Position numbers and translations under genes: made by a program. The notes below the pieces were generated by a model. That model did no database searches, was not told the origin of the DNA, and saw only the letters and a list, made by a program, of their open reading frames with translations. A stretch of 42,460 nt of DNA from Candidatus Omnitrophota bacterium (GTDB lineage: Bacteria; Omnitrophota; Gorgyraeia; Tantalellales; Tantalellaceae): contig JADGBR010000012.1 in the NCBI GenBank assembly GCA_015231405.1, positions 41,606 to 84,065 on the forward strand, in the 5' to 3' direction. Below are positions 1-42,460 of the stretch, in pieces. The stretch's first letter is position 1; each line of letters opens with the position of its first letter.

Positions 1-1
1 G

Positions 2-979
2 GGAGAAATGGAAGCGGCGGTTATGGGCCACATGGACCCTATGGGGTCGAGAGGTAATAAGAAGGTGATCAAAAATGTTTATACGCTGACTCATGGCATA
101 ATGCAGGCTGAAGATATCGAAACGGCGATGGAAGCGATTGTTCGGTCAATGTCCGAAGACGGCTCGAAATTCTATTGCAGCGTTTACGACGACGGAAAGG
201 AGGATGATTACGAGAACAGCCGGGCTGCCGCTTTGTCAGTATGGATACGGGGGTTTATCGAGTCCAAAGGCTTCAGCGCGAGGCGGGACGAAGCGTGTTA
301 CGCGTGGAAATGGAAAAAGGAGGACAAAAAAGGTGAGAAAGCTTTTATCCTGGATCTGGTCCCCGTAACGTCGGATCCGGGTGAAGGGCCGAGGGATGGA
401 GCGGGACCGGACATGTTAATCGGCGAAAAAGAAGCGCGCGAGTGCGGTACGGCTATAAGAGCTGCGGCGGATAGGGCTAAAGACGCCGGCGAAAAGATCA
501 TTATCGGCATAGACACCAGCTGGATACCGGAGGTACAGCAAGCGGCCATCCAACCCCTTTTGAACAGGCTCAGCTCCCTGGGCAGGATAAAAGGACTTGA
601 GAACGTAATCATCAGGCGTAGTAATGACGGCGGGGAATTGGCGAGGGTCATAAAAGAGGAAGCGCGTCTTACCGGTACGCCGCTTTCGAACGTGATAATA
701 CTCGGCAGCGATGAGGTCCTCGGCCGTGACGCTTTCAAATATCTTAAGAAGCCCGAAGACGGCACGACCGGCGCGTTCTTCGCCGAAATAGATCTTCCGG
801 ACGAGCCTTTAGACGCAACTGAGATAAAACTTACGAGGATGATCGAGGTGTCGTTAAGGAAAGCGTTCAAACCCGGCGGTTCAAGGGAGTGCAGGTTCTA
901 TCTGAGGGCTGACCCGGTAGATCTCGGGGAGCTTCGGAAACTTTATGAGAGGGAAAGGGATGTTCTTGTGGCGGCATAG
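2..979 (+). CDS. C-terminal part of a probable giant secreted protein (5' end outside window)
   Basis: The frame is open to the left edge of the window, so the ATG at 8 is probably internal and the 323 residues that follow it are a tail. I recognise no enzyme family. An alpha/beta segment (about 560-860) alternates hydrophobic strands (IIIGID, NVIIRR, NVIILGS) with helices and ends in an acidic loop (EIDLPDEPLDATE). It resembles in layout the C-terminal regions of the giant proteins downstream, where a strand followed by a P-x-E/W segment also occurs; that similarity is by eye only. The stop at 977-979 overlaps the next gene by 20 bp and is followed at once by a GTGCAC-word hairpin. It could instead be a free-standing protein starting at 8, but no convincing ribosome site precedes that ATG. 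Confidence 0.6.
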   Translation, partial: GEMEAAVMGHMDPMGSRGNKKVIKNVYTLTHGIMQAEDIETAMEAIVRSMSEDGSKFYCSVYDDGKEDDYENSRAAALSVWIRGFIESKGFSARRDEACYAWKWKKEDKKGEKAFILDLVPVTSDPGEGPRDGAGPDMLIGEKEARECGTAIRAAADRAKDAGEKIIIGIDTSWIPEVQQAAIQPLLNRLSSLGRIKGLENVIIRRSNDGGELARVIKEEARLTGTPLSNVIILGSDEVLGRDAFKYLKKPEDGTTGAFFAEIDLPDEPLDATEIKLTRMIEVSLRKAFKPGGSRECRFYLRADPVDLGELRKLYERERDVLVAA

Positions 980-3900
980 TAAGAAGTGCACGGGTTTAGT
1001 TGAGTGCAGGAGTGCACGGATTTCGTACGCACTCTTGCACCCATGCACCCGTGCATTAACTAGGCGTCTGACCTCGATAATAGTTCTCATCGCCTTCCTG
1101 CTGAACTCTCTGGTATATGACTCCGGGGCTTTCGAAATGAAGTCCGCGACTGAGTCGACGCTAGGCGTCTGGACTTTCACCGCCGACCCGGCGCTGAACC
1201 GCGAGATGCTTGCACAGTTGTATCTTAAGAACCGGATGATATGGAAAGCGGGGGTGAATAAGCGGTACGGACGCATCCTAAGGGATAACCGTGCTGATTC
1301 CATCATGCTCGCTTCTGGAAGGTATCTTATCAAGAACGGTATAGTCAAGGCGGCCGAGCAAGAGGACGGCGACAAATTGCCGCTCATCCGCGCGGTGACG
1401 CTCGAGGATTTCCACCTCCTTATGCAGTTATTCGAAAAGAATAACTGCTTAAAGTACGAGGAACTGATGAAAGTAACGCTTTCCCAAAAGGACCTTGTCG
1501 AGAAATACGCCTGCATATCGAACCACTCTAACGTAGCCGATAGGATAGCGAAGAAATACAAACGATCGGGAAGGACTATATTCAACGACATCATAGCCCG
1601 GGCATTCGTCTTAAAGTCACTGGTCGAAAATAAGGTTATGCGTAAGAGCGAGTTGTCTCCCGCTGATTCTGTATTTCTCGCTGAAGTCGAACCTGCGCTA
1701 AAACCCGCGGATTTTCCGGAAGAATTCTTCAATATCAAGCTGAGATCGGAAATAGTGTGGAAGTCCCAGCGGGATAGATCCGTCAGGTTCAGTCCGACGG
1801 CGGTTGCTCCCAGAGCAGAGCGCATCGCGCATAGGGCTCGAGGGAGGGTTGAAGAGGGAATCGTTTGGGTAACGGGGGACAGTCCCCAAAGTGACACCTT
1901 TCCGCACGAAAAATCGGGAAAAACGGGAAAAAATACTCCGCGATATCTGGATCTGAATAAAGGCGCGATAGAAAATGTCGCGAGGGAGATAGAAGTGAGG
2001 CGGGTTTCTGCGGGTAGGACGCTGGTGGTCGGGCTTGACGGGGATAAACACGCGTTCAAGAGCACTTTTGTGAAGGCGGTCGAAAGGGAATTGGATAAAA
2101 GGCTGAAGGTCAAGGTCATAAAGCTGGACGATCATCTCATCGAAGGGTGGTATGTGGACGGCGAAATGATAAGGGAAGAGGGTTGGGACTGGTATCGTAT
2201 AGCGGGCGATATCGCGGTTTCGAGCGATTCGGGGCAGTACGACATTATTTTTGTCGAAGGGTTCGAGCTTTTTAATATCGCGAAAAGATCTAATATACCC
2301 ATGGATGGATTTGGTCTTAAGATCCATGTTGTCGCGGACGTGGACACGAGGACATGGGGGTTCATGTGCGACGGGGTCGGGGATCGGGAAGCCGCGAGAA
2401 AAATGGCGGTTGAGATAATCGAGAAATATCCCGAAGGTCTTACCGTCGATTACGATCTTGTAGTGGATACGAGCATCAAGAACTGGGGAGAGGCTAAAGC
2501 CGAGATATATGAGCTTGCCAGGGAAGAATACGGACCGGGTATTCCGGATATGACTTTATCGATATTGTCCGGCGACGGTTTTCTCAATCTGGGAAAGGCC
2601 GAGGAACATGCTGACCCGTTTGTCCTTGCCGGGACCGAAGAATTATATTTTCCGATCGCGGGCATCCATGAATATATGCCCCAGACCCCGCTCATCTCGG
2701 AATGCAAGCTGGATGTATCCGATCCCGAAAAGGGTTTAGCTCTGGGTAATTTATTCAATTCCGAGATGAGCGGTATTTCGGGGAATAACTATTACGCTTT
2801 GTTCGCGGACAGGATGTTCTTCGCGCTTATTAGATCAAATGAAGCGGAAACCGACTGCGATCTTATTTATATCGACGGAAAAGATATCGCTCCAGGCGGT
2901 CCGGTCGATTATTGGGTCGCGAGACGTAAAACGCCGATCAAGGTCTATCCGATGAGGCCGAAACGATGTGTGGAAGAGGTCATGGTCGAAGTTCATGGCG
3001 GGACTCTGGAAGGAATTAAGATCATGGTCCATGATTGGGACGAGAAGGCAGGAAGAGAGACAACCGGTAACGGTCCTGCGGTGGCCCTTATTCTTAAGGG
3101 CGGGGAATGGGAAGGGTATATTTTGAACTCTCGTCAGCATGAGGTCATCAATAAAACATGGGCAGAGCTCTGGGATAAAGGATACGCGGTCCCGGCTGGG
3201 CATTTTCTTTATGATGATGTACGTGAAAAGCTGGCCGAAAGGGGGATTGATGGAGTTGTCAATATACACAGTCCGCCTAACGATATTTTCTACGATACGC
3301 TTTACCGTATAGCGCGTCAGAACAAAGTCATATTCCCATGGCGCGATAAATTCCGCCTTGTCACCCACCCCGGAACGTACAGGGACGAAAGGGGTACCCC
3401 CGGGGCCTATAACCTTCTTATTCCCGCAAGTGAACTCGTGTACCTTGAAAAATTGAAAAATGTAGGCCTGCAGGGTTATGAAGAGTGGCTTAACCACGAA
3501 ATAGGCCATTTCTTGGATAGGAGGGGGAAAAAACGCGGATATGAAATGCCCGAGAGGTTCATCGGGGAGATGTTCCCGACAGATCTGTTCGTAGGTTCGC
3601 TCAATATGGTAAAAAGGCTTAGTGAAACCATGGCCGGCCCGGGGTGGAGCACGGCGCGTTTAAGGATCTATTTTCTCGGCGCAAAGCTAATGGCGGGGAT
3701 AAGACGTACCCTCTATTCCTTATGGGGCGTCACTTCCGAGGAAATGGACGAGAAAGCTAAAGCGCTCGCAGCCTTGGAGGATGCGGGCGAAGGATATACG
3801 TTGGCCGGAGATACCGACCTTAAGATATCCCGGCGGATGCGGAGAATACTCGGTACCGGGATATTATTTATTCGCGATGGGATATATGACCCAACCGCTG

Positions 3901-6900
3901 AGAACGGTCTCGGTGTCTATTTTGCTGAACGGGTGTTTGAAGAAACGGAAAAACTTTTAAAGGCCGGCTTCGATAAGTCGAGGCCGTTAAAGGTATTTGT
4001 CGTAGGTGCAGGCACAGGAATAGACTCCATGGCGGCTATTTACGCAGCTAAAGGCCTTGGACACGATATCCATCTTACCGCTACCGATATTGACCCTGAA
4101 GCCGCGAGGAACACCTCTCACAATATAAACTTCTTTATGGACAGGTTGCTAGGTAGGAACGACAGGGTGGAGACGAGGTCTCAGAAAACGCTCGATCCTT
4201 TTGCTGCGTCCGGGGGGAAGAGGTACGATCTTATACTTTTCGACGCGCCGAATGTCACGGCCAGCAGCTTCGACGAGATAGCGCATCACGGGATAAATAT
4301 TAATTCGGGTGAGTTCAAGAACATACTTCGCGGCATAGAGGAACATCTGGAGGATAAAGGGACCGCGGTCATAGGAAGTCAACGTTTCACCGGGAAGCAT
4401 TTTCCGGAAAGGCTGCTTACGGATTTTTACACGATCCCGGAACTATATGGTTCCGGTGAAGGCGCCGGTCCTTATGACAGGGTCATTTTTACGGCGAGGT
4501 GCCGTTCCACTCCGCCCGAGAGGAGAGGCACACCCGCCGCGTTGCTCAAATACATGCACGAAAATCCTGTCTTTTTCGGGTCCCCTGCCAAAGCCGCCGG
4601 CATGGCCGGTAAAAGAGGCGGCAGGGACGGCATAAGGACGATACATCGCGAACTCAAATTTCTTCGTGAGATACGCCTCGTCGAACGTAACGCCGAGGGA
4701 TATTATCTGGCCGGATGGCTGGAGGGAGTTGATATAAAAGAGTTCATAAAACAAAACCCGCTACTCGATAAAGCTCCGCCATCGAGCGGCGCGATGCCCC
4801 AGGACCTGAAAGCACGCATTTACGCGGGGATGCTCATGTACTGGGCGGGACTTCCCGACGAAATAAGGGAAAAATGCTCATTCCAGCCCAGGTGGGGAAG
4901 TTTCCCGGGATCACTTGGCGTGGATGGGGTAACAATGACGCCCGACGTATGGCACGTTATCCAGCCGTATAGCATACCGACAAAAGAGGATATGGATAAT
5001 GGGAGAGAATCGGTCGAATATGTCTCAAAAAAATCCATTATAGCGATACAGACGGTTTACAATATGGCTAAGCCTAAAAGGAAAGATATATTGGATCAGA
5101 TAGTGGTACGGTATCCGCTGGACAAATCCCTGGCATGGGTGAGGGAGGCCCTTGATATATGTGAAGAAAATGCCTCGGACAGTTATCTGAAGGGCGACGC
5201 CATACGGATAAGTGACGCGATAACCTTAATAGCATCGGATGTCAGAGTCTACTGCGCCAGAGAAAATTTGCCTCTGTTCTCCTACTCTCCTTTTGTGAAG
5301 AATTTTTCCATGGTGAATTATTTCGTGGATATAACTATGCCGGCGTTTTTGATGGTGGAGCAGTATGAATGGGATCTGGCGGGTGAAATAGCCGCTATTT
5401 GCGGAGGCGTGAAAATTGACGCCGTGGATTTTTATAAGAAATATTTCGAAGCCATGACAAACGCGATATTGTACGGCGATAAACAAATGACCGCGCATTC
5501 CGGCAGGGACCTGAGGGCCGTTTTTGAGGAGGTTGGAGAGAGGATATTTTCAGGTAAGGATGTTGCGGGACCCGAACAAAATGAAAGATCGGCGGGAGGC
5601 GCGGATAAAACGTCGCCTGAAATGAAAGGATATAGTTTTGCCGGGCGTCTCAGCGATATTGAAAAGCGCGATATTGCGGAAGGCAAAGCGGATATAAATT
5701 CCATCGTGGATGGTAAGAGCGAAATGCATATGGGGATAAAGTCCGGGATATTTGCCGATATGCTCCTTTACTGGGCCGGTTTGCCGGACGACGCGCGGAA
5801 AGATTCGGCGTTCAAACCTAAATGGCACCGGGATCCGGATATGCTCGGGAAAGAAGGCGTCACGATCACTCCTGAAGTTTACAGGCAGCTGGTCGAACCG
5901 GGGCTTCCGGGAGACAATTATCCGGACAACGCGAAAGTGGAACAAGAAGACCTGGATAAGATATCGCTGATAGTCATACAGGCCGTTTTCGATGTGGCGG
6001 AAACTACCAGGATGGATTTTTTCAGTAGGGTGATAGAGCGGGAATCCGTATCCTCTACAAGCGAGTGGGTCCGGGCCGCGATGGGTGTCATGGAAGCGAA
6101 TGCGCGGGATGAAGAGATCCTTAACCAGTCGCTCTGGATACTGGAGGACATAGTTCATATGAAGAGAGAGGCCGCGGCCTACCTGGGTGCAAATGGTTTC
6201 GATATGGTCTCATTCTCGCCGTTCCAGAAAGGGTTCATGCTCCTGGAAACCTTGATAGAGAGCTCCGGCCATGAGGGTGAAACGATGAGTTATCATTCAG
6301 CGCTGAACAACATCGACGCCATTTATCATATTTACAGGGATTCCCACTGCGATACGGCGGTAGCCGCCGATATTATTCTCAGTGAGATATCGGATATAGT
6401 TTCGTCCGATTCGGGACATTTGGGGACGAAACACGGAAAAAAGCTCAAAGATATCGCCGAAGGAACCGCTGCTAAACTGCGCGCAGCCTGGTCGGTGTCA
6501 AGTCCAGAAAAGTCCATAGTCCATGATCCGCACCTTCGACAAGGCAACGGAGGACAAGCATGGTCCATGGTCAACCAGTCTCTTTATTCACAGATCGAGC
6601 TGGCGTTCATGAAGATGTATAAGGCGGTGAGCGCGAAGGAGAACGGTTTTGTCGAGGCGCTTAGCGCTTTGTGGAATTCGGAGGCGTGCCGTGACCTTGA
6701 GAAGAAAAACGTGACGAAGCTTAAACTGTGCGTGCCCATTGAAGTGTTCAGGAACACGGCCGACAGTGCCGCCGCTTTCAAGAAGATCGATAACCTCATG
6801 AAGAAAGGGATAGAGTTCGAGCTCGTGCTCACATGTGTCGGGGAAAAGGATATGGCGGTCGCGGAAGCTATAAGGGACGATGAAAAGACGAGGAAAGCTA

Positions 6901-7343
6901 TCGGTATGCCGGAAAAGCTGACGGTCGATATTAAAACCATGAAAGAGATGACGGAAGAAGCCGATCCGAGGGTCAAATATGACCTGGTATCTCCGGCCGG
7001 AAGGATGCAACTTACAAAAGATATGTATGCGGGGAGACTTGTCGATAACGAATACGCGGTGATCGTGAGCGACGCCGTCGGGAAGGATGAAGCCGGAGAT
7101 CTTGTAAAGGAATTTCTGAAAGACGGCGACGCGGAAAGGAACTTCTCTTTCAGGGTCGCGGAGAAACCGGAGGAAGGTAAGGACGAGATGGTCTCCCTCG
7201 CGGCTATTCTCGACAGCTGGGTAAGCTCGCTCGCGAACGGTAACGGAGCGACGGCTCAGAGCATCGCGCCGGTCCCGGTCGCGCTTGTCGGGCAGATCGT
7301 TACGTTGATGGAGAACGCTTGGAAAGTGTTGGGAGCGGCGTAG
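960..7343 (+). CDS. Giant secreted multi-domain protein: P-loop kinase-like, HEIGH metallopeptidase-like, methyltransferase, tandem duplication
   Basis: About 2127 residues. I prefer the ATG at 960 (GAGAGGG seven bases upstream) over that at 945. A signal peptide or anchor has its hydrophobic core near residues 40-52 (IIVLIAFLL). Modules in order: a helical region; a uridine-kinase-like P-loop near 356 with an abnormal Walker A (GLDGDKHAFKST) and a following LDDH; an unassigned region; a zincin-like H846-E-I-G-H850; a class I SAM methyltransferase with motif I VVGAGTGIDS near 1010, then ATDIDPEAARN and FDAPN; a winged-helix-like stretch; a duplicated unit beginning near 1279 and again near 1589 (MLMYWAGLPD / MLLYWAGLPD); and a C-terminal alpha/beta domain. 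Two stretches, near 306-325 and 1847-1872, are repeat sequence translated in frame. The substrates are unknown. The combination of kinase, peptidase and methyltransferase in one exported chain is odd; I am sure of the gene and moderately sure of each domain. Confidence 0.85.
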   Translation: MFLWRHSKKCTGLVECRSARISYALLHPCTRALTRRLTSIIVLIAFLLNSLVYDSGAFEMKSATESTLGVWTFTADPALNREMLAQLYLKNRMIWKAGVNKRYGRILRDNRADSIMLASGRYLIKNGIVKAAEQEDGDKLPLIRAVTLEDFHLLMQLFEKNNCLKYEELMKVTLSQKDLVEKYACISNHSNVADRIAKKYKRSGRTIFNDIIARAFVLKSLVENKVMRKSELSPADSVFLAEVEPALKPADFPEEFFNIKLRSEIVWKSQRDRSVRFSPTAVAPRAERIAHRARGRVEEGIVWVTGDSPQSDTFPHEKSGKTGKNTPRYLDLNKGAIENVAREIEVRRVSAGRTLVVGLDGDKHAFKSTFVKAVERELDKRLKVKVIKLDDHLIEGWYVDGEMIREEGWDWYRIAGDIAVSSDSGQYDIIFVEGFELFNIAKRSNIPMDGFGLKIHVVADVDTRTWGFMCDGVGDREAARKMAVEIIEKYPEGLTVDYDLVVDTSIKNWGEAKAEIYELAREEYGPGIPDMTLSILSGDGFLNLGKAEEHADPFVLAGTEELYFPIAGIHEYMPQTPLISECKLDVSDPEKGLALGNLFNSEMSGISGNNYYALFADRMFFALIRSNEAETDCDLIYIDGKDIAPGGPVDYWVARRKTPIKVYPMRPKRCVEEVMVEVHGGTLEGIKIMVHDWDEKAGRETTGNGPAVALILKGGEWEGYILNSRQHEVINKTWAELWDKGYAVPAGHFLYDDVREKLAERGIDGVVNIHSPPNDIFYDTLYRIARQNKVIFPWRDKFRLVTHPGTYRDERGTPGAYNLLIPASELVYLEKLKNVGLQGYEEWLNHEIGHFLDRRGKKRGYEMPERFIGEMFPTDLFVGSLNMVKRLSETMAGPGWSTARLRIYFLGAKLMAGIRRTLYSLWGVTSEEMDEKAKALAALEDAGEGYTLAGDTDLKISRRMRRILGTGILFIRDGIYDPTAENGLGVYFAERVFEETEKLLKAGFDKSRPLKVFVVGAGTGIDSMAAIYAAKGLGHDIHLTATDIDPEAARNTSHNINFFMDRLLGRNDRVETRSQKTLDPFAASGGKRYDLILFDAPNVTASSFDEIAHHGININSGEFKNILRGIEEHLEDKGTAVIGSQRFTGKHFPERLLTDFYTIPELYGSGEGAGPYDRVIFTARCRSTPPERRGTPAALLKYMHENPVFFGSPAKAAGMAGKRGGRDGIRTIHRELKFLREIRLVERNAEGYYLAGWLEGVDIKEFIKQNPLLDKAPPSSGAMPQDLKARIYAGMLMYWAGLPDEIREKCSFQPRWGSFPGSLGVDGVTMTPDVWHVIQPYSIPTKEDMDNGRESVEYVSKKSIIAIQTVYNMAKPKRKDILDQIVVRYPLDKSLAWVREALDICEENASDSYLKGDAIRISDAITLIASDVRVYCARENLPLFSYSPFVKNFSMVNYFVDITMPAFLMVEQYEWDLAGEIAAICGGVKIDAVDFYKKYFEAMTNAILYGDKQMTAHSGRDLRAVFEEVGERIFSGKDVAGPEQNERSAGGADKTSPEMKGYSFAGRLSDIEKRDIAEGKADINSIVDGKSEMHMGIKSGIFADMLLYWAGLPDDARKDSAFKPKWHRDPDMLGKEGVTITPEVYRQLVEPGLPGDNYPDNAKVEQEDLDKISLIVIQAVFDVAETTRMDFFSRVIERESVSSTSEWVRAAMGVMEANARDEEILNQSLWILEDIVHMKREAAAYLGANGFDMVSFSPFQKGFMLLETLIESSGHEGETMSYHSALNNIDAIYHIYRDSHCDTAVAADIILSEISDIVSSDSGHLGTKHGKKLKDIAEGTAAKLRAAWSVSSPEKSIVHDPHLRQGNGGQAWSMVNQSLYSQIELAFMKMYKAVSAKENGFVEALSALWNSEACRDLEKKNVTKLKLCVPIEVFRNTADSAAAFKKIDNLMKKGIEFELVLTCVGEKDMAVAEAIRDDEKTRKAIGMPEKLTVDIKTMKEMTEEADPRVKYDLVSPAGRMQLTKDMYAGRLVDNEYAVIVSDAVGKDEAGDLVKEFLKDGDAERNFSFRVAEKPEEGKDEMVSLAAILDSWVSSLANGNGATAQSIAPVPVALVGQIVTLMENAWKVLGAA
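985..1056. repeat. GTGCAC-word hairpin
   Basis: AGTGCACGGGT pairs with ACCCGTGCA, with further GAGTGCA / TGCACCC copies inside. It lies just after the stop of the first gene and at the same time encodes residues about 9-33 of the giant protein that overlaps it, before the hydrophobic core. Confidence 0.8.
1875..1935 (+). repeat. GGGGACAGTCCCC repeat inside the first giant gene
   Basis: A perfect 13-base palindrome (1875-1887) followed by AAGTGACACCTTT, a form seen as a dispersed REP-like repeat in other genomes, then CGGGAAAAA copies. It is read in frame as a linker just before the kinase-like domain. Confidence 0.65.
6503..6572 (+). repeat. CCATGG-word and CTTCGACAAGG repeat inside the first giant gene
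   Basis: GTCCATAGTCCATGATCC, then CACCTTCGACAAGGCAACGG, then GCATGGTCCATGGTC. The outer words match the CCATGG hairpin family; the centre encodes LRQGNGGQ, like the repeat peptides seen in other environmental genomes. It is in frame, between the duplicated units and the C-terminal domain. Confidence 0.7.
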
Positions 7344-7365
7344 TTAGCCTGTTTATTGCCTGGTT

Positions 7366-7490
7366 CCGTGGGACGTGGGAAGTGGGACGTAGGGGATGAG
7401 ATGATGAACGTAAAATGTGGGTTGAAAATGTTGGATATGAACAAGGGGCTAATACCGCACGTCCCACGTCCCACATCCTACGTCCTACGT
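7366..7490. repeat. GGGACG-word hairpin (family A)
   Basis: Left arm of GTGGGACGT words (7368-7394) and right arm of CGTCCCAC/CGTCCTAC words (7459-7489). It follows the first giant gene, and its loop and right arm encode the N-terminal residues of the second one. Confidence 0.85.
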
Positions 7491-10400
7491 TTTACGATAA
7501 CCCTCTTCCTGACGGTTTCACTTATCGCCCCGACGGGCACAGATGGAGAGTCCCAGGAGACGGGCGCGGCGACCCTCGCCGTTATGGACGCGGCGAGCCG
7601 CGGGGTGCCTCGGGCCGCGCGAGCGAAGGCGTACAGGGAGCTGCATGAACAACAACGTGCGCCTGAGTACGGTGGGAAAGGCGCGTGGGATCTGGCCGTC
7701 GAGGAGCTCGCGTCCAAAATAGGGTACAAACATCCGGGGTCGGTGCACCTCACTATGCGCGAAGTATGGGCGAGGTTCATAGAGGAAAACCGGGAGCTGG
7801 TCGACCGGGGTAATTCTATGATCGCTAAAGACGAAGAATTCTCGGCGACCGGCATAATATCCGTGAAAACACAGGACGCGCTCCGTTCCATTATCCGCAA
7901 TATGAGATTATCGAGGGAACTCAAGGCTTTTATAAAGGCGCAGACAGCTAAGCTGAAAGGCTGGCTTATAGGACGATCCAGCGGGATATATGAGGACGGA
8001 TTTGAGACCAGCCTCGCGGGTGTCTTTAGCTCATTCAAGAAATCCGACGAGAGATTTGTCGTAAGGGCCGTCCGGGATGTATTCGTGGATTCGATAGGCA
8101 AGGTATGGATAGACCAGAATAAACGCGAGGTAAGGCTTAAAGGAGTGCCTGATACGCTTAATGAGAAAGAGGGTTTTGCCGTGGTGGTACAGCCGTTCCT
8201 TAAGTTTGAGTCTTCGGGAACGGCAAAAACCGATTATTACCGGCATATTTCCATTGAGACCGTTTTCGGCGACGCCGATTACGCCGTTCGGAGCATACAC
8301 GCTAATGCCGCAGAGTTCCTTTTCGATAAGAGGACGGGGGAATACGAGTTTTACCCGTCATATCTCTCCATGCCTTACGAGGTAAGGATAAATGGAGAAG
8401 AGTGTTCGATGAAGGACAAACCCGGGAGGATCAGGGAGTTGTTGGCCGGGTATCCACGGATAGGCCCACGCGGTGAAACAAGTCCTTTATCCGATGACCA
8501 GGCCCGTGAGGTCGCGCGTGTTGCGGAGAGCCTTGAGGAATGGATAGGCGTGCCATTGGATATCGAATGGGGATTCTTTGAAGGGGAGCTTTATATAATA
8601 CAGGCAAGGCCTATGGTCAGGGAATTCTCGGAAAAGCTCATTGAAAAGGACCCAAAAGCGTTCGAAGATAAGGAGCTGGCCGCCGGTACGCCGATAGCAC
8701 TCGGACAGACGAATAGCGGTGGTTTTACCGGTAAGATGGTCCTTTTCGGCGCGAACGTCAAGGACGAAGATATTAAAAGAGTCGAGGAGGATGAGAGCCA
8801 AAGAGGAGGATTTATACGCGTCCAAAAGGATATCGCTACCAGGGTGCTCGATACCGGAACAAAAGCCGGCGTGCTCGTCGACCCGGAGCAGGGTTCGCGC
8901 CAGGCGCATAATATAACCCTTATTGAGGACAGGATACATGACGGCGAGTTCGTCTACGCGAACGGTCCGGTGCTTAAACAGGATCTTATGAAAAAGATAA
9001 GGTTCGTTCCGCATCCGGACATAGCGGACGTATGGATATCATCTCTAGAGGTCACATATTTCTCAGACGGGCTTAAGGGGAGTTTTTACACTAAGATCAA
9101 GAACGGAGTTCGAGAGCCTGTGGAAGCTATCGGGCCTATGTCGGGTAACGTTAAAAGGCGTTTTATGGATGTCAAATACCTGCAGCTTTATCTTAAAAGA
9201 AATTCAGAAGGAAGAGATACGGATAAAGCTGTTCCCGAAATATTGAGGGATTTTGGCAAGTTGCATAGATTTGGTCCGCTGGTCGAATATATGAGAACCG
9301 ACGGGAAGAAGGACATGGCAAAAATTATGGGTCGAGCCGTGGAGAACGAGGATATAGGAAGGCACATGGTCGCTATAGATCATTTATGTTCCGCGCTTAA
9401 CTACCCCTTATTTCCGAACGAATGGGATAATCCGCTCGTCGCGCGCCTATCTAAAGTCAAGGAGTTCCGCGCCGAGTATAAACGCTGGGTCGTGAAAAGA
9501 TCAAAGCCCGCCATAGGAAAGATATCCGAATCACCCTTCTCATCTCATCCATTACCCGTTAACCCGGGGAAGATAAGGGTGCTGGTCATGGACGATGACA
9601 AACGGAAACTTTCGGATTATGCTCTCCGGCTCGACAAGGTATTCGCCGGCGACCCGACTTTCGAGATAGAATACGCCTCGAGTTGGGAGATAGCGTCGGG
9701 AAAAGTCGCGAAAAAAGCTTTCGATCTCACTTTTTTGGATTACGAGATGCCAAGAGGAACGGAATGGACGGACGCGCGGATAGCGGAACTTATTCCGGGT
9801 TTCGGCGGCATAATGATATCATCCGAAGCCTATCCGGAATGGATGGTAGAAGCCGAGGAGGAGGGAGCAGGGACATTGCTCGGATTGATATGGCCCGGGA
9901 GGGATCTCAGAGAGGAAGGGTTCCCGTATATGGATAGCGCCCGGGATATGCTGCCGGGAATGATAGCTAAAATAAAGGGAACCTATGACGCGCTTGTCCC
10001 CGGGGCCGAAGCGTATCAGGGTTTGCCTAAAGACTCTATTGAGCCGCGTGTGCCAGATAGACTCACGGTTCTTTTCATACAAGATGATCCCAAAAGGAAC
10101 GATTGGGAAGGCCAATGCCGCGAAGTGTTCACCTCTGACGAATACGATTTTATCACGGCCGATAGTTTTGAGAAAGCGGCGGAGCTCTTAGGCACACGGA
10201 AAATAGACTGCTGTATCGCGGATATCGGCGGTACGCATGTCGACAAGAACTATGGGGAACTGCGAAAGATGTTCGGTCACGGCGTTTATGGTATGGGGCT
10301 TTATTCCGGGATATTTCTTCAGAGCGGTGGAGCCATGGCCGAGGATGCCCATAGGGAGTTCCTTGAAGAAGCCGGTTTTTCAGCGGATGACAATATCGCT

Positions 10401-12422
10401 ATAAATCCGGATATTATAGGGTTCGTGAAGAAAGCCCGGCTATGGCAGGAAGAGGATCATGCCCGGATGAGAGAGAGATGGCTGGCCGCGGGTAATAAGA
10501 GCCTTGAAGAGACTGGCGCCTATGAGGCAGGCGAAGGCAAAGAAACGGTATACGTCATAGAGAACGACCCGGGGAACGCTTACGATCTTGCCGAAAGGAT
10601 AAGAAAAGAAAGGGGTTCGAAATACCGGGTCATGCGAATGAGCTCAATGAGCGAGCTGAGCGCGGCTCTGGGGAAAGCCGTTCCCGACATAGTGGTCACC
10701 AACGCTTTTCTTGACGATAAAGATGAGCTTTCGGAGATTATACATGCCGTGACCATAAGGAACCCCAAAGCCCGGTTCATCGTCGCAAGTTACGACGCCG
10801 CCGCGCGGTCGCCTATTACGGGCAGGCTTGACACGGCGAGGCGCAAGATCGAGGAAGGACATGACGCGTATATGGACCGTCTCAGAAAGGTCTACAATAA
10901 GGGCTGGGACGCGTTATCTGAAAAAACGAAGGCGGTTCTCATTGACCCGGAAAAGTCTTTCTGGGGTGAGACGCTGACGCCCGAAAGCTTTTATGAGATA
11001 TATACTTTCCTAAATCCTGTTCATCCTACGGAACATTCTATGAAGTTCTATGGAGCTCATCCCGGCCTTTTCAACGAGAGAGGACATAGTATTAACCAGA
11101 AGATAAGGTCCCTTCTCTACAAGATCGTCAGACTTGGCGTAATTAACAGCCTAGATAGAACGTCCGCGGAAAAAGACCAGCTTAAAGGGCATGAAGTTCA
11201 CGGTACCTGGGAGAGCGTGCCTGACGGGATACTTGAGACATATATAAGCGCACTCCTCCGCGACCAGAACGAATGTAGAAAATTCTCCCAGGAAATGATG
11301 ATCCCAGGTGAAATGCTGGGATTCGAATGCGGGTTCGGGGACGAAGGGGATTTTATGCCCCCGGGATATCGTCGGGATGAAGAAGCAATTCGAAGGAATT
11401 CGATGGGAGTGATAATATCAGGAGCAAGGGGATATCTGGTCTATGGCCGGTTGAACAGGGCCATTAACGAATATAGAAGAGCTCTTATCAGGTCATTGTC
11501 TGGCGCCGATCTAGAAAAATATAATAGAAAACCCAGCGAACTAATGTTACTAACCCGTGATGAACTTGTTGAGTTATACCGTACGATCGATAATTCGCTT
11601 TTTGATCCCGAGGCGGTCGGAATGATATTAGAGGAATTATTGAATATGAAGAATGGGTGGTTCGAAGAGGCCGGGTTTGTGGCTCGGGAGCTGGGTATTA
11701 GAAGTATTATCGACGCTGTGGGCAAGGAAGAAAAAAATAACGTTATAGGTATAGTCGAGACCCCGTTCCATTTCGGGGACGTCATCGACGTTCTTGACGG
11801 CGTCGATAAGGAGAAGGAAATAGCCGCGGGTGAAACCTTCAAGGCGGAGGAAGCTTCCCGTATATGCGAAGGTATGTCTCCGGGGAAAGACGACGGGGAG
11901 CCCGGTGTAATAAACATCTGGTCCGGATACGCCCGGGATCCGAAACAAAGGGAACTAATGGAAGAATTTTCGCGAGCAAGTAAAGGCCGGGCTTATTCGA
12001 TAAGGGTTTATGACGATCTTGACGAGCTGGCGCTCGAAGCATCCAAAGATGACGGGACAAAAAAAGTCACTATTTTGCCGTATATCCACCTGGGCCGTAA
12101 GTTCGGGATCAGGAAATATCCCGAAAATTCCGGAGTTCTTTTTATGGATATGCCCGAAACAATGGGGGAAGGTCTTTATGAGTTCACCCAGATCGGGACC
12201 ATCATAATGACCGGCGTCGCCTTCCTTAAAGGTGACGAAGACGCGCTGAACGGTTTATACGCGCTTCTAACCGGCGAGACCCATTTCATCCGGTTAACAA
12301 TGTATCTTCTCAGGGAACATCCGAGCACTGTAAAGTTCCATATCACCCCTTCCTCCCTAAACAACTATAATGACTTCACACGCCTCAACCGAATGATGCG
12401 GCAGATACTAAGCTTCGCATAA
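7401..12422 (+). CDS. Giant secreted protein: PEP-synthase-type ATP-binding domain plus three receiver-like domains
   Basis: About 1673 residues from ATG 7401 (AGGGGATGAG upstream); an in-frame ATG at 7356 would place more hairpin sequence in the protein. A hydrophobic segment (FTITLFLTVSLIAP, from 7491) is the signal peptide or anchor. Residues 190-405 match the nucleotide-binding domain of PEP synthase/PPDK: RSSGIYEDG at 192-200, VVVQPF, DIEWGFFEGELYIIQARP ending at 404. A possible phosphohistidine swivel follows (SRQAH, H503). The PEP-binding TIM barrel of a true PEP synthase is absent. Then come three response-regulator-like domains: D731-D733 with D780; D895/D896 with D941; and E1054-N-D1056 whose phosphoacceptor position is N1101. 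The remaining 500 residues are mostly helical and unassigned. A phosphotransfer role is suggested by the parts, but catalysis in an exported protein is unproven. Upstream is the GGGACG hairpin; downstream the next gene has its own promoter. Confidence 0.85.
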   Translation: MMNVKCGLKMLDMNKGLIPHVPRPTSYVLRFTITLFLTVSLIAPTGTDGESQETGAATLAVMDAASRGVPRAARAKAYRELHEQQRAPEYGGKGAWDLAVEELASKIGYKHPGSVHLTMREVWARFIEENRELVDRGNSMIAKDEEFSATGIISVKTQDALRSIIRNMRLSRELKAFIKAQTAKLKGWLIGRSSGIYEDGFETSLAGVFSSFKKSDERFVVRAVRDVFVDSIGKVWIDQNKREVRLKGVPDTLNEKEGFAVVVQPFLKFESSGTAKTDYYRHISIETVFGDADYAVRSIHANAAEFLFDKRTGEYEFYPSYLSMPYEVRINGEECSMKDKPGRIRELLAGYPRIGPRGETSPLSDDQAREVARVAESLEEWIGVPLDIEWGFFEGELYIIQARPMVREFSEKLIEKDPKAFEDKELAAGTPIALGQTNSGGFTGKMVLFGANVKDEDIKRVEEDESQRGGFIRVQKDIATRVLDTGTKAGVLVDPEQGSRQAHNITLIEDRIHDGEFVYANGPVLKQDLMKKIRFVPHPDIADVWISSLEVTYFSDGLKGSFYTKIKNGVREPVEAIGPMSGNVKRRFMDVKYLQLYLKRNSEGRDTDKAVPEILRDFGKLHRFGPLVEYMRTDGKKDMAKIMGRAVENEDIGRHMVAIDHLCSALNYPLFPNEWDNPLVARLSKVKEFRAEYKRWVVKRSKPAIGKISESPFSSHPLPVNPGKIRVLVMDDDKRKLSDYALRLDKVFAGDPTFEIEYASSWEIASGKVAKKAFDLTFLDYEMPRGTEWTDARIAELIPGFGGIMISSEAYPEWMVEAEEEGAGTLLGLIWPGRDLREEGFPYMDSARDMLPGMIAKIKGTYDALVPGAEAYQGLPKDSIEPRVPDRLTVLFIQDDPKRNDWEGQCREVFTSDEYDFITADSFEKAAELLGTRKIDCCIADIGGTHVDKNYGELRKMFGHGVYGMGLYSGIFLQSGGAMAEDAHREFLEEAGFSADDNIAINPDIIGFVKKARLWQEEDHARMRERWLAAGNKSLEETGAYEAGEGKETVYVIENDPGNAYDLAERIRKERGSKYRVMRMSSMSELSAALGKAVPDIVVTNAFLDDKDELSEIIHAVTIRNPKARFIVASYDAAARSPITGRLDTARRKIEEGHDAYMDRLRKVYNKGWDALSEKTKAVLIDPEKSFWGETLTPESFYEIYTFLNPVHPTEHSMKFYGAHPGLFNERGHSINQKIRSLLYKIVRLGVINSLDRTSAEKDQLKGHEVHGTWESVPDGILETYISALLRDQNECRKFSQEMMIPGEMLGFECGFGDEGDFMPPGYRRDEEAIRRNSMGVIISGARGYLVYGRLNRAINEYRRALIRSLSGADLEKYNRKPSELMLLTRDELVELYRTIDNSLFDPEAVGMILEELLNMKNGWFEEAGFVARELGIRSIIDAVGKEEKNNVIGIVETPFHFGDVIDVLDGVDKEKEIAAGETFKAEEASRICEGMSPGKDDGEPGVINIWSGYARDPKQRELMEEFSRASKGRAYSIRVYDDLDELALEASKDDGTKKVTILPYIHLGRKFGIRKYPENSGVLFMDMPETMGEGLYEFTQIGTIIMTGVAFLKGDEDALNGLYALLTGETHFIRLTMYLLREHPSTVKFHITPSSLNNYNDFTRLNRMMRQILSFA

Positions 12423-12435
12423 TTGTTAATATTTG

Positions 12436-12464
12436 TTGACATAACATATCTGACATTATATAAT
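12436..12464 (+). promoter_or_regulatory. Perfect sigma70 consensus promoter
   Basis: TTGACA at 12436-12441, a 17-base spacer, and TATAAT at 12459-12464: an exact match to the housekeeping consensus in both boxes and in spacing. The predicted start is near 12471, giving a leader of about 43 bases before the radical SAM gene, whose ribosome site is AGGTAGG. Confidence 0.85.
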
Positions 12465-12513
12465 ACTAACTCAACAATGAACCAAATAACCCTCTAATAC
12501 AGGTAGGAAAAAC

Positions 12514-15500
12514 ATGGCTCATGTCATATTTTGTCGTTGTAAAAGAACGATGTCTTTTCTTCTCGTTCTATTTTTTCTTTTTAATTCGGTTCCCTTGGGC
12601 GAGGCGGCGGCATGGGGTTCTCTTTCGGGGGGAGCTACACTGGCGGCTCCGGACATTTTTGAGATAAAAGGTAGGGAGGATGAGTTAAAGGCTTTCGCTA
12701 TTTGCCGGGCTATAGAGGAAAGGCTGGTATCTTCAACGGACATAAAAAGCATTTACCTTGACGATCTATTACTTCTCCAGAGAGAGATAGGGTCGATATC
12801 CGAAGGGTGCACGCTCAGGCAGTACAATAACGAGATCTTCGTGCATCTTCCGGACAGTGATGTGGTCATCAGGTATTTTGACCCCGAAAAAGCCGATATC
12901 GATCCGGGATTTTCGATAACAGAAAAACTGAGGACATTCCCACTCGGTGAAAATCCCAGGATACTGCAACAGATCATCTGGACGAAAGAAGATCCGCCGT
13001 CAAAGAAATTTAAGCCTCTGGCCAGGCATTTCGGCGAGGCTAAACTTTCTAAGCCGGCTGATGCCATAGCTGAAGGGCTCACCGGCCGCGAAGTATTCAA
13101 ACCGGCGGGAGACGACCCCTTCAATGTGCTCCTTGTATGGCCCAAATACAGGAACCGTCCCGCCAGGATATCCAGTATGCACTATCTCGCGAGCGCTATC
13201 GAAAGTAAAGAATTCCTTCTCGATCTCGCCCGGGCAATGAGCGAAGCCGACCCTAACGACCCTTTCTACAAAGAGGCGGCGAAATTAAGACTTGAGGACC
13301 TTCCGAACATAAACGTCGAGGTGCTGGACCTTTCGATGGCGGATGAGGACTTCAACCTCGCGGAGTTCCTGAAACAGAAAAAATATGACCTTATCGGCAT
13401 GTCGACCCTTACGCAGAACCACAGGGCGACGTCCGGGCATATGCGACTTATAAGAAAAACATCGCCATCGAGCGCCCTAATAGCGGGAGGATGGCACGCT
13501 TCGGCGCTGCCGGAAGATACGATCGAGGAAACAGGAGCGCAACTTGTTGTCAGCGGCCAAGGCGTTGAAACCCTGGCGGATATCGTCCTCAGGCTTATTT
13601 TCGGCGGCCGTGATGTGGATCCGGCCGATAATATAGGTAAAATAAGCCGGCTTGTCGAAGGCGTTTGCTTTAAGGATAAGGACGGCAAATTCGTCCATAC
13701 GGGTAATAGGAAGATGCTTCTGGGTTTCGATAAATACCCGTATCCTCACCACAGCCACGCGCGGTCGGTATTCAAGAAACCCTACGAAGAAGAACAGCTA
13801 AAAGATCCCAGGGACGAAGAGAAAGAGCTTAGATCAGGTTTTGTTCATACGTCTTTCGGCTGCCCTTTTAGATGCAAATACTGCGCGAATCCAGCGGTAT
13901 ATAAAAGATACATGAAACGCGGGCTCGATAACCTGAAAAAGGAACTGGACGAGCTTTTCGATTCGGGCGTCAGGGCTTTTTCGTTCCGCGACGAGACCTG
14001 GAGCTTTGTCCCGGAAAGAGCTGACGCGATCATAAAAATGATGCAGGCGTACAAGGACAGGGCGAACGCCATGGGCGATAATTTTTACTGGTCAGCGACG
14101 ACGAGAGCGGATCTCCTTTCGAGGGAGATGCTGACGAAAATGAGGGAGTCGGGGCTAATGACTTTATATTTCGGCATAGAGACCGGCGATATGCCCCTAA
14201 TGAAGGCGGTCAAGGGGGTGAGCGTCGATTACGAGAAAATACTCGAGAATATCAAGATATGCGACGAGTTAAAGATAGTCACGTTCTCCTATCTCCAGGT
14301 AGGCCTCCCCGGCCAGGACATGGCTTCTATCATGAGGACCGCGCGTTTTATCATCGAGGCCAAGGCATATACATCGAGCGTTTTTATCACGCTTCCCTTG
14401 CCTGGAAGCCCTTATTTCAAGCCGCTGAACGACGGTCCTATAAGGATGCTATCGGACCTAATGGATAATAATGGCGGTCATGATCTCCGGACCGAAACTG
14501 ATGAGCTGACTTACATGGAAATATGGCTCATAGAAAAATGTTTCAAAGCCCTTGAAAGGACGAAAAGCCTTAAAAGGCAAATTGCCGATAACGGGATGAA
14601 CGTAATGATAGGCGACGAAACCGTAATAATGGGATTTTTGAGGACAGCCGCTATTGTCGACAAGGTGATAAGGACCAACCCGATGTATGACGGCACCAAC
14701 CGGGCAAAGATATTGGGCGATCTTTTAAAGTCAGATACATCTTTATATCACGTTTACGGTGTATTTCTAAAGCACTTCGATGAGGACCCATGGTACAACG
14801 AAAACCCCTTCAATCTGACCGAATCGCTAATGGATCCGGAGTTCGCTAGAAGTTATGATCGCATGTTGACGGATATAACATTCGTTAACGGTTATGATAT
14901 CCTCAAAGAAATGGATCTTGGCTGCATGTTCTATATTATGCAGGCCATCTGGGCGCATTATAAAGACGAGCCGGGAAGATCAAAAAGAGTGATCTTTGAT
15001 GGGCTGGACGCCGGGACGATAATATCATCATTGCAGGCTATGGTCGGATCTATCAGCCTCGGTGAACAAAAAGAAGAAGAAGATAGCGCGCTCGGATCCA
15101 AGATAAAAAAAACAGAGGCCGAAGGTAGATCAATATCCGATTTTAAGCTGGCTTTACTCGATAATCCCTATGAAAAGAGGTTGTTGGAAATACTGCAAAA
15201 TAAAGGGATACCGCCGGGAGTTCCGGCTGAAAAAATAAAGGGAGTGCTTGCCAAGATCGCGGGAAGCGACGCGGACCTTGTCCGGATGGTCCGTGACCTG
15301 CCGTTCGAGGAGACAACGATCGATGAGTTCAAGGATGGGCTTCGCCAGAAAGCCGGTAAAAAAGGAGAAGGCCCTAGCGCAAGGCTCGAGGCGACTTTCG
15401 CAATTGTCGGAGATACAGCCGGTATGGACGCGAACGGTTATAAGGAGGCATTACTGGGAAAACTCGGGGAAGACGCGGAGCTGGTTGAATTAGTCACAGC

Positions 15501-16707
15501 CCTTGACCCCGAAAGGTTGAAGATCATCAAATACTGGTACGCGTTAAGGGAAAAAGTCGAACACCGGGAACAATCTCCCGAAGTCAGGCTGGCCAAGGCG
15601 ATCGTGACCGGGAAATATGTCGAGATAATCGGCGGAACCGTGGAAGATGAGCCGGTAAAGGCGCTTATCCTTAAGGCGCTTGATAATTCCAGGAGCACGG
15701 GGGACCCTCAGACGAAAGCTTTACTTGATATAATGGAAATACCCGAAGGGTCCGGAGAAAGGCGGCTTATGGAAGCCATGATGCTTCTTAATGTGTCCGA
15801 GTATAAGACAACCAAAGATTATCAGAACGCGCTTATCGAATACGTCAAAACAGATGACCATTCACGATCAATGGATCGGGAGATAGCGCGTTTGAGATCA
15901 GAGATCAGATTCGGACTAAGTGAGGAAGGAGATACGATCTATTTCCGCAATAAGGACAGACAGAAAATGGGAACGGACACGGGGAATGCGGCGTTCGTAA
16001 AGAATAACGAAGGGATGATAAGAACTTTTCTCGCCGATATCCCGGACAAGGTGCTTGTCCGTGTTCCCGTGGAGATGTTCGAAAAAATGGATGAGTCCGT
16101 CCGTAAGACATTCACGGGCGCTTATCTGGGCTCGCCTAACGGCGTAATAGAGCTGTACTACATGTCGGGTACCGGTCTAGTGCCCGAGTCGGTTTACGGG
16201 AAACTCGGCGTGGAGAAGAGAAGAATTGATTTCGAAAGGACTAGGAGTAACACCATAACGCTTTTACCGGTCTCGAAGGATGAGGAGATAGACCAGACGC
16301 TTATCCGCTCTAGGATCGGGGATATGAAACTCGGCTTGAACGATACCGTTATATCACCGGTCGGGATCGAAGGCGACCAGGCTTTTCTAGCCAGGGGTAC
16401 GGTGCTGGGGTTGAACCTTATGTACATTTATCGTAAGTCGGTGGAGAAGCCGATAGTCGACAGAGATGACCTTATAGACGTTGTCAATAAGCTGAGAACC
16501 CTTTGCGGGGTGCCGAATGGCAGTGATTTCTCCGTGAAACCCGAAGATGTGTACGCCCTGGCCGCCGGAGAGTTCGCGGAAGGCGGCGAGAACGCTCTGA
16601 TCCGCGCGCTTAAAAAACTCGTACCACTCCTTCCGATGGAGCCCATTGACAGGGAAGAACAAAGACGGCTGTATGAGGCGTTCAGGGAGGTCGTGACGAA
16701 GGCATAG
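12514..16707 (+). CDS. Secreted or membrane-anchored B12-binding-like/radical SAM protein
   Basis: 1397 residues. The N-terminus has basic residues, a hydrophobic core (FLLVLFFLFNSV) and a plausible cleavage site after GEAAA, i.e. a signal peptide. Residues about 205-370 look like the cobalamin-binding-domain fold of radical SAM enzymes (FNVLLVWPKYR, DLIGMSTLT, ALIAGGWHA, VSGQGVETL), but the DxHxxG cobalamin ligand motif is not visible. The radical SAM core follows with C450-x3-C454-x2-C457, then FSFRDETW, YFGIETGD and QVGLPGQD as expected for the TIM barrel. After about residue 700 come long helical regions and a C-terminal alpha/beta domain containing VRVPVEMFE, comparable with CVPIEVFR in the first giant protein. 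A radical SAM enzyme needs an iron-sulfur cluster and reductant, so export is unexpected; the hydrophobic segment might be an uncleaved anchor with the enzyme inside. The substrate is unknown. Confidence 0.88.
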   Translation: MAHVIFCRCKRTMSFLLVLFFLFNSVPLGEAAAWGSLSGGATLAAPDIFEIKGREDELKAFAICRAIEERLVSSTDIKSIYLDDLLLLQREIGSISEGCTLRQYNNEIFVHLPDSDVVIRYFDPEKADIDPGFSITEKLRTFPLGENPRILQQIIWTKEDPPSKKFKPLARHFGEAKLSKPADAIAEGLTGREVFKPAGDDPFNVLLVWPKYRNRPARISSMHYLASAIESKEFLLDLARAMSEADPNDPFYKEAAKLRLEDLPNINVEVLDLSMADEDFNLAEFLKQKKYDLIGMSTLTQNHRATSGHMRLIRKTSPSSALIAGGWHASALPEDTIEETGAQLVVSGQGVETLADIVLRLIFGGRDVDPADNIGKISRLVEGVCFKDKDGKFVHTGNRKMLLGFDKYPYPHHSHARSVFKKPYEEEQLKDPRDEEKELRSGFVHTSFGCPFRCKYCANPAVYKRYMKRGLDNLKKELDELFDSGVRAFSFRDETWSFVPERADAIIKMMQAYKDRANAMGDNFYWSATTRADLLSREMLTKMRESGLMTLYFGIETGDMPLMKAVKGVSVDYEKILENIKICDELKIVTFSYLQVGLPGQDMASIMRTARFIIEAKAYTSSVFITLPLPGSPYFKPLNDGPIRMLSDLMDNNGGHDLRTETDELTYMEIWLIEKCFKALERTKSLKRQIADNGMNVMIGDETVIMGFLRTAAIVDKVIRTNPMYDGTNRAKILGDLLKSDTSLYHVYGVFLKHFDEDPWYNENPFNLTESLMDPEFARSYDRMLTDITFVNGYDILKEMDLGCMFYIMQAIWAHYKDEPGRSKRVIFDGLDAGTIISSLQAMVGSISLGEQKEEEDSALGSKIKKTEAEGRSISDFKLALLDNPYEKRLLEILQNKGIPPGVPAEKIKGVLAKIAGSDADLVRMVRDLPFEETTIDEFKDGLRQKAGKKGEGPSARLEATFAIVGDTAGMDANGYKEALLGKLGEDAELVELVTALDPERLKIIKYWYALREKVEHREQSPEVRLAKAIVTGKYVEIIGGTVEDEPVKALILKALDNSRSTGDPQTKALLDIMEIPEGSGERRLMEAMMLLNVSEYKTTKDYQNALIEYVKTDDHSRSMDREIARLRSEIRFGLSEEGDTIYFRNKDRQKMGTDTGNAAFVKNNEGMIRTFLADIPDKVLVRVPVEMFEKMDESVRKTFTGAYLGSPNGVIELYYMSGTGLVPESVYGKLGVEKRRIDFERTRSNTITLLPVSKDEEIDQTLIRSRIGDMKLGLNDTVISPVGIEGDQAFLARGTVLGLNLMYIYRKSVEKPIVDRDDLIDVVNKLRTLCGVPNGSDFSVKPEDVYALAAGEFAEGGENALIRALKKLVPLLPMEPIDREEQRRLYEAFREVVTKA

Positions 16708-16718
16708 CTTTGGGACAA

Positions 16719-16772
16719 TAGACCATGGACCATAGACTATAGACCATGGTCCATGGTCAATGGTCTATGGTC
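16719..16772. repeat. CCATGG-word hairpin (family B)
   Basis: TAGACCATGGACCATAGAC on the left, GGTCTATGGTC on the right, with palindromic CCATGG cores. It lies after the radical SAM gene. Confidence 0.85.
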
Positions 16773-16787
16773 GAACCCGCCAACCCA

Positions 16788-16796
16788 TGTTATAAT
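16788..16796 (+). promoter_or_regulatory. Extended -10 promoter, probable leaderless start
   Basis: TGTTATAAT is a perfect extended -10 box (TGn plus TATAAT). No good -35 is visible because the position falls in the upstream hairpin. The nucleotidyltransferase ATG at 16803 is 7 bases beyond the box, where transcription should start, and no ribosome site is present. Confidence 0.65.
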
Positions 16797-16802
16797 ACCA
16801 CT

Positions 16803-17360
16803 ATGGACTTCAAACTTGTATTCAGCTTTCTCATAGACACGTTCGAACGCGAGAAGATCGATTTCGCGCTGATAGGCGGGTTCGCTCTCCAGGCGGCCGG
16901 GATCACGCGCACGACGAAGGATATAGACCTTTTGATCCTGGCCCAGGATTCGGTCAAGATCAAGAAGGCGCTTTTGTCCAGGGGGTATGAGCTCCTGCAT
17001 GAGAGTAAGGACGTACTGAACTTTCTCGGGAAAAAACCCGATCTCGGCAAGATCGATTTCCTTCTCGCGCACAGGAAATACGCGCTGGGCATGTTGGACC
17101 GCGCCGTGACCCGTCCTGTCTTCGACGGGAAGCTCCGGGTTAAGACCATCGGTAAGGAAGACCTTATCGGGCTTAAGCTTCAGTCCAGCGTGAACGACCC
17201 GTCCAGGTATTACCAGGATATGGCGGATATTTTTTCGCTTATCAGGGAGAACTATGGTATAATTGATATCAATTTAGTGCGGGAATATTTTGAGGTTTTC
17301 AACAAAACGGACGAACTTGAAAAAATTATCGAACAGGTCAAAGATGCTCACAAAAAATGA
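16803..17360 (+). CDS. Nucleotidyltransferase-fold protein (MNT/AbiEii-like)
   Basis: 185 residues from ATG 16803; longer readings from 16746 only translate the preceding hairpin. The pol-beta nucleotidyltransferase signature is clear: G25-G26 in LIGGFALQ followed by D40-I-D42 in TKDIDLLI, and a later KIDFLL that can supply the third acidic residue. The C-terminal half (KTIGKEDLIGLKLQS, then a helical bundle with YQDMADI) is typical of small stand-alone nucleotidyltransferases that modify RNA or protein, several of which are toxins or antitoxins. It overlaps the next small gene by 17 bases, so the two are translationally coupled. The gene has its own extended -10 promoter and perhaps a leaderless mRNA. 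I infer a toxin-antitoxin-like or housekeeping modification pair; the target is unknown. Confidence 0.8.
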   Translation: MDFKLVFSFLIDTFEREKIDFALIGGFALQAAGITRTTKDIDLLILAQDSVKIKKALLSRGYELLHESKDVLNFLGKKPDLGKIDFLLAHRKYALGMLDRAVTRPVFDGKLRVKTIGKEDLIGLKLQSSVNDPSRYYQDMADIFSLIRENYGIIDINLVREYFEVFNKTDELEKIIEQVKDAHKK

Positions 17361-17547
17361 CAGCCGTGATATGCTCAAAGACTCGCTGGACGCGGAAAAA
17401 AGAGATAATTTCCGTATCGCCGGCAGAGAAGGAATAAAACTGTCCACTTTCGACGAATACCTGCATTTTCTCGAGAAGACGCAGGAGGTATTCGGATCGT
17501 TCCCAGTCAAGCCGGCTCCCACTCCATCTTCTAAAAATAAGCTTTAG
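17344..17547 (+). CDS. Small hypothetical protein coupled to the nucleotidyltransferase
   Basis: 67 residues from ATG 17344, which overlaps the end of the nucleotidyltransferase gene in another frame; an upstream ATG at 17290 in this frame is less likely because it lies deep inside that gene. The protein is charged, with a helical N-terminal part (DMLKDSLDAEKRDNFRIAGREG), then STFDEYLHFLEKTQEVFG and a Pro/Ser/Lys tail. I do not recognise a family. The overlap suggests it acts together with its partner, for instance as an antidote, adaptor or substrate. A long AGGGTCA-word hairpin follows. Confidence 0.65.
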   Translation: MLTKNDSRDMLKDSLDAEKRDNFRIAGREGIKLSTFDEYLHFLEKTQEVFGSFPVKPAPTPSSKNKL

Positions 17548-17571
17548 GAACGGATTTTAGCAAACTGAATT

Positions 17572-17670
17572 CAGGGTCAAGGGGCAAGGGTCAGGGTATT
17601 TTTATGTTCATATCCGGAACCTATACAACCCCACCCCTTACCCTTACCCTGACCCTAAACCCTTGACCCT
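17572..17670. repeat. AGGGTCA-word hairpin
   Basis: Left arm (17572-17599) of AGGGTCA/AGGGGCA words, right arm (17634-17670) of CCCTTACCCTGACCCT words. It follows the nucleotidyltransferase pair and precedes the SYLF promoter. Confidence 0.85.
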
Positions 17671-17679
17671 CAGATATTG

Positions 17680-17709
17680 TTGGCATTATTCTCTCTCTGC
17701 GGGTATAAT
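17680..17709 (+). promoter_or_regulatory. Promoter of the SYLF gene
   Basis: TTGGCA at 17680-17685 and TATAAT at 17704-17709 with an 18-base spacer; the predicted start lies near 17716, just before the AAAGGGGG ribosome site. Confidence 0.7.
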
Positions 17710-17729
17710 CTTTCCAAAGGGGGATATTC

Positions 17730-18404
17730 ATGCGGAAAATTCTGGTGTCTTTGTTACTAGTTCTCTCCTGTTCGGTTCTAAACGCCTACGCCGATAAGAC
17801 GGACGACCTTATCGTCGACGCCGCCAGGGTGTTCGAGGATATGACCAATATGCCCGAAAGCGGGATACCCAAGGATTATATACGATCCAGCGCGGCGATA
17901 GCCATTTTTCCGTCGACGCTGGCGGGCGGCTTCGTTTTTGGCGGACAGTTCGGCCGGGGAGTTATCGTTTCCAAGGACGAGAAAACCGGAAAGTGGAGCG
18001 TTCCGGCTGTTTTCACTATAGCCGGATTAAGCTGGGGTCTCCAGATAGGGGGCCAGGCCACGGATATAATCCTTTTAATAAGGAATGAGCGCGGGGTGGA
18101 CGGGCTTCTTCAAAGCAAGTTCAAGCTGGGCGGCGACGCGAGCATAGCGGTTGGGCCTGTCGGGAGAGAAGCCGAAGCGGCTACGGACCTTATGCTTAAA
18201 AGCGGGATCCTGTCTTATTCGAGGTCGAGGGGCGCGTTCATAGGAGTTAAGCTCGAGGGCGCGGTCATTGCGGCCGAAGACGAGAACAATGCCGCTTTGT
18301 ACGGCACAGGCGTTACGGCGAAGGATATACTGAAAGGAAAACAGTTATTCCCGACCAAGTCAGCCGAGAGGCTTATGGCGGATCTCAGCCAGTACGAGAA
18401 ATAA
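17730..18404 (+). CDS. Secreted SYLF-domain lipid-binding protein
   Basis: 224 residues with a clear signal peptide (ILVSLLLVLSCSVLNAYA). The mature part is the SYLF (YSC84) domain over essentially its whole length: an initial helix (DAARVFEDMTNMP), then SSAAIAIFPSTLAGGFVFGGQFGRGVIVSK, a central GGQATDIILLI, and the C-terminal GRAFIGVKLEGAVI-like segment, here GAFIGVKLEGAVIAAEDENNAALYG. In other organisms these domains bind phosphoinositides or other membrane lipids, and bacterial secreted versions sit in the periplasm. The gene has its own promoter and a strong ribosome site (AAAGGGGG). It is a single-gene unit closed by an AGCTGAAAGCT-type hairpin. The role here is probably envelope lipid binding; nothing in the context narrows this. 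Confidence 0.9.
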   Translation: MRKILVSLLLVLSCSVLNAYADKTDDLIVDAARVFEDMTNMPESGIPKDYIRSSAAIAIFPSTLAGGFVFGGQFGRGVIVSKDEKTGKWSVPAVFTIAGLSWGLQIGGQATDIILLIRNERGVDGLLQSKFKLGGDASIAVGPVGREAEAATDLMLKSGILSYSRSRGAFIGVKLEGAVIAAEDENNAALYGTGVTAKDILKGKQLFPTKSAERLMADLSQYEK

Positions 18405-18409
18405 TGTGT

Positions 18410-18470
18410 TAGCTGTCAGCTTTTGATGTATAGCTACCTTATACTCTGAAAGCTGAAGGCTGGTAGCTAA
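18410..18470. repeat. AGCTGAAAGCT-word hairpin (family C)
   Basis: TAGCTGTCAGC and TAGCTACC on the left pair with GCTGAAGGCTGGTAGCTA on the right. It lies between the SYLF and PilZ genes. Confidence 0.8.
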
Positions 18471-18479
18471 GGATCAGAT

Positions 18480-18842
18480 ATGTCCGACTATATCGAAAAA
18501 AGGAAATTCGCGCGAGCGAAAAGCGATTTCGATGTACTGTGCTATATCGGAAGCGTGATGGAGATACCTTTTAAATGCCAGACGATGGATATTGGGCAGG
18601 GAGGGTTGAAGATCCTTTCCCCCAGGGATTTCGTCGCGGGGCATGAGTTCGTGGTTAAAATATACATGCCTTTCAGCAATATTCCCGTTGAAGTGGTCAG
18701 CGAAGTAAGATGGTGCAAAAAATCCACCCGGCAGCCGGGATATTACGATGCAGGCGTTCAATTTATTTTCCTTTCCCCCGAGCAGCAACAACTGGTAAAC
18801 GATTATGTCGCGCGGGTCATCGCGATAGAGTCCGAAGAGTGA
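18480..18842 (+). CDS. PilZ-domain c-di-GMP-binding protein
   Basis: 120 residues, a stand-alone PilZ domain. The N-terminal RxxxR motif is present as R8-K-F-A-R12, followed by the second motif in DIGQGGLKI (D37-x-G39-x-x-G42); the usual serine of D-x-S-x-x-G is a glycine here, which could weaken but need not abolish c-di-GMP binding. The rest forms the expected beta barrel (FVVKIYMPF, VEVVSEVRWCKK, YYDAGVQFIFL) ending in a helix. Start chosen at the ATG after AAGGAT. The nearest c-di-GMP enzyme in the window is the HD-GYP protein 5.7 kb downstream. The output partner is unknown; PilZ proteins commonly control motility, pili or exopolysaccharide. Confidence 0.88.
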   Translation: MSDYIEKRKFARAKSDFDVLCYIGSVMEIPFKCQTMDIGQGGLKILSPRDFVAGHEFVVKIYMPFSNIPVEVVSEVRWCKKSTRQPGYYDAGVQFIFLSPEQQQLVNDYVARVIAIESEE

Positions 18843-19137
18843 TCGCCGTCATTTCCGAGAAAGCGGTAACCAATTCAGGAAGATATTATTAAACGATCCT
18901 CTCTTTTGCAGGGATGACTTACCGTCTTATATGCTGTTCCCCGTGTCGTAAAACAAAAAAAATCCAGATATTGAGGGTTGCCTTCAAATTGGTCATTATG
19001 TAAACTTTTATATGAGCTAACAATCATTATAATAGAATAGAAAAAATACTGGTCTTGAAACGAACATAAAAAAAACTTAATGGAATTGTATTGCCTGTTA
19101 AGTACAATATTTTAATAAGGTTTAAGAAAGGTGTGAA
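18843..19137. other. Intergenic region, AT-rich, no gene seen
   Basis: 295 bases with no credible reading frame and none of the word-repeat hairpins found after other genes. A TATAAT at 19028-19033 could serve the next gene but has no good -35 or TGn extension, and it would leave a leader of about 100 bases. A run of A residues at 19067-19076 and a second AT-rich patch lie within that leader. Nothing else is supported. Confidence 0.5.
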
Positions 19138-22100
19138 ATGAAAATGTTATCCGCCAAAAAAAGAACTTTAAGGAGTATCTCATTAATAGTAATATTCTTT
19201 TTCGTCTCCGGTCTTTTGGCGAATGATGTGTTTGCCGGATTCAATAGCCCGCTCGCGCCTCAAAGTATGTTCAATCAGATGGATAAATTCACTCAGGCTG
19301 ACGAAGGCGTGAACGCCATTAAGGATACTTTCCAGCTGCCCGTTTATCTGGGGGAGGTAAGGGAGACCCATAAGGGGAATTCAGATCTATTTGTCATTCA
19401 TATTCAGGACGCTCATTGCAATAAGGAAGCCCAGAAGAAAATAAGCGAGATCATAGGGTATTTCAATAAGGAGCACGGAGTTAAAATCGTGAATCTGGAA
19501 GGAGGTTCAGGAGCTTATGACACCGGGGTTTTCGACGCTATAAATGACCCGAAAGCGAAAAAAACCATTTCGGATTATTTCGTGGATAAGGGTGAGTTGA
19601 ACGGCGCCGAATCATTCGCCGTAAATAACCCCGGGAAGGTAGAACTTTGGGGAATAGAAAAAAAAGACTATTACATGGAAAACCTGAAGGTTTATAGGGA
19701 CTCCATGCCTAAGAGGAACGATGTCAACGGCGCGCTTGGAGCGCTCGAGTCAATTTATTCTCAACTGAAGAAAAAGATCTTTTCGGAGAACCTGGCGAAA
19801 ATAGACGGGTATTTCACTGCATACAAGGCCGGGAACATGGATTTTAGGGATTATGTTGACGCCCTGGGGAAGACGGCTAAGGCCGAAGGGATAGACCTTA
19901 AATGGTTCTTCAACGTTTTCCTTCTTTTTCAGGTCACCGAGATGGAGAGCGATATAGATTTCAGGAAGGCCGATAACGAAAGGGATACGCTCATGGAAGA
20001 GCTCGAGAAAGGCCTGTCGATAAAAGAAAAAGAGAAGCTTATCGCCAAGAGCGTGGCTTTTAAGAATAAGCTGATACCCGAGAAACAGTTCTACAGTTTT
20101 CTTCTCGAGAAGGCCAGATACCTGGAGATAGACAAAACGAAGTTCCCGACCCTGTTCAAGTACATTGTCTACGTTTCCATATACGAAGGCATCGACTACG
20201 CGAATTTGATGACCGAACTGGACGATCTTGAGATAGAGTTGAAGAGCAAGTATTTCAGGAACGAGGACGAGAGGGCGCTCGACAGGCTGTCGATGGACCT
20301 CGCTATGCTGAAGAATATATTCAACGTCACACTTACGAAAAGGGACCATGAGTATTATCTGGCAAACAAGGCGTCGTTCTCCGCGGAGAATTTCTTAAAG
20401 TTCGCGAAAGACAACGCCGCGAAGTACGGGATAGAAGCGGATCTTCCGGCCTCGATAAACGAACTTGACGGATACCGCCAAAAGATGGAAGGGTTCTTCG
20501 AGTGTTCCTTCAAAAGGGACGCCTCTTTCATGGAGAACCTCAAGTTCCCGGGTGAAAGCGTGGAAATAGCCCGGTCCGCTAAAGAAGGCGAGGCAGGGGG
20601 GGAGGAAGATAATAACTCTCCCAGGTCCGCCGTGCTCGTGACCGGAGGGTTCCACACTGATAATATGAAAGCGCTCCTTAAGAAGAACAAAATATCCTTT
20701 ATATCGATCATCCCAAAGTTCAGGAACGGGGACGGCTACGAAAGTCCTTATTTCAAACTTCTCGGGGGCGAGAACCCGGCGTTCGAAGAAAAACTGAAGG
20801 GGCTGGTCCCGCAATCCTCGATGATCGCCATCGCGACAAAACTGTGCGCCTCCGGCGATGCCGACGCGCCTCTGGGGGAGCTTGTTCATGGCGCGAAGGA
20901 CCTAGGCGCGTTCCGGCTGGCCGTCGGTATCCTTGAGGCGCTTATACGGGAAAAGATAGCCGACCCGGAATGGATAACCGCGAATATTGACAGGGCCGAT
21001 ATAAAGTGGTCAAAGGAGAGAAACCAGATAACTGTAAAAATGCCCGATAAGAAAGCAGTGACGATCGATATATCGGAAAAGAGGGTCGGTAGGGAAAGCG
21101 CCCAAAAAGAGACCGCTCACCCGATCGGACCGGTCAAGCGAGCTCCGGTTTTGACCGGTAAAGGCGGGCTTATAGGAAAGCTTTTCGTGAAAATCGATTC
21201 GGGCGGGTTCCGGCAGGTTAGAGACGGGATCATCGCGGTCGAAGAAGAGGAGGACGGAAAAAAATGGCTGAAATTCTATATCGAGAACGAGTATGATGAG
21301 TTTTCGCTGAAATCGGAGCTTTACACAAAGGACGGGGTCAGTGCGAGGTTCGAGATAACAGGGGAATGCACTCTTCCCGGCGGAGGGAAAGCCAAGACGA
21401 TCGAGAACAATCTTTTTGTTATGGGATACGGGAGCGCGAAAGGGATCTATATCACGAAAAAAATGCGCCTGGACCCGCTCGCTCTTTTTCACGAAGGCGC
21501 GGAGGGATATTACAACGGGCCAAAGGGTGAAGCCGTTCCGGATATGATAAAAGCACTGGGGATAACGGAACTCCCGGAACTTCCTGTCGGCGTGAACCCG
21601 CATACTTTCCTCCGGGGTTGCGGCAAGGACATGAAGAGAATAGCGCTTAACTCAAAGAAGATCAACATCGAGACAGCCCATAAGAACGTTGACGCTTTCA
21701 TCCGGGAATTGACGGCCGAGCTTATGGGAATGGATCCCCTTAGGGTGAACCCGAGCGAGCTTGCGCTTATCCGATATAATGTCGCGCGGGGCATTACCGG
21801 CAAAGACCTCTTGGCGGGACTGCAGGAAGACGCGGCGTATTTCAGGCAATTCGGTTTGGACGGGGTTTTCAACGGGGAAGCCAATGAGCGGCTGAGCGGA
21901 CGTCTGGCCCTTCCTGTTTGGAACGCTACGGATGTAAAGAAGATAGGCGGAAATATCGAACCCCTCTCCGGCGACGCAGATATTTACCCTATTCCCGACG
22001 TACATGGCGATCTGAAGGCTTTGAGGGCCTATCTCGCGGGTTTGGGGTTGATCTATCCTCGGGACGATGATGATCCTCTACAGGACGAATGGGTGGGCGG

Positions 22101-24399
22101 GGATAAAACGGCGGTGCAGTTGGGAGATGCCGTTGACCGCGGAAAGGATTCTCTCCTTGTTTTCAAATATCTCCGGAAAATGCAGGAAAAGGCCCGTGAT
22201 CAGGGAGGAGAAGTGGTCCGTCTCTTGGGTAACCATGAGCTTATGTATCTCTCTTACGCTTCGGCGCAGACAGATTCCATGACAAGAGGTGACAGCGTTT
22301 CTTACCGGGAAAGAATGAAAGAATATGAACACTATTGGAACGATGATCTTGCGGGCGGAAAGAAATTCGACGCTGATGGTTACAGCCTTAACGAAGAGAC
22401 CGGGGCTAGAAGTTTTCTGGAAATGCTTAAGGAGGATATCATAGAGGGCAGGGTCAAGGCCGGACATTATGGATGGGGTAAGATATTCACGCACGGGATC
22501 GTAACGGAAAAGGTATTCAATGCGGTAAAAGAGGCGGCAAAGATCGGGCTCAGTCCCGATGAAGCCTCAGCTTTGGAACTCAGCCCGGAAAAGTTCGTCG
22601 AATTGGCGAATGAAGAGCTTATGAATTCCGTTATGCTTGACGATTTTTCCGCCTCCGAGGGGCTCTTGCCGGCCAAAGAAGGTCCGAGAAAGACATCGGC
22701 GAGCGCCATCTTCTCGAATACAACGGAACTATGCGGGATCTTTACGGCATATATAAGCGATTTTGACGATGACGGAACTCCGTTGAATGACGGGGTCAGG
22801 ATAGGGAAAGTCTATACCGCCTCGGGGCAAGTTGTCGGACATGACGCTCTGGTCGGAATGTATTCCATAATGAACGGGAGGGTCCTGTCAGTGGACGTGA
22901 GGATGTCCGAGGCATTCGAGAACGGCGGCGTGAAAAAGGCCGTATTCTTCAGCGGGGGAAAAGTTTATTTGGCCAGGCCTAACGGAGAGCTTATTGCCGA
23001 AAAGATCAGGAAAAAGACCGGATCTGATCCGGGTAGGTTCAACTCCCTGATATTAAAGGAGACCGAAGTGATAGTGGCCGATAGGGATATTGATAGAAGC
23101 GCTCTGGAGTCGTGGTTGAACATATTTAGACGCGCGGCTGAACTTTCGACGGGTAAACAGGCCGAGTCCCTTTCGATGATGTGCATCGTGGCCGGACTTT
23201 CGGCGCTGATCAGAGGCGGATACGATAATTATTTTCAAAGTGACTCATTCGACGCAATGTACAGGGAATTGACCTTAAGGGAAAAAGCCGTGGCTTACGC
23301 GCTTACGCTGGAGAATGTTTCGCCGGTCGATACCCGGGATTATATCCTCAAATATTTGCCCGGTGCCGAGCGGATCCTTGATAGACATAGAGGCAATGAC
23401 GATATTGATACCACGGCGGGGATCGAAAAGATATCTGAAAGGATAAGCGCGGCCGAAGCCGAAGCGGCGAATAGAGGGATGAATTACGACGAAAAAGCGG
23501 AATACGAGTTCATTCGGAACATCCTGGCCGGATACGGGAAACAGACCCGTCTCGATAATACGGCGAAAGAAAGGACCGAAAGCACGCGTGAGGCATTGAA
23601 ATATATGGATCCGAACTGTATGGACTGGATCGTTACGCCCATGAGCCTCGAGACCGAGGCCGGTAAAGAAGGGATAGACCGCGAGGCCGCGAGAAAGATG
23701 AAGAAAGATTACGGCTCGAATACCAAAGTTCTGGATTATGAGTATGGCCCCGAGATCGCTCCGGAAGACCTGGCGAGGAACATAGCGATCGCGAGTGCCG
23801 AAGCCCTCGGGCAGATGGCGGGTCATGTCGGGACTGAGGGGAAACCGCGAGCGATGGTCTATATTCCCAAGTCCGTGGATCCGGATGATATCAGGAGCGC
23901 TATCCGGCTCGCGTATATCGACGAGGCCGACGACGCTTTTGACGCGCTTCGCGTTGCTTTCAGAGGAAGCATGTCGGAAATACTCCTGGCATACGGCGGG
24001 AAAGCCGTCTCCGGAAAAGGAACTCCCGCCGAGTTCGAAGCGAACCTGTTAATGGCGATGATGAAGGATATCTCCTATGTCAGGGAGGGTAATATCCCCG
24101 ATAACGCCGTCATCGACGAGGTCAACCACGTCATAGCCGCGAAACTCCTCCTGGACCGCGCTAGAAAAAAATCCGAGAACAAATACAAGAGCGACCAGGA
24201 AGCGACCCTTATAAGGATGCTGAACGTCTTTTTGTCCGGCGTTTTCGACCCGGACGGGACACAAGTCGACAAACTGGCCCCGGATATCCTCGATATGATA
24301 ATGGCCGGCATGTACGTCATCAACATGGTGCAGCCCGTGGACTACGAGGATATCCGCGAAGTCTGGGAAGCACAGAGCGAGGTTCTCAGGTCGCTGTAG
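19138..24399 (+). CDS. Giant secreted protein: HxxDxH module plus PPP-type metallophosphatase
   Basis: 1753 residues with a signal peptide (SLIVIFFFVSGLLANDVFA) followed by NSPLAPQS; ribosome site AAAGGTG. Residues about 85-520 begin with H88-I-Q-D91-A-H93, then NLEGG (E121), and close with VTGGFHTDN (H506) and IISIIPKF-like strands; the layout recalls the ChaN/EreA/TraB metal-dependent superfamily, which is my inference. Residues about 950-1240 are a complete PPP-family phosphatase: D954-V-H956-G-D, G996-D-A-V-D1000-R-G, G1031-N-H1033-E, T1118-H1119-G and G-H1235, i.e. both metal-binding sets. The final 500 residues are helical and unassigned. A secreted protein or small-molecule phosphatase is likely; bacterial Shewanella-like phosphatases are the closest known style. 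The long helical linkers match the other giants. It is closed by a CGTGATTCG-word hairpin. Confidence 0.87.
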   Translation: MKMLSAKKRTLRSISLIVIFFFVSGLLANDVFAGFNSPLAPQSMFNQMDKFTQADEGVNAIKDTFQLPVYLGEVRETHKGNSDLFVIHIQDAHCNKEAQKKISEIIGYFNKEHGVKIVNLEGGSGAYDTGVFDAINDPKAKKTISDYFVDKGELNGAESFAVNNPGKVELWGIEKKDYYMENLKVYRDSMPKRNDVNGALGALESIYSQLKKKIFSENLAKIDGYFTAYKAGNMDFRDYVDALGKTAKAEGIDLKWFFNVFLLFQVTEMESDIDFRKADNERDTLMEELEKGLSIKEKEKLIAKSVAFKNKLIPEKQFYSFLLEKARYLEIDKTKFPTLFKYIVYVSIYEGIDYANLMTELDDLEIELKSKYFRNEDERALDRLSMDLAMLKNIFNVTLTKRDHEYYLANKASFSAENFLKFAKDNAAKYGIEADLPASINELDGYRQKMEGFFECSFKRDASFMENLKFPGESVEIARSAKEGEAGGEEDNNSPRSAVLVTGGFHTDNMKALLKKNKISFISIIPKFRNGDGYESPYFKLLGGENPAFEEKLKGLVPQSSMIAIATKLCASGDADAPLGELVHGAKDLGAFRLAVGILEALIREKIADPEWITANIDRADIKWSKERNQITVKMPDKKAVTIDISEKRVGRESAQKETAHPIGPVKRAPVLTGKGGLIGKLFVKIDSGGFRQVRDGIIAVEEEEDGKKWLKFYIENEYDEFSLKSELYTKDGVSARFEITGECTLPGGGKAKTIENNLFVMGYGSAKGIYITKKMRLDPLALFHEGAEGYYNGPKGEAVPDMIKALGITELPELPVGVNPHTFLRGCGKDMKRIALNSKKINIETAHKNVDAFIRELTAELMGMDPLRVNPSELALIRYNVARGITGKDLLAGLQEDAAYFRQFGLDGVFNGEANERLSGRLALPVWNATDVKKIGGNIEPLSGDADIYPIPDVHGDLKALRAYLAGLGLIYPRDDDDPLQDEWVGGDKTAVQLGDAVDRGKDSLLVFKYLRKMQEKARDQGGEVVRLLGNHELMYLSYASAQTDSMTRGDSVSYRERMKEYEHYWNDDLAGGKKFDADGYSLNEETGARSFLEMLKEDIIEGRVKAGHYGWGKIFTHGIVTEKVFNAVKEAAKIGLSPDEASALELSPEKFVELANEELMNSVMLDDFSASEGLLPAKEGPRKTSASAIFSNTTELCGIFTAYISDFDDDGTPLNDGVRIGKVYTASGQVVGHDALVGMYSIMNGRVLSVDVRMSEAFENGGVKKAVFFSGGKVYLARPNGELIAEKIRKKTGSDPGRFNSLILKETEVIVADRDIDRSALESWLNIFRRAAELSTGKQAESLSMMCIVAGLSALIRGGYDNYFQSDSFDAMYRELTLREKAVAYALTLENVSPVDTRDYILKYLPGAERILDRHRGNDDIDTTAGIEKISERISAAEAEAANRGMNYDEKAEYEFIRNILAGYGKQTRLDNTAKERTESTREALKYMDPNCMDWIVTPMSLETEAGKEGIDREAARKMKKDYGSNTKVLDYEYGPEIAPEDLARNIAIASAEALGQMAGHVGTEGKPRAMVYIPKSVDPDDIRSAIRLAYIDEADDAFDALRVAFRGSMSEILLAYGGKAVSGKGTPAEFEANLLMAMMKDISYVREGNIPDNAVIDEVNHVIAAKLLLDRARKKSENKYKSDQEATLIRMLNVFLSGVFDPDGTQVDKLAPDILDMIMAGMYVINMVQPVDYEDIREVWEAQSEVLRSL

Positions 24400-24402
24400 T
24401 CG

Positions 24403-24490
24403 CGTGATTCGTGATTCGTGGTTCGTTCCCGGAAAAGAAGGGTTGCTCTCCTAGCCAAACCACAAAATCACGAACCGCGAATCACGAAAC
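24403..24490. repeat. CGTGATTCG-word hairpin
   Basis: CGTGATTCGTGATTCGTGG on the left and CACGAACCGCGAATCACGAA on the right. It follows the secreted phosphatase gene and precedes the HD-GYP promoter. Confidence 0.85.
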
Positions 24491-24518
24491 ACTAACCACG
24501 ATCGGGCAACGGTTGTTC

Positions 24519-24547
24519 TTGTCTATAACGGGTAATTGTACTAAAAT
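24519..24547 (+). promoter_or_regulatory. Promoter of the HD-GYP gene, probable leaderless start
   Basis: TTGTCT at 24519-24524, a 17-base spacer and TAAAAT at 24542-24547. The expected transcription start coincides with the ATG at 24554, and no ribosome site precedes that ATG. Confidence 0.55.
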
Positions 24548-24553
24548 ACTGGC

Positions 24554-25951
24554 ATGGCATCGCTTATGCGGGCGGCTAAGAATATTCTTGTGGTGGAGGA
24601 TCATTTCCCGGCGATAAATCTCGTTTCGGACATGCTCAGGGAATCCCCGCACTATGCCTTCAATGTCAGTATGGCTACGACCCTAAAAGAGGCCATCGAA
24701 GTCATCTCCCACGGCGATATAGATATCATCCTGCTTGACCTGAATCTCCCCGACTCAAAAGGGCTCGATACTCTCAGGTGGATCAGGGAGGAAAATGGCG
24801 ACGTTCCGGTCGTTGTTCTGACAGGGGAGTATTCCGAGGAAAAAGGGGTTGAGATAATCCAGCACGGCGCCCAGGAATATATCCTTAAAACTGAATGCGA
24901 CTCCTCACATCTTAACAGGTCCGTCCGGTACGCCATTGAAAGGAAGAAGGCCGAGCGCGGTATCTCGGAGAACGGCGATAAAGTAGCGTCCATGATCAGC
25001 CATATCCCGGGCATGTTCTACAGGTCGAAGGGGCATAACCACGATATCATGGATTTTGTGAGCGAGGGCTGTTCGGGGATCACAGGGTATAGCGCGGACG
25101 ATATCAAGGGGTCGAGGAGGGTAGCTTTCAATTCCATAATACATCCCGAGGACCGCGATACTGTAAGAAAGGAGATAGAGACGGCGATACGGGCTAAGAA
25201 GGCGTTCCAGTTCTTTTACAGGATAATCTGCGCTAACGGCTCGGAAAAATGGATATGGGAGCAGGGTAACGGGATCTATGATTCCCGGGGGAAGGCTACC
25301 GCTCTCGAAGGTTTCGTATCGGATATCACCCAGCAGAAGAAGGCCGAGGACGAGATGGAGGAAAGTTATAAGAAACTGGCCGAGACCCTGGAGGATACGG
25401 TCAACGTTCTCGCCGCGACGGTCGACGCGAGGGACCAGTACACGGCGGGGCACCAGAAGCGCGTGGCGCAGCTCTCGTTCGCGATAGCTAAAAAAATGGA
25501 CCTCGATGATAACCGCGTATGCGGCATCTACATGACGGCGCTTATCCACGACATCGGCAAGATACATGTGCCGATAAACATCCTCATAAACCCGAGGACC
25601 CTAACCGAGCTCGAGATGAACATGATAAGGACCCATTCGACGGTGGGTTACGACATACTTAAAAAAATAAATTCTCCGTGGCCGATAGCGAAAATAGTTC
25701 TGCAGCATCACGAAAGAATGGACGGGTCGGGATACCCTAACGGGATACCCGGTTCGAAAATACTGCTTGAGGCCAAGATATTGGCTATAGCCGACGTGAT
25801 AGAGGCTATGGCGTCCAATAGGCCCTACAGGCCGGCGCTGGGTATAGACGCGGCGCTGGCGGAAGTGCAGAAAAATAAAGGCTTGCTCTACGATAAAGCC
25901 GTAGCCGGCGTTTGTCTTGAATTGTTCCAAAAAAAGAAATTTTCTTTCTAG
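24554..25951 (+). CDS. Response regulator with PAS and HD-GYP domains (c-di-GMP phosphodiesterase)
   Basis: 465 residues, cytoplasmic. Residues 9-125 are a receiver with the acidic pair in VVEDH, phosphoacceptor D62 in LLDLNLP and the conserved threonine in VVLTGE. Residues about 145-265 are a PAS fold (FVSEGCSGITGYSADDI, IIHPEDRD, WIWEQGNGIYD). A coiled-coil linker leads to an HD-GYP domain: VDARDQYTAGHQKRV, H332-D333-IGKIHVP, QHHERMDGSGYPNG with G393-Y394-P395, then KILAIADVIEAM. All metal and substrate motifs are intact, so it should hydrolyse c-di-GMP under control of phosphorylation and a PAS signal. No histidine kinase is in the window. An in-frame ATG at 24566 (RAAKNILVV) is an alternative start. 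The gene is a single unit ending in an AGCTGAAAGCT-type hairpin. Confidence 0.93.
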   Translation: MASLMRAAKNILVVEDHFPAINLVSDMLRESPHYAFNVSMATTLKEAIEVISHGDIDIILLDLNLPDSKGLDTLRWIREENGDVPVVVLTGEYSEEKGVEIIQHGAQEYILKTECDSSHLNRSVRYAIERKKAERGISENGDKVASMISHIPGMFYRSKGHNHDIMDFVSEGCSGITGYSADDIKGSRRVAFNSIIHPEDRDTVRKEIETAIRAKKAFQFFYRIICANGSEKWIWEQGNGIYDSRGKATALEGFVSDITQQKKAEDEMEESYKKLAETLEDTVNVLAATVDARDQYTAGHQKRVAQLSFAIAKKMDLDDNRVCGIYMTALIHDIGKIHVPINILINPRTLTELEMNMIRTHSTVGYDILKKINSPWPIAKIVLQHHERMDGSGYPNGIPGSKILLEAKILAIADVIEAMASNRPYRPALGIDAALAEVQKNKGLLYDKAVAGVCLELFQKKKFSF

Positions 25952-26022
25952 CTGTCAGCCATCAGCCTTCAGCGGATAGCTAAACACCAATAGCAGAAAG
26001 CTGAAGACTGAAAACTGAAAGC
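25950..26022. repeat. AGCTGAAAGCT-word hairpin (family C)
   Basis: AGCTGTCAGCCATCAGCC on the left and AGCTGAAGACTGAAAACTG on the right, the same family as at 18410. It sits between the HD-GYP gene and the dehydrogenase ribosome site. Confidence 0.8.
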
Positions 26023-26040
26023 CAACAAGGAGGATACTTT

Positions 26041-27216
26041 ATGGGAAAAGTACTCATAATCGGCGCCGGAGGCGTCGGGAACGTTGTCGTTCGTAAATGC
26101 GCGATGGTGCCGGACGTTTTCGGGGAAATATGCCTGGCTAGCCGTACGGTAAGTAAATGCGAAGCGATAGCCCGGGACATGGATTTTCCGGTGAGGACCG
26201 AAAAGGTCGACGCCGACGATCCAGCTCAGGTCATTCAGCTCATAAGATCGTTCAAGCCGGACCTGGTCGTGAACGTGGCTCTCCCGTACCAGGACCTTTC
26301 GATAATGGACGCTTGTCTGGAGACTAAAACTCATTACATGGATACGGCCAATTACGAGCCGCCGAACGAGGCAAAGTTCTGTTACAAATGGCAGTGGGAT
26401 TACCGTGAAAGGTTCAAGGAAAAAGGGATCATGGCGCTTCTCGGTTGCGGCTTTGACCCGGGGGTCACGAATATTTTCTGTGCTTACGCGAAAAAGCATT
26501 TCTTCGATTCCATAAGGTTCATCGACATCATGGACTGTAACGCCGGTTCGCACGGCCACCCGTTCGCGACGAATTTCAACCCCGAGATAAATATCCGCGA
26601 GATCACCCAGAAAGGCAAGTACTGGGAGGACGGGGCATGGAGAGAGGTCGCTCCGCTTTCAGTGCATAAGACCTTCGATTTTCCGGAGATAGGACCTAAG
26701 GAGATGTACCTCCTCTACCATGAGGAACTTGAATCGCTCGTCAATAATATCCCCGGGCTAAGCCGTATAAGGTTCTGGATGACCTTCGGACAGGAATATA
26801 TCACCCATTTGAGGGTGCTCGAGAACGTCGGGATGACGAGGATCGACCCCGTCAATTTCGAGGGGCATGAAATAGTGCCGCTAAAGTTCCTCAAAGCCCT
26901 GCTTCCCGAACCGTCGAGCCTTGGCGTGAATTACACCGGGAAAACGAATATCGGTTGCATGATCGAGGGAACGAAAGGAAAAAAAGACGTCATCAAGTAC
27001 ATATACAACGTGTGCGATCACGCCGAATGTTACCGGGAAGTGAAAGCGCAGGCCATTTCGTACACCACCGGTGTCCCGGCGATGATCGGCGCGATGCTTG
27101 TAATGACAGGCGTTTGGAAAGGCGCGGGTGTATTCAACGTGGAAGAGTTCGATCCCGACCCGTTCATGGCAAAACTGAATGAACACGGCCTGCCGTGGGT
27201 CGTAAAGGAGCTTTAG
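26041..27216 (+). CDS. Carboxynorspermidine/carboxyspermidine dehydrogenase (saccharopine dehydrogenase family)
   Basis: 391 residues. An N-terminal Rossmann fold (VLIIGAGGVGNVVVRK) binds NAD(P)H; LVVNVALPYQDLSIMDACLE and HYMDTANYE are hallmarks of the saccharopine dehydrogenase family, and GCGFDPGVTNIFCAYA leads into the catalytic domain. The size and the partner gene point to the polyamine enzyme, which condenses a diamine with aspartate semialdehyde and reduces the product to carboxynorspermidine or carboxyspermidine. The ribosome site is strong (AAGGAGGA). The decarboxylase follows after 58 bases containing a CCATGG-word hairpin, so the pair is probably cotranscribed. A lysine-pathway saccharopine dehydrogenase is the alternative, made unlikely by the neighbour. 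Confidence 0.9.
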   Translation: MGKVLIIGAGGVGNVVVRKCAMVPDVFGEICLASRTVSKCEAIARDMDFPVRTEKVDADDPAQVIQLIRSFKPDLVVNVALPYQDLSIMDACLETKTHYMDTANYEPPNEAKFCYKWQWDYRERFKEKGIMALLGCGFDPGVTNIFCAYAKKHFFDSIRFIDIMDCNAGSHGHPFATNFNPEINIREITQKGKYWEDGAWREVAPLSVHKTFDFPEIGPKEMYLLYHEELESLVNNIPGLSRIRFWMTFGQEYITHLRVLENVGMTRIDPVNFEGHEIVPLKFLKALLPEPSSLGVNYTGKTNIGCMIEGTKGKKDVIKYIYNVCDHAECYREVKAQAISYTTGVPAMIGAMLVMTGVWKGAGVFNVEEFDPDPFMAKLNEHGLPWVVKEL

Positions 27217-27230
27217 TTAGTAACTAAATT

Positions 27231-27271
27231 TGACCATAGACCATGGACTATGGTCTATGGTCCATGGTCTG
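27231..27271. repeat. CCATGG-word hairpin (family B)
   Basis: GACCATAGACCATGGACTA pairs with the following TGGTCTATGGTCCATGGTC. It lies between the dehydrogenase and nspC, ending three bases before the nspC start codon. Confidence 0.85.
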
Positions 27272-27274
27272 AAT

Positions 27275-28420
27275 ATGAATCTGAATTTCGTTGAAAATCT
27301 GAACCACACCCCGTGCTACGTCGTGGACAAGGCGCTCTTAAAGCGCAATCTGGAGATCCTCGGCGGGGTTGAGAAGAAGACTGGGGCGAAGATACTTCTC
27401 GCGCTCAAGGGTTTCGCCATGTTCAGCCTGTTCCCGGTGATACGCGAATATCTTTCGGGCACGGCGGCGAGTTCTCTCTACGAGGCCAGGTTGGGATTCG
27501 AAGAGTTCGGCGAGGAAGTGCACGCTTGCGCTCCGGCTTTCAGGGACGACGAATTTGAAGATATCCTCATGTGCTCGAGCCATATCACTTTCAACTCCTT
27601 CACTCAATGGGCCAGGTTAAAGCCCAGGGTAGCGGCTTTCCCGAAACCGGTAAAATGCGCGCTCAGGATAAATCCCGAACATTCCGAGGTGAAAGTGCCG
27701 ATATACGATCCCTGCGCCCCGGGATCACGGCTCGGGATACCAATAAAAGCTTTCAGGGGAAAAGATATTGAGGGGATCAAGGGCTTACATTTTCATACTC
27801 TATGCGAATTGAATTCTGACGCTTTGGAAAGGACCCTTAAACAGGTCGAGACAAAATTCGGTGAATATCTCTATGACATGGAGTGGGTCAATTTCGGCGG
27901 CGGGCATCATATCACGAGGAACGATTACGATATCCCGAGACTGTGCCGGATCATAACGGATTTTTCAGCCAAATACAAGGTGCAGGTGTATCTGGAGCCC
28001 GGCGAGGCCATAGCGCTTAACACCGGGTACCTGGTCGCGTCCGTTCTTGACGTAATACCGTCGTCGCCGGATATCGCCATACTCGACACATCCGCCGCGG
28101 CGCATATGCCGGACGTCCTGGAGATGCCTTATAGGCCTGTCATAGCCGGGTCCGGGGACCCAGGGGAGCTGCAGCATACTTATAAACTGGGCGGGATGAC
28201 ATGCCTGGCGGGTGATATCATAGGCGAGTATTCCTTTAATAAGCCCCTTAAACCCGGGATGAGGCTTGTTTTGAAGGACATGGCGCATTACACCATGGTC
28301 AAGAACAACACTTTCAACGGCATCAACCTTCCGTCGATAGTCATATACGACCCCGACGGGAATAAGCTCGAGACGGTACGGACGTTTTCTTATGAGGATT
28401 ACAGGAATCGATTGTCGTGA
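27275..28420 (+). CDS. nspC: Carboxynorspermidine decarboxylase
   Basis: 381 residues from ATG 27275; the frame continues upstream to a TTG at 27230, but that stretch is the palindromic hairpin, so I reject it. This is a fold-III PLP enzyme of the alanine-racemase-like decarboxylase group. K45 in LLALKGFA binds PLP; GLHFHTLCE, WVNFGGGHH and the C-terminal YLEPGEA and CLAGD segments (with the catalytic cysteine) fit NspC closely. It removes the carboxyl group from carboxynorspermidine or carboxyspermidine to give the triamine. No ribosome site is evident, so translation may depend on the dehydrogenase upstream or on the hairpin. No diaminobutyrate or arginine-decarboxylase genes accompany the pair, so the diamine precursor is unclear. 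An extended -10 promoter for the next gene overlaps its stop codon. Confidence 0.92.
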   Translation: MNLNFVENLNHTPCYVVDKALLKRNLEILGGVEKKTGAKILLALKGFAMFSLFPVIREYLSGTAASSLYEARLGFEEFGEEVHACAPAFRDDEFEDILMCSSHITFNSFTQWARLKPRVAAFPKPVKCALRINPEHSEVKVPIYDPCAPGSRLGIPIKAFRGKDIEGIKGLHFHTLCELNSDALERTLKQVETKFGEYLYDMEWVNFGGGHHITRNDYDIPRLCRIITDFSAKYKVQVYLEPGEAIALNTGYLVASVLDVIPSSPDIAILDTSAAAHMPDVLEMPYRPVIAGSGDPGELQHTYKLGGMTCLAGDIIGEYSFNKPLKPGMRLVLKDMAHYTMVKNNTFNGINLPSIVIYDPDGNKLETVRTFSYEDYRNRLS

Positions 28421-28426
28421 TATAAT
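28418..28426 (+). promoter_or_regulatory. Extended -10 promoter for the DUF4870-like gene
   Basis: TGATATAAT matches the extended -10 box exactly, overlapping the nspC stop codon; a weak TTACAG lies 16 bases upstream. Transcripts would start near 28433 and carry the GGGACG hairpin in their leader. Confidence 0.55.
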
Positions 28427-28445
28427 AAGTTGTTAAGCGAAGTTT

Positions 28446-28530
28446 CCGTGGGACGTAGGACGTGGGACGTTGGACGTTTTTTGGAGAACTTAACTGGAAC
28501 GTCCCACATCCTACGTCTCACGTCCTATGG
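28446..28530. repeat. GGGACG-word hairpin (family A)
   Basis: CCGTGGGACGTAGGACGTG on the left and CGTCCCACATCCTACGTC, CGTCCTATGG on the right. It follows nspC and is in the leader of the DUF4870-like gene. Confidence 0.85.
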
Positions 28531-28569
28531 TACATATAGCCTTGACAATTAATAACACAGGAGGAAAGA

Positions 28570-28914
28570 ATGGATATCAAGGAAAAAGGGACTACGTCGC
28601 TTGGGCTCAGCGGTAATGTGGCCGCGCTATTGTCTTATCTTGGCGGTTTCGTCACCGGGGGGATATTTCTTTTACTGGAGAAAGAGAACAAGTACGTGCG
28701 TTTTCATGCCATGCAGTCCGTGGTCGTCTTCGGCGGGCTATTCATAATAAACCTGGCGATAGGCCTGATCCTGCCTTTTGGGGTAAAAAATCTTCTTTCT
28801 ACCCTTATAGGTTTCCTCAGCGTGGTGCTGTGGGTGGTCCTTATGGTAAAGGGATACCAGGGCGAGGATTTTAAGGTGCCTGTCGCGGGGGATGTGGCGG
28901 AGAAGCATATCTAG
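28570..28914 (+). CDS. Small DUF4870/Tic20-like membrane protein
   Basis: 114 residues with three hydrophobic segments: NVAALLSYLGGFVTGGIFLLL, VVVFGGLFIINLAIGLILPF and LIGFLSVVLWVVLMVKGYQG. The pattern, and the motif KYVRFHAMQS after the first segment, are typical of the DUF4870 (Tic20-like) family of small inner-membrane proteins whose function is not established. The ribosome site is strong (CAGGAGGAAAG). The gene is monocistronic, converges with ptsI, and the two share a hairpin between their ends that could terminate both transcripts. Confidence 0.88.
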   Translation: MDIKEKGTTSLGLSGNVAALLSYLGGFVTGGIFLLLEKENKYVRFHAMQSVVVFGGLFIINLAIGLILPFGVKNLLSTLIGFLSVVLWVVLMVKGYQGEDFKVPVAGDVAEKHI

Positions 28915-28916
28915 TA

Positions 28917-28980
28917 AAAGACCATGGACCTTAATGTTGTAAAAACAGTATCCTTTTAAAGGTCTATAGTCCATGGTCCA
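28917..28980. repeat. CCATGG-word hairpin between convergent genes (family B)
   Basis: GACCATGGACCTT pairs with AAGGTCTATAGTCCATGGTC, which has five extra bases. It occupies the whole gap between two convergent genes and may terminate both. Confidence 0.8.
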
Positions 28981-28982
28981 AG

Positions 28983-30701
28983 TTAAACGAACTTCGAGAA
29001 GAACTTGTCTATTTCCTCGCGGGTGTGGAGCTTGTAGTAGTCTTTCAGGAGATCGCCGGGTGTTTCATTGCCGATATGCATGATGGAGCATTTTATGTCG
29101 TCGAATTTTGACGGGGTTACGCTGAAGCTTTTAAGGCCCGCCGCTATGAGGAGCGGATAGAATTCCTCGAACGACGAAACCTCGCCGCAAAGGCATACTT
29201 CTTTCTTCGCTTTTCGGGCTTCCTTGACAATTATCTCTATGTATTTCATGAGGGCCGGGTGAAGGATGTGGTACCTCTTTTCGGTCATGGAGGTGTTCCT
29301 CGATACCGCCAGGGCGTACTGCAGCAGGTCGTTGGTCCCGATATTGACGAAATCCACCTCTTGGAATATCTCGGATGAAGACATAACGGCTGCCGGGGTC
29401 TCGATCATGACCCCTTCGGGTATCTTTACAGGGTTAAATGGTACTTTCGCCCTTTTAAGCTTCAGCTTCGCCTCGTTCATGAGTTTTCTGAACGGTTGTA
29501 TGTCGTTCGTGTCCGATATCATCGGGTAAAGCACACGGAGATTGTTTCCGGTGTTCGCTCTTAGAAGCGCCTTGATCTGGGTCAGATACAGGTCAGGAAA
29601 AGTCTCGACGGCGAACGAGCCCCGGAGGCCCATGCAAGGGTCGGTGTTAGGGGGCAGCTCCAGGAAAAGCGGTACTTTGTCGGCGCCGATGTCGAGAAGC
29701 CTGGCCGATACCGGCTTACCCCGGGTCGAGTCGAGTATTTTTTTGTACATGGCGTATTGTTCCTCTTCGGTGGGCGCGTAGTTCCTCTGCGTGAAAAGGA
29801 ATTCGGTCCGGAGGAGGCCTATGCCGTCGTGCCCGAGGGCCTCGGCCCTTTCCGATTCCTCCGGGGTGCTGATGTTGATCTTCAGGGTTATCTTCTTCCC
29901 GGTGTTCGTCGCTGTCGGAAAGTTCTTTTTTGCGACGCATACCAGTTTCTTCTTTTTTAAGGACTCTATCTTCCTGTTATAGTAATCGGTTGTTTTGGCG
30001 TCAGGATCGACTATGACCTTTCCCAGGGAGCCGTCGACCGCGAGTATAGTGCCGCAGGATATCGTCCCTACATCGACGCCTAAAACGATCGGTACGCCGA
30101 GTGAGCGGGCGAGTATGGTGGCGTGGTTCGTGAGCCCGCCCTGCTTGGATACAAAAGCCAGAACGTCCTCCGCCGCGAGGTCGAGGACAAGCGACGGGAT
30201 CAGCCTGTCGGCGACAACTATTACCGGGCGGATCTTTTCCGCCGGGCAAAGGGCCTGTGCGGATTTTGACCCGAGCTTTTCAAGGATGCGGTTCCTGGTA
30301 TCGATAAAATCATGTATCAGCTCCGCGAAATGCCCTTCGAGATTGCTGTATTTATCGATATATTCGGCGAATACCGTTTCGAGGGCGCTCTCTGCGTTCA
30401 CCTTCTGGTTAAGGATGGAGTGATAGACCTTTTTGTGTATTTCCGCGTCCTCGAGGATAGTGAGATGCGCGTGGAATATGTCAGCCGCGTCCCGGTCGAA
30501 GGACTCCCTCGCGTTCTTTATCATAGTACGCATTTCCGACTGGGCTTCCTTAAAAGAGGAATCCGCGCGGTATATCTCTTTTTCTATATCTCCTGAGTCT
30601 ACCGTGTAGTGGGGAATATGGCTCTTCTCCTCCGAAGAGAAGAGGGAAACCGGCCCCAAGGCCATACCCGAAGCGGCGGACATCCCTTTAAAGATCTTCA
30701 T
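28983..30701 (-). CDS. ptsI: Phosphoenolpyruvate-protein phosphotransferase, PTS enzyme I
   Basis: 572 residues, the normal enzyme I length, and the only protein gene on the minus strand here. The N-terminal domain begins FKGMSAASGMALGPV. The phosphorylated histidine is H193 in GGLTNHATILARSLG. The PEP-binding barrel shows GIGLLRTEFLF, the MGLRGSF arginine loop, and CLCGE near the end. Enzyme I takes phosphate from PEP and passes it to HPr; it lacks the GAF domain of the nitrogen paralogue. HPr and sugar permeases are not in the window, so whether it drives sugar uptake or only regulation cannot be decided. A TTGATT-N17-GATACT promoter precedes it and a shared hairpin follows its end. Confidence 0.95.
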   Translation of the reverse strand: MKIFKGMSAASGMALGPVSLFSSEEKSHIPHYTVDSGDIEKEIYRADSSFKEAQSEMRTMIKNARESFDRDAADIFHAHLTILEDAEIHKKVYHSILNQKVNAESALETVFAEYIDKYSNLEGHFAELIHDFIDTRNRILEKLGSKSAQALCPAEKIRPVIVVADRLIPSLVLDLAAEDVLAFVSKQGGLTNHATILARSLGVPIVLGVDVGTISCGTILAVDGSLGKVIVDPDAKTTDYYNRKIESLKKKKLVCVAKKNFPTATNTGKKITLKINISTPEESERAEALGHDGIGLLRTEFLFTQRNYAPTEEEQYAMYKKILDSTRGKPVSARLLDIGADKVPLFLELPPNTDPCMGLRGSFAVETFPDLYLTQIKALLRANTGNNLRVLYPMISDTNDIQPFRKLMNEAKLKLKRAKVPFNPVKIPEGVMIETPAAVMSSSEIFQEVDFVNIGTNDLLQYALAVSRNTSMTEKRYHILHPALMKYIEIIVKEARKAKKEVCLCGEVSSFEEFYPLLIAAGLKSFSVTPSKFDDIKCSIMHIGNETPGDLLKDYYKLHTREEIDKFFSKFV

Positions 30702-30725
30702 TGAATATCTCCCTATTTATTAACA

Positions 30726-30754
30726 AGTATCCTGCATAACACCCCAATAATCAA
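30726..30754 (-). promoter_or_regulatory. Probable ptsI promoter
   Basis: Read on the minus strand: TTGATT (30754-30749), 17-base spacer, GATACT (30731-30726). The expected start is near 30719, leaving a short leader with GGGAGAT as ribosome site. Confidence 0.5.
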
Positions 30755-30759
30755 GTAAA

Positions 30760-30788
30760 TTGACATTTTTTTGTTATTATGTTAATTT
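30760..30788 (+). promoter_or_regulatory. Promoter of the tRNA-Cys unit
   Basis: A perfect TTGACA at 30760-30765, a 17-base spacer and a weak TAATTT at 30783-30788. It is divergent from the ptsI promoter. Confidence 0.55.
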
Positions 30789-30834
30789 AGCAGCCGGATA
30801 TCAACCTGGGCGCGAAAAAGAGGGGCTCAGGCCT

Positions 30835-30908
30835 GGCGCGGTGGCCGAGAAGCTAGGCAGCGGTCTGCAAAACCGTCCACACCGGTGCGAATCCGGTCCG
30901 CGCCTCCA
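30835..30908 (+). tRNA. tRNA-Cys (GCA)
   Basis: The acceptor stem GGCGCGG (30835-30841) pairs with CCGCGCC (30898-30904). The anticodon loop CTGCAAA gives GCA, reading cysteine codons. The discriminator base is T, the expected identity element for cysteine, and CCA (30906-30908) is encoded. An element of about 155 bases begins at the next base. Confidence 0.95.
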
Positions 30909-31063
30909 ACCTTCGCTACATATGTTAAAGAGCTTATAGCTTCGGTTGGCGTCGGCCCGCTTTGCGGGCCTTGCCAGACGTGGTGTATACAGAAAAGCGA
31001 CGAAGTCCGCCGAAGCTGTGTAAGCTTTTCATATAAAAGCGAAGGCGGAAGGCGGGCAGAACG
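30909..31063 (+). repeat. tRNA-trailer repeat element, copy 1
   Basis: It starts directly after the tRNA-Cys CCA with ACCTTCGCTACATAT and ends GGCGGGCAGAACG. It contains a hairpin GGCCCGC-TTT-GCGGGCC (30954-30970). The tRNA end plus its first bases (CCAACC, 30906-30911) pair with GGTTGG (30944-30949). Copy 2 follows tRNA-Val. No reading frame or target-site duplication is seen. Confidence 0.8.
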
Positions 31064-31082
31064 AGTAACACCGATCAAAAAG

Positions 31083-31169
31083 GGGCGAGTGGCGGAATGG
31101 CAGACGCAAGGGACTTAAAATCCCTCGGCCCATAAAGTCGTGAGAGTTCGAGTCTCTCCTCGCCCACCA
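31083..31169 (+). tRNA. tRNA-Leu (TAA)
   Basis: Acceptor GGGCGAG (31083-31089) pairs with CTCGCCC (31159-31165); the discriminator is A and CCA is encoded (31167-31169). The anticodon is TAA and a variable arm is present, as expected for a leucine class II tRNA. Unlike its neighbours it is not followed by the trailer element, but by a short inverted repeat (TCCAATTT / AAATTTGGA). Confidence 0.93.
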
Positions 31170-31203
31170 GTTCCAATTTGTTGATGAAAATTTGGACTAA
31201 TGC

Positions 31204-31232
31204 TTGAATGACGGCGCGAAATATGCTATTGT
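31204..31232 (+). promoter_or_regulatory. Promoter of tRNA-Val
   Basis: TTGAAT at 31204-31209, a 17-base spacer and TATTGT at 31227-31232; predicted start about 4 bases before the tRNA. Confidence 0.6.
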
Positions 31233-31242
31233 ATCGTGTTAT

Positions 31243-31319
31243 GGGCGGTTAGCTCAGCTGGTTAGAGCGCCACGTTGACATCGTGGAGGTCACTGGTTCG
31301 ATCCCAGTATCGCCCACCA
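31243..31319 (+). tRNA. tRNA-Val (GAC)
   Basis: Acceptor GGGCGGT (31243-31249) pairs with ATCGCCC (31309-31315), discriminator A, CCA encoded. The anticodon stem CCACG/CGTGG encloses TTGACAT, anticodon GAC for valine. The second copy of the trailer element starts at the next base. Confidence 0.95.
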
Positions 31320-31469
31320 ACCTTCGCTACATATATAAGGAGCTTATAGCTTCGGTTGGCTGCGGTCCGCTTTGCGGACCTTGCCAGACGAGTTGTATAC
31401 AGAAAAGCGAAGGTTGCCCGCCGTAGCCGAATAATATTTAAATAGTTTGGCGAAGGCGGGCAGAAAACG
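31320..31469 (+). repeat. tRNA-trailer repeat element, copy 2
   Basis: It aligns with copy 1 over its first 100 bases with few changes. The central hairpin is GGTCCGC-TTT-GCGGACC (31364-31380), so one C-G pair of copy 1 is T-A here, a compensatory change. The CCAACC that spans the tRNA-Val end (31317-31322) again pairs with GGTTGG (31354-31359). The last part (CGAAGGCGGGCAG) is shared; the stretch before it has diverged. Confidence 0.8.
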
Positions 31470-31514
31470 CTAAACTAATCGGGAATCGATAGTTAACAAT
31501 TAAATAATAATCGC

Positions 31515-33254
31515 ATGTCTAAAAAACCCGACGAACAACTCCAGACCCTACGTCACAGCGCGGCGCATATTATGGCCGACGCGGTGCAACGTCTTTTTCC
31601 GGGTACTAAGCTCGGGATAGGTCCGGCCATTGACGACGGTTTCTACTACGATTTCGACAGCCCCACGGTATTTACGCCCGAGGACCTTCCTAGAATAGAG
31701 GAAGAGATGGCGAAGGTAATTAAAGAGGGCGCTGAATTCAAGAAAAGGGTGCTGTCAAGGGACGAGGCCCGGGATCTTTTCGGCTCGAAAGGCGAGAAAT
31801 ACAAGGTCGAGCTGCTGGACGCGCTTGATCCTTCGGAAGAAATATCCGTTTACTCTCACGGCGCTTTTACCGATCTTTGCAGGGGACCCCATATCGAGAC
31901 CGCTAATAAGGTCAAAGCCTTCAAGCTTCTTACCCTGGCCGGTGCTTACTGGAAAGGTTCCGAAAAGAACGCCATGCTGCAGAGGATATACGGCACCGCA
32001 TTTATGGACAGGGACGCCTTGAAAACTTATATTACCCTCCGCGAGGAAGCCGCTAAAAGGGACCACAGGAAGCTGGGGAAAGAGCTGGACCTTTTCAGTT
32101 TCAACGACGCCGCGGGAGCGGGACTCGTGATCTACCATCCTAAAGGCGCTATGCTGAGGATGCTCATCGCGGAGTACATCACGAAAAAACATATTGAAAA
32201 AGGGTATGAGCTTATTTCAAGCCCCCAGATACTTAAAAGCGATATATGGGTCAGGTCCGGCCATTACGGGTATTACAAAGAAAATATGTACATCTTTGAA
32301 AGCGACGATACCGAATACGCCGTAAAGCCGATGAACTGCCCCGGGCACATAATCGTTTACGCTTCCCAGACCCGAAGTTACCGTGAGTTCCCGATAAGAT
32401 ATTTCGAGCTCGGGCATGTGCACAGGCACGAGAAATCGGGGGTGCTGCACGGCCTTCTCCGTGTAAGGGGGTTCACGCAGGACGACGCGCATCTTTTCTG
32501 CCTGCCTGAACAGGTTGAGACGGAAATATGCGCCGTTATGGATTTCGTCAAGGAGACGCTTCTTGTATTCGGGTTCAAGGAATTCGAGGTGGAGCTGTCC
32601 ACAAGGCCCGAGAAATCTATAGGTTCCGATGAAATGTGGGAACAGGCTACCCGGGCGCTAAGAAATTCGCTGGAAAAAAATAAAATACCCTATGAAATAA
32701 ACGAAGGCGACGGGGCCTTTTACGGGCCGAAGATAGATATTAAGCTTAAAGACGCCCTATCAAGATCATGGCAGTGCGCTACTATTCAGTGCGATTTCGC
32801 TTTGCCGGAGAGGTTCGACCTTAAATATGTCGATTCGGACGGGAAGGAAAAACGGCCGATAATGCTGCACAGGGTCATACTCGGCAGCCTCGAGAGGTTC
32901 ATCGGAGCTTTGATCGAGCAATATGCCGGGGCGTTCCCGTTATGGCTGGCGCCTGTGCAGGTAAAGGTCATACCGATAGCCGAGGCGCATTTCGATTACG
33001 CCGTAAAAATTAAGGAGCTATTGACCGTTTCCGGGTTCCGTGTCGAGCTCGATCTCCGCAGCGAAAAATTCCAGAAGAAGATCAGGGACGCGGAGCTCGC
33101 GAAAATACCTTATATGGCGGTGGTCGGCGCCAAAGAGATGGAGGACGGAACGGTCGCCGTGAGGAGCAAGAAGCGCGGACAGGCCGGAGTGGTAAACAAA
33201 ACAGAATTTGTAGAACAACTAAGAAAAGAAGTAGAACAAAAAGCCGATTTATAA
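31515..33254 (+). CDS. thrS: Threonyl-tRNA synthetase lacking the TGS domain
   Basis: 579 residues; typical bacterial enzymes have about 640 and an N-terminal TGS domain. Here the protein begins almost at once with the editing domain (LRHSAAHIMADAVQRLFPG, and later HIETANKVKAFKLL). The catalytic core is complete: PMNCPGHI with the zinc cysteine, RHEKSGVLHGLLRVRGFTQDDAHLF as motif 2, and HRVILGSLERFIGALIEQ as motif 3. The C-terminal anticodon-binding domain is present (VQVKVIPI, LRSEKFQKKIRDAE). It attaches threonine to its tRNA and can probably still edit. No ribosome site is visible before the ATG, and no coding upstream could supply a TGS domain. It leads the infC-rpmI-rplT-pheST gene string. 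Confidence 0.95.
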   Translation: MSKKPDEQLQTLRHSAAHIMADAVQRLFPGTKLGIGPAIDDGFYYDFDSPTVFTPEDLPRIEEEMAKVIKEGAEFKKRVLSRDEARDLFGSKGEKYKVELLDALDPSEEISVYSHGAFTDLCRGPHIETANKVKAFKLLTLAGAYWKGSEKNAMLQRIYGTAFMDRDALKTYITLREEAAKRDHRKLGKELDLFSFNDAAGAGLVIYHPKGAMLRMLIAEYITKKHIEKGYELISSPQILKSDIWVRSGHYGYYKENMYIFESDDTEYAVKPMNCPGHIIVYASQTRSYREFPIRYFELGHVHRHEKSGVLHGLLRVRGFTQDDAHLFCLPEQVETEICAVMDFVKETLLVFGFKEFEVELSTRPEKSIGSDEMWEQATRALRNSLEKNKIPYEINEGDGAFYGPKIDIKLKDALSRSWQCATIQCDFALPERFDLKYVDSDGKEKRPIMLHRVILGSLERFIGALIEQYAGAFPLWLAPVQVKVIPIAEAHFDYAVKIKELLTVSGFRVELDLRSEKFQKKIRDAELAKIPYMAVVGAKEMEDGTVAVRSKKRGQAGVVNKTEFVEQLRKEVEQKADL

Positions 33255-33260
33255 TATAAT

Positions 33261-33318
33261 AACCGCGTTATTTTATAAGAAAATTTTCCAAAGCGGTTAA
33301 CGCGTCTTAAATTTTTTT
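33261..33318 (+). promoter_or_regulatory. Possible attenuator in the infC leader
   Basis: CGCGTTA (33264-33270) can pair with TAACGCG (33298-33304), followed after 7 bases by seven T residues. A competing pairing AACCGC (33261-33266) with GCGGTT (33293-33298) overlaps it. In Bacillus the infC-rpmI-rplT leader is controlled by L20 through a terminator; a similar role here is inference. Confidence 0.4.
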
Positions 33319-33333
33319 ATTTGGAGGTGGAAT

Positions 33334-33921
33334 ATCGTTTTCACGAAACCTAATAATCCGGGCGGCGGTTTCAACCGGTCTAATTTCAACAGGGACAGGG
33401 ACAGGGCCAGGAGCGGCGACCATACAAGGATAAACCAGGAGATCAGGGCTTCGAAAGTAAGGCTTATCGACGAGGAAGGCAATCAGTTGGGTGTTTTTGA
33501 GATACGGGATGCGGCGCAAAAGGCTAAGGACGCGGCTCTCGACCTCGTAGAAGTTTCCCCCACCACGGTGCCGCCGGTGTGCAGGATAATGGACTACGGG
33601 AAATTCAAGTACGACCAGGAAAAAAAGAAGAAAGTGGCCAGAAAAAAACAACATGTGGTGCAGACCAAGGAAATGAGGTTCAAACCGAGGATAGAAGAGA
33701 ACGATTACCAGGTCAAGATCAAGCACATTAAGGAATTCCTCGAGGCTAAGGATAAGGTCAGGATAACGCTCCGTTTCAGGGGAAGGGAAGTATCCCACCA
33801 GGAGCTCGGGGAAGAATTGCTGAACCGTGTGGCCAATGATATCGCCCCGTGGGGAGAAATAGATGGCAGCCCGAAAGTTATGGGCAAGACCATAATCATG
33901 AACATAACACCTAAAAAGTAG
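33334..33921 (+). CDS. infC: Translation initiation factor IF-3, ATC start codon
   Basis: 195 residues when started at the ATC at 33334, which follows GGAGGT with 5 bases between. The first in-frame ATG (33487) would delete the conserved N-terminal segment [22 protein letters not shown], so it cannot be the real start. Rare start codons such as ATT or ATC are characteristic of infC, where IF-3 rejects its own start and so regulates itself. Before the conserved region is a basic Asn/Arg/Asp-rich extension. The C-terminal domain ([31 protein letters not shown]) is intact. IF-3 binds the 30S subunit and checks start codon and initiator tRNA. It is followed after 13 bases by rpmI. Confidence 0.93.
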
Positions 33922-33934
33922 AAGGACGGGGAAA

Positions 33935-34138
33935 ATGCCTAAACTCAAGACTCATAAAGGCGCTAAAAAAAGAGTGAGGTTGTCTAAGAGCGGGAAGATA
34001 AAACGTTCGAGGGCCTGTAAGGGCCATATTCTTACCAAAAAGACGACGAAAAGGAAAAGGCACCTTGCTCAATCCACGGTGGTTCATAAGGTAATGCATA
34101 GCACGATAACGCATCTCTTGCCTTATGGTTTAGAGTAA
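33935..34138 (+). CDS. rpmI: 50S ribosomal protein L35
   Basis: 67 residues, the normal size, very basic, starting [23 protein letters not shown] and containing the typical [14 protein letters not shown] segment. It is a small 23S rRNA-binding protein of the large subunit. It lies 13 bases after infC and 20 bases before rplT, the conserved bacterial order. The ribosome site is GAAGGACGGGG. Confidence 0.96.
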
Positions 34139-34158
34139 GTAATTGAAAAGGAGAAGTA

Positions 34159-34506
34159 ATGGTAAAAGCAAAATTCGCGGTAAGTTCCCGCAGGCGTCGC
34201 AGGAAAACAATGAAATTCGTCAAGGGCCAGGTGGGCGGCAGGTCCAAGTTACTGAGGACAGCCAAGGACGCCCAGAGAAGGGCCCTTGTTTCCAACTTTA
34301 GGGACAGGAAAAGGAAAAAATCCGAATACCGGTCGCTTTGGATAATCAGGATAAACGCGGCCTGTAAGCTGGAAGGAATGTCCTATAGTAAACTCATTTC
34401 CGCTCTTAAGATCGCTAACGTCATTTTGAACCGTAAGATGATCGCGGAAATAGCGCTTTCCGACCTACAGGGTTTCAAGGCGCTGGTAGCTAAAGTTAAA
34501 AAATGA
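34159..34506 (+). CDS. rplT: 50S ribosomal protein L20
   Basis: 115 residues, close to the usual 117-119. The N-terminal basic extension (SSRRRRRKTMKFVKGQ in modified form as SSRRRRRK) and the globular part (DRKRKKSEYRSLWIIRINAAC, GMSYSKLISALKIANVILNRKMIAEIA) are diagnostic. L20 binds 23S rRNA early in assembly and in several bacteria represses its own operon by binding a leader or inter-gene structure. It is preceded by AAAAGGAGAAG. Confidence 0.96.
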   Translation: MVKAKFAVSSRRRRRKTMKFVKGQVGGRSKLLRTAKDAQRRALVSNFRDRKRKKSEYRSLWIIRINAACKLEGMSYSKLISALKIANVILNRKMIAEIALSDLQGFKALVAKVKK

Positions 34507-34512
34507 CATTAC

Positions 34513-35535
34513 ATGGACCCCGCGAAGCTCTTAGAAGAGATCAGTAAGGATTTCGGTCTTTCCCTAGAAAGCTGCAATGATATCAGGCGCCTTGAGGAGA
34601 TCAGGACGGATTACCTGGGAAGAAAAGGGAAGCTCAATCTTGTCCTAAAGGATATCCCGTCGTTCGCCCCCGAAGAGAGAAAAGAGGTCGGGTCCCGCGC
34701 AAACTTATTGAAGGATGATTTCTCGATCCGCCTGGACGCTCTTAAATTCGAGCTCGAGAAAAAACTCAAGAGCGAAACTACCGGGAGCCTGGATGTGACT
34801 TTGCCGGGCGTCGAGCCCGGTATAGGTACGCGCCATCCCCTAACCCTTACCATCAACAGGATATGTGATATTTTCGTTTCCCTCGGGTTTGAAATAGCCG
34901 AGGGGCCCGAGATCGAGAGCGAATTCTATAATTTCGAGGCTTTGAATATCCCACTCGACCATCCCTCGAGGGACGCGTTCGACACGTTTTACGTTAAAGG
35001 CAAATATGTTCTCCGGAGCCATACCTCCAATGTACAGATACGTCTTATGGAAAAAAATGAACCGCCGGTACAGGCTATAATGCCCGGCAGGGTTTACCGC
35101 CCTGACGCCGTCGACGCCTCTCATTCGTTCATGTTCCACCAGGTGGAAGGGCTCCTGGTCTCGGAGACCGTCAGGTTCTCGGACCTTAAAGGCATCCTCA
35201 TGAATTTCTGTAAGAGCATGTTCGGTCCGGATATCAAGATGAGGATGAGGCCGCATTTCTTCCCGTTCACTGAGCCCAGCGTCGAGGTGGATATATCCTG
35301 CGCAAATTGCGCGGGCGTCGGGTGCCGCGTATGTTCCGGGAACGGTTGGCTCGAGATACTCGGAGCCGGCATGGTCAACCCGAAAGTATTCGAGGCTGTG
35401 AAATACGATACTTCCAAATACAGGGGCTTTGCCTTCGGGATGGGAGTCGAGCGCATCGCGATGCTTTTGTACGGGATAGAGGATATAAGGTTGTTTTATG
35501 AGAATGATGTGAGGTTCTTGAGGCAGTTTGCATGA
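34513..35535 (+). CDS. pheS: Phenylalanyl-tRNA synthetase alpha subunit
   Basis: 340 residues, the normal length. The N-terminal coiled coil (LEEIRTDYLGRKGKLNLVLKDI) binds tRNA. The class II core shows HPLTLTINRICDIFVSLGFEIAEGPEIE, the motif 2 region RVYRPDAVDASHSFMFHQVEGLLV, and motif 3 FAFGMGVERIAMLLYGIEDIR. A CANCAGVGCRVC cysteine cluster matches the usual bacterial insertion. With PheT it forms an alpha2beta2 enzyme charging tRNA-Phe. It starts 6 bases after rplT without its own clear ribosome site, so it is probably coupled. A palindromic repeat of about 94 bases separates it from pheT. Confidence 0.96.
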   Translation: MDPAKLLEEISKDFGLSLESCNDIRRLEEIRTDYLGRKGKLNLVLKDIPSFAPEERKEVGSRANLLKDDFSIRLDALKFELEKKLKSETTGSLDVTLPGVEPGIGTRHPLTLTINRICDIFVSLGFEIAEGPEIESEFYNFEALNIPLDHPSRDAFDTFYVKGKYVLRSHTSNVQIRLMEKNEPPVQAIMPGRVYRPDAVDASHSFMFHQVEGLLVSETVRFSDLKGILMNFCKSMFGPDIKMRMRPHFFPFTEPSVEVDISCANCAGVGCRVCSGNGWLEILGAGMVNPKVFEAVKYDTSKYRGFAFGMGVERIAMLLYGIEDIRLFYENDVRFLRQFA

Positions 35536-35559
35536 ATAATATTTGTCAGGTAACAGAGT

Positions 35560-35653
35560 CGTCATTGCGAGGAGTGAGCGACAAAGGAGCGAGCGACGAA
35601 GCAATCTCCGTATATAGAGATTGCTTCGCGGCATTTGGCCGCTCGCAATGACG
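35560..35653. repeat. GTCATTGCGAG palindromic repeat between pheS and pheT
   Basis: GTCATTGCGAG (from 35561) pairs with CTCGCAATGAC near 35642-35652, and GAAGCAATCTC with GAGATTGCTTC inside it. This is a repeat type known from many environmental bacterial genomes. Here it interrupts what is usually a tightly spaced gene pair. Confidence 0.85.
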
Positions 35654-35676
35654 GTAATTGTTTTGGCGCAGTAATA

Positions 35677-37752
35677 ATGAAGCTATCATATAACTGGATA
35701 AAAGATTACCTGGATCTCGCGGCCACACCGGACGAGTTGGCCCGAGCTCTCACTATGTCAGGTTCCGAAGTCGGGTGCGTGGAGGACAAGGACGGGGATA
35801 AGATCATGGAACTCGAGATCACATCCAACCGCCCGGATTGTCTCAATATTATCGGCCTCGCTCGCGAAGCCTCAGCGGTATTTGACATAGATCTTAAGTT
35901 GCCTGATTTCGCCATTCCCAAAAAGGTCCCTTCCTTCGCCAAGGCTTCGGAAGGCAGGCATGGTCCATTGTCCATAGTCCATAGTCCAATAAGTTGCCTG
36001 ATCCAGGATCCCAACTTGTGTCCTTACTACACAGCCCGGGTCATTAGCGGAGTTAAAGTGTTGCCGGGCAGCGGGAAGGTAAAAAAGCTGATCGAGGCGC
36101 TGGGGATGAGGAGCGTCAATAATATCGTCGACATCACGAATTTCTGCCTTATGGAGCTGGGACAGCCTTTGCACGCTTTCGACCTCGATAAGATCGAAGG
36201 CGGAAAAATAATAGTGAGGGTGGCGAAGGAAGGGGAGAAGATCGTCACGATAGACGGCGTAGAGCGGGAGCTTCACGAAGGTATGCTGGTGATAGCCGAC
36301 GCTCAAAAACCGGTGGCCATAGCCGGCGTAATGGGCGGGCTCGGCACTGAAGTGACGGACGCGACGAAGAACATACTTCTCGAAAGCGCTTATTTTAACC
36401 CGCTTTCCGTAAGACGCACCGCGCGGAAACTCGCTATTTCCACCGATTCCAGCTACAGGTTCGAAAGAGGCGTGGATAAGGGGATGATAGTCAATTCTTC
36501 CAATAGGGCCGCGACCATGATGACCGCCGGCGGAGGCGGGATCGGGGCGCTTATCGAGTGCGGTGAATTGAAGGTGAAGCCCGTCGAGATAAATGTCGGG
36601 GTCGGGGCCATGGCCAGGATCCTGGGCGTGCCGCTTGAAGTAGGATCAGTTAAAAAGGTATTTACAAGGCTTGGCATGACTGTCTGTGCCTCTAAGGCCG
36701 ATCAGCTAACGGTCCGGGTCCCGGGTTTCAGGGAAGACATTAAGACCGCGACCGATCTGGGCGAAGAAGCTCTCCGGATATACGGTTATGAAAAGGTCCC
36801 CGCGACAATGCCCGATATTTTTCCGTCTACCGTGAGGAAAGGTCATTCTCGCCTGGTGAAGGAACGGCTCACTGAGCTTCTCGTATCTTCAGGGCTCAGC
36901 GAAATTATTACTTACAGTCTGATCAAAGAGGCGGCCTCGGACAGGTTCAGCGGGATTACGGGCAATAAAGTCTCGCTCATGAACCCGTTGTCTGAAGACC
37001 AGAAGTTCCTCACGCCGCATTTGCTCGACGGCATGCTGAAAGCCGTGTCATTCAACCTTAACCGCAAAACGAAAGACCTGGGACTTTTCGAGATAGGAAA
37101 GATCTATTCGGAGAGGCCGGACGGGTCTTACGACGAGATAGACACTTTATGCCTCGCGTTCACCGGGTCCAGACCAGCGAATGTCGCGGAAGGCGCGAGG
37201 GAATTCGGGTTCTACGACCTTAAAGGCGTTATCGAGAACGTTCTTTCGCGTGTCCGAGTCGAGATAGATCTCGCGGGAAAGGATATGGATTTCCTGTCCG
37301 GCGGGGCGGAGATAAGCCTTAGAGGCAAAGGGCCCGCGGGGTTCATCGGCGAAGTGACGAAAAATATCCTTTCGCAATACGACATCGAGCAAAAAGTTTT
37401 CATTCTACAGATAAGGCTTCAAGACATCTACCGGACAGCGGCGATAAAGAGCGTCCATAATCCAATACCGCGTTTTCCGTTCTCGGAGAGGGATATCTCG
37501 ATACTTTGTCCCGCCGGGACCGAATACGGCTCTGTCCGCGCCTCGATCATGGACCTGGCGGATGACCTTGTCCGTTCGGTGGACTTTTTGGACGTCTATT
37601 CAGGGGATAATATCCCAAAAGGGATGAAAAGCGTCACCATAAGCATCCAATACGGCCTTTCCAGCCGCACGCTCGAGGCCGATGAGATCGAAAAGGCCCA
37701 CCTGAAAGTGAAATCGGCCCTTTCGTCCAGGCTCGGAGTGAGTTTCAGGTAG
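35677..37752 (+). CDS. pheT: Phenylalanyl-tRNA synthetase beta subunit, short form with repeat insertion
   Basis: 691 residues from ATG 35677; an earlier TTG lies inside the repeat. Typical bacterial PheT has about 800 residues. The N-terminal segment (LSYNWIKDYL, TMSGSEV) runs straight into the B1 domain segment MELEITSNRPDCLNIIGLARE, so the EMAP-like tRNA-binding domain normally found between them is absent. The rest is present: B3/B4 editing region, NPLSEDQKFLTPHLLDGML catalytic-like domain, and the C-terminal anticodon-binding domain (FPFSERDISILCP). Residues 85-104 (SFAKASEG followed by a run encoded by CCATAGTCC words) are an in-frame insertion of genomic repeat in a surface linker. Function is presumably retained, since the frame is open and otherwise conserved. 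Confidence 0.94.
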   Translation: MKLSYNWIKDYLDLAATPDELARALTMSGSEVGCVEDKDGDKIMELEITSNRPDCLNIIGLAREASAVFDIDLKLPDFAIPKKVPSFAKASEGRHGPLSIVHSPISCLIQDPNLCPYYTARVISGVKVLPGSGKVKKLIEALGMRSVNNIVDITNFCLMELGQPLHAFDLDKIEGGKIIVRVAKEGEKIVTIDGVERELHEGMLVIADAQKPVAIAGVMGGLGTEVTDATKNILLESAYFNPLSVRRTARKLAISTDSSYRFERGVDKGMIVNSSNRAATMMTAGGGGIGALIECGELKVKPVEINVGVGAMARILGVPLEVGSVKKVFTRLGMTVCASKADQLTVRVPGFREDIKTATDLGEEALRIYGYEKVPATMPDIFPSTVRKGHSRLVKERLTELLVSSGLSEIITYSLIKEAASDRFSGITGNKVSLMNPLSEDQKFLTPHLLDGMLKAVSFNLNRKTKDLGLFEIGKIYSERPDGSYDEIDTLCLAFTGSRPANVAEGAREFGFYDLKGVIENVLSRVRVEIDLAGKDMDFLSGGAEISLRGKGPAGFIGEVTKNILSQYDIEQKVFILQIRLQDIYRTAAIKSVHNPIPRFPFSERDISILCPAGTEYGSVRASIMDLADDLVRSVDFLDVYSGDNIPKGMKSVTISIQYGLSSRTLEADEIEKAHLKVKSALSSRLGVSFR
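35929..35988 (+). repeat. Repeat inserted in frame in pheT
   Basis: The sequence starts with a CCTTCGCCAAGGCTTCGGAAGG palindrome-like unit, then CCATTGTCCATAGTCCATAGTCC. The second part belongs to the same word family as the intergenic hairpins at 16719, 27231 and 28917. Its length (20 codons) keeps the frame. Confidence 0.75.
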
Positions 37753-37776
37753 AAGGGAAGACGGGGCTCCCTGAGA

Positions 37777-39060
37777 ATGAAAAGACCGTTCGGAACATCG
37801 GGTTTTTATTGGATCCTCTCATACGCCGCTCTGGCAATGGCGTCCACTTACTATGAGCCGCAGTCGACGATAGCCCTGACCATTATTCACGCCGGCTTGA
37901 CGGTCTCTCTCGTTATTCTTACGCGTGTGATCGCGCCCGGCCCTGCGGCGATATTAGATATCGGCAACATGGCCGCGCTCATATGGATCTTTTACCACGA
38001 CGCGGGGAGAGGTTTTCCGGTCATCCTTTTTACGCCGCTGATCACGGCGCTCGTTATTATCCGGGCTCATAAAGAGAGGGTGAACCGGCGCATATATGTC
38101 TGGCCGGTATTGCCTGTCCTCTGGGCTTTCGCCGCTTTTAAACTGTCAGGGTGCGCTTACTCCACGGGCCTCACATGCTCTTTTTCCGCTTCATTCATAA
38201 TGCTCTTTGTTTTCCTCGCGGTCAGGCTCAGGGCAAAGTATCCGGCAATAAGATCCATAGACGTCGTACTCTCGTCGTACTCGGGTAATACCGAACATTT
38301 TACGGATATTTTTATCCAAGAAGCACGTGAAAAGGGCGTTAACGTGAGAGTTCACAGGTTTCACAAACACAAGCGTTTTAAGGCCGATCTTACTCAGGAA
38401 AGCCTTGTCGTGGCTTTTCCGGTCATGGGGTGGAAACCGCCATGGCCCTTCCTGACGTATCTGGTCTTAAAGCTTCCGCGGGGACACGGTAAACCGGCTT
38501 TTATCCTGTATACTTCGGCCGGGGGGCCCGAGAACGCCGGGGCATTAACCTGGCTTATCCTCGCGCTGAAAGGTTACCGGCTGATGGGCCTTAACTGGGG
38601 GATGTATCCTCTCAATATGGCGATGTTCCGTTTAGGCCCGAAACGCATCTGGGACCGTCTGGATAGCTTATTACCGGATACAAGAGTTCTGCCGTCACAG
38701 AAGGAATGCGCGCGTGCCTTTATAGAAGGGAGTCCGTCCGGAGCGCCGGTAATATTGAGCCCGACACCGCTTTTTATCATAGGGGCCTTGATCGATAATT
38801 TTCTCGTCGATACCGTCCTCTGTCATAACCACATTTACAGGGACCGCTGCGTGAAATGCGGGCTATGCGCGCGGTATTGCCCTGCCGAACGTCTGCGTAC
38901 AAAAAACGGTTACCCTTATTCCCGGGGAGAATGCGCCCTATGTTTCGGCTGCGTCAATATATGTCCCAACGGCGCCATGCATCTCTGGTGGCTGAGCGAA
39001 TACGGCAACAAGTACAGGCCCCGGTGGTACGATAAAATGATAGCGCGGGCTGAAAGCTGA
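37777..39060 (+). CDS. Membrane-anchored flavodoxin plus 2[4Fe-4S] ferredoxin fusion (EFR1-like)
   Basis: 427 residues. Four or five hydrophobic segments occupy residues 5-150 (SLVILTRVIA, IGNMAALIWIFYHDAG, VWPVLPVLWAFAAFKL, FIMLFVFLAVRL). A flavodoxin-like domain follows with the FMN-binding loop SSYSGNTEHFT and LYTSAGGPEN. The C-terminus is a bacterial ferredoxin domain with two complete clusters: C358, C361, C364, C368 and C386, C389, C392, C396, each followed by proline or asparagine as usual. Such flavodoxin-ferredoxin fusions are called EFR1; their electron donors are seldom known. The membrane region is an addition to the common form. The stop codon lies in an AGCTGAAAGCT repeat arm. 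It begins 24 bases after pheT. Confidence 0.88.
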   Translation: MKRPFGTSGFYWILSYAALAMASTYYEPQSTIALTIIHAGLTVSLVILTRVIAPGPAAILDIGNMAALIWIFYHDAGRGFPVILFTPLITALVIIRAHKERVNRRIYVWPVLPVLWAFAAFKLSGCAYSTGLTCSFSASFIMLFVFLAVRLRAKYPAIRSIDVVLSSYSGNTEHFTDIFIQEAREKGVNVRVHRFHKHKRFKADLTQESLVVAFPVMGWKPPWPFLTYLVLKLPRGHGKPAFILYTSAGGPENAGALTWLILALKGYRLMGLNWGMYPLNMAMFRLGPKRIWDRLDSLLPDTRVLPSQKECARAFIEGSPSGAPVILSPTPLFIIGALIDNFLVDTVLCHNHIYRDRCVKCGLCARYCPAERLRTKNGYPYSRGECALCFGCVNICPNGAMHLWWLSEYGNKYRPRWYDKMIARAES

Positions 39061-39080
39061 AGGCTGACCGCTGAAAGCTA
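39048..39080. repeat. Single arm of the AGCTGAAAGCT family (C)
   Basis: GCTGAAAGCTGAAGGCTGACC and GCTGAAAGCTAA are found without an opposite arm, so no long hairpin can form. It contains the stop codon of the flavodoxin/ferredoxin gene. Confidence 0.6.
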
Positions 39081-39087
39081 ATTCTTA

Positions 39088-39116
39088 TTGCCCCTCTCAG
39101 TCCCCGGTGCTATAAT
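39088..39116 (+). promoter_or_regulatory. Promoter of the 6S RNA
   Basis: TTGCCC at 39088-39093, a 17-base spacer and TATAAT at 39111-39116 preceded by TGC, i.e. also an extended -10. The predicted start is near 39123. Confidence 0.7.
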
Positions 39117-39122
39117 TATGAC

Positions 39123-39312
39123 AAGACTTTCCTGTCTGGTGCGAATGTGGGAAACGAGAAATTGTCTAACGCATTAATATAGGGGATCTAACTTTGGCTG
39201 TCCTCCGGGGCGGTCAAGAGGGTTCCCACCTGGGAAACCGGGCCATTTCTCAACCTGCGAAAACGGCCAGATGGGTCTATTTCGGGGCCGGGGATTACTC
39301 GGCCCTTTTTTT
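39123..39312 (+). ncRNA. ssrS: Probable 6S RNA
   Basis: About 190 nucleotides between a strong promoter and a strong intrinsic terminator with no reading frame. The ends form a closing stem: AGAC (39124-39127) with GTCT (39275-39278) and TCTGG (39135-39139) with CCAGA (39267-39271); GAGAAAT (39156-39162) pairs with ATTTCTC (39245-39251) further in. A small hairpin GGTTCCCA-CC-TGGGAAACC (39221-39239) lies in the 3' strand, as in other 6S RNAs. The RNA would mimic an open promoter and bind the sigma70 RNA polymerase. The neighbours rarA and fau support this, since 6S genes sit next to one or the other in many bacteria. A covariance-model search was not possible here. Confidence 0.65.
39285..39312 (+). 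terminator. Intrinsic terminator of the 6S RNA
   Basis: GGGCCG (39285-39290) pairs with CGGCCC (39300-39305) across a 9-base loop, followed directly by seven T residues. Confidence 0.85.
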
Positions 39313-39338
39313 CAAGGCGGGAAATAACGATAGGATTT

Positions 39339-39436
39339 GTAGGACGTAGGACGTAGGACGTATACAGCAGGAAACTTATATATTCACGTCTATATTCATC
39401 GTACCACGTCCCACGCCCCACATCCCACGTCCTACG
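39339..39436. repeat. GGGACG-word hairpin (family A)
   Basis: GTAGGACGTAGGACGTAGG on the left and CACGTCCCACGCCCCAC, CCCACGTCCTACGG on the right. It lies between the 6S RNA terminator and rarA. Confidence 0.85.
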
Positions 39437-39453
39437 GTAAAGGATCTATAACA

Positions 39454-40758
39454 ATGGACCTATTCGAATCTTCCGAAAAGATTCATGGTAAAGCCCCCTT
39501 GTCGCTCCGGATGTGCCCGGTAACGCTGGACGAGTTCGCGGGGCAGGGGCATATCGTCGGCGAAGGGAAACTTCTCCGAAGGGCTATCGATTCCGATACG
39601 GTCAGTTCTCTTATCTTCGCCGGGCCTCCCGGTACCGGGAAAACGGCGCTCTCTACCGTTATTTCAAAAAAGACGGGCGCCTATTTCATGAAGGCTAACG
39701 CCGTGTCGAGCAATGTTAAAGAGATACGGGAAGTAATGGAGATCGCGAAACGGAACTCCAGGCTTTATGGCAAAAAGACCATACTTCTTCTCGACGAGAT
39801 ACACCGTTTCAACAAGGCTCAGCAGGACGTTCTCATGCCGGCCGTCGAAGAAGGGCTGATAATTCTGATCGGCACGACCACGGAAAACCCTTATTTTTCG
39901 GTCAACGCGGCGCTTCTTTCAAGGAGCCAGGTCTTCGAGTTCAAGGCGCTTTCGAAGGACGACATCAAGGGCGTTCTTAGAAGGGCGCTCGGGGATAAGG
40001 AAAAAGGGTTTCCCGGCGTCAGCGTCGAGGCTTCGGATGAGGCCATAGATCATCTCGCGAAAATATCCGACGGGGACGCACGTAAAGCCCTGAACGCTTT
40101 GGAGCTGGCCGCTATCACCACAAAACCCGGTAAGGCAGGGATGATCCGCATCACTCTCGCCGAGGCTGAGGAATCCATCCAGAAAAAAGCCATAGTTTAC
40201 GACAGGGACGGTGACGGACATTACGATACCATAAGCGCTTATATTAAAAGCATGCGCGGATCCGACCCGGACGCGGCCCTGTACTGGCTGGCCAAAATGA
40301 TACGCGCGGGGGAGGATCCCCGGTTCATCGCTAGAAGGCTCATCATATGCGCTTCCGAGGACGTCGGCAACGCCGATCCTATGGCGCTTGTATTAGCGAA
40401 TTCGGCTTTCCAGGCGGCAGATTTTGTCGGGTTTCCCGAGGCCCGGATCCCGCTCGCCCAAGCTACGATATACGTCGCGACCGCCCCGAAAAGCAACGCT
40501 TCGTATGAGGCCATAGACAACGCGATGAAGGACATATCGGACGAAAGGACCCAGGAAGTCCCCGACCACCTGAAAGACGCCCATTACGACGGCGCCGGAA
40601 AACTCGGCCATGGAGAAGGATACAAGTACGCCCATTCCTACAAGGACCACTATGTTCACCAGGATCATATGCGCGAGAAGAAACAGTATTATTTCCCTAC
40701 GGATATGGGGTATGAGAAGAAGATAAAGGCATGGCTTGAAAGGCTCAGGAACGGTTAG
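39454..40758 (+). CDS. rarA: Replication-associated recombination ATPase RarA (MgsA)
   Basis: 434 residues, the normal length. An AAA+ clamp-loader-like ATPase: Walker A in GPPGTGKTAL, Walker B in LLLDEIHRFNKAQQDVLMPAVEEG, sensor 1 in IGTTTENPYFSVNAALLSRSQVFE, and the sensor 2 helix DGDARKALNALE. The C-terminal tetramerisation region carries the RarA signatures RRLIICASEDVGNADP, YVATAPKSNASYEAI and VPDHLKDAHYDGA. It acts at stalled replication forks. It is preceded by the 6S RNA and a GGGACG-word hairpin; the ribosome site is AAAGGA. Confidence 0.97.
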   Translation: MDLFESSEKIHGKAPLSLRMCPVTLDEFAGQGHIVGEGKLLRRAIDSDTVSSLIFAGPPGTGKTALSTVISKKTGAYFMKANAVSSNVKEIREVMEIAKRNSRLYGKKTILLLDEIHRFNKAQQDVLMPAVEEGLIILIGTTTENPYFSVNAALLSRSQVFEFKALSKDDIKGVLRRALGDKEKGFPGVSVEASDEAIDHLAKISDGDARKALNALELAAITTKPGKAGMIRITLAEAEESIQKKAIVYDRDGDGHYDTISAYIKSMRGSDPDAALYWLAKMIRAGEDPRFIARRLIICASEDVGNADPMALVLANSAFQAADFVGFPEARIPLAQATIYVATAPKSNASYEAIDNAMKDISDERTQEVPDHLKDAHYDGAGKLGHGEGYKYAHSYKDHYVHQDHMREKKQYYFPTDMGYEKKIKAWLERLRNG

Positions 40759-40833
40759 TTACCGTTAAAATTAGCTATTTACACATGGTTAGGGTATATT
40801 TAGAGGCATCGGAATGATTTGACTTTTTGGGCA

Positions 40834-40842
40834 TGGTATAAT
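40834..40842 (+). promoter_or_regulatory. Extended -10 promoter of the NifU-like gene
   Basis: TGGTATAAT is an exact extended -10 box. A TTGACT lies only 12 bases before the TATAAT, too near for a normal -35, so recognition probably relies on the extension. Confidence 0.6.
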
Positions 40843-40888
40843 ATTATATTTCCGATATGGTAAAACGTCATAAAACCAGGAGGGTATC

Positions 40889-41110
40889 GTGAAGGAACAG
40901 GTCATTAAAGCCATAGAAGAGGTTCGCCCCATGCTCAAAAGGGACGGCGGGGACATAGAGTTCGTCGCGTTAGAGGGTAAGGTAGTTAAGGTAAGGCTCA
41001 AGGGAGCCTGTTCGGGGTGTCCGATGAGCCAGATGACGGTGAAGTCGGTGGTTGAGAAGAACATAATGGCGAAAGTTCCCGGTATCGAGAGGGTCGATAC
41101 CGTAAAATAA
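40889..41110 (+). CDS. NifU C-terminal-domain iron-sulfur scaffold protein
   Basis: 73 residues from a GTG start placed by AGGAGG. It matches the stand-alone NifU C-terminal (Nfu) domain over its whole length: AIEEVRPMLKRDGGDIEFVALEG, then the cluster-binding CxxC in GACSGCPMSQMTV, and a closing helix VEKNIMAKVPGIERV. Such proteins carry and transfer Fe-S clusters, useful here to the radical SAM and ferredoxin proteins as well as general metabolism. It has an extended -10 promoter of its own and precedes fau by 46 bases. Confidence 0.93.
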   Translation: MKEQVIKAIEEVRPMLKRDGGDIEFVALEGKVVKVRLKGACSGCPMSQMTVKSVVEKNIMAKVPGIERVDTVK

Positions 41111-41156
41111 AAACGATTTTAATTTCTTATCCCTTTACGGAGGGTTTACATAGATC

Positions 41157-41729
41157 ATGACCGATAAAAATATCGAAATGTTGAAAGAAAATCTCAGAAA
41201 GGAGATGTTCGAGAATTTAAGGGCTCAGGCTCCTTCCTTAAGGGGGGAAAGGAGCGGGAAGATCCAGAAAAAACTTATTTCCGGCGAGGATTTCCAGAAA
41301 GCTAAGACCGTGATGAGCTACGTCGCTATGGCTACCGAAGTAGATACGGGTTACATTAACGCTATGACGCTGGAGATGGGTAAAAGGCTGGTAGTTCCGT
41401 TTATTGAGAGTGAAAGTCAAACCATTGTCGCATCGGAGCTCCGATCTTTGGATAACCTTGTAAGAGGCCCTCTCGGGATATATGTTCCGAAAGACGGTCT
41501 TGACAGTAAGGTTACAGTGGAGGAGATAGATATTATTTTGGTACCGGGAATAGCGTTCGATAGGAATAATGTCAGGCTTGGAAGAGGAAAAGGCTACTAT
41601 GACAGGTTCCTGGCGGGCGTGAGCCTGTTCTTCCCGAAAACCATAGGTTTGGCTTTTCAGTTCCAGATAGTGGATACTATTCCGGCGGATACCCACGATA
41701 TAAAGCTTTCGACCGTTGTATCGGATTAA
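41157..41729 (+). CDS. fau: 5-formyltetrahydrofolate cyclo-ligase
   Basis: 190 residues. It converts 5-formyltetrahydrofolate plus ATP to 5,10-methenyltetrahydrofolate. Diagnostic segments are the N-terminal KTVMSYVAMATEVDT, RLVVPFIE, the LGIYVP loop, and the C-terminal signature VPGIAFDRNNVRLGRGKGYYDRFLA. The gene is also named ygfA; in gamma-proteobacteria it follows the 6S RNA gene and here it lies two genes from the 6S candidate. It is followed by an inverted repeat and then rny. Confidence 0.95.
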   Translation: MTDKNIEMLKENLRKEMFENLRAQAPSLRGERSGKIQKKLISGEDFQKAKTVMSYVAMATEVDTGYINAMTLEMGKRLVVPFIESESQTIVASELRSLDNLVRGPLGIYVPKDGLDSKVTVEEIDIILVPGIAFDRNNVRLGRGKGYYDRFLAGVSLFFPKTIGLAFQFQIVDTIPADTHDIKLSTVVSD

Positions 41730-41780
41730 AGATCGAAAGAGCTCCCTTGTACGGTAGTTTGTGATCACTACCCGAAAAAG

Positions 41781-41841
41781 AATGTTGAATTCAGAAACCA
41801 GTACCCAGAATATCCGTTAATTGTATTCTGGATTCCCAACA
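41781..41841. repeat. Inverted repeat after fau
   Basis: ATGTTGAATTCAGAA (from 41782) pairs imperfectly with the region ending CCAACAT (41841), and CCAGAATA (41805-41812) pairs with TATTCTGG (41824-41831). Same position, after a gene end, as the other hairpins, but a different sequence family. Confidence 0.6.
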
Positions 41842-41941
41842 TCGGAGCAATTGCGATCAATACGATAACTACACCCCGGCTATTTGGACGTTAACTAAAT
41901 AGGTTAGCGGACCGGGCCGGGTTTAAATAAAGGAGGGAGAT

Positions 41942-42460
41942 ATGGATAGAGCTGTAAATATCAATGACATAGGGTTCGCGATTCTCGGAGGTGTGTTCCT
42001 TTTCATCCTAAGGTATGTTCTCAGGAAATATACGGCCAGCATGAAGATCAAGATAGCTGAGGACAAGGCTAAGACCATCATTACGCAGGCTAAGGTTGAA
42101 TCGGAAAGGAAAAGCAGGGAGGCGGCTCTTGAGGCGAAAGACCTGCTTCTGAAAATGCGAATGGAGTTCGAGCAGGAAACAAAGGACCGCAGGCGGGAAA
42201 TAACGGTCATGGAAAAGAGGCTGTTGGGCAAGGAGGAGAGTTTAGACAAAAAGCTCGAGATCATCGAGCAGAAAGCGAAGGACCTCAAGAACTCGGAAAC
42301 CGAGATCAGCGCCAAGAAAGCCGAGATTGACAAGAAGAAAGAGAACCTGGAGCAGGTCCTCTTGGATGAAAAAATGAAGATACAGGACATATCGGGTATG
42401 ACCAAGGAGCAGGCTAAGGAAACGCTGATGCAGAAAATGCTCGACGAAGCCCGGAGCGAA
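41942..42460 (+). CDS. rny: Ribonuclease Y, N-terminal part (cut by window end)
   Basis: The first 173 residues of an enzyme that is usually about 510-520 long. An N-terminal membrane segment (IGFAILGGVFLFILRYVL) is followed by a long charged coiled coil with the family's wording: EAKDLLLKMRMEFEQETKDRRRE, then KRLLGKEESLDKKLEIIEQK. The KH and HD catalytic domains lie beyond the right edge. RNase Y is a membrane-bound endoribonuclease that starts mRNA decay. The ribosome site AAAGGAGGG is strong. Its place after fau is common in bacteria. Confidence 0.93.
   Translation, partial: MDRAVNINDIGFAILGGVFLFILRYVLRKYTASMKIKIAEDKAKTIITQAKVESERKSREAALEAKDLLLKMRMEFEQETKDRRREITVMEKRLLGKEESLDKKLEIIEQKAKDLKNSETEISAKKAEIDKKKENLEQVLLDEKMKIQDISGMTKEQAKETLMQKMLDEARSE

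Follow-up and report, generated by a model that had tools for sequence, protein, structure and literature searches.

Palindromic elements at the mature 3' ends of tRNA genes in an Omnitrophota genome and their association with small GIY-YIG nuclease genes

The sequences directly behind tRNA-Cys and tRNA-Val in a Candidatus Omnitrophota genome are probably mobile DNA, two copies of a palindromic element whose insertion site lies directly after the mature tRNA 3' end; these copies have no open reading frame (ORF) and would be either non-autonomous or decayed. The family they belong to is most likely a small selfish DNA built from paired hairpins, often with a gene for a GIY-YIG enzyme, and present in several bacterial phyla. 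A full element follows the order tRNA...CCA, hairpin A, far arm, hairpin B (hairpin A inverted) and GIY-YIG gene; the 5' arm of hairpin A consists of CCA plus three element bases, and its 3' arm ends in TGGC. The exact junction with the tRNA end, the use of CCA as a stem, the inverted hairpin pair, the turnover of sites among relatives and the correlation of protein with site are all directly seen. The window, by which we mean the whole 42,460-nucleotide stretch analysed (contig JADGBR010000012.1), comes from an assembly of 3.66 Mb in 93 contigs.

Within the window, tRNA-Cys(gca) (30835-30908), tRNA-Leu(taa) (31083-31169) and tRNA-Val(gac) (31243-31319) are followed by the thrS ORF (31515-33254), all on the plus strand. 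ARAGORN predicts the three tRNAs, Rfam also matches Cys and Val, and thrS anchored this conserved cluster in our empty-site comparison. The first-pass annotation had described an element of about 150 bp that begins at the first base after the CCA of tRNA-Cys and tRNA-Val and is missing behind tRNA-Leu, and alignment bears this out: aligned from CCA, the Cys and Val trailers are identical over the first 18 bases and 91% identical over the best 75, while nothing resembling them follows tRNA-Leu, which is an empty site. Neither copy holds an ORF. An Rfam scan of the window gave only tRNA and 6S RNA above the gathering score, and a permissive scan of 30890-31510 added sub-threshold matches only. 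The 6S RNA match (39126-39281) is barely above threshold, at 48.4 bits against a gathering score of 46.4. Elsewhere in the window, two adjacent and very long ORFs (2132 and 1688 aa) occupy positions 945-12422.

Hairpin A of the Cys copy spans 30906-30951 on the plus strand (covariance-model match G000:C3:72511-72556, E 2.6e-12), and the tRNA's own CCA (30906-30908) forms its outermost part. The pairing of CCAACC with GGTTGG reported in the first pass is found in both copies; the 32-base spacing is correct for Cys (30906-30911 with 30944-30949) but not for Val, where 31 bases separate 31317-31322 from 31354-31359. With this stem included, the Cys copy reads CCAACC-TTC-GCT ... AGC-TTC-GGTTGG, and the 3x3 internal loop stays unpaired. 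In the Val copy hairpin A lies at 31317-31361 on the plus strand (C3:72922-72966, E 8e-14) and takes in the CCA at 31317-31319. A linker hairpin follows in each, GGCCCGC-TTT-GCGGGCC in Cys (30954-30970, plus strand) and GGTCCGC-TTT-GCGGACC in Val (31364-31380, plus strand), with the single compensatory C-G to T-A change noted previously. Beyond it, a third, far arm of the GGCGAAGGTTG type also matches the 5' arm. In Val this arm, AGCGAAGGTTG (31406-31416, plus strand), is the exact reverse complement of the 5' arm and thus an alternative pairing partner; in Cys it is decayed. Each copy also has hairpin B, the hairpin A module inverted, at 31004-31049 in Cys (minus-strand match C3:72609-72654, E 1.8e-4) and 31415-31460 in Val (minus-strand match C3:73020-73065, E 1.4e-13).

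A genome-wide look behind all tRNAs, proposed in the first-pass annotation, placed the element at nine of 46 tRNAs and at one tRNA-Ser 3' relic on contig C17 (46 tRNAs by the tRNA search and likewise by ARAGORN on the fetched loci). The occupied tRNAs are Cys, Val(gac), Arg(ccg), Arg(cct), Leu(caa), Leu(gag, with a shortened copy), Ser(cga), Ser(gct) and Ser(tga). We built a covariance model of the CCA-anchored hairpin A, termed R1, in which the element copies of this genome were included. R1 recovers the relic and eight of the nine tRNA copies (E 7e-18 to 3e-12), missing the shortened Leu(gag); beyond Cys and Val, six copies at live tRNAs and the relic copy score E < 1e-13, and at these tRNAs and the relic the match starts at the first C of CCA every time. 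Recovery of these copies follows by construction, but their exclusivity to tRNA ends does not. On the strand opposite to A, R1 also matches the hairpin B of most copies; as B had no part in building the model, the two hairpins are inverted versions of a single module. Across the genome R1 matches 52 places at E <= 1, and about 28 further single hairpin modules are dispersed elsewhere, some of them within other palindromic repeats. The concern that copies might lie away from tRNAs therefore applies to one level of the structure only: the two-hairpin element occurs only at tRNA ends in this genome, whereas the single module is not tRNA-linked. At loci L024-L027 (contig C21) and L021-L023, single modules are inserted in repeats of another palindromic type, GTCATTGCGAGGAGGCC...GGCCGACGAAGCAATC.

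Arm changes were assessed in 19 copies from this genome and its relatives, and they are not random. All nine stem pairs form in every copy (100% of cells), double changes affect 19 cells where shuffles average 4.9, and the covariation score is 0.351, compared with 0.134 for shuffles and 0.00-0.11 for slid versions. In the three CCA/TGG pairs the tRNA side is fixed, CCA being part of the tRNA itself, while the three pairs next to them covary (ACC/GGT, GAC/GTC, GCC/GGC, GCT/AGC, GTC/GAC). The 3x3 internal loop is never paired, reading TTC/TTC, TTC/TAC or TGC/TCC; on the other strand the loop of the main subfamilies is G(A/T)A opposite GAA, which is the loop of hairpin B. About half of the copies have a far arm that is an exact match to the 5' arm. 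An inner motif kept constant between freely varying outer arms is what a protein-read structure should look like, in RNA and in DNA alike, and the opposite orientation of A and B speaks for DNA. Covariation beside a tRNA is by itself no proof of a functional trailer RNA.

A search at genus level yielded this genome only. Turnover was followed in relatives, many of which have the Cys-Leu-Val-thrS cluster in synteny. All three tRNA slots are free of the element in G003, G005, G009 and G011. In G002 the Val slot alone is filled, by a CCTGAG...CGAAGG subfamily in tandem; in G010 and G001 all three slots are filled, mostly by genome-specific subfamilies; and G007 and G013 carry still other subfamilies at the cluster. 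The number of R1 matches per genome ranges from zero in six of 19 family genomes up to 51 (G010). We checked 14 strong R1 matches (E < 1e-11), spread over six genomes. All start at a CCA, which belongs to an intact tRNA in 12 cases and to a tRNA 3' relic in the other two. Judged from these assemblies, which are mostly MAGs, presence and absence, different subfamilies per slot and similarity within a genome are marks of mobile DNA.

The elements are further linked to a nuclease gene. At tRNA-Ser(tga), Ser(gct) and, in decayed form, Ser(cga) of the genome, a GIY-YIG ORF lies 3' of hairpin B, and a second subfamily with the same plan occupies tRNA-Lys and three tRNA-Lys 3'-end relics. The gene is small, encoding 80-100 aa, and matches Pfam PF01541 at E 3.8e-15 (Ser type) and 1.5e-23 (Lys type); NCBIfam has no family for these nucleases. 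In the Lys array (L080-L082, contig C55), an intact tRNA-Lys, a GIY-YIG element, a 26-nt tRNA-Lys 3' end and a second element follow one another, with a nucleotidyltransferase-like ORF nearby. Behind the nuclease genes of L086 and L087, 330-365 nt past the ORF start, lies an antisense 5' part of the neighbouring tRNA-Ser, 86% and 95% identical.

A contig scan with the Ser-type nuclease returned seven loci, from Omnitrophota, Patescibacteria, Bacteroidetes, UBP3 and unplaced hosts, and each has a tRNA or relic at the ORF, just 5' in six and just 3' in one (L099). Relative G042 shares its site with CP070837.1 (Candidatus Omnitrophota bin103; loci L097 and L138). Seven loci are too few for statistics, so we moved to whole-genome searches of relatives, where the best nuclease per genome lies behind a tRNA in 18 of 29 loci, one of these a tmRNA. 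Among 80 evaluable GIY-YIG loci, picked by similarity to the Ser-type protein so that the fraction is not valid for GIY-YIG genes at large, a same-strand tRNA (once a tmRNA) ends 37-269 nt upstream in 36, against a chance expectation of 0.2-0.5% for a tRNA just upstream. A downstream tRNA is present in 17, often less than 40 nt from the stop codon, and none of the 80 has an antisense tRNA within 1 kb of the ORF. In the tmRNA case (L120), the hairpin behind the gene starts at CCA and reads CCATGAACC ... GGTTCATGG. Eight loci with a tRNA 3' of the ORF (L123, L129, L149, L155, L161, L168, L217 and L223) have a 5' part of the same tRNA upstream, which palindromes split in the D-loop region (in L123 into bases 1-22 and 23-40); shortly past the stop codon the tRNA begins anew and is complete.

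The protein tree is based on 84 columns, too short for most forks, and only its supported branches were used. One clade (SH-aLRT 96) unites 23 rows including the window-type proteins; the catalytic GIY-YIG superfamily residues Y, Y-x-G, R, H and E are conserved across it. Of its 22 evaluable members, 20 sit at 3' ends of tRNAs of many amino-acid kinds; the remaining three rows are one at a contig end, which is unjudgeable, one behind a relic-like end and one orphan. This clustering indicates that the protein family goes with the site. Another supported clade, of ten rows (L136, L137, L139, L147, L150, L156, L158, L159, L163 and L165), has no tRNA just upstream or downstream, one member having a tRNA about 940 nt downstream. 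In the Bacteroidetes genome G062, none of the examined GIY-YIG loci is at a tRNA.

In a possible sequence of events, the nuclease would make a cut or nick in DNA, either at tRNA genes or at the ends of the hairpins, after which repair would copy the element in beside the tRNA; the ORF-less Cys and Val copies would have been moved in trans or have lost the gene. With its start exactly at the boundary of the mature tRNA, the element leaves the tRNA intact, and the site is thus a safe one. We infer the nuclease as the driver of movement, as well as the strand and chemistry of the step, and no GIY-YIG nuclease is known to insert DNA on its own at a site without homology. Strand exchange, fold-back synthesis and homing-type repair are candidate insertion routes. 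Hints come from tRNA 3' fragments repeated behind elements (bases 51-76 at +1233 in L080, bases 77-92 at +321 in L112), from the tRNA-Lys relic ends in the tandem array and from the tRNA-Ser 5' pieces that lie antisense behind two ORFs. Past the ORF, short repeats of the tRNA 3' end were seen at three loci only (L080, L112 and L104), and the distal element ends are poorly defined. For the ORF-less copies of the window, the presumed GIY-YIG link is drawn from hairpin homology, and the single modules away from tRNAs may point to another agent for the spread of the module.

The first-pass annotation had offered two readings, a selected RNA structure attached to tRNA 3' ends for processing or termination and an element that targets tRNA ends. 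The latter is strongly supported, by presence and absence at the same sites, by subfamilies that share slots, by uneven copy number and by the GIY-YIG linkage. The former, in which the CCA/TGG pairing would time 3' maturation or stop transcription, we consider very unlikely as the primary cause. It would account for the covarying arms and for 150-nt trailers that greatly outdo dinucleotide shuffles in folding (z -5.6 and -6.6, with none of 200 shuffles equal), and CCA-anchored stems of at least 6 bp occur at 15 of 46 tRNAs, compared with 1-6 for most anchors inside the tRNA, and include unrelated sequences at Phe (22 bp), Lys (23 bp) and Pro (11 bp). Against this, the same tRNAs in relatives are cleanly without the element, as are most tRNAs of the genome itself; no plus-strand intrinsic terminator (a GC-rich stem and then a T-run, read on the strand of the tRNA) is present in 30700-31520; and no Rfam family other than tRNA and 6S exceeds its gathering score. 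Hairpin B is an inverted A, so that a role as single-stranded RNA would read A and B differently, single modules occur elsewhere, and the linkage to a nuclease gene is left unexplained. The structure itself is really conserved, and a secondary effect on tRNA maturation is compatible with these data.

Covariation could also arise without selection for structure, through correction of quasi-palindromes by template switching or through fold-back synthesis from the tRNA end. Perfect arms with diverging loops would suit such correction, and fold-back synthesis could leave the antisense tRNA-Ser 5' pieces seen behind two elements. This reading covers the covariation only and is compatible with mobility; yet the 3x3 loop is mismatched in 19 of 19 copies while both flanking stems covary, and simple correction would erase the mismatch, so it is unlikely as the explanation, though it may sharpen the arms. 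A Y1 transposase of the RAYT/TnpA-REP type, or another enzyme, might instead move the hairpins with GIY-YIG as a passenger. The inverted pair resembles a BIME, single modules are dispersed and lie within other palindromic repeats, and the genome has six Y1 transposase genes, but a hairpin match lies within 1.5 kb of only two of them, in one case (L262) 1.1 kb away. Given also that GIY-YIG ORFs stand directly 3' of the hairpins in many genomes and that the GIY-YIG clade predicts the tRNA-end site, we regard a Y1 driver as quite unlikely. The tRNA 3' end is the classic target of integrases, and trailers could in principle be attachment-site remnants of ordinary tyrosine-integrase islands, a view to which the tRNA-Lys 3' fragments repeated between tandem copies would lend themselves. 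In the GIY-YIG loci that we read, however, elements of about 150-500 bp contain nothing but hairpins and a GIY-YIG gene, no integrase was noticed next to them, and the same element occurs at different tRNAs within one genome, which makes this origin extremely improbable.

The preferred reading, a mobile element that targets tRNA ends, shares features with several known systems. Like GIY-YIG homing endonuclease genes of the phage Seg type or of group I introns, the elements place a small nuclease gene beside its putative target and, as proposed here, would need no classical transposase to spread; tRNA genes are among the sites of group I introns (PMC3984707). In contrast to homing genes, the site here is the 3' end (or 5' half) of many tRNA specificities and of tmRNA, the hairpins are paired and inverted, ORF-less copies are repeated across one genome, and neither an intron nor a second DNA-binding domain is seen. 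Homing restricted to cognate, homologous sites does not describe a subfamily that is found behind Cys, Val, Arg, Leu and Ser tRNAs. With REP/BIME sequences and their RAYT (Y1) partners the elements have in common short imperfect palindromes, a conserved internal mismatch, inverted pairs (R1 finding A on the plus and B on the minus strand) and dispersed non-autonomous copies. They differ in a partner that is GIY-YIG rather than HUH/Y1 and in two-hairpin copies exactly at the mature tRNA end with CCA in the stem, and the RAYT arrangement of an adjacent Y1 gene flanked by the hairpin does not describe this genome, where only two of the six Y1 genes have a hairpin match within 1.5 kb.

Tyrosine-integrase elements at tRNA 3' ends have the same target, leave the tRNA intact and show tRNA 3' fragments repeated at tandem copies, but the present elements are far smaller, one subfamily occupies many tRNA specificities per genome and no integrase is seen in the loci read. 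The integron attC site was considered and rejected, as GTTRRRY, which forms the R' box paired with RYYYAAC, is absent from the 3' arms GGTTGGC, GTCTGGC, GGCTGGC, AGCTGGC and GACTGGC. Retrotransposons of Dictyostelium and yeast that target tRNA genes insert at a distance from the gene (PMC5006619, PMC5911963). They similarly use the vicinity of tRNAs of any identity as a safe haven in a gene-dense genome, whereas here the junction is exact to the base and no reverse transcriptase is seen. The rtT repeats of the E. coli tyrT operon are likewise repeated trailer units at a tRNA gene 3' end, in that case 178-bp tandem units at a single locus without a nuclease; the window trailers have no Rfam match above threshold.

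Uncultured bacteria often carry small GIY-YIG ORFs to which no function has been assigned, and the preferred reading gives these a testable role and target. We tentatively propose, at somewhat less than even confidence, a distinct class of mobile element in which a stand-alone GIY-YIG nuclease would recognise hairpins whose outer arms are free but whose internal loop is fixed and purine-rich (5' GAA or GTA, 3' GAA), and would insert where the mature form of any tRNA or tmRNA ends, the encoded CCA annealing to the TGG of the element, while related GIY-YIG clades would enter the tRNA 5' half and rebuild a full tRNA behind. The parts (GIY-YIG nucleases, REP-like hairpins and tRNA-end targeting) are of known kinds, and their combination is apparently undescribed: we found no description of tRNA-end GIY-YIG elements in the open-access journal literature, and a 2006 survey of GIY-YIG proteins does not mention tRNA targeting. 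The preferred reading would add a tRNA-end-targeted family whose partner enzyme is no known transposase or integrase, supply a nuclease that reads structure and disregards the sequence of the outer arms, and account for the repeats crowded around tRNA genes in Omnitrophota and Patescibacteria.

A second, different element of about 170-220 nt was also observed at tRNA ends, at L042, L045, L030, L010 and L072 in the same genome and at L185 and L193 in relatives, with no Rfam match above threshold. It carries an antisense (10-19 nt) and then a sense copy (up to 21 nt, in some cases only 7-9 nt) of the T-arm/acceptor of the adjacent tRNA itself. These elements have a common core, G(T/A)GGCCGACC, and their ends match whichever tRNA precedes.
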